Source: Oscillospiraceae bacterium
Lineage (GTDB): Bacteria > Bacillota > Clostridia > Oscillospirales > Ruminococcaceae
NCBI GenBank assembly: GCA_024695445.1
Contig: JAILIG010000010.1
Coordinates: 1-33,340 of the forward strand
Length of the DNA stretch: 33,340 nt
Direction: 5' to 3'
This document shows positions 1-33,340 of the stretch, one piece after another; position 1 is the first letter of the stretch; every line of letters begins with the position of its first letter. The translations under genes and the position numbers were made by a program. The notes under the pieces were generated by a model. That model was not told the origin of the DNA. It made no database searches and saw only the letters and a program-made list of their open reading frames with translations.

Positions 1-1240
1 TGATTCTGCCGGTGACGGCGCTGGCTGCCGCGACAGCCGGTGACGCGAGATAGACCTCCGAATCAGGATGTCCCATGCGTCCGACAAAATTGCGGTTTGT
101 CGTCGCAACGGCGCGCTCCCCTACCGCCAGCACGCCCATATGTCCGCCGAGACAGGGGCCGCAGGTCGGTGACGAAATCACCGCGCCGCTCTCCAGAAAG
201 ATGCGGAGCAGCCCCTCCTCCATTGCGTCCAGATAGGTCTGCTGCGTCGCGGGGATGACGATGACGCGCACCGTTTCCGCGCACTGCCGCCCTTTGAGAA
301 TCTCTGCGGCGGCGCGCAGGTCTTCGAGCCGGCCGTTCGTGCAGGAGCCGATCACCACCTGCTGAATCGGGATGTTCCCGATTTCCGCAAAGGTTTTTGT
401 ATTTTCCGGCAGATGCGGAAACGCAACCGTCGGCTCAATTTCAGACAGATTGATTTCATATTCCGCATCGTATGCCGCATCGGCGTCGGCACTGTAAATG
501 CGGGGCGCCGCGGCTCCGTGCGCCGAAAGATAGGAAAGCGTCTGTTCATCGACCGGGAAAATGCCGTTTTTGGCGCCTGCCTCAATCGCCATGTTTGCGA
601 TGCAGAGCCGGTCGCTGACCGTCAGCGCGGATACGCCGTCCCCGTCAAATTCCATCGAACGGTACCGCGCACCCTCCACGCCGATCTTCCCGATGATGTG
701 CAAAATGACATCCTTGCCGGAGACAAAGCGCCTGAGACTGCCGCTGAGACGGAACCGCACCGCGGACGGAACGCGGAACCATGCCTTTCCCGATGCCATG
801 CCGAATGCCATGTCCGTCGAACCGATGCCCGTCGAAAAGGCGCCCAGCGCACCGTAGGTGCAGGTGTGCGAGTCCGCTCCGATGACCAGATCGCCCGCCG
901 TCACAAGGCCCTGTTCGGGCAGCAGCGCATGCTCAATGCCCGCACGGCCCGCATCGTAAAAGTGCGAAATGCCCTGCTGCCGGCTGAAATCCCGGCAGAT
1001 ACAGCACTGCTCCGCCGCCTTGATGTCCTTGTTCGGGACAAAGTGATCCATGACCAGCGCGATCCTGTCCGCGTCAAAGACCTTCTCTGTCCCCATGCCG
1101 GAGAATGCACGCACCGCAACCGGTGCCGTGATGTCGTTGCCGAGAATAAGGTCCAGCGCTGCCAGAATCAGCTGCCCCGCCGATACCGCCTCTGCCCCTG
1201 CGTGCGCTGCAAGAATCTTTTGCGTCATGGTCATGCCCAT
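1..1240 (-). CDS. leuC: 3-isopropylmalate dehydratase large subunit, partial (C-terminus off the window)
   Basis: LeuC isomerises 2-isopropylmalate to 3-isopropylmalate via isopropylmaleate in leucine synthesis, using a [4Fe-4S] cluster and the LeuD small subunit. 413 codons are visible. The cluster ligands are a cysteine in VIGSCTNGR near residue 300 and the pair in TCGPCLGGH (about C360 and C363). The length and the DHFVPNKD and [14 protein letters not shown] motifs match the roughly 420-residue archaeal/clostridial (HacA-like) class. Only a few C-terminal residues should be missing, since the reading stops at ...VTGRI. The start is the ATG at 1240, behind AAGGAG. A second in-frame ATG two codons on is less well spaced. 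It is the last visible gene of the leuA-ilvB-ilvN-leuC operon; leuD and leuB would be expected further left. Confidence 0.95.
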
Positions 1241-1323
1241 AATGCTTCAGCTCTCCTTTCTGTTCCCTCCGCTGTCCCTGTCCGGACACACCGCAGGAGG
1301 GCGATACCTTTGACAGAACGGCA

Positions 1324-1397
1324 GTGGGGGGCGCCGCCCCCACACCCCTGCGCGAGGGGTACTACCCCTCGCGGGAGTTTGAGGGCAGAGCCCTCAA
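1324..1397. repeat. cluster of three perfect hairpins between ilvN and leuC
   Basis: Three inverted repeats follow one another. The first has 7-bp arms (1324-1330 and 1337-1343, GTGGGGG/CCCCCAC). The second has 10-bp arms (1351-1360 and 1364-1373) around a 3-nt loop. The third has 8-bp arms (1379-1386 and 1390-1397, TTGAGGGC/GCCCTCAA) around AGA. No U-run follows on either strand, so these are not classical terminators. They sit in the 205-bp gap between ilvN and leuC and could be an mRNA processing or stability element, or a dispersed palindromic repeat. Confidence 0.8.
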
Positions 1398-1445
1398 TAC
1401 TGATCCGCCGGAGGCACTGCCTTCCCGCCGTGCGTCCGGGCGGTG

Positions 1446-1976
1446 TCAGCGGACGGTTTTCAGGCAGTTCTCGCCGCGTTCGAGGGCGACGATGCCGGTC
1501 CGGCACATTTCAAGGATATCAAAGGGTTTCATGAGGTCGATAAAGGCGTCGATCTTGGAGGTTTCGCCGGTCAGCTCACAGATCACAGCGCTTGCGGAAT
1601 AATCGACAATCTTGGAGCGGAAGATTTCGACGGCGGACATCAGGTCCTGCCGGTACTCGGCGCAGTTGCGCACCTTGATGAGCAGCAGCTCGCGGGTGAC
1701 GGTCTCGTTCTGCTCCATGACCTCGACCTCGCGGACATCGTGGAGCTTATCGAGCTGACGGATGATGCGCTCCTTGATATCCTCGTCGCCGTGAAACGCA
1801 ATCGTGATGCGGGAAAAGCCGCTGGACTCGGTTTCTCCGACGGTGAGGCTGTCGATATTGAAGCCGCGCCGCGTAAACATTCCGGACACGCGGGAAAGCA
1901 CGCCGGAGATATTGGCGACGAGCACGCCGATGACATAGAGCCGGTTGACAGGCTCCGGTTTTTTCAGGGTATTCAT
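1446..1976 (-). CDS. ilvN: Acetolactate synthase small (regulatory) subunit
   Basis: This is the regulatory subunit of acetohydroxyacid synthase, which confers valine feedback control on IlvB in valine, leucine and isoleucine synthesis. The protein has 176 residues. It has an N-terminal ACT domain (about 10-80) with the family signature VANISGVLSRVSGMFTRRGFNIDSL, in which GVLSRV-x-GMF-RRGFNI is the conserved core. A C-terminal AHAS small-subunit domain follows. The start is the ATG at 1976, where the protein begins MNTLKKPEPV. Its Shine-Dalgarno GAGGAG (1989-1994) overlaps the ilvB stop codon. The open frame continues 50 codons further upstream inside ilvB, but that part is only a shadow of ilvB. 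The 16-nt gap to ilvB implies coupled translation. Confidence 0.95.
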   Translation of the reverse strand: MNTLKKPEPVNRLYVIGVLVANISGVLSRVSGMFTRRGFNIDSLTVGETESSGFSRITIAFHGDEDIKERIIRQLDKLHDVREVEVMEQNETVTRELLLIKVRNCAEYRQDLMSAVEIFRSKIVDYSASAVICELTGETSKIDAFIDLMKPFDILEMCRTGIVALERGENCLKTVR

Positions 1977-1992
1977 AGCAAATGCAATCTCC

Positions 1993-3669
1993 TCAAGGGT
2001 ATTCGGTGATGATGTTTTCGACGGAGCCGCCGGGCGGGAGCATCGGGAGCACAAGCTCGTCCGGGCTGACCGCACAGTCAATGACAAACGGCCCCTTCGC
2101 CGAAAATGCCGCCTCTGCCGCCGCATTCAGGCTTTCCAGGCTGTCCGCGTGCATTCCGTGTGCGCCGAAGGCTTCGGCCACCCGCACGAAATCGGTCTGA
2201 CGGCTGAGGGTGGTGGCGGCATAGCGGCCGCCGAAAAACAGTCTCTGCCACTGCCGCACCATGCCGAGCGTCCCGTTCCGCATCACGGCGATGACGACCG
2301 GCACACGCTCCGAAACGGCGGTTGCAAGCTCGTTCAGATTCATGCCGAAGCTGCCGTCACCGGTAAAGAGCACCGGGCGTTTTCCGGTTGCGAGCCATGC
2401 GCCGACGGCGGCGCCGAGCCCGAAGCCCATTGTACCGAGACCGCCGCTCGTGAGGAATGACCGCGGCTCCGTAAACGGATACCGCTGCGCCGTCCACATC
2501 TGGTGCTGGCCGACATCGGTGACGATGACCGCGCCGGCGGCATACCGCTGCAGGGTGTCGATGACCGTATACGGATGCAGCGTACCGGCACTGCGGCTCT
2601 GCGGGACGGCGTGCTGCGCCTCTCTCCGGCGGAGCGACGCGATCCGCCTGCTCCACGCGGGATGATGCTGCTGCGGAAGCAAATCGAGCAGCCTTGTCAG
2701 CGCGTCCTTCACATCGCCGCAGAGGTCCAGCACGGCGGGAATGTTCTTTTGCAGCTCGGCATTGTCAATGTCAATGTGAATGATCTGCGCGTGGCGCGCA
2801 AAGCGGTGCTGGTCGCCGGTCGCACGGTCGCTGAACCGCACGCCGAGTGCCAAAACCAGATCCGCCTCATCCTCGGCGGCTGCCGCCGCGGCAGAGCCGT
2901 GCATTCCCATCATGCCGAGGAAGCGCGGGTGATCGGACGGCACCGCGGAAAGCCCCATCAGCGAGCAGCCCATCGGAGCGTCGAGACGGTCGGCAAGCGC
3001 CGTCAGCTCCGCAGAGGCATCTCCCGAAAGAATGCCGCCGCCGAAATAGATAAACGGCCTTACGGCCTGCGAGAGCAGCGCTGCGGCAGCAGCCAGACCG
3101 TCCGCATCGGCGGTGCGCACGGGCTCCGCCGGCACCGGGCCGTCCTGCGCTTCAAAATGACAGCGCGCCGTCTGCACATCCCGCGGGATATCGACCAGAA
3201 CGGGGCCCTTTCTGCCGGATTTTGCAATCCGGAACGCGGTGCGGAGCGTATCGGGCAGCTCCTCCGCGTGCTTGACGATGAAATTATGCTTGGTGACCGG
3301 CATCGTCACGCCGACAATATCGACCTCCTGAAAGCTGTCTCTGCCGATCTGGCGGCAGGAGACATTGCCCGTGACGGCAACCATCGGAACAGAGTCGAGA
3401 TAGGCCGTGGCGATGCCCGTGACGAGATTGGTCGCGCCGGGACCGGAGGTTGCGAGCACCACGCCGGTCCTGCCGGACGCCCGCGCATAGCCGTCGGCGG
3501 CGTGGGCGGCGCCCTGCTCGTCCGCGGTCAGAATGTGCCGGATGCATCTGCGCTTGCGGTACAGCGCGTCATAGAGGTCGGTGACCTGTCCGCCCGGATA
3601 GCCGAACACGGTATCGCAGCCCTGCTCCAGCAGGACGCGGACAACCGCCTCTGCGCCGGAAATCAGCAT
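1993..3669 (-). CDS. ilvB: Acetolactate synthase large (catalytic) subunit
   Basis: This is the ThDP-dependent catalytic subunit of acetohydroxyacid synthase. It condenses two pyruvates to acetolactate, or pyruvate with 2-oxobutyrate. At 558 residues it is full length. The N-terminal pyrimidine-binding domain carries the catalytic Glu51 in ADEQGAAHAADGYAR. A central FAD-type domain contains GVRFSDR. The C-terminal pyrophosphate-binding domain has GDGSF (437-441) and Asn446 as the Mg/ThDP motif. The ATG at 3669 lies inside the end of leuA (7-bp overlap) with AGGAG seven bases upstream, so leuA and ilvB are translationally coupled. Biosynthetic AHAS is favoured over catabolic ALS because ilvN follows directly. 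Confidence 0.96.
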   Translation of the reverse strand: MLISGAEAVVRVLLEQGCDTVFGYPGGQVTDLYDALYRKRRCIRHILTADEQGAAHAADGYARASGRTGVVLATSGPGATNLVTGIATAYLDSVPMVAVTGNVSCRQIGRDSFQEVDIVGVTMPVTKHNFIVKHAEELPDTLRTAFRIAKSGRKGPVLVDIPRDVQTARCHFEAQDGPVPAEPVRTADADGLAAAAALLSQAVRPFIYFGGGILSGDASAELTALADRLDAPMGCSLMGLSAVPSDHPRFLGMMGMHGSAAAAAAEDEADLVLALGVRFSDRATGDQHRFARHAQIIHIDIDNAELQKNIPAVLDLCGDVKDALTRLLDLLPQQHHPAWSRRIASLRRREAQHAVPQSRSAGTLHPYTVIDTLQRYAAGAVIVTDVGQHQMWTAQRYPFTEPRSFLTSGGLGTMGFGLGAAVGAWLATGKRPVLFTGDGSFGMNLNELATAVSERVPVVIAVMRNGTLGMVRQWQRLFFGGRYAATTLSRQTDFVRVAEAFGAHGMHADSLESLNAAAEAAFSAKGPFVIDCAVSPDELVLPMLPPGGSVENIITEYP

Positions 3670-5363
3670 TCCCCTGCTCCTTTCCCGCCGTCCGCAGACT
3701 GCTCTGCCAGCAGCATATTGTTGACGGCGCTGACCAGTGCCTTGACGGACGATGTGATGATATCGTTGTCGATGCCCGTGCCCCAGTAGCCCGCGCCCGC
3801 ATCAGTCAGAATCTCGACATAGGAGACGGCCTTGGAATCCGAGCCGATCTCCAGTGCGTGCTCGGTGTAGGTGCTGATGTCATAGCGGAAACCCGTATAC
3901 GAGCGGATGGCATTGCTGACGGCGTCCAGACGGCCGTTTCCGGTGTTGGTCGCCGAAGCCGTCGTGCCGTTCAGGCAGAGATCGACCGTCGCCTCAATGC
4001 CGTTGTGCTGGACATAATGCACCTCGGTGATGTTGAGCGGCGCGGTGAGGTTGATATAGTGTGTACGGAAAATTTCGTAGACCTCGTCCGGGGACAGCTC
4101 CTTGTGCAGCCGGTCGGAGATGCCCTTGACCAGATACCCGACGGTCTCGCGCATCTTCTTCGGAAGATTGTAGCCGTAGCGCGTTTCGAGGATATAGCCG
4201 ATGCCGCCCTTGCCGGACTGGCTGTTGATGCGGATGACATCCGTCTCGTAAACTCTGCCGACATCGGCGGGATCAATCGGCAGATAGGGCACGGTCCACG
4301 GCCCGTCATGCCCCTCGGCCCGCCATTTTAGCCCCTTCGCAATCGCATCCTGATGCGAGCCGCTGAACGCCGCATAGACCAGCTTGCCGCTGTACGGCTG
4401 CCGCTCGTTGACGGGCATCCGCGTCAGCTCGGTGCAGAGCTCCGCGGTGCGCGGCAGATCGGAGAAATCGAGCTTCGGATCAACGCCCTGCGAGTACATA
4501 TTCAGCGCGAGCGTCACGATGTCCGCATTGCCCGTGCGCTCGCCGTTGCCGAAGAGCGTGCCCTCGACGCGCTGCGCACCCGCCAGCAGTCCCATTTCCG
4601 TATCTGCGACGGCGCAGCCGCGGTCATTGTGCGCGTGCAGCGAGAGGATGACATGTTCGCGGTATTTCAGATTGTCGGACATATATTCGATCAGGTTGGC
4701 ATACACATGGGGCATGGAGAGCTGTACAGTCACCGGCAGATTGATGATGACCGGATGATCCGCGTCGGGCTGCCAGACATCGAGCACGGCGTTGCAGATC
4801 TCCAGCGCAAATTCCGGCTCCGTGGCCGTGAAGCCCTCCGGCGAATACTCAAAGCGGATATTGCCCTCGTGCGCTGCACGGTATTTCCTGCAGAGCGCGG
4901 CGCCGGACACCGCGATGTCCCGGATCTCCTCACGGCTCATGTGGAAAACCTGCTCGCGGTGCGGCACAGAGGTCGCGTTGTAGAGATGCACGATCGCGTT
5001 TTTGCAGCCTCTCAGCGCCTCAAAGGTCTTTGCGATGATATGCTCTCTGGACTGCGTCAGAACCTGTACCGTCACGCCGTCGGGGATGAGCTCCTGTGTA
5101 ATCAGCGTGCGGCAGAATTCATATTCCGTGTCCGAGGACGCCGGGAAGCCGATCTCGATTTCCTGAAAGCCGATGCGCACCAGCTCTGCAAAGAATTCGA
5201 GCTTTTCGCTCAGCGTCATCGGAATCATCAGGGCCTGATTGCCGTCGCGCAGATCGACGCTGCACCAGTCCGGTGCGCGGTCAATATAGGACTTTTTTGC
5301 CCATTTCATTTCGCCTGCGGGCGCTTCAAAAAACTGTCTCTTGTATTTTTCGGGATGTCTCAT
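3663..5363 (-). CDS. leuA: 2-isopropylmalate synthase (LeuA type 2)
   Basis: LeuA condenses acetyl-CoA with 2-oxoisovalerate, the committed step to leucine. The protein has 566 residues. The N-terminal TIM barrel has the catalytic Arg39-Asp40 in SVDLRDGNQAL and the metal-binding SLHAHNDRG. A linker domain and the LeuA allosteric dimer domain follow (about 430-560, with TATNTGNG-like SATNTGNGRLDAV), so leucine feedback inhibition is expected. The start is the ATG at 5363, where the protein begins MRHPEKYKRQ, behind AGAAAGGAAG; 13 upstream in-frame codons have no ribosome binding site. The SVDLRDGNQAL form and the length are typical of the type-2 (actinobacterial/clostridial) subfamily. It is the first gene of the operon. 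Confidence 0.95.
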   Translation of the reverse strand: MRHPEKYKRQFFEAPAGEMKWAKKSYIDRAPDWCSVDLRDGNQALMIPMTLSEKLEFFAELVRIGFQEIEIGFPASSDTEYEFCRTLITQELIPDGVTVQVLTQSREHIIAKTFEALRGCKNAIVHLYNATSVPHREQVFHMSREEIRDIAVSGAALCRKYRAAHEGNIRFEYSPEGFTATEPEFALEICNAVLDVWQPDADHPVIINLPVTVQLSMPHVYANLIEYMSDNLKYREHVILSLHAHNDRGCAVADTEMGLLAGAQRVEGTLFGNGERTGNADIVTLALNMYSQGVDPKLDFSDLPRTAELCTELTRMPVNERQPYSGKLVYAAFSGSHQDAIAKGLKWRAEGHDGPWTVPYLPIDPADVGRVYETDVIRINSQSGKGGIGYILETRYGYNLPKKMRETVGYLVKGISDRLHKELSPDEVYEIFRTHYINLTAPLNITEVHYVQHNGIEATVDLCLNGTTASATNTGNGRLDAVSNAIRSYTGFRYDISTYTEHALEIGSDSKAVSYVEILTDAGAGYWGTGIDNDIITSSVKALVSAVNNMLLAEQSADGGKGAGEC

Positions 5364-5410
5364 GACGGAGCTTCCTTTCTCTCTGCTTGATCCGGGCAGC
5401 ATTGCACAGG

Positions 5411-5444
5411 AATAAAAAAGCCCCCTTGCCGGAACGGGAAGGAG
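5411..5444 (-). terminator. Intrinsic terminator in the leuA leader (candidate attenuator)
   Basis: Read on the minus strand, the arms CTCCTT (5439-5444) and AAGGGG (5422-5427) pair, with one G-U. A CCG-TTC-CGG inner stem sits beyond a C-C mismatch. CTTTTTTATT follows at 5411-5420. The terminator lies about 55-90 nt downstream of the likely start site and about 50 nt before the leuA ATG, with no gene in between, so by position it is an attenuator. Confidence 0.75.
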
Positions 5445-5504
5445 ACGGAATGCGGCGCGGAGCTTTGCGGCGCTGCGCCCTGCGCAATGAGCTTCTTTCT
5501 TCTT

Positions 5505-5533
5505 ATTATATATCAGGTTTGCGGCTTTGTCAA
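5505..5533 (-). promoter_or_regulatory. Consensus sigma-A promoter for leuA-ilvB-ilvN-leuC
   Basis: On the minus strand there is TTGACA (5528-5533), 17 nt, then TATAAT (5505-5510). Both hexamers match the consensus perfectly. The predicted start is near 5498. Confidence 0.88.
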
Positions 5534-5593
5534 GCCTTTTGCGGGATTTTCTGTGCAGATTGCCGTACAGCAGCGGGAGTATGCGGTTTTATC

Positions 5594-5622
5594 TTGACTT
5601 CTTCCGAAAAATCATGTATAAT
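5594..5622 (+). promoter_or_regulatory. Near-consensus sigma-A promoter of the plus-strand fusion-gene operon
   Basis: TTGACT (5594-5599), 17 nt, then TATAAT (5617-5622). The predicted start is near 5629, giving a leader of about 86 nt before the first ATG. Confidence 0.88.
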
Positions 5623-5714
5623 AAATCAGTATGGATTGCGGATGCTGCGTGACAGTGCGGCGTCTGCGGGGAGACGGCAGTGTGATTCTGCCGAGGAAGA
5701 AGGAGAAAAAGATA

Positions 5715-5960
5715 ATGATGTATTTTGTTCCCATGTCGGCGGGCTTTTCGTACATTGATCCCGCCATTACCAGCTACCTCATCCAGATCGGCGTCGGCGT
5801 TGTGATCGCAGCGGGCACAGCTATCGGTGTCTACCGCAGCAAGATCAAGCGTGCGCTGAAGCGGAAGCAGGACGAGGAGACCGCTCCGGCGGCTGTGCGC
5901 CCCGCAGAGCGCGAAAAGGACGAGGTCACGGCAGCCGATCTGCTCGACGACAACGACTGA
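5715..5960 (+). CDS. Small single-pass membrane protein, first gene of the YidC-TagF operon
   Basis: I do not recognise a named family. The 81-residue protein has one hydrophobic segment (about residues 15-35, SYLIQIGVGVVIAAGTAIGV) preceded by YIDPAIT. A basic stretch (RSKIKRALKRKQ) follows, then an acidic tail ending DLLDDND. The charge pattern suggests that the C-terminus is in the cytoplasm. The start is the ATG at 5715, with AAGGAG ten bases upstream. An in-frame ATG at 5631 lacks a ribosome binding site and lies at the predicted transcription start. The YidC-TagF fusion gene begins 21 bp downstream, so the protein is probably an accessory partner of that enzyme. This role is inferred from context only. 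Confidence 0.8.
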   Translation: MMYFVPMSAGFSYIDPAITSYLIQIGVGVVIAAGTAIGVYRSKIKRALKRKQDEETAPAAVRPAEREKDEVTAADLLDDND

Positions 5961-5981
5961 GCTTTCCGCGGAGGCTTCCGA

Positions 5982-8009
5982 ATGATACGAACACTCGGCA
6001 CGGCGCTCGGCTGGATGATGCGCCTGTGCTTCCGTCTGACCGGCCATTACGGCCTGAGCATCATCCTCTTTACGCTGCTGACCAAGGTGCTGCTCTTTCC
6101 GGTCAACCTGTGGACACAGAAAAACTCCATCCGCATGGTGCAGCTTATGCCGGAGGAGAATGCCCTGAAAATCAAGTATATCGACGACAAGGACAAGCTG
6201 GCGGACGAACGGCTCGCGCTCTATAAGCGCTACCACTACCGCCCGCTCGCCGGCATGATTCCGCTGCTGATTCAGATTCCGCTCGTGCTGGGACTGGTGT
6301 ATGTCATCTATCATCCGCTGTCCTTTGTGCTGCGGATTCCCGGTGATGCGCTCTCCGGCCTCCGCGAATGGCTCGCGGCGCTGCCCGGCATCGCCGAAAT
6401 CACCGAAAACTCGTATCAGCCGGGCATCATCTCGCAGATCAAGGCCGGCGTGCTGCCGCAGGGCGCACAGTTTGCCGATGCTGTCTCGCAGATCGCCGGA
6501 CTGAACACGCGCTTTCTCGGCATCGACCTGAGCGCGATGCCCTCGCTCGCAAACCCGGCCGTCCTGCTCGTGCCGCTGTTCTCCGGCCTGAGCGCTTGGC
6601 TCATGTGCTGGGTGCAGAACCGCATCAACATCCTTCAGGTGACACAGGGCAAGCTCAACAAGTTCCTGACCACCGCGTTTATGATCGCGTTCTCCGCATA
6701 CTTTGCATTTCTGGTGCCCGCCGGCGTCGGCCTGTACTGGATTTTCGGCAACCTCTTTGCGATTCCGGTCATGTACCTGCTCAATCTCGTCATGCCGCCG
6801 CAGAAGTATGTCGATCTCAAGGTGCTGCGCGAAATGGACGCCCAGCGGCAGGAAAAAGAGCGCATTCACAAGCAGTACCGCGCCAAGGAGAAGGAGGACT
6901 GCCGCAGATTTGCCGCCGAGCAGAACAAGCGTCTCGTCTTTTACTCCGAGCAGAGCGGCTTTTTCAAGTATTTCTCCGCAATCATCGACTATATCTGCGA
7001 GCACTCGGATGTCATCATCCACTATGTGACCAGCGATCCGAACGACAAGATCTTTTCGGATCCGCGGGAGCAGATCAGGGCGTACTACGCCGCCTCGGAC
7101 ACCAGCCTGATCCCGCTTTTCATGAAGCTCGACTGCGATATCTGCGTCATGACCGTGCCGGACCTCGAAAAATACCATGTCAAGCGCTCCAGAGTGCGTG
7201 CGGATGTGGAATATATTTTCACCTCGCACGGCATGGGCAGCACGGCGCTGACCTTCCGCAAGGGTGCGCTCGACTGGTTTGACACCGTGTTCTGTCCGGG
7301 CCCCGACACCTTCTCGGAGATCCGCGACGCCGAAGCACTCTACGGCACGCCGAAAAAACGCCTCGTCGAGACCGGCTACCCGCTGATCGACGAGATGATC
7401 GCACAGTACGAGAGCACGGAGCACTCCGAAAACGCCGTGCCGCGCATCCTGATCGCGCCGTCCTGGCAGCCGGACAACATCATCGACCTGTGCGTGGAGC
7501 CGCTGCTCGCCGCACTCGCCGAAACCGATTACGAGGTCATCCTGCGCCCGCATCCGCAGCAGGTGCGGCATGAACCCGAAAAATTTGAGCTGCTGAAGCA
7601 GCAGTATGCGGACAACCCGCATCTTCAGATCCAGACCGACTTCTCCTCGAACAATCCGGTCATGGAGTCTGATATCCTCATCACGGACTGGTCGGATATT
7701 TCGTGGGAATTCGCCTTTGTCACCAGGCGTCCGGTGCTGTTCATCGACACGCCGATGAAGATTATGAATCCCGAATACGACAAAATCCGGACCAAGCCGA
7801 TCAACATCACGCTGCGCAATGTCATCGGCAGATCGGTGAAGCCCGATGAGGTCTCCGGCGTTCCGGCGATCATCGCGGAAATGCTTGCAAAGCGTGAGGA
7901 CTACCGCGAAATCATTGAAAAAACGCGCAGTGAACGCATCTACAATCTCGGCCAGAGCGCAAAGCTCTGCGGCCGCTATATCCTGAAATCACTGGACGGA
8001 AAAATCTGA
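5982..8009 (+). CDS. YidC/Oxa1-type insertase fused to a TagB/TagF-like CDP-glycerol glycerophosphotransferase
   Basis: This is a 675-residue two-domain protein. Residues 1-275 read as a YidC/Oxa1 core: the first conserved helix GLSIILFTLLTKVLLFPV, the amphipathic/coiled region, GMIPLLIQIPLVLGLVYVIY, and the last helices with LVPAGVGLYWIFGNLFAIP. The groove arginine of Bacillus-type YidC (R72/R73) is replaced by Lys35. A charged linker (about 280-315) leads into a glycerophosphotransferase domain (about 316-670) with HGMG (His416), APSW (492-495), RPHP (His524) and TDWSDISWEF (568-577). The two histidines match those needed by TagF enzymes. Oxa1 C-termini are cytoplasmic, so the transferase would face cytosolic CDP-glycerol-type donors. 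GGAGG lies seven bases before the ATG. It probably acts in teichoic-acid-like or phospho-glycan synthesis; its substrate is unknown. Confidence 0.9.
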   Translation: MIRTLGTALGWMMRLCFRLTGHYGLSIILFTLLTKVLLFPVNLWTQKNSIRMVQLMPEENALKIKYIDDKDKLADERLALYKRYHYRPLAGMIPLLIQIPLVLGLVYVIYHPLSFVLRIPGDALSGLREWLAALPGIAEITENSYQPGIISQIKAGVLPQGAQFADAVSQIAGLNTRFLGIDLSAMPSLANPAVLLVPLFSGLSAWLMCWVQNRINILQVTQGKLNKFLTTAFMIAFSAYFAFLVPAGVGLYWIFGNLFAIPVMYLLNLVMPPQKYVDLKVLREMDAQRQEKERIHKQYRAKEKEDCRRFAAEQNKRLVFYSEQSGFFKYFSAIIDYICEHSDVIIHYVTSDPNDKIFSDPREQIRAYYAASDTSLIPLFMKLDCDICVMTVPDLEKYHVKRSRVRADVEYIFTSHGMGSTALTFRKGALDWFDTVFCPGPDTFSEIRDAEALYGTPKKRLVETGYPLIDEMIAQYESTEHSENAVPRILIAPSWQPDNIIDLCVEPLLAALAETDYEVILRPHPQQVRHEPEKFELLKQQYADNPHLQIQTDFSSNNPVMESDILITDWSDISWEFAFVTRRPVLFIDTPMKIMNPEYDKIRTKPINITLRNVIGRSVKPDEVSGVPAIIAEMLAKREDYREIIEKTRSERIYNLGQSAKLCGRYILKSLDGKI

Positions 8010-8026
8010 GAAAGGGGGGCTGACTG

Positions 8027-10573
8027 ATGCAGGCGATTATTCTGGCTGCCGGCATGGGAAAACGCCTCAAGGAGCTCACAAAGGACAATACCAAGTGCAT
8101 GGTGAAGGTCAACGGCGTGCGCCTGATTGACCGGCTGATGGGACAGCTCGAAACACTGCACCTGACACGCGTCGTCGTTGTCATCGGCTACTGCGGCGAG
8201 GCGCTCAAGGCACATATCCGTTCCCTCGGACTGGAAACGGAGGTCGTCTTTGTCGAGAACCCGATCTATGACCAGACCAACAACATCTATTCGCTCTGGC
8301 TCGCGCACGAATGGCTCTGCGCCGAGGACACGCTGCTGTTTGAGTCCGACCTGATCTTTGAGGGCCGGATCGTCGAGCAGCTCATCGCAGATCCGCGCCC
8401 GAACCTCGCACTCGTGGACCGCTACGAGAGCTGGATGGACGGCACCTGCGTCAAAATCGACGCCGAGGATCACATTCTCGGCTTTGTGTCCAAAAGCAGC
8501 TTCCGCTTCAGCGAAGCCGCCGACTACTACAAGACGGTTAATATCTATAAATTCAGCCGCGATTTCTCCGCGAACCAGTATGTCCCGTTCCTCGAAGCGT
8601 ACAGCAAGGCGATGGGCAACAACCAGTATTACGAGCAGGTGCTGAAGATCATTGCGATGCTCGACAGCTCCCGCATCCAGGCGAAGCGCCTCTCCGGCGA
8701 ACGCTGGTACGAGATCGACGATGTGCAGGACCTCGACATTGCCGAGACGCTGTTCCCGGCGGAGGGCGTCTCGCAGATGCAGCGTATCAGCTCGCGGTAC
8801 GGCGGCTACTGGCGCTATCCCGATCTGCACGACTTCTGCTATCTCGTCAACCCGTTCTTCCCGACGGAGCGGATGCGTGACGAAATGCGCGCCAGCTTTG
8901 ACACGCTCGTCATGCAGTACCCGTCCGGCCTCAGAATCAACCGCATTCTGGCGGCCAAGAACTTCAACGTCCACTTTGAACAGATCACGGTCGGAAACGG
9001 CGCCGCGGAGCTGATCTCCGCACTGACGGCGGAGCTCTCCGGTACGCTCGGCATCATCCGTCCGACCTTTGAGGAATATCCGAACCGCTATGCCGGCGAG
9101 CAGATCGTCTTTTCGGCAGAGGCGCCGGACTTCACCTATACCGCAAAGGATCTGACGGACTTCTTCACCGGCAGCGGCATCTCCGCGCTGGTGCTCATCA
9201 ACCCGGACAATCCCTCCGGAAACTGCCTGTCCCGCGCGGAGCTCAACACCCTCACGGAATGGGCCGGCAGAGAGCGTATCCGCCTGATCGTGGACGAATC
9301 CTTTGCCGATTTCGCGGAGGATTCCGCACTCTCGCTCCTCGACCGCGACTTCCTCGCGGCCAATCCGCAGCTCATTGTCATCAAGAGCATTTCCAAGTCC
9401 CACGGCATTCCGGGACTGCGCCTCGGTGTGCTGGCATCGGGCGATACGCAGCTCGTGTCGGATATCTGCGGACGGCTTGCCATCTGGAATATCAATTCGC
9501 CGGCGGAATTCTATATGCAGATCTTTGAGAAATACCGCGCAGACTACGAGCGCGGACTCTCGCTGCTGCGGGCGGAGCGTGCGCGCTTCTTCGCGGCGCT
9601 CTCTCAGATTCCCGGCATCCGTCCGGTGCCCTCGCAGGCCAATTACATCATGGCCGAGGTCACGGGCAGCGCAGGCTCCGCGGCACTGGCCGAGCTGCTT
9701 TTGCAGGACAATCTGCTCATCAAGGATCTGAGCACAAAGGTCGGCGGCAGGCCGTATATCCGGCTCGCCGTCAAAACGCCGCAGGAAAACGACGCGCTGA
9801 TTGACGCGCTCAAAGCGGCTCTCACACAGACGGTGCGGCCGAAGAACAACTGGAAGCGCATCTGGGAGAAGCGGCAGCTGGACGACAGCTCCTTTGCTGC
9901 CTGCGCCGGCGATGCCGAGGCACTGTTCGTGGAATTAAAGCGCTGCAACGGCTTTGATGTGCAGGGCGGCAAGCTCTCGAAGGAGGCCATGCTCGGTCAG
10001 TATGAGATGATCCGGGAAAAGCTCGGCGCGGGCGCGCCCCGTCCGATGACCTCGGTCTATGAGGTCGGCTGCGGCAGCGGCGCCAATCTGCTGCTCTTTG
10101 CGCGGGACGGCTACCGCACCGGCGGCGTCGATTATTCCGCGGCGCTGATCGACATTGCAAAAAAGGTGCTGGACACGGACGATCTGCTCTGTGACGAGGC
10201 AAAGAATCTGCCCGAAACGCCGGTCTATGACTGCCTGCTCTCCAACAGCGTGTTTGCCTATTTCCAGGATCTCGAATATGCGGAGCAGGTGCTGGAGAAA
10301 ATGCTGCGCAAGACGGTGTATTCCATCGGCCTCATCGACATTTACGACGAGCAGAAGCAGGAGGCGTTCCTCGCCTACCGCCGCGCAACGGTCGAGGACT
10401 ACGAAAAGCGCTACGAGGGGCTCCCGAAGCTCTTTTACAGCCGGAAGTTCTTTACGGACTTTGCCGAAAAGCACGGTCTGCGCGTCGAGTTCCTGCCTTC
10501 GACGGTCGAGGGCTACTGGAACAACGATTTCATCTTCAATGTGTTTCTTTACCGGGACGGCAGTCAGTTATAA
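8027..10573 (+). CDS. Three-domain fusion: LicC-like cytidylyltransferase, fold-type I PLP enzyme, SAM methyltransferase
   Basis: This is an 848-residue trifunctional protein. Residues 1-245 form a nucleotidyltransferase of the LicC type: AAGMGKRLKELT and the P-loop-like Lys, ENPIYDQTNNIYSLWLA with the NNIYSL mark of phosphocholine cytidylyltransferases, and Asp108 in ESDLIF. Residues 255-600 are a HisC/CobD-like PLP domain with GG at 259-260, NPDNPSG (392-398), Asp423, Schiff-base Lys457 in SISKSHGIPGLRLG, and Arg579. Residues 645-848 are a class I methyltransferase with motif I VYEVGCGSGAN (677-687). GGGGGG precedes the ATG by seven bases, 17 bp after the YidC-TagF gene. A plausible but unproven reading is conversion of O-phosphoserine to phosphoethanolamine, N-methylation, and CDP activation. 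The PLP part could instead be an aminotransferase. Confidence 0.88.
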   Translation: MQAIILAAGMGKRLKELTKDNTKCMVKVNGVRLIDRLMGQLETLHLTRVVVVIGYCGEALKAHIRSLGLETEVVFVENPIYDQTNNIYSLWLAHEWLCAEDTLLFESDLIFEGRIVEQLIADPRPNLALVDRYESWMDGTCVKIDAEDHILGFVSKSSFRFSEAADYYKTVNIYKFSRDFSANQYVPFLEAYSKAMGNNQYYEQVLKIIAMLDSSRIQAKRLSGERWYEIDDVQDLDIAETLFPAEGVSQMQRISSRYGGYWRYPDLHDFCYLVNPFFPTERMRDEMRASFDTLVMQYPSGLRINRILAAKNFNVHFEQITVGNGAAELISALTAELSGTLGIIRPTFEEYPNRYAGEQIVFSAEAPDFTYTAKDLTDFFTGSGISALVLINPDNPSGNCLSRAELNTLTEWAGRERIRLIVDESFADFAEDSALSLLDRDFLAANPQLIVIKSISKSHGIPGLRLGVLASGDTQLVSDICGRLAIWNINSPAEFYMQIFEKYRADYERGLSLLRAERARFFAALSQIPGIRPVPSQANYIMAEVTGSAGSAALAELLLQDNLLIKDLSTKVGGRPYIRLAVKTPQENDALIDALKAALTQTVRPKNNWKRIWEKRQLDDSSFAACAGDAEALFVELKRCNGFDVQGGKLSKEAMLGQYEMIREKLGAGAPRPMTSVYEVGCGSGANLLLFARDGYRTGGVDYSAALIDIAKKVLDTDDLLCDEAKNLPETPVYDCLLSNSVFAYFQDLEYAEQVLEKMLRKTVYSIGLIDIYDEQKQEAFLAYRRATVEDYEKRYEGLPKLFYSRKFFTDFAEKHGLRVEFLPSTVEGYWNNDFIFNVFLYRDGSQL

Positions 10574-10586
10574 TCCCCCGACATTC

Positions 10587-10629
10587 AAAACGGCAGTACA
10601 CTGCATCAGACAGTGTACTGCCGTTTTTT
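10587..10629 (+). terminator. Strong intrinsic terminator, probably bidirectional
   Basis: Arms of 17 bp (10587-10603 and 10611-10627) flank a 7-nt loop, and a run of six T occurs at 10624-10629. On the minus strand the same hairpin is followed by TTTT. It lies between the convergent fusion-gene operon and the ABC transporter operon and can serve both. Confidence 0.92.
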
Positions 10630-10678
10630 CAGCTTTGCACCGCAGCCGCTTTCCAGATCAGATGCGGACACTGCGCGC

Positions 10679-13423
10679 TTACTCTGCGTTTTTCAGCGCC
10701 AGCACCTTCGGGATTCTGCGGATGCGCAGGAAATCGCAGACCGAGATGATGAGATAGGCCGCCGTGACCAGCGCAAACTCCCTGACAAAGCCCTCCGGCT
10801 TCATGATGAATGCGAAGTAGCCGCTGAGCCCCTGCAGCATGATCTCCCACATCCGCTTCATCGCATAGTAGCCGATCACAATCGCAATCAGCTCCGTGAC
10901 GATGACGACAAGCGCCGTTGTGAGCAGATAGAGCCGTGCGATCTCGCCGTCCTCATAGCCGAGGATCTTCACCATCGAAATCGGCCGCTCGTTCTTTTCG
11001 ATGATGATTTTTGTCAGCAGATACAGGATAATCGCGGCAACGATCATGCAGACATACTGGAAATACAGGATGTAGTTTCCGAAGGAATGATCGAGCTGCT
11101 TTGCAATTTTCATCATGTCGTCCGATGTGATCCGCTTGACAATCTGCTGCTCGTCCACATCGGAAATGGCCGCGTCCGAGAGGTAACCGGTGAAGGCGTC
11201 CGCGTCCCGTTCAAAGATCTCGTTGAAGCGGTCGTTCTGCATGAACACGGTCAGCGCCGCGTCGTAGTCATACACGCCGGCGACATTCCATGTGTACTGC
11301 TTGTTTTCGTACTTTTCATGCAGCGTAAACCGGTCGCCCGTGCTCAGGTGATACTTCTTTGCAAAGGCCGTGGAAATCCACATATCATCCGGATTTTTCT
11401 CCTCCGTCAGGCGGACATAGCGGCTGTTCGGCGCGATGCCGTAAACCGCGATTTCCTCGTTGTACTTCGCAGTGCGGTATTCCAGCGCGTTCATCGAAAA
11501 CGGCTCTGCGCCTTCCGTCTCCGTGCGGACGATTTCGCCGTCCTCATCCCTGTAATCGGTCAGGATGACCTGCTCCCTTGCAAACATCATGCCCGGCATG
11601 GTTTCCTGATAATAGGAGAGCGTCGAGGGCAGTCCGACCACCAGCGAGAGCAGCAGCATCACAAAGCTGATGCCCACAAACAGCATCAGATAATTGGGAA
11701 TATTCTGCAGCAATACGCGCAGACGGAACCGCCGGAAGAAGCTCCAGCGCGGCAGACGGACTGCCTTTTTGCGGCGCGTTTTCTTGAGGTCGTGCCGCAG
11801 GAATTTCAGCGGGGACAGCCGCAGCATCCGGACAATGACGATCAGGTTGATCGCCAGCATCAGCACAAACGGCACAACCGTCGTGCGGATGAACGCCTCC
11901 GGCGTCCAGAGCGTTTCATAGGTCGGCAGGCTGTAGCTTTGGTAATACATCCCGACCGCGATGTCTTTGAATACCGTGTAGCCGAGCACATTGCCGACAA
12001 TCGCCGCCAGCACGACGATCAGCAGCGGCGCGCTCATGTAGTAGCGCAGCAGCTCGCCCTTCGTGAAGCCGGACGCCCGCAGCGTACCGATCACGGAGGC
12101 CTCCTTTTCCAGCGTGCTGCTGATGTTCACCGCGAAAATGAACGCGAGCACCGCCGTCAGCACATAGAGAATGACGCCGCACATCGCCACATCCGAGCCG
12201 AGGTCATCCTCCGCAAAGGTGATGGCGTGGTTTGCATACGCCGGCACATAGTCCTTGATTTCCAGCTCTTTTTCGGACACGGCGGTCTGCGTAATCAGCG
12301 CCTTGAGGAAGTGATCGGACAAGGTCTTTTCCTCGTACAGATCGGCAGGCGCGTTTTTGTAGGTAAAGGCGTAATTTGCGTGCAGCGCCGTGCCGATGCG
12401 TGCAAAGCCCTCATCCGTCACCATGCCGACATTGAAGGTCAGCGCATCAAACATCGTGTCGGTATTGCTCTCAAACAGTGTGATGTAATCGGTGAACGAG
12501 GCAAGCCCGACGACCTCAAACTCCGCGCCGTCTGCCCTGACCGTGTCGCCGATCCGAATGCCGGCATTGTCCGCGTGCATCCGGTCGATGATGATTTCGC
12601 GGTCATTCTCCGGCGCTCTGCCGGACAGCAGATCGTAGAGATTGACTTCCCTGCGCTCGCCGTACACCCGGACGGTCCCTTCAAAATCCGGACTGCCGGG
12701 AAGATGCTCCTCCGCGTTTTTATAAAACAGCTCATACACACGGACCGGCACCGCGTCAAACAACCGGTCGAGCTCGTAACGCTCCGCCAGCTTGTCATAT
12801 TCCCTGTCGATCTCTTTGTCAATCTCGTCATGCGCCTTGCCGGTCGCTTCGGAGAGGGCGTTTTTGTAGTCCTCCGAGTCCCAAGCCGCGTTCAGCGCAT
12901 CGCGGACCGCCTGTTCGTAGTTCTCATTCATTGCGGCTTTGAGCGCATTGTCAACGCTTTCCTGCCGGATTGCTTCGGGCAGGTCTGCGCCGGCCTCCGC
13001 AAGCTGCGCGTCCACCGCCGCGGTCACCTGCTCCGTGATTCCGGCCTTCACCTGCTCGCGGACCTTTTCCTCTACGGCCTCCCGCACCGCCTTTTCAATG
13101 TCCGGTGCGGCTTTTTCGTACGCCCGCTCGCGGAAAATCTTTGCCATATCGGCTTTTTTGCCGGTTTCAATCGCTGCGATGATATCCGGATCGGCAGCGC
13201 GGGACAGCTCGAAATGCCCGTTCTCCCGGTGAAATTTCTCTGCATTGCTGCTGAGCGAGGCCATCATGCTTTTGTTTCCGACATACATTCCCGAAACAAA
13301 TCCGATCGTGACGACCAGCATCGCAAAGATCATCAGATAACGCTTCCAGTCGCGCAGCAGATCGCGGCAGACACGGCGGCGCAGCGGATTTTTCGGACGC
13401 TTTCCAAACTGAATGTGTTCCAT
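10679..13423 (-). CDS. FtsX/MacB-like ABC transporter permease with a large extracytoplasmic coiled-coil region
   Basis: This 914-residue permease is the membrane partner of the ATPase encoded just upstream. One helix near residues 28-50 (YLMIFAMLVVTIGFVSGMYVG) is followed by a large outside region. That region includes a charged, heptad-like stretch (about 100-230, with repeats such as VREAVEEKVREQV). A first FtsX-type domain has several helices (about 415-545, with the GTLRASGFTKGELLRYYM loop), and a second set of helices and a C-terminal FtsX domain follow (about 575-910). The duplicated FtsX layout is typical of the large Gram-positive permeases that export lipids or peptides or sense antimicrobials. 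GGAGG precedes the ATG by seven bases and lies next to the ATPase stop codon. The substrate cannot be read from the sequence, but the manganese riboswitch upstream is a clue to regulation. Confidence 0.9.
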   Translation of the reverse strand: MEHIQFGKRPKNPLRRRVCRDLLRDWKRYLMIFAMLVVTIGFVSGMYVGNKSMMASLSSNAEKFHRENGHFELSRAADPDIIAAIETGKKADMAKIFRERAYEKAAPDIEKAVREAVEEKVREQVKAGITEQVTAAVDAQLAEAGADLPEAIRQESVDNALKAAMNENYEQAVRDALNAAWDSEDYKNALSEATGKAHDEIDKEIDREYDKLAERYELDRLFDAVPVRVYELFYKNAEEHLPGSPDFEGTVRVYGERREVNLYDLLSGRAPENDREIIIDRMHADNAGIRIGDTVRADGAEFEVVGLASFTDYITLFESNTDTMFDALTFNVGMVTDEGFARIGTALHANYAFTYKNAPADLYEEKTLSDHFLKALITQTAVSEKELEIKDYVPAYANHAITFAEDDLGSDVAMCGVILYVLTAVLAFIFAVNISSTLEKEASVIGTLRASGFTKGELLRYYMSAPLLIVVLAAIVGNVLGYTVFKDIAVGMYYQSYSLPTYETLWTPEAFIRTTVVPFVLMLAINLIVIVRMLRLSPLKFLRHDLKKTRRKKAVRLPRWSFFRRFRLRVLLQNIPNYLMLFVGISFVMLLLSLVVGLPSTLSYYQETMPGMMFAREQVILTDYRDEDGEIVRTETEGAEPFSMNALEYRTAKYNEEIAVYGIAPNSRYVRLTEEKNPDDMWISTAFAKKYHLSTGDRFTLHEKYENKQYTWNVAGVYDYDAALTVFMQNDRFNEIFERDADAFTGYLSDAAISDVDEQQIVKRITSDDMMKIAKQLDHSFGNYILYFQYVCMIVAAIILYLLTKIIIEKNERPISMVKILGYEDGEIARLYLLTTALVVIVTELIAIVIGYYAMKRMWEIMLQGLSGYFAFIMKPEGFVREFALVTAAYLIISVCDFLRIRRIPKVLALKNAE

Positions 13424-13435
13424 GCAGCCGCCTCC

Positions 13436-14152
13436 TTACCATTCCAGCGCGGCGGCTGTGATTTTCTCTGTATTGCGGTCATCATGACGGATCCGGCCGT
13501 CGCGCAGCTTGATGACATGGTCTGCCATGCGGCGGATCGCCTCGTTGTGCGTGACCATGATGACCGTGTTGCCGTACTTCTGATTGACCTCCTCGATCAG
13601 CCTGAGAATCTCCTTGGATGTGGTGTAGTCGAGCGCGCCGGTCGGCTCGTCGCAGAGCAGAATATCCGGGTTCTTGACGATTGCGCGCCCGATGGATACG
13701 CGCTGCTGCTGTCCGCCGGAGAGCTGGTTCGGGAGCTTGTACCGGTGCTCAAAAAGGCCGAGAATCTTCAGCAGCTCGTCGATATCCAGCGGCTGCTCCG
13801 AGAGATACGCGCCCGCCTCGATGTTCTCCTTGACATTGAGGTTCGGGATGAGGTTGTACGCCTGAAAGACATAGCCGAGATGTCTGCGGCGGTAGCGTGT
13901 CAGGCCTTTTTCATTCATGTCTTCGAGCTTGTCCCCGTTGATGAGGATTTCACCCTCGTCCGCGCTGTCGATGCCGCCCAGAATGTTCAGCAGCGTCGAT
14001 TTGCCTGAGCCGGAAGGTCCCAGCAGCACACAGAATTCGCCCCTGCTGACCGTGAAATCCAGCCCGCGCAGGACATCCTGCTTCGTGTCGCCGCTGCCGA
14101 AGCTCTTTTTCAGGCCGCGGACCTCCAAAAACTTTCTTTCTGCTTCGCTCAT
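13436..14152 (-). CDS. ABC transporter ATP-binding protein (LolD/MacB type)
   Basis: This is the ATPase of the MacB/FtsX-like exporter. It has Walker A GPSGSGKS (45-52), the Q-loop in [10 protein letters not shown], the signature LSGGQQQR, Walker [13 protein letters not shown] and the switch histidine in VTHN. The DEPTGALD form is typical of the LolD/MacB/Salivaricin-type ATPases that pair with FtsX permeases. The start is taken as the ATG at 14152, nine bases after GAGG. An ATG two codons earlier (14158) is only three bases from it. The stop codon overlaps the ribosome binding site of the permease gene. The gene is the first behind a yybP-ykoY riboswitch. Confidence 0.94.
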
Positions 14153-14199
14153 GTTCATGTACCTCGTTTCTCTTCACATTCGGATGTCTTTTTTCGGGC

Positions 14200-14234
14200 A
14201 AAACAAAACGGACATGACCGAAAGCCATGTCCGT
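14200..14234 (-). terminator. Intrinsic terminator forming the expression platform of the riboswitch
   Basis: On the minus strand, 9-bp arms (ACGGACATG, CATGTCCGT; 14208-14216 and 14226-14234) enclose a 9-nt loop and are followed by TTTTGTTTT (14200-14208). It lies about 55 nt downstream of the aptamer and before the ATPase gene. The CAUGU at the 3' end of the aptamer could pair with ACAUG of the terminator arm, which would allow switching. Confidence 0.85.
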
Positions 14235-14289
14235 GAAGATCAGATTCAGACTTCATGCATAGCTTACGGCAGGTGATTCGCCCAAAAGT

Positions 14290-14380
14290 TATACATGAGT
14301 CTCGCAAATTAAAACAAGCCAGACCGAAAGGCCAGGATGTTGACTTGTTGCTCGAAAGAGCTTGCTACTCCCTCATTACG
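14290..14380 (-). ncRNA. yybP-ykoY (manganese) riboswitch aptamer
   Basis: On the minus strand, P1 pairs ATGAG (14372-14376) with CTCAT (14295-14299). Inside it lie the two conserved halves of the family's metal loop, GGAGTAGC (14364-14371) and GCGAGA (14300-14305). A GCTC-TTTC-GAGC hairpin follows as P2. P3 is formed by AACAAG and CTTGTT, with GTCAACATCC as the second loop, and P4 is topped by a CTTTCGG-type loop. This arrangement matches the yybP-ykoY family, which binds Mn2+ and usually activates metal exporters. A promoter, the aptamer, a terminator and the coding sequence are all in the expected order. Confidence 0.85.
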
Positions 14381-14385
14381 CTTTT

Positions 14386-14414
14386 ATTCTAATGCAGAAC
14401 CGCTGCTTTGTCAA
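14386..14414 (-). promoter_or_regulatory. Promoter of the riboswitch and ABC transporter operon
   Basis: On the minus strand there is TTGACA (14409-14414), 17 nt, then TAGAAT (14386-14391). The predicted start, near 14380, is just before the aptamer. Confidence 0.85.
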
Positions 14415-14570
14415 GAGGTATACCGCAATCATCATAAAAATCCAGAAATCGAATAAAAGCATTTCTGCTTCGGGCATTGTTCATGTGCAGAATAGCCGTC
14501 GGATACGGGAAGCGCCGCCTGCCGGCGATGCAGCCACTTCAGACGCCGCGGCAATCCCGGAGATATCCTG

Positions 14571-14716
14571 TTAGCAGCAGCTAATCACAATCCAAAAGAA
14601 AACGGTTAGTAACTGCTAACCGCGTTTATTTTAGCACTTCCGCCCTGATTTGTCAAGCAGTTTCAGCGAATCAGACGGATTTTCGTGAGTTTGAATAATA
14701 GTATGCTAACGCTAAC
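14571..14716. promoter_or_regulatory. Cluster of GCTAA-type inverted and direct repeats (operator-like)
   Basis: TTAGC-AGCA-GCTAA is a perfect inverted repeat (14571-14584). CGGTTAG and CTAACCG form a second one (14603-14609 and 14616-14622), directly downstream of the -10 element of the orphan promoter. GCTAACGCTAAC is a direct repeat (14705-14716), about 50 bp upstream of the -35. The second repeat is also followed by TTTTCTTTT on the minus strand, so a terminator reading is possible, but it overlaps the predicted start site, which favours an operator. Confidence 0.6.
14628..14656 (-). promoter_or_regulatory. Orphan consensus-like sigma-A promoter
   Basis: On the minus strand there is TTGACA (14651-14656), 17 nt, then TAAAAT (14628-14633). 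The predicted start is near 14621, inside an inverted repeat. No annotated gene follows before the riboswitch promoter 210 bp away, so it may be a second, regulated promoter of the ABC operon or drive a small RNA. Confidence 0.75.
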
Positions 14717-14777
14717 TAAATGCGTTGTACGGTCTGCCGGCAGCACTTCATTATGAATCCGCCGGAGATACAGCTAA

Positions 14778-14815
14778 GGGGGACGCCCGCTGCCGCAGGG
14801 CGTCCCCCTCTTTTT
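14778..14815 (+). terminator. GC-rich hairpin downstream of clpE, with a T-run in plus orientation
   Basis: Arms of 11 bp (14778-14788 and 14798-14808) enclose a 9-nt loop, and TCTTTTT follows on the plus strand. On the minus strand, the direction of clpE, only TTAGC follows. It may stabilise or end the clpE transcript, but the canonical U-run is on the opposite strand, where no gene was found. Confidence 0.7.
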
Positions 14816-14872
14816 CCGTCCGGAGTGCGATGAGGCGTAAAGCCCCATTGGAATCCGGAGATACCGCTTAAT

Positions 14873-17194
<2,322 letters not shown>

Positions 17195-17262
17195 TGTATC
17201 ACTCCGGCACCCGCACGGCAGCGGATGCCTGCTCCTTTCTTCCCGTCCCCGCTTCCATTCTG

Positions 17263-18174
17263 TCAGAGAATGATGTCGAGGTGGTTATATAAATGGCTGA
17301 ACAGCTTGGATTCCTGAATCGTCGGCTCGTTGAAGCACAGCAGATTGCCGCCGCCCAGCATGACTAGAAGCCGCACCACCAGCGTCATCAGCATCAGAAC
17401 GGTCAGTGCCTCGATCACGCCGACCAGCGCGCCGAGCACCCGTTCCTTGGTGCGGGTGTTATTGAAGAACATTGTGTTTTCCAGCAGCGCGCCGATGACC
17501 GCCGCAATGACCATGATGATCGAAAAGATAATCAGATAGCTGAAAATCTGAAGCACCTCCAGCGTCGGCTCCTTTGCAAAGGACTCCTCGGAGAAGGTCA
17601 CGGCCTGTGACGCGGTGTTCGGTGTGCGCAGCAGGGAAATCAGCTCCCGCATCATATACGGATCCGATGCAGTCTGCTTTTCAAAATTGGCGCGGACATA
17701 CGCCGGCAGATAATCGTCCAGCGCCTTGCCGTAGCCTGCCGTCACGGCATCGTAGACCACCTTGCGTGTCTGGTCGATGTTCAAAAACTCGTTGCCGCCG
17801 TTCTTCTGCTTGAACAGCGTATAGAGCCTGCCGACAAACCGGTCGCAGTCATCCGAATCCAGATAGCTGCGGACAATACCCTTATCGACCGTGAAACCGT
17901 ACTGGTTGGTGTTCACGGCCGTGCTGACACAGGCCGACAGGTCAAAATGCCGGTGTGCATCCTCGATCGCGGAGACAGTTGTATCCTGTGTCACGCCGTC
18001 ATACAGCACCGGCGCCATCGCCATTGAGACGAAAGATGCCGCCAGCGCAGAGACAAAATATCCGATGCCCAGCACCAGAACCTTGGTCACGCCTCGTTTT
18101 CCGTTTGAATAAATGACAAAAATACAAATGATGATGACCAATGCGTCAAAAATCCACCAAAAAAAGGTGCTCAT
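17263..18174 (-). CDS. CvpA-like membrane protein with an extracytoplasmic insertion
   Basis: This 303-residue integral membrane protein resembles the CvpA (colicin V production) family, whose role is still poorly defined. Two N-terminal hydrophobic helices (about 7-22 and 30-55) and two C-terminal ones (about 208-232 and 250-280) flank a soluble region of about 145 residues. Ordinary CvpA proteins lack so large a middle part. The motif VLGALVGVIEALTVLML near the third/fourth helix is the CvpA-like element. The start is the ATG at 18174 (MSTFFWW), with GGGAGG 10 bases upstream. A start 12 codons earlier would add the charged stretch MQMHEIREDETG. The next gene, clpE, follows 68 bp downstream of the stop. 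Confidence 0.7.
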   Translation of the reverse strand: MSTFFWWIFDALVIIICIFVIYSNGKRGVTKVLVLGIGYFVSALAASFVSMAMAPVLYDGVTQDTTVSAIEDAHRHFDLSACVSTAVNTNQYGFTVDKGIVRSYLDSDDCDRFVGRLYTLFKQKNGGNEFLNIDQTRKVVYDAVTAGYGKALDDYLPAYVRANFEKQTASDPYMMRELISLLRTPNTASQAVTFSEESFAKEPTLEVLQIFSYLIIFSIIMVIAAVIGALLENTMFFNNTRTKERVLGALVGVIEALTVLMLMTLVVRLLVMLGGGNLLCFNEPTIQESKLFSHLYNHLDIIL

Positions 18175-18218
18175 TCCTGTTTCATCCTCCCGTATCTCGT
18201 GCATTTGCACGAACTTCG

Positions 18219-18249
18219 GCTGTCCGGATGCTCCGGCAGCTTTTTTTCT
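18219..18249 (+). terminator. Intrinsic-terminator signature on the strand opposite to the operon
   Basis: GCTG-T-CCGG (18219-18227) and CCGGCAGC (18233-18240) form a GC-rich stem with one bulged base, followed by TTTTTTT (18241-18247) on the plus strand. All neighbouring genes are on the minus strand. A second hairpin, TCGTGC-ATTT-GCACGA (18197-18212), lies just upstream of the cvpA-like gene's ribosome binding site. Confidence 0.6.
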
Positions 18250-18272
18250 GTCTGTAATATGGAATCCTGACT

Positions 18273-19448
18273 TTAACCCTTAAAGGATACGCGCTCGATC
18301 CGGTCATATCCGGTGAGAAAAACATATGAACCGATTTGCAGGAAGCTGCTGCAGCTGTCGTTGACCGCCGCCGTGTTTCCGACGGAGCCGTTCAGATGCA
18401 GGCTTTCCAGCCTTGCCCGGAGCTGCACCAGCACATTTCTGCTGTCCGGCAGCAGCCCGATGCTCTTGACTGTCTTGTCATAGACATGGCAGAGTGGGTT
18501 TGTCGCGTCACCGTTGAGAATGGCAACGGTGTAGGTGTGTTTGTCATCATTGCGGAGCAGCACCGCCGCCGTATCACCGACACAGTCTCCCCCTGCGAGT
18601 GTATCGGGGTAGCGGAAGGTACTCAGAACCGCGCCGCGGCTGTCCAGATAAGAGGCTGCTTCATCTCCCAGCAGGAACAGTCCGCTATCAGTATTATATA
18701 CCGAAATCACGAGCATGTCAAGTGGCTGACTGCTCCAAAGATCACCGGATTTGAAGCTGTATGCGTGGACAACGGACTGCATGGAGCCGTTTTTCACGCG
18801 GATGCTGACCGCGTAACAGCCCGAACCGTCCGGCATGAACGCCGCCTCCGTGATGTCCTCGACGCAGTTCCGCTCGTAGTACGCCTGCCCCTTGACATTG
18901 AAGACCAGCAGCCGGCAGGAACAGCTCTCGGACGAGGTCACGAGCAGCACCTCGCCCTCCCCGGACACGCGCCCGAAGATGATGCTGTCCGAAATGCTCT
19001 TTTCATATTTCATGCCGGAGCTGTTGTCGAGCCGGAACCGCCCGCCGCCGCTCTCATAGACCAGCGCATAGCCGCCCGCCGCCTGAAGCATCGGGCTGCC
19101 GTAGGTGTGCTGGCGGGACGAATGCAGCGAGCCGTTTGTCTCGTAGATATTTAAGTAGCTGTCGCTCAGGACGAGCAGCTTCTGGTTCATCTTCCCGATC
19201 TGGTAGCCCTCGCCGCCGTAGACCGGCAGCGGGAACTCGCCCTCTGCCGCAGAGCCGTCGCCGCGCATACTCTGATGCTTGGAGCCGATCGTCTCCAGAC
19301 GCGGGATCCAGATGTCCCGCTTCTGATACAGCAGCAGCAGCACGCCGGCAATCGCCAGACACAGCAGACTGCGCCTGAGCATCCGGAGCCGCCGCTTCCG
19401 GCGGCGCACCGCGTAAAGATCGGGTGCTTCCTCTTTTGGTCTGCTCAT
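18273..19448 (-). CDS. DUF5711-like membrane-anchored beta-propeller protein
   Basis: A 391-residue protein with a strongly basic cytoplasmic N-terminus (RRRKRRLRMLRR), one signal-anchor helix (about 27-41, LLCLAIAGVLLLLY) and an outside domain of about 340 residues. The outside domain is rich in beta strands with repeated blade-like patterns (LLVLSDSYLNIYETNG, LLVFNVKGQAYYERN, VHAYSFKSGD), as in PQQ-like propellers. It matches what I know of DUF5711 proteins from Clostridia; their function is unknown. The ATG overlaps the truA stop codon by four bases (ATGA), so the two are translationally coupled. The stop is 98 bp before the CvpA-like gene. Confidence 0.75.
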   Translation of the reverse strand: MSRPKEEAPDLYAVRRRKRRLRMLRRSLLCLAIAGVLLLLYQKRDIWIPRLETIGSKHQSMRGDGSAAEGEFPLPVYGGEGYQIGKMNQKLLVLSDSYLNIYETNGSLHSSRQHTYGSPMLQAAGGYALVYESGGGRFRLDNSSGMKYEKSISDSIIFGRVSGEGEVLLVTSSESCSCRLLVFNVKGQAYYERNCVEDITEAAFMPDGSGCYAVSIRVKNGSMQSVVHAYSFKSGDLWSSQPLDMLVISVYNTDSGLFLLGDEAASYLDSRGAVLSTFRYPDTLAGGDCVGDTAAVLLRNDDKHTYTVAILNGDATNPLCHVYDKTVKSIGLLPDSRNVLVQLRARLESLHLNGSVGNTAAVNDSCSSFLQIGSYVFLTGYDRIERVSFKG

Positions 19449-20227
19449 GGCTCTCCCCTTTCCGGATTGTTCTGTCTGAACGGCAGGTCGTCCCCGTAAA
19501 ACACGCGGTTGAGATACAGTCCGTGTGCCATTGCCGTTCTGCCCGCGCAGAGGCGGTCTTTTGCCGCGATGATGCCGCCCAGCGCATCGGGCGGGAATAC
19601 GCCCTCGTTGATGTCCAGCAGTGTGCCGACTAAGATCCTGACCATATTATACAGGAAACCGTCGCCGCTGACAAGCACCTCGGCCATATCTTCATATTTT
19701 CTTACGGAAATCGCATAGATTGTCCGCACGCAGTCTGTCTCCGGCTTTGCCTGTGCGCAGAAACTGTGAAAGTCATGCGTCCCGACGGCGGCCTGTGCCG
19801 CTTCGTGCAGCAGCGCCGTATCAAGCGGGCGGCGGTAGTGATACGCGAGATCGGTCAGAAACGGGTTTTTGCTCTCATGATTGTGAATGCGGTACAGGTA
19901 CTCCTTGCCCTTGCAGTCAAACCGCGCATGAAACCCCGGCGCGGCGTCCTCGCAGCTCAGCACCGAGATGTCGTCGGGCAGATAGCCGTTCAGGGCGCGG
20001 GTGAGGTTTTTGCAGCGGATCTCCCGCTCCGTGTGCAGATGCAGCACGAACCGGTTGGCGTGTACCCCCGTATCCGTCCGCGAGCAGCCGTAAACGGTCA
20101 CGGGGCCGTTCAGCACGCGGGCAAGCTGCGCTTCCAGCTCTCCCTGCACGGTTCTCGCATTGGGCTGCCGCTGAAAGCCGTGGTAACGCGTTCCTCTGTA
20201 CGCGACGGTCATTTTGATGGTCCGCAC
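19445..20227 (-). CDS. truA: tRNA pseudouridine synthase A
   Basis: TruA makes pseudouridine at positions 38-40 of tRNA anticodon stems. The 260-residue protein has the catalytic Asp52 in CSRTDTGVHA, the N-terminal AYRGTRYHGFQRQPN motif, the HDFHSFC segment and the C-terminal MVRILVGTLLDINEG motif. The start is a GTG at 20227 with GGGAG nine bases upstream; the ATG five codons on has no well-spaced site. It follows ecfT, as it does in most Firmicutes. Confidence 0.96.
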   Translation of the reverse strand: MRTIKMTVAYRGTRYHGFQRQPNARTVQGELEAQLARVLNGPVTVYGCSRTDTGVHANRFVLHLHTEREIRCKNLTRALNGYLPDDISVLSCEDAAPGFHARFDCKGKEYLYRIHNHESKNPFLTDLAYHYRRPLDTALLHEAAQAAVGTHDFHSFCAQAKPETDCVRTIYAISVRKYEDMAEVLVSGDGFLYNMVRILVGTLLDINEGVFPPDALGGIIAAKDRLCAGRTAMAHGLYLNRVFYGDDLPFRQNNPERGEP

Positions 20228-20308
20228 CGGCGGTATCTCCCTTCCTTGTTTCTGTTCTGTGCAGCGGATTATCCGGGTGGAAACCCTCCGGCAAATGGAT
20301 TTCTCCGC

Positions 20309-21115
20309 TTACCCCAGCACCGCGTTGATGACGATGACCGCCGCCAGCAGCAGAACAGTCAGTGCCAGCGCGATATAATCCCGGAGACCGCTTTTCAGCA
20401 CGCGCAGACGGGTTCTGCCCTCGCCGCCGTGATAGCAGCGGCATTCCATTGCCAGCGCCAGCTCCTCGGCGCGCCGGAATGCGGAGACAAGCAGCGGAAT
20501 CAGCACCGGCACCAGCGACTTTGCACGCTGAATCAGCCCGCCGCTTTCCATGTCGGCGCCGCGTGCCTTCTGTGCCGCCATGATCTTGTCCGTTTCCTCG
20601 ATCAGTGTCGGAATGAACCGCAGCGCAATCGACATCATCATCGCCAGCTCATGCACCGGCAGCTTCAGCTTTTTCAGCGGGGAGAGCAGCGACTCAATGG
20701 CGTCCGTCAGCACGATCGGTGAGGTCGTATAGGTCAGCAGCGAGGTGCCGGCAATCAGCAGACAGATGCGCACGATCATAAAGACCGACGCCTGCACGCC
20801 CTGCTCGGTCAGCTTCAGGAATTTCCACTCCCAGTACACCGTGCCGCCGCCGAAGAAAAACAGGTTCAGAAAGCCGGTGAAAATCAGAATCGGCACGATC
20901 GGCTTGAGGCTCTTGACCAGCATCTTCGGCGGAATCTTCGAGCAGGCCGTCGCAATCACGACGAACACAAAGCCCGCGATCAGCGCCGTGACGCGCTGCC
21001 CCCAGAACAGCATGACCAGAAACAGCAGCGTGATGACGATTTTGAACCGGGCATCCATGCGGTGAACCACCGAATCCATCGGGAAATACTGTCCGAGTGT
21101 GATGTCCTTCAGCAC
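20309..21115 (-). CDS. ecfT: ECF transporter transmembrane component
   Basis: EcfT joins the EcfA1-EcfA2 ATPases to substrate-binding S components for vitamin and metal uptake. The 268-residue protein has about five to six helices (LLFLVMLFWGQRVTALIAGF, PILIFTGFLNLFFFGG, VFMIVRICLLIAG, and a C-terminal pair). The coupling helices carry KARGAD and AMECRCYHGGEGRT, the two Ala-Arg-type motifs that dock the ATPases. The start is a GTG at 21115 that overlaps the ecfA2 stop by 7 bp. No S component is encoded here, which fits a shared group II ECF module. Confidence 0.95.
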   Translation of the reverse strand: MLKDITLGQYFPMDSVVHRMDARFKIVITLLFLVMLFWGQRVTALIAGFVFVVIATACSKIPPKMLVKSLKPIVPILIFTGFLNLFFFGGGTVYWEWKFLKLTEQGVQASVFMIVRICLLIAGTSLLTYTTSPIVLTDAIESLLSPLKKLKLPVHELAMMMSIALRFIPTLIEETDKIMAAQKARGADMESGGLIQRAKSLVPVLIPLLVSAFRRAEELALAMECRCYHGGEGRTRLRVLKSGLRDYIALALTVLLLAAVIVINAVLG

Positions 21116-21975
21116 TTGCCCTCACCGCCCTTCAGCAGCGCCAGAAGCTGCTCTGCGCCGTATTTCACGGTGTAGACCTCGTCCGGGATCTCCACGCCCT
21201 TTGCGCGGAGCCCGTGGAAAATGCGCGTGATCTGCGGCAGTGCAAGTCCCATTTCCGCGAGGGAATCCCCGCGTGCAAAGACTGCGGACGGCGTATCATA
21301 GCAGACGACCTGAGCGTGCGAGAGTACCAGCAGTCTGGAGACATATTTCGCAACATCCTCCATGGAATGCGAGACGAGCATGACCGTGCAGCCCGTGCGC
21401 CGGTGGTAGTCCCGCAGCTGCGTCAGAATCTTCGTCCGTCCCTTCGGATCCAGTCCCGCCGTCGGCTCGTCGAGAATCAGCACCTTCGGCTCCATTGCCA
21501 TGACACCGGCAATCGCGGCGCGGCGCTTCTGTCCGCCGGAGAGCGCATAGGGCGACTGTTCCAGCAGCTCTGGCTTCAGCCCGACGGCCTCCGCTGTCTC
21601 GCGCACTCTGCGGTCGATCTCCTTTTCATCGAGCCCCATGTTCCGCGGCCCGAATGCAATATCCTTATAAACAGTTTCCTCAAAGAGCTGATATTCCGGA
21701 TACTGGAACACCAGCCCGACCTGAAACCGCACGGCACGGCGGTCGGCCGTCTTCTCCCAGATGTCGCGCCCGTCGAGCTTTACGGTGCCGGAGGTCGGCT
21801 TCAGCAGACCGTTCAGCATCTGCATGAGCGTCGATTTGCCGGAGCCGGTATGCCCGATGATGCCGACAAATTCGCCCTGCTCGATCTGTAAATTGACATG
21901 ATCGACCGCCGTCTTTTCAAACGGCGTGCCGATGCTGTAAGTATAGGTCAGATCAATCGCTTCCAGTACCGGCAT
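21109..21975 (-). CDS. ecfA2: ECF transporter ATP-binding protein EcfA2
   Basis: This is the second ATPase of the ECF vitamin transporter. The 288-residue protein has Walker A GHTGSGKS (41-48), the Q-loop in [21 protein letters not shown] and Walker [13 protein letters not shown]. The N-terminal [14 protein letters not shown] segment is typical of EcfA2. The start is the ATG at 21975 ([11 protein letters not shown]), behind AAGGAAT. The open frame extends 73 codons upstream, but that part only overlaps ecfA1 in another frame. It overlaps the end of ecfA1 by 23 bp and ecfT by 7 bp. Confidence 0.95.
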
Positions 21976-22840
21976 TCGTGACAATTCCTTTCTGAGAGAA
22001 TAATTCCGCAATCGCGTCGATGCACTGGTCGGCGTGCAGAATGTCCGGCGGGAGCGCATAGCCCGCCTGCCGGAGCAGATCGCAGAGCTCGGTGGCCTGC
22101 GGGACATCCAGCCCCAGACTGCGCATCCGCTGCACCTGCGAGAAGACCGCTTCCGGACGGTCATCCGTGACGACCTCGCCGTGATCCATGACAATCACGC
22201 GGTCGCACTGTGCGGCCTCGTCCATCTCATGCGTGATGAGGATGATCGTAATGCCGTAATCGCGGTTCAGCAGCTTCACCGTCCGCATGACCTCCTTGCG
22301 GCCCTGCGGATCAAGCATCGCAGTCGGCTCGTCCAGCACAATGCAGTCCGGCCGCATCGCAATGATGCCGGCGATTGCCACTCTCTGCTTCTGTCCGCCG
22401 GAGAGCTGATGCGGCGCGTGTGTACGGTATTCGTACATTCCGACGGCGTGCAGCGCCTGATCGACACGCACGCGCATCTCATCGGTCGGCACGCCGAGAT
22501 TTTCCAGCCCGAACGCCACATCCTCCTCGACAATGGTCGCAACGATCTGGTTGTCGGGGTTCTGGAAGACCATGCCGATGTGCTGGCGGATCTCAAGCAG
22601 CTTTTCCTCGTCCTTCGTGTCGATGCCGGCGACCGTGACGGTGCCGGAGGTCGGCAGCAGAATCGCATTGAGCGTCTTGGCCAGCGTCGATTTGCCGGAG
22701 CCGTTATGCCCCAGCACCGCGACCAGCTCGCCGTGCCCGAAAGTCAGGCTGATGCCCTTCAGCACCTCGGTGCTCTGCTCCGGCATTTCCGGATTCGGAT
22801 AGGAAAAGCGGAGGTTTTCAATCTGAATTAAGGGTTCCAT
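21953..22840 (-). CDS. ecfA1: ECF transporter ATP-binding protein EcfA1
   Basis: This is the first ATPase of the ECF module. The 295-residue protein has Walker [10 protein letters not shown] (44-52), the Q-loop region [21 protein letters not shown], the signature LSGGQ (146-150), Walker [13 protein letters not shown] (166-177) and the switch histidine in [16 protein letters not shown] lies four bases before the ATG. Gene order ecfA1-ecfA2-ecfT-truA is the conserved one, but the usual upstream rplQ is missing: an RlaP-type nucleotidyltransferase gene lies upstream instead. Confidence 0.95.
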
Positions 22841-22912
22841 GATGCTCCTTTTCTGTTGCGGGCACTGTCCCGCGGGAATGAAAGCGGAGAAAAAAGAGAC
22901 GGCGGCAGGCGG

Positions 22913-23695
22913 TCATTCCGGCAGGCGCGAGCCGCCCGCACGGATGCCATCCAGAAACAGCCGGTTCAGCACCGCCCAGTCTCCGGGCTGCTCTGCCGGC
23001 AGCTTTGCCGCTTCCGCCTCCAGCTCACGGAGGCTTTGCTCCAGATACGGATGCAGCACAGGCACCTGCCCGCCCGCACCGAGCTCCGAGGTCTGCATCT
23101 TGCACGCCACCAGCTCTGCCGTGACCGGCTTCAGAGCCGGCTCCAGCATCGCGTCCGCCAGCTCGGAAAATGCCACCGGCGGTGCCGTGTGCTTTTCCAG
23201 GATCCAGCGGCAGGCCAGCACCGGACGCAGAACATAAAAATACTTCTTCAGACGGATCGAATCGCCCGTCAGATAAGCGCGGTAATTGTGCCGTGCCATG
23301 CTGAGATAATGCCAAAAGCCGGATTTGACCGAGAAGTACGCTGCGGCACGGCTGCGCACTGTTTTCCAGTAATCCGTCGTCCGGTACACAACAGGCGATG
23401 CGCACCACTCAAACAGCGTCGGATTGGAGGCATGCATCAGGCACAGCGCCTTTTGCAGATCCCAGCCGTTGATATCCAGTGTCTCGTCGAGCTGCCATTC
23501 GATGACATCCCGCGGCGGGTTGAGCCGCAGATAGGCTTCCGCTCTGCGCACATAGATAAACCGCACATCGTAATCGCTGTCCGGAGAGGCAAATCCCCAT
23601 GCACGGCTGCCGGATTCGACCGCGTGCAGGACAGTGACCTGCTCCTGCTGCTCAATCTCCCGGAGCTTTTGCAGAATCGTCTCCCGAATCTCCAT
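22913..23695 (-). CDS. RlaP-type nucleotidyltransferase-fold protein
   Basis: This 260-residue protein matches the COG3541/RlaP (YcgL-like) branch of the polymerase-beta nucleotidyltransferase superfamily. The N-terminal motif GSRAWGF (29-35) followed by DSDYDVRF (39-46) gives the GS and the metal-binding aspartates Asp41 and Asp43. The rest is helical, with RLKKYFYVLRPVLACRWI in the C-terminal half. Members are thought to modify RNA or small molecules, and the true substrate is not known. The start is the ATG at 23695, preceded by GGGGGTG five bases upstream. An ATG at 23716 with GGAG would add seven residues. It follows the methyltransferase gene closely. Confidence 0.82.
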   Translation of the reverse strand: MEIRETILQKLREIEQQEQVTVLHAVESGSRAWGFASPDSDYDVRFIYVRRAEAYLRLNPPRDVIEWQLDETLDINGWDLQKALCLMHASNPTLFEWCASPVVYRTTDYWKTVRSRAAAYFSVKSGFWHYLSMARHNYRAYLTGDSIRLKKYFYVLRPVLACRWILEKHTAPPVAFSELADAMLEPALKPVTAELVACKMQTSELGAGGQVPVLHPYLEQSLRELEAEAAKLPAEQPGDWAVLNRLFLDGIRAGGSRLPE

Positions 23696-23717
23696 ATGCG
23701 CACCCCCAAAAGTCATC

Positions 23718-24590
23718 TCAGGACTCCGCTCCGCGCCAGACAGCCGTTGCACCGCAGGGCAGCGAGGCCTTTGCCAGCTCCACCGGCAGGCCGATCTCGT
23801 CCGCCGACACCTGCCCGCCGCATTTCGGCACGATCAGGGAATGCAGCAGATAGCCCATGACAGACGGCGAAAGTCCCGTCGTATAGCTGTTGAGCAGGAA
23901 GAAAAGCGGGTTGTCCGACAGCACATCGAGGCAGGCCTCGACCAGCCCGTAAATGCTGTCCTCCAGCTTCCAGATTTCGCCGTTCGGGCCGCGGCCGTAG
24001 GATGGCGGATCCATGATGATCGCGTCGTATTTTCTGCCGCGGCGCACCTCTCTGCGGATGAATTTCTCGCAGTCATCCACAATCCAGCGGACCGGCTTCT
24101 CCGTCAGGCCGGACTGTGCCGCGTTCTCACGCGCCCACTGCACCATGCCCTTTGCCGCGTCCACATGACAGACCTCGGCGCCCGCCGCCGCACACGCCAG
24201 CGTCGCGCCGCCCGTGTACGCAAACAGATTCAGCACCCGGACCGGTCTGCCGGCATTCCGGATCGTCTCCGTCATCCACTCCCAGTTGACCGCCTGCTCC
24301 GGGAACAGTCCCGTGTGCTTGAATCCGGTCGGGCGGACGATGAACCGCAGCTCCCGCCAGCGGATCACCCAGCTCTCCGGCAGCTTTCTGCGGTATTCCC
24401 ACTGGCCGCCGCCGGATTTGGAGCGGAAATAATGCCCGTCGGCTCTGTCCCAGAGGTCGGTCATCGGCGCGGTCTGCCAGATGACCTGCGGATCGGGGCG
24501 AATCAGGATGACATCGCCCCAGCGCTCCAGACGCTCCCCGTCTTTCGTGTCAATCAGGCGGTAATCCGCCCATGATTTTGCTGTTCTCAT
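23718..24590 (-). CDS. Class I SAM-dependent methyltransferase (RlmI/RlmK-like catalytic domain)
   Basis: A 290-residue methyltransferase related to the catalytic domain of the rRNA m5C/m7G methyltransferases RlmI and RlmKL, without their PUA or THUMP domains. The N-terminal part has beta strands and RPTGFKHTGLFPEQAVNWEW. SAM-binding motif I is LNLFAYTGGATLA (120-132), and motif IV is DPPSYGRGPNGE (194-205), which follows the DPP(S/K)(F/Y)GRG form of the family. The start is the ATG at 24590, with GGAGG seven bases upstream. The RNA target is not evident from the sequence. Confidence 0.88.
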   Translation of the reverse strand: MRTAKSWADYRLIDTKDGERLERWGDVILIRPDPQVIWQTAPMTDLWDRADGHYFRSKSGGGQWEYRRKLPESWVIRWRELRFIVRPTGFKHTGLFPEQAVNWEWMTETIRNAGRPVRVLNLFAYTGGATLACAAAGAEVCHVDAAKGMVQWARENAAQSGLTEKPVRWIVDDCEKFIRREVRRGRKYDAIIMDPPSYGRGPNGEIWKLEDSIYGLVEACLDVLSDNPLFFLLNSYTTGLSPSVMGYLLHSLIVPKCGGQVSADEIGLPVELAKASLPCGATAVWRGAES

Positions 24591-24613
24591 GTATTGCCTC
24601 CGGCGGAAACGGC

Positions 24614-25885
24614 TCAGATGCCGCTGCCGAGAATGAAATCCGTCACGGCGAGGAAGTCCCGCACCGCGCTGACGGCTGCTGCCTCACTGCTGCTGCGGAG
24701 CATCGAAACAGCCGCACGGATCGCGGAAATCCGCTTGTCGGCGTCCTCCGGCTCCGCGAGAAAGGCGTTCTCCGCCTCGACGGCCTCTGCCCATTCCTCT
24801 GCGGCTTCGGTCTCCGTCCGCAGCTCGGTCGTACAGCGCTCCAGCGGCACTCTGCGGCGCTTCTGCGCCTCGGCACGGCGGCTGCGGTAATCGCGCTGTC
24901 TGCGCTCCTTTTCCTCCATGCGCTGCTTCTTGAGCTGCTCACGGCGTGCGTGAATCTCCTCACGGGTGCAGTGCAGCTCGGCTGCCAGGTCATCTTCGCT
25001 TCTGAGCGGCGCGATCAGCAGCATCGCATCCTCCTCACGCGTCCAGATCCGGACGGCGGGAAGCTCCTGCACCGTGTCCTCTGCTTCCGCGATTTCCTGC
25101 GGTTCTGCTGCGATTTCCTCGATCTCCGCTGCCGGCTCCTGCACGGGCTGACGGTTCTGCGGCTTTCTGTCGCGTCTGCCGCGGCCGCGGCGTTCTCCGG
25201 AGCGCTGCTCCTCGGACTTCGGCTCTGCCGCGGGCTCTGCGGGCGTCTCTGCGGCGGGTGCCGTCTGCCGGATGACAAAGCTCCGTTCCAGCTCAGCCAG
25301 TGCGGCGCGCTCCGCGTCCTGCGTTTTCCCCTCCGGCGTGCTCTCCTGCGGTGCGGGGGCCTGCTGGGGCTCCTGCTGCGCCTTCTGCGCGGACTTTCTG
25401 CCGCGTCTGCTGCGGGAATGCCGCTCGCCGGACTTCTTCTCCGCCGGCTCCTCTGCGGCTGCGGGCGCCTCGGCGGATGCTGCGGTCTCCTGCGCCTCCG
25501 GCACGGGCTCCTGCTGCGCCTTCTGCGCGGACTTTCTGCCGCGTCTGCCGCGGGAGTGCTGCTCGCCGGACTTCTTCTCCGCCGGCTCCTCAGCGGCTGC
25601 GGGTGCCTCGGCGGCTGCCGCGGTCTCCTGCACCTCCGTCACGGCCTCCTGCCGGACTTTCTGCGCAGACTTTCTGCCGCGTCTGCCGCGGGTATGCTTT
25701 TCGCCCGGTTTCTTCTCCGCTGCGGGCTGATCTTCCGCTGCCAGTCCGGCGAGATGCCGCTTCTTGGCGGCGACGCTCTGTGCCGATCTGCCGAGCTGCT
25801 TTGCAAGCTCCTGATTGGAGCAGGTCGGGTTCTTCACTTCACTGATGATGCGTGCGGTTTCCTCCGCACTCCAGTCCTTTGCCAT
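24614..25885 (-). CDS. Repetitive, highly charged protein with SANT/Myb-like motifs
   Basis: I do not recognise a named family. The 423-residue protein starts with a helix-turn-helix-like segment (4-47, DWSAEETARIISEV...SNQELAKQLGRSAQSV...KKR) of SANT/Myb type. A second segment of that kind is at 279-320 (RIWTREEDAMLL...SEDDLAAELHCTREEIHARREQL). Between them are three tandem 46-residue repeats (57-102, 103-148 and from 149), each with a basic core RGRRGRKSAQK and an acidic Ala/Glu-rich spacer, plus a degenerate fourth copy near 225-270. The layout suggests a DNA- or RNA-binding, mostly disordered protein. The start is the ATG at 25885 behind GGAGG. Confidence 0.8.
   Translation of the reverse strand: MAKDWSAEETARIISEVKNPTCSNQELAKQLGRSAQSVAAKKRHLAGLAAEDQPAAEKKPGEKHTRGRRGRKSAQKVRQEAVTEVQETAAAAEAPAAAEEPAEKKSGEQHSRGRRGRKSAQKAQQEPVPEAQETAASAEAPAAAEEPAEKKSGERHSRSRRGRKSAQKAQQEPQQAPAPQESTPEGKTQDAERAALAELERSFVIRQTAPAAETPAEPAAEPKSEEQRSGERRGRGRRDRKPQNRQPVQEPAAEIEEIAAEPQEIAEAEDTVQELPAVRIWTREEDAMLLIAPLRSEDDLAAELHCTREEIHARREQLKKQRMEEKERRQRDYRSRRAEAQKRRRVPLERCTTELRTETEAAEEWAEAVEAENAFLAEPEDADKRISAIRAAVSMLRSSSEAAAVSAVRDFLAVTDFILGSGI
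25340..25717 (-). repeat. Tandem 138-bp repeat encoding the basic/acidic repeats
   Basis: Two full copies (25580-25717 and 25442-25579) and a third that starts at 25441 and decays near 25340 lie in frame within the SANT-like gene. The copies are near-identical over most of their length, which suggests recent duplication or recombination. Confidence 0.8.
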
Positions 25886-25991
25886 ATATTCCTCCAGGTT
25901 TCATTTTTTCAAAACATTTCTGTATCCGCCCTGCGGCGTTGCGCTGTCTGCGCCGTATGTCGTCTGTCACGGTGTCAGATCAAAAGCGGCA

Positions 25992-26387
25992 TCAGGGAAT
26001 CCACCACATCGGCGTGATGTCGCCGAGGCGGACGGTCTCGCCGGTTGCTCTGTTGACCATGATCTCAATGCTGCCGTAGGTCTGCGGCATGAGCTGCACC
26101 ATGAGCTCCCGGCAGGCACCGCATGGCGCGCCGGAGCTGCCGTCCGGCAGTATGCACAGCACCTTGTCGATTTCCTGCTCGCCGGCTGTCAGCATTGCAA
26201 AAATCGCGCTGCGCTCCGCACAGATGCCGAGCGTCGAGCAGGTGTCCACGCAGACGCCGGTATAGATTCTGCCGGACTTCGAGAGAATTGCGGCCGCAAC
26301 CTCGCCTGCCGTGACATATTCCGAGATTCTGCGCGGATTCAGTGCCGCCTTTGCAGCCTCATACATTTGATTCCAGATCGGATCCAT
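25992..26387 (-). CDS. Cytidine deaminase-family protein
   Basis: A 131-residue zinc-dependent deaminase of the cytidine/blasticidin-S deaminase type. The zinc ligands and proton shuttle are visible: Cys56 and Glu58 in ICAERSA, and Cys89 and Cys92 in PCGACRE. The start is the ATG at 26387 with AAGGAG five bases upstream. It would convert cytidine or a related base to the uridine form. The exact substrate cannot be told from the motifs. It follows the GlmM-like gene by 70 bp. Confidence 0.9.
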   Translation of the reverse strand: MDPIWNQMYEAAKAALNPRRISEYVTAGEVAAAILSKSGRIYTGVCVDTCSTLGICAERSAIFAMLTAGEQEIDKVLCILPDGSSGAPCGACRELMVQLMPQTYGSIEIMVNRATGETVRLGDITPMWWIP

Positions 26388-26457
26388 AAAAACTCCTTCT
26401 GCACCGCTGGAAATCCCGCGGCTGATTTCAGGTTCATGCCGGCGCGGGCTCCGTGCT

Positions 26458-27861
26458 TCAGATCAATGCCCGCGGGGACTCCCCGCTGCTGCCGCCGGCC
26501 GTCAGCGAGATGTTCTCGCCGAGCACCAGCGCCAGCTCGTTGATGCGCATGAAATCGCTGCCCTCCAGTGTCACGGTCAGCAGCGGCTCCCGCGGATGCT
26601 CCCGGATCATCAGGCGGCCTTTTGCGCCGAGCGCCGTGCGGCACTCCTTGATATAGCCGTAAATTTCAGGATCGTTGCGCCAGATTTCCCGCCACTGCGG
26701 CGCAATCGGCACCGGAACCGTCACCTGCGGAGCCGGCTCCATGACCTCTGCCAGCGCACTCAGCGTTCTGCCCGTGCGCTGCATAATCCGCAGCAGCCGC
26801 GCCGCCGTCATCATGCCGTCCGGCGCGGGCAGATCGGGAAAGCAGATGCACCCGACGCCGTCAAAGCCGATCAGTGCGGAACGCTCCCGCATCATCTCCA
26901 TGACCGCACGCGGCGCCGTCTGTGTCTGCGTCAGCGGAATGCTGTGCTCCCGCGCATACCGCAGAAATCCGAGATTCGTGCGGTCGCCCGTCACCGCGCC
27001 GGAGAGCAGCAGCTCCGCAGACTGCGGGCTTTGTGCGTCATCCAGCATCGCCTGACAGAAAATCGCAAGCTGCCGGCTGCCGTCAATCAGCTCGCCGGTT
27101 TCGTCCACGGCGATCACGCGGCCGCAGCTCCCGTCAAAGGCAAAGCCGGCGTCACAGTACTGCGCACGGACCACCTCTGCCAGCGAATCCGTGTGGCACA
27201 CGCCGCCGCGGTTGATGTTCATGCCGTCCGGTGTGCGGTGCAGCATCAGAACCTCCGCGTTCAGCTGCCGGAAAAACAGCTCCGCGGAAGGCGATGCCGC
27301 CCCGTGCGCACAGTCCACGGCAATGCGGAGACGGCGCTCCGGATTCTCCTGCGGGACATTCAGGCGCATTCCGGCAAGGCGCAGCCAGCGGGCCGCAGCG
27401 TCCGGCTCATGCGTGATCGTGCCGCAGTTCCGGTGCGATTTTGCCGGCAGTGCCGCCGATGCGGGCATCAGAGACGCGATCGCATCGAGCCGGTCCCGCG
27501 TCATCGGCAGGCCGCCCTTCGCAAAGAGCCGCACCGCGTTGATTTCATACGGTGCATCGTCTGCGCTGAGCGCAATGCCGCAGTCGGCGTCCTCGGCAGT
27601 CATCAGCAGCGCCATTGCGCCGGGATGCAGCACGCCGAGACACTTCGCAATGCCGCCGCCCGTGCAGATGCCCGCACAGAGCGCTGCCTCCAGCGGCTCG
27701 GCACTGCGCCGCGGATCGTGACAAAGATAAATCACCGGCTGATGATCGGCGTTTCTGCCGATTGCCTGTGCGACGGCTCTGCCCAGATGCAGCAGCAGGT
27801 CGCAGCGCAGCTCGCTCATGGCGATGCCGCGCAGGCCGTCCGGTTTCAAGATACCGCTCAT
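26458..27861 (-). CDS. GlmM-like phosphohexomutase with lost catalytic residues (probable pseudoenzyme)
   Basis: The 467-residue protein has the four-domain layout of phosphoglucosamine/phosphomannomutases. The N-terminal GILKPDGLRGIAMSEL matches the FGTDGVRGxANxEL start of GlmM. Each active-site loop is altered. The phosphoserine position in the SASHNP-type loop is Asp101 (LSADDAP). The metal loop DGDGDR reads DGSCGR (243-248). The sugar loop near 333-337 lacks the Glu-x-Ser-Gly-His pattern. The phosphate loop RPSGTEP reads REHPREP (420-426). Mutase activity is therefore unlikely, although the fold seems intact. The start is the ATG at 27861 with GGGAGG seven bases upstream. It may have a structural or regulatory role; a true glmM is expected elsewhere. 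Confidence 0.85.
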   Translation of the reverse strand: MSGILKPDGLRGIAMSELRCDLLLHLGRAVAQAIGRNADHQPVIYLCHDPRRSAEPLEAALCAGICTGGGIAKCLGVLHPGAMALLMTAEDADCGIALSADDAPYEINAVRLFAKGGLPMTRDRLDAIASLMPASAALPAKSHRNCGTITHEPDAAARWLRLAGMRLNVPQENPERRLRIAVDCAHGAASPSAELFFRQLNAEVLMLHRTPDGMNINRGGVCHTDSLAEVVRAQYCDAGFAFDGSCGRVIAVDETGELIDGSRQLAIFCQAMLDDAQSPQSAELLLSGAVTGDRTNLGFLRYAREHSIPLTQTQTAPRAVMEMMRERSALIGFDGVGCICFPDLPAPDGMMTAARLLRIMQRTGRTLSALAEVMEPAPQVTVPVPIAPQWREIWRNDPEIYGYIKECRTALGAKGRLMIREHPREPLLTVTLEGSDFMRINELALVLGENISLTAGGSSGESPRALI

Positions 27862-28011
27862 GGCGGAACCTCCCTTTTTTGGAAATGCGGAATGATTCGC
27901 AGATGTCGGTCAGAAGTGAGGCGTTGTTCCGGATCTTTCGCTTCTGTCTCCTGCATGATTCTGCCGGAGAGAACGGAACAAACGGCTTTCTGACTTCGCT
28001 GCCGGAGCACT

Positions 28012-28566
28012 TCAGATCAACGGCAGCGCGGCCTCGGCGCCGGTAATATACCCGAAGATCAGGCGCTTTGCGAGAAACTGCTCCGTCGGCTCGTCCAGCA
28101 CGCGGTCGCAGTTGTTGTACTGGTTATACACCGCGATCGTCCCCTCGCCGCTTCTGCGGATGCAGACCGTGTGGACCGGCGACAGGAACCGCCGCCCCGT
28201 CCAGTACACCATCAGGCAGATGCTCCCCGCCTCCAGCCCGGCCAGCAGCTTCGCACGCCGCCGCACCCGTTTTGCCGGCAGCCCGAAGCGTCTGAGACAG
28301 CGCCCCAGTGCAAGAAAATTCGTACCCCAGAAGCCGCCCAGCACCCGGAACCGTTCCATGTACCTTGCAAGATCCGGCAGAGGCTGCGGAATTCCCGCGA
28401 GCAGCAGCGCGTTATAGACCGCGATGACCTCGCATCCGCTGTAGCTCATCGTGGACAGCCCGAACTTCATCCGCGAAACATCGCCGAGCGACTGCCCGTT
28501 GATCAGCCGCTCCGGCAGCGGCACTTCCCTGTTATGCCTGTGATTCCGCGACGGCAGAAGGCTCAT
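28012..28566 (-). CDS. Putative papain-like/C39-like cysteine peptidase
   Basis: No family is certain. The 184-residue protein has a pattern seen in C39 and other papain-like folds: Cys45 in TMSYSGCEVIAVYNALL, where the cysteine starts a helix; His132 in SPVHTVCIRR, at the start of a strand; and Asn148 in VYNQYNN as a possible third residue. The N-terminus has no signal peptide. The start is the ATG at 28566 with GAGGTG six bases upstream. A GTG three codons earlier is possible. The gene lies between ruvB and the GlmM-like gene, 36 bp from ruvB and 150 bp from the latter. Confidence 0.62.
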   Translation of the reverse strand: MSLLPSRNHRHNREVPLPERLINGQSLGDVSRMKFGLSTMSYSGCEVIAVYNALLLAGIPQPLPDLARYMERFRVLGGFWGTNFLALGRCLRRFGLPAKRVRRRAKLLAGLEAGSICLMVYWTGRRFLSPVHTVCIRRSGEGTIAVYNQYNNCDRVLDEPTEQFLAKRLIFGYITGAEAALPLI

Positions 28567-28611
28567 GCCGCTCACCTCTCTCCTCTGCTTTCTGCGGGAT
28601 TTGCTCAGCCG

Positions 28612-29706
28612 TTACGGCGTATCCGCGTCGAGCATATCCGACAGCGAATACTGCTTCGCCGCACCGCCGTCCTCTGTCGGGTAATTCAGATGTTCATACG
28701 CCAGCCGCGTCACACAGCGTCCCCGCGGCGTTCTCGCCAGCATACCGAGCTGCATCAGATACGGCTCGCAGACATCTTCGAGCGTGACGGCCTCCTCACC
28801 GAGCGCCGAGGCCAGTGTCTCCAGACCGACCGGACCGCCGCGGTATCCGCGGATGATCATATCGAGCATTCTGCGGTCGAGCTTGTCGAGCCCGAGCTCG
28901 TCGATTTCCAGCCGTTCGAGCGCGTGGCGCGCCGTCGCCTCCGTGATGACGCCGCCGCCCATGACATCCGCAAAATCGCGCGCTCTGCGCAGCAAACGGT
29001 TTGCGATCCGCGGCGTACCTCTGGAACGCGATGCCAGCTCAATCGCGCCGTCGTAGTCACACGGGATGTCCAGCAGCATGGCGCTGCGGCGGACGATGTC
29101 GCAGAGCTGCTCCGGCGTGTAGAGCTCCAGCCGCTGCACGATGCCGAAGCGGTCCCGCAGCGGGGGCGTAAGCTGTCCGGCACGGGTGGTCGCGCCGACC
29201 AGCGTAAAGGGGTTCAGATCGACGCGGATGCTGCGTGCGGCGGGGCCGTTTCCGACCATGATGTCCAGCACGCCGTCCTCCATCGCCGGATAGAGAATCT
29301 CCTCGACCGCACGCGACAGCCGGTGAATTTCATCGACGAACAGCACATCGCCTCTGCCGAGATTGGTCAGCAGCGCCGCCAGATCGCCGGGCTTTTCGAT
29401 GGCCGGTCCCGATGTCACGCGGAGATTGACGCCCATTTCGTGCGCGATGATGCCCGCAAGCGTCGTCTTGCCGAGGCCGGGCGGGCCGTAGAGCAGCACA
29501 TGGTCCAGCGGCTCGCCGCGGCGTCTGGCCGCCTCGATGTAGACCGCAAGATTCTCCTTGACCTTGTCCTGCCCGATGTATTCCTGAAAGGACTTCGGGC
29601 GGAGCGAACGCTCCAGCTCGGAATCCTGCGGGATCAGCGCCGGAGAGGAAAGCCGCTCCGTCTGCTGTCCGCCGTCCTCGGTTTGGTGGGAACTCGTCTG
29701 TATCAT
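28612..29706 (-). CDS. ruvB: Holliday junction branch-migration helicase RuvB
   Basis: RuvB is the AAA+ motor that drives branch migration with RuvA in recombination and fork repair. The 364-residue protein has Walker A GPPGLGKT (74-81), Walker B FVDEIHRL, the RuvB hairpin region, sensor GATTRAG and the arginine finger segment LRDRFG, with a C-terminal winged helix ([14 protein letters not shown]). An N-terminal extension of about 25 polar residues precedes the core. The ATG at 29706 has only a weak site upstream. ruvA lies 3.4 kb upstream in the same run but is not adjacent. Confidence 0.96.
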
Positions 29707-29737
29707 TGCTTCTCACATTCCTTGTCCGCACTGCGGA

Positions 29738-30463
29738 TTACTTCTCAAAATAACGCTTCTTCCGGATATAAAACGGCTCGATGCCCTCGACGGCCTTCTT
29801 GCCGGCCGGCTCCTCAAGGCTGATGAACACCAGACGGTCGCCGTGCTTCGTGAAGCTCTGCATATACTTCGACAGCGGGAAAAACAGCTTTCTCGTATTG
29901 CCGATCATGTCAAAGACAAAGAGCGTCTGCGGGCGCTCACAGCCGCGCACCATCTCGACGACATAGCAGGCATCGACATTGGCCTGCCGCGCCAGATAGC
30001 GCGTCAGCGGGCGGATCAGATGATCGAGCTGCTTCTTCGAGGGACGGTACTCGATCGTGTCCTCCTCCTTCAGCGAAATGGCAGGGATGTTCAGATTCCG
30101 TGCAACCATGAGGATGCTCCGGATCTCCTGCGAGGAAAACTCCTTGCCGTAGGAATTCGGGTTCAGAACGGCATTTGCCGACTGAATCAGGTCAAACAGA
30201 CGCAGACAGTTCAGCTTGTAGCAGTTGACATACCGCTTTGCGAACTGCTGCAGTGCGCGGTAGCTCGTAAAGAACGGGATGAAGATGTCGCCGTCCGGAT
30301 TCTGCGTGGTAATCAGCTCCATCTGTACGCCGCCGTTGATTTCATCGTGCTTGACAGGCTTCTTGCAGATGACATACACATCGCTCTTAATCAGCATCTG
30401 CAAAAAGAGCGAGCGCTTTTCCGGCTTTGTAATCGCTTCCTTTAAGAGTTCGTCGAGATTCAT
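29738..30463 (-). CDS. SseB-family protein
   Basis: The 241-residue protein contains an SseB N-terminal-type domain. The diagnostic run is DGDIFIPFFTSYRALQQFA (57-75), followed by a long helical part with LNPNSYGKEFSSQEI. A C-terminal SseB-like region follows (about 150-240). The best-known member, E. coli SseB, affects serine sensitivity; the biochemical role is unknown. It is cytosolic, with no signal peptide. AAGGAGG lies 8 bases before the ATG at 30463. It sits between the second lipoprotein gene and ruvB. Confidence 0.85.
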   Translation of the reverse strand: MNLDELLKEAITKPEKRSLFLQMLIKSDVYVICKKPVKHDEINGGVQMELITTQNPDGDIFIPFFTSYRALQQFAKRYVNCYKLNCLRLFDLIQSANAVLNPNSYGKEFSSQEIRSILMVARNLNIPAISLKEEDTIEYRPSKKQLDHLIRPLTRYLARQANVDACYVVEMVRGCERPQTLFVFDMIGNTRKLFFPLSKYMQSFTKHGDRLVFISLEEPAGKKAVEGIEPFYIRKKRYFEK

Positions 30464-30482
30464 CGTGTGATCCTCCTTTTTG

Positions 30483-30504
30483 ATCTGATGGTTCAGATTT
30501 TTTT
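30483..30504 (+). terminator. Short hairpin with a T-run on the strand opposite to the operon
   Basis: ATCTGA (30483-30488), TGGT loop, TCAGAT (30493-30498), then TTTTTT. It sits in the gap upstream of the sseB-like gene, but only in plus orientation does it look like a terminator. On the minus strand it is a small hairpin in front of the ribosome binding site. Confidence 0.45.
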
Positions 30505-30546
30505 GTGCGCATGATTTTTATCTGTTCAGACTGTTCATACGGTTTT

Positions 30547-31764
30547 TCAGTCCGCTTTTGCATATTCCAGCGCCTGCCCGATCGTCAGGTGCTCTTCGAG
30601 CTTGTCCTTCTGCATCGCTTTCGGCGCAGTGCCGTAGACAAGCGTTTTCCTGCCGGTCACGCCGTCGGTCATGTCGCCCTGTGCCACGGCAACGGCCTCG
30701 ACCGAGCCCTCCCTGATCTGCACCTCCATGGCCGTCAGCTCGGTGATCTTCGGGAAATACATCTGCACCTTGTACTTGATGTGCTGCAGCAGCGTCTTGC
30801 GGTCCGTGACGGATGCGGGATCTGTCAGGCCGGAGAAGTCGCTGCCCTTGAAGGTATACCGGCCGTCAAGCTGCATAATGCTGACGGCATCCTCCGCATC
30901 CGCATCGATCAGCGCCGTGTTAAAGGCCTTCATCACCTGCTTGGCCGAGCTGTTCGCAGAGGCAATCTTCGATTTGCCGACATAGCCGCTCATCGCGGAG
31001 AGAATAGACAGATCGACCTGCCACTTTCCGCCCGTGCGCATGACATACATCGGACTATCGGACGGCTTTGAGGCGGCGGAAAATGCGGCATTCACATCGA
31101 ATACCCATACGCGGTCCACCTCCGGCAGCATCTTCATGAGCAGCTCGGCCTGCTGCCGCTCCTCGCCCGAAAGCTTTTGCAGCGACTCCAGCGCCTCAGC
31201 GCGGTATTCGCGGTACTGCTCCGCGATGACCTTGTTTTCCGCGCAGCGTCCGACAGAATATGAATCCAGCTTCAGCTCCTTTGCGGCCGCCCTGACATCC
31301 GGTGCATTCGGAAGCCCGTCTGCCGTGCCGAGATTGGAGCTGCTGAGGATGACATCGGTATCGCCCGCCTTGCAGGCCTCCAGAAAATGAATCAGCGCGT
31401 CATAGGCTTCTTTGCCCTCGCCCGATGACGGCACGGACGCATATTCCGTGATACCGGAGACGGCAGGCTCGGTGCTGCTCTCTCCTGATTTTCCGGAAGT
31501 GCCGGTTTTGGCAGCCGTTTCCGCAGAGCCGGACTGCGCCGTGTCTGCGGCCGTACCCTCCGTCCTGCTGCCGTCCGTACCGGTTTCGCCGGTCTCTGCC
31601 GCGGTTCCGGTTTCATCCGCAGAGCCGGCGGTGCTTTCGGTCGTCTGTGCGGTATCTGCGGTCGCCGTGCCTGCCGCGGAGCTTTCTTTGCCCGCGCAGG
31701 CGGTCAGCAGGGAAGCCGCTGTCATCAGCGCGGCCAGCGCCGCACAAATTCTTCTCTGTCTCAT
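30547..31764 (-). CDS. Predicted lipoprotein (paralogue of the neighbouring one)
   Basis: The 405-residue protein starts with a lipoprotein signal peptide: RQRR, a hydrophobic stretch, and lipobox LTAC with the lipidated Cys23. Residues about 25-115 are a low-complexity Ala/Thr/Ser/Gly/Glu linker, typical of surface lipoproteins that must cross the wall. The rest is a folded alpha/beta domain with no family I recognise. It ends with VYGTAPKAMQKDKLEEHLTIGQALEY, which resembles the end of the next gene's product. The start is the ATG at 31764; the ATG at 31794 would add an unusual 10-residue extension. It is 50 bp downstream of the other lipoprotein gene. Confidence 0.8.
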   Translation of the reverse strand: MRQRRICAALAALMTAASLLTACAGKESSAAGTATADTAQTTESTAGSADETGTAAETGETGTDGSRTEGTAADTAQSGSAETAAKTGTSGKSGESSTEPAVSGITEYASVPSSGEGKEAYDALIHFLEACKAGDTDVILSSSNLGTADGLPNAPDVRAAAKELKLDSYSVGRCAENKVIAEQYREYRAEALESLQKLSGEERQQAELLMKMLPEVDRVWVFDVNAAFSAASKPSDSPMYVMRTGGKWQVDLSILSAMSGYVGKSKIASANSSAKQVMKAFNTALIDADAEDAVSIMQLDGRYTFKGSDFSGLTDPASVTDRKTLLQHIKYKVQMYFPKITELTAMEVQIREGSVEAVAVAQGDMTDGVTGRKTLVYGTAPKAMQKDKLEEHLTIGQALEYAKAD

Positions 31765-31814
31765 CCTTTTCTGTATAACCTCCAGTGTGTTCATTCTGCT
31801 GCAACCTGCAGTCT

Positions 31815-33044
31815 TCAGCCCGCGGCGTATGTCAGCGCCTGTCTCTGCGACATCTGCTGCAGCTGCGTGTCCAGCGTCATCGCCTTCGGGTATGTTCCGT
31901 AAACCGGAATCATCTCAAAGCTGACGGGATCCTCCGTGCCGAAAGTCTCCAGCAGAACGGCCGTGATTTTTCCGCTCTGCACGGAGATCATCATGCCCTC
32001 GGTATGTTCAAACGCGCTGCGGTTTGCAGCGAACACCGTCGCCTTCAGCGCATTCAGCACATCCTCGCGGCTGCCGACGCGCTTCGGCTGCACGGCATCG
32101 ACCAGATCGTTATAGCCGAAGCCGAAAACGCCGTCCAGCTTTCCGGCCTCCGGAGACTGCGCGTTCAGCCGGGCCATCGCGGTATTCAGCGTTTTCATGA
32201 GCGCCGCTGCGCGGGAATTGGCCTCTGCCGTCTTGTCCTTGATGCGGTTGTGCAGCGTCATTCCGTTGATCGGGCTGTATCCGGTGCTCAGATCGACCAG
32301 ATATTTGCCGTCCTTTCTGGAAACGACGAAATAATCCTCGTCCGGGCTTGTCTTGCTGCCAGAGCTGAGGTGAAAGACAAATATCTGATCCGGCACGGGG
32401 ACCTCCCGCAGGAACGCCCCCTCCGAAAACGCCAGCTCCGGGCGTTCCGCAAGAAGCTCCTGCATCATTTCGGCTTCGTCCTGCCGGATCTGCCTCATGC
32501 GTACACACTCCGCACAGCGCACGATGCGGCTGTCCTGATGTACGGTCTGTTTGATTTCGCCGACAAGCTCCGAGCGGTGCGATGCGACATTGCTGCTGCT
32601 CTCCTGATAAAATTCCGTAATCAGCCGCGCTATGCCGTCGAGGTTCGAGAGCTTCTGCATCCTGCCGACATTGTTCTTCTGCACGGCATCGAGAAAGGCC
32701 AGCAGCGTTTGCTTGGCCTCGCCGAGATCCTTCGGCAGCTTCTGCTCCGCCGCAGTCGTGCCGGTTTCCTTTGCCGTCGTCTGACTGCCAGTGCTGCCGG
32801 TACCGGCAGTGCCGGAGGTACCGGAGGCAGCCGCAGCGGTCCCGCTGACGGAGGTTCCGGTCTGCTCCGTTCCGGCGGCAGATGCGGCGGTCTCCGCGGA
32901 TGCTGTCCGCGATGCGGTCGTCTCCTGAACGGAAAGCGCCGTCTGTGCGGCAGTTGTCTCCTGCACGGACGCACCGCCTCCGCAGCCCGTCAGCATCAGC
33001 GCAGCAATCAGCGCCGGCGTCAGGGCGTGTTTTCTGATATTCAT
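31815..33044 (-). CDS. Predicted lipoprotein (paralogue of the neighbouring one)
   Basis: The 409-residue protein has a signal peptide with lipobox LTGC (Cys21) and then a mucin-like linker rich in Thr, Ser, Ala and Gly (to about residue 100). A folded domain of about 300 residues with no recognised family follows. It ends in VYGTYPKAMTLDTQLQQMSQRQALTY, so it is a diverged tandem paralogue of the gene at 30547-31764. The start is the ATG at 33044 with AGGAG ten bases upstream. The frame is open up to the ruvA stop, but the upstream ATG at 33083 would put 13 charged residues before the signal. It follows ruvA directly. Confidence 0.8.
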   Translation of the reverse strand: MNIRKHALTPALIAALMLTGCGGGASVQETTAAQTALSVQETTASRTASAETAASAAGTEQTGTSVSGTAAAASGTSGTAGTGSTGSQTTAKETGTTAAEQKLPKDLGEAKQTLLAFLDAVQKNNVGRMQKLSNLDGIARLITEFYQESSSNVASHRSELVGEIKQTVHQDSRIVRCAECVRMRQIRQDEAEMMQELLAERPELAFSEGAFLREVPVPDQIFVFHLSSGSKTSPDEDYFVVSRKDGKYLVDLSTGYSPINGMTLHNRIKDKTAEANSRAAALMKTLNTAMARLNAQSPEAGKLDGVFGFGYNDLVDAVQPKRVGSREDVLNALKATVFAANRSAFEHTEGMMISVQSGKITAVLLETFGTEDPVSFEMIPVYGTYPKAMTLDTQLQQMSQRQALTYAAG

Positions 33045-33082
33045 TTCCCGGATGCTCCTGTCTTGATGTTCTGGCTCAGGCA

Positions 33083-33340
33083 TCAGAGATTCCTGCCGAA
33101 TTCCAGCAGCGCCTGCCGGATCAGCTCCGAGGACGGCAGCGCGGGATCCAGCCCCGCCAGCACGCGTGCGACCTCCGTGCCGGAATATCCGAGCACCTGA
33201 AGTGCGGACATTGCCTCGTCCATGCTGCCGCCTGCCGCCATGGCCGGTATCTGCGAAATGCCGGCAGATGCGGCCGTTTTGGCAACCTTGTCCTTGAGTT
33301 CCAGCACGATGCGCTGTGCGGTCTTGGTGCCGATGCCCTT
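33083..33340 (-). CDS. ruvA: Holliday junction DNA-binding protein RuvA, partial (N-terminus off the window)
   Basis: The last 85 residues of RuvA are visible. KGIGTKTAQRIVLELKDKV is the second helix-hairpin-helix of the DNA-binding domain. A flexible linker (about 25 residues, rich in Ala, Gly, Ser) leads to the small C-terminal domain III, which contacts RuvB (SALQVLGYSGTEVARVLAGLD...). RuvA binds the four-way junction and recruits RuvB. It is the first gene, in transcription order, of the visible run. ruvB lies 3.4 kb downstream, separated by two lipoprotein genes and the SseB gene. Confidence 0.93.
   Translation of the reverse strand, partial: KGIGTKTAQRIVLELKDKVAKTAASAGISQIPAMAAGGSMDEAMSALQVLGYSGTEVARVLAGLDPALPSSELIRQALLEFGRNL

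Follow-up and report, generated by a model that had tools for sequence, protein, structure and literature searches.

A YidC-TagF fusion operon of a Ruminococcaceae bacterium as part of a putative phosphoethanolamine-type surface-tailoring system

Surface tailoring is the presumed task of most bacterial phosphonate clusters. EptA-like enzymes are able to use ordinary phosphatidylethanolamine, which weighs against the scheme proposed below. In the Pnt pathway, according to the 2019 PntC paper (PMC6697681), the LicC-like enzyme PntC carries out CMP activation of a two-carbon phosphate or phosphonate whose presumed destination is a glycan or lipid of the cell surface; the same paper calls the biosynthesis and roles of phosphonylated glycans and lipids almost wholly unexplored. 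Purified E. coli YidC is reported to scramble lipids in vitro (PMC10491306), which favours that scheme. The operon analyzed here lies within a window of 33,340 nt, the whole stretch of DNA that was studied, from an Oscillospiraceae gut bacterium (contig JAILIG010000010.1), and its features are given in Table 1. No description of this gene combination was found in searches of the open-access literature, nor, judging by titles and the opening of abstracts, any publication on a YidC-transferase or YidC-sulfatase fusion. The sequence-only reading of this DNA likewise knew of no described system with this content.

Table 1. Positions of the operon features within the window
Feature	Position	Strand	Remarks
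Promoter, sigma-70-type	5594..5622	+	TTGACT-17-TATAAT; consensus match only, 11/12 positions
ORF1	5715..5960	+	81 aa; YIDP-motif single-span membrane peptide
ORF2	5982..8009	+	675 aa; YidC module (residues 1-275) fused to TagF-like transferase (276-675)
ORF3	8027..10573	+	848 aa; LicC/PntC-like cytidylyltransferase (about 1-245), CobD-like PLP (246-600) and SAM methyltransferase (601-848) domains
Intrinsic terminator	10586..10630	+	Hairpin with T run; -28.0 kcal/mol

The three genes, the promoter and the strong terminator are all present where the sequence-only reading had placed them. Between positions 4500 and 11500 there are 6 promoter-like sites, compared with an average of 2.9 after shuffling. 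The pattern scan that listed these sites did not output the terminator hairpin. Searching the window with Rfam (at gathering level) and for tRNA genes gave no matches. The order YIDP, YidC-transferase, NTP-CobD (the ORF3-type enzyme) was found again in five other records (L004, L005, L007, L029 and L048, with the near-identical pair L004 and L029 counted as two), while L069 carries all three genes in a different order. The genes are thus conserved together in six relatives, which was the check that had been proposed for them. Because the order recurs in records whose YidC-domain identity falls as low as 31% (L048), the operon is not attributable to chance or to an assembly artefact.

The operon is part of a larger machine consisting of the YIDP peptide, a YidC module, a TagF-like transferase and a sulfatase-fold protein resembling EptA and LtaS, with fusions between these parts reshuffled from genome to genome. 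The layout YIDP, YidC-transferase, sulfatase is seen in L007, L069, L114 and L116. In L115 YIDP is instead fused to the sulfatase and accompanies a YidC-transferase gene, and in the sister form YIDP-transferase is paired with YidC-sulfatase. Eighteen YidC-sulfatase genes, drawn from 391 Clostridia genomes, were listed; 13 lie within 3 kb of a YIDP-transferase gene and 15 within 8 kb, and one gene in G241 and two in G260 have no transferase nearby. The predicted fold of the L011 YidC-sulfatase is nearest to EptA, MCR-1 and LtaP/LtaS. Like the EptA/MCR phosphoethanolamine transferases and LtaS, the partner proteins carry an AlkP-fold domain after their membrane spans; unlike them, the sister-form sulfatase is fused to YidC, and the system pairs the sulfatase with a cytosolic CMP-head-group transferase.

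The single sulfatase-fold match of the window genome (G000:C39:8783-10675) lies on a different contig from the operon. Its protein is 36% identical (E 4e-113) to the sulfatase adjoining the operon in L007, and scored 24.6-25.8 bits against PF00884, and 23.5 in another search, with a cut-off of 25. In the 12 printed rows of the sulfatase alignment, including that of the window genome, the Asp, Thr, His and Asp-His columns, where a Thr nucleophile and metal ligands would be expected, are kept as judged by eye. The three-gene set, which had been regarded as complete, is therefore incomplete, since relatives add a sulfatase-fold protein whose probable counterpart here is encoded on another contig. 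The sulfatase is missing from the fetched stretch at 6 of 11 YidC-transferase loci, the window included. Locus L151 contains a transferase and sulfatases, yet no YidC match within 15 kb, indicating that a locus may lack a YidC gene of its own.

ORF3 exceeded the Pfam cut-offs, given in brackets, for NTP_transf_3 with 41.3 bits (27), Aminotran_1_2 with 90.1 (19.7) and Methyltransf_11 with 35.5 (21.2). Its cytidylyltransferase domain, over the cut-off for PF12804, matched the solved structures of PntC (6pd1) and LicC (1jyk), and the domain content looks like that of a maker of a CDP-activated head group, as had been suggested. Against TIGR01140 (CobD, L-threonine-O-3-phosphate decarboxylase) ORF3 scored 165.4 bits, which is under the curated cut-off of 290.55 but still the best of 107 families matched, and a transaminase reaction is accordingly possible for this enzyme. 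The methyltransferase is encoded as its own gene in L004, L006, L007, L029 and L052. In common with the Pnt pathway (PMC6697681), the system has a LicC-like CMP-activating enzyme, of a kind that also occurs fused to a PLP enzyme (6pd1), and its sister clusters include genes for PEP mutase, Ppd and cytidylyltransferases. However, the PLP domain of ORF3 is class I/II CobD-like (Aminotran_1_2) rather than a class V AEP transaminase, PEP mutase was not matched in the window genome, and in place of LicD the downstream genes form a TagF-like/YidC/sulfatase set. The Lic pathway (LicC and LicD) of phosphocholine decoration likewise shares the LicC-like domain, and LicD is among the NTP-CobD neighbours in other bacteria, together with CDP-alcohol transferase, octopine dehydrogenase and OCD/mu-crystallin. 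Yet one LicD query found no match in the window contig, the operon contains no choline kinase domain, and the head group is apparently made de novo by the CobD-like domain. Opine-type ethanolamine phosphate in O antigens is a parallel, on which a literature search found nothing; searches on the function of 6oux found nothing, and those on phosphoserine decarboxylase nothing decisive. A serine-kinase link through the DUF1015 gene adjoining NTP-CobD in L039 was set aside, as no publication joining both terms was found.

The sister modules adjoin genes for PEP mutase and phosphonopyruvate decarboxylase (both over curated cut-offs), and also cytidylyltransferases. The L151 cluster comprises PEP mutase, the decarboxylase, a cytidylyltransferase, an AEP aminotransferase and two sulfatase-fold genes, and its transferase, placed after the CMP-AEP genes, belongs to the same subfamily as that of ORF2 (36% identity). 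PEP mutase was found in 11 of 15 module genomes versus 1 of 12 hand-picked others. The window genome gave no PF13714 PEP mutase match at E 1e-20, while 11 of the 14 other module genomes have one. NTP-CobD is present in three of the four PEP mutase-negative module genomes, so that 14 of 15 have one supply route or the other; G260 has neither. Four genomes found without the ORF3 query (L114-L117) have no adjoining NTP-CobD or ORF3 homologue, which points to ORF3 being one of several supply routes. These sister clusters and the presence of PEP mutase or an ORF3-type enzyme in nearly all module genomes make ethanolamine phosphate, perhaps in N-methylated form, the most probable head group, ahead of glycerol phosphate. 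No sign was seen of the surface phospho-polymer envisaged earlier; a surface decorated with a two-carbon head group is the better fit.

Gene content, domain homology, fusion shuffling, conserved active-site residues and the phosphonate sister clusters are the computed basis from which we infer a substrate, an order of steps, an acceptor and a role for YidC. The CobD-like domain of ORF3 would decarboxylate O-phosphoserine to ethanolamine phosphate, or else O-phosphothreonine to aminopropanol phosphate, the LicC/PntC-like domain would form the CDP conjugate, and the methyltransferase domain would N-methylate the amine. At the inner membrane face the TagF-like domain of ORF2 would take the phospho-head group off the CDP conjugate and load it onto a lipid of the membrane or onto a lipid-linked acceptor, and the YidC module would carry the product across the membrane or hold the machine together. 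Outside, the sulfatase-fold protein on the other contig would place the head group on surface material, with the YIDP peptide as a possible membrane subunit linking inner and outer parts. As a whole, this phosphoethanolamine-type surface-tailoring scheme is one towards which we lean, and the mechanism favoured from the sequences is make-flip-transfer, with YidC as a putative lipid flippase. It is a more tentative proposal that the set represents a kind of membrane machine not described before: a cytosolic TagF-like enzyme would join a CMP-activated two-carbon phosphate or phosphonate to a lipid, a YidC-derived module turned head-group flippase would move it across, and delivery on the outside would fall to a sulfatase-fold enzyme. 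If so, it would be a phosphoryl counterpart of the three-component glycosylation systems and a general answer to how phosphonates get to cell surfaces. In gut Clostridia, the module set is a candidate for the transfer stage that has been missing, both for ethanolamine phosphate and for phosphonates. No earlier case is known of a YidC-family module belonging to a biosynthetic transferase; this would be the first, and it would offer a natural setting in which to test whether YidC-type folds flip lipids.

ORF1 begins at ATG 5715, preceded by GAAGGAG, and has one hydrophobic span. Homologues occur at all 10 other YidC-transferase loci; no family was matched in Pfam (run on a longer reading of ORF1) or NCBIfam. 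It had been proposed as a dedicated membrane protein, but YIDP is a shared module and not an acceptor of a special kind. Small single-span proteins of this kind are inserted by YidC alone, and ORF1, which reads as having a short outer N-terminus and a basic inner tail, would suit a YidC module acting as a dedicated insertase or assembly chaperone for YIDP or the sulfatase-fold partner, with the head groups handled by transferase and sulfatase only. ORF2 does contain a YidC/Oxa1 domain (PF02096, 60KD_IMP, 119.8 bits, cut-off 35), with an enzyme where YidC/Oxa1 insertases have a C-terminal tail, and all 11 window-type rows retain Lys35 in the groove span, the positive residue expected of such insertases. 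We nonetheless consider this role rather unlikely. All 36 YidC-sulfatase rows have lost the groove charge, so that the two forms may differ in job, and the one other YidC in the window genome is a housekeeping copy. Several YIDP peptides (L029, L069 and L116) moreover have a signal-peptide-like N-terminus, suggesting Sec export.

Alternatively, the YidC module may be a membrane anchor or scaffold only, the head group being put on a lipid-linked glycan on the cytosolic side, before an ordinary flippase exports that glycan. TagF-like enzymes normally act on lipid-linked acceptors in the cytosol, and polysaccharide flippase genes lie within some module loci (such as that of L013). This arrangement would, however, have no need for the recurrent outer sulfatase-fold partner or its fusion to YidC or YIDP, and we regard it as unlikely.

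The transferase domain of ORF2 (PF04464, 41.4 bits, cut-off 22.1) has a fold nearest to TagF, with 3l7k and 3l7l as top Foldseek matches and TarL at rank 4, and resembles a membrane-located transferase, consistent with the earlier proposal of head-group transfer at the membrane. It shares its fold and the conserved His-Pro and Asp-x-Ser motifs with the teichoic acid polymerases TagF/TarL and the capsule polymerase Cps3D, but is only 16% identical to the TagF and TarL matches, is fused to YidC, and scored 13.1 bits against 550 for the curated TarF model NF041712. Glycerol phosphate, which had been named as a possible transferred group, is unlikely: among the three PF01467 proteins of the 89%-complete window genome, which comprise CoaD, NadD and a nucleotidyltransferase of the PRK13670 type, no TagD for CDP-glycerol supply was found. 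That ORF2 makes a short polymer, of glycerol phosphate or otherwise resembling teichoic acid, which the product of ORF3 caps or decorates, was dropped as a first choice and is quite improbable despite the PF04464 membership and TagF fold, given also that no second PF04464 protein exists elsewhere in the genome and that the L151 transferase follows CMP-AEP genes. The sequence-only interpretation as a whole is partly supported.

Each YidC fusion type, YidC-transferase and YidC-sulfatase, forms one clade (support 100/100). Two independent recruitments of YidC were considered, yet a joint origin of both types survived the AU test (p 0.30) and is compatible with the data.

The operon proposed by the sequence-only reading, with its own promoter and terminator, is real, and all of its elements were located in the window sequence (see table). 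On the minus strand, a perfect TTGACA-17-TATAAT promoter (5505-5533) lies upstream of divergent leuA and acetolactate-synthase-like genes. No known leader RNA was detected in the window with Rfam at gathering level. The window genome (2.88 Mb, 190 contigs) contains a single further YidC besides that of ORF2 by genome search, while no PF04464 match beyond ORF2 was obtained from this 89% complete assembly.

Features of the three-gene operon
Feature	Position	Strand	Remarks
Promoter TTGACT-17-TATAAT	5594-5622	+	consensus match
ORF1	5715-5960	+	good ribosome site
ORF2	5982-8009	+	YidC domain joined to TagF-like domain, Pfam above cut-offs
ORF3	8027-10573	+	LicC-like cytidylyltransferase, CobD/HisC-like PLP domain and methyltransferase, Pfam above cut-offs
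Terminator hairpin with T run	10586-10630	+	-28.0 kcal/mol

An ORF3 scan of genome_contigs (84,980 species, one genome each) gave 198 relatives. Among the best 80 of these 198, which were kept, six are flanked by a YidC-transferase fusion like that of ORF2 (loci L004, L005, L007, L029, L048 and L069); the closest relative found, L005, is from a rumen Oscillospiraceae MAG and shares 84-93% identity across ORF2 and as much of ORF3 as its contig contains. With a fusion profile, and without ORF3 as query, five genomes in a sample of 391 Clostridia, the window genome among them, were found to carry the YidC-transferase. They represent four families, and the other five members of the window genome's own family in that sample lack the fusion. 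Such a patchy distribution suggests horizontal transfer or loss. Conservation of the operon genes together, named as a check in the sequence-only reading, is thus borne out where the fusion adjoins ORF3 relatives in six loci, but none of the four foreign genomes found by fusion profile has an adjoining ORF3 homologue, and ORF3 adjacency is therefore not universal. A phylum sample of 398 genomes, overlapping the class sample, contained an intact YidC-transferase in two genomes (own included), a YidC-sulfatase in two, and a stand-alone transferase in genome G753.

Neighbour clustering identified this second fusion, of YidC with a sulfatase-fold (AlkP superfamily) protein, adjoining a stand-alone transferase. 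ORF1 homologues, recognised by a YIDP motif preceding a single span, occur in all ten other YidC-transferase loci, sometimes at a distance (about 2 kb for L114 and 4.5 kb for L117); the L115 sulfatase carries the motif as a fusion. In the sister form, 27 of 28 stand-alone transferase genes encode a protein with YIDP at its N-terminus (exception L151), a count omitting L115, whose transferase is YidC-fused. Counting the window, there are 11 YidC-transferase loci, and in five of them (L007, L069, L114, L115, L116) the fetched region contains a sulfatase. With E values up to 0.001 allowed, PF00884 matches a single protein of the window genome, encoded on contig C39; this protein is 36% identical to that of L007 (E 4e-113), and two neighbours of its gene encode MBOAT and AlgX-like proteins. 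Of the 391 Clostridia genomes, 11 have YidC-sulfatase genes, scored at up to two per genome. For the 18 genes listed, a YIDP-transferase is located within 3 kb of 13 and within 8 kb of 15; those with none within 8 kb are one gene of genome G241 and two of G260. Because the same four modules, YIDP, YidC, transferase and sulfatase, recur in reshuffled fusions, we argue that their products work together.

The predicted ORF2 model (pLDDT 81.6, residues 116-172 poor) matched TagF first and TarL at rank 4 in a Foldseek search of the PDB, and the transferase-domain profile finds Cps3D and TarL by sequence. Invariant transferase residues are His416, Arg522-Pro-His524, Asp569 and Ser571 (17/17 rows). 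A YidC-sulfatase model (L011, pLDDT 78) matches EptA, MCR-1 and LtaP/LtaS, and the AlkP-type Asp, Thr, His and Asp-His columns are kept in the sulfatase alignment (12 rows printed, by eye). Assuming the usual N-out topology of YidC, the membrane spans of the two models would place the TagF-like domain inside and the sulfatase domain outside.

EptA and LtaS draw head groups from membrane lipids at the outer face. For an unusual head group to be delivered in that manner, a lipid carrying it would therefore first have to be made on the inner face and then flipped, which would call for a CMP-head-group transferase in the cytosol, a module within the membrane and a sulfatase-fold transferase on the outside. 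YidC may be the flippase; purified E. coli YidC is described in PMC10491306 as scrambling lipids. In the main rival, the YidC module would serve instead as dedicated insertase or as scaffold. All 11 window-type rows carry Lys as the groove charge and all 11 housekeeping rows carry Lys or Arg, but the charge is lost in all 36 YidC-sulfatase rows, which argues that YidC of the sister form has probably ceased to work as a standard insertase and weighs against the insertase part of that rival.

On the supply side, solved-structure matches of ORF3 are PntC and LicC for the cytidylyltransferase domain, and a threonine-phosphate-decarboxylase-like enzyme and CobD for the PLP domain. PEP mutase adjoins sister modules in 8 of 40 loci examined. 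L117 and L118 encode PEP mutase and phosphonopyruvate decarboxylase (Ppd) above equivalog cut-offs, as does L151 together with 2-aminoethylphosphonate aminotransferase; there, the phosphonate genes are followed by a transferase (36% identity to that of ORF2) and two sulfatase-fold membrane-protein genes. The whole (L151:4694-13724) is a CMP-2-aminoethylphosphonate cluster with a TagF-like transferase. No YidC match was found within 15 kb at L151, so YidC is not always encoded alongside. PEP mutase is present in 11/15 genomes carrying the modules versus 1/12 hand-picked others (Fisher p 0.0014), PEP mutase or the ORF3-type enzyme (NTP-CobD) in 14/15 versus 2/12, and NTP-CobD alone in 5/15 versus 7/376 (p 2.7e-5), in tests that ignore relatedness, many module genomes being of one genus. 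In the simplest interpretation, these are members of a machine family handling CMP-activated two-carbon phosphates or phosphonates, the window variant using a phosphate (ethanolamine phosphate type) made through decarboxylation. A cluster at L010 and L011 (about 6000-21800) combines three YidC-sulfatases and two YIDP-transferases, the second of which is truncated where the locus ends, with NTP-CobD and with a set of PEP mutase, alcohol dehydrogenase and Ppd, placing both head-group routes in a single locus. As to the claim that no such system had been described, the supply half belongs to known Lic/Pnt logic, but for the transfer half, YidC fused to either enzyme plus a YIDP subunit, no description was found in searches of open-access papers.

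Elsewhere, neighbours of ORF3-type enzymes include LicD, a CDP-alcohol transferase (L031), octopine dehydrogenase and OCD/mu-crystallin proteins. Since the last two families act on amines and imines, these neighbours, with the methyltransferase, fit an amine-bearing head group. An octopine dehydrogenase or OCD/mu-crystallin gene lies directly 3' of NTP-CobD at L045:11842-12861, L009:11816-12910 and L077:11815-12759, suggesting N-carboxyalkyl ethanolamine phosphate as head group there. In two Bacilli a DUF1015 protein, which might supply O-phosphoserine, is encoded directly 3' of NTP-CobD (L039:12144-13190, assigned by Pfam; L043:11860-12957, by cluster membership). Directly 5' of NTP-CobD in three Lachnospiraceae records are the catalytic and regulatory chains of aspartate carbamoyltransferase (L024, by Pfam; L022 and L026, by cluster membership).
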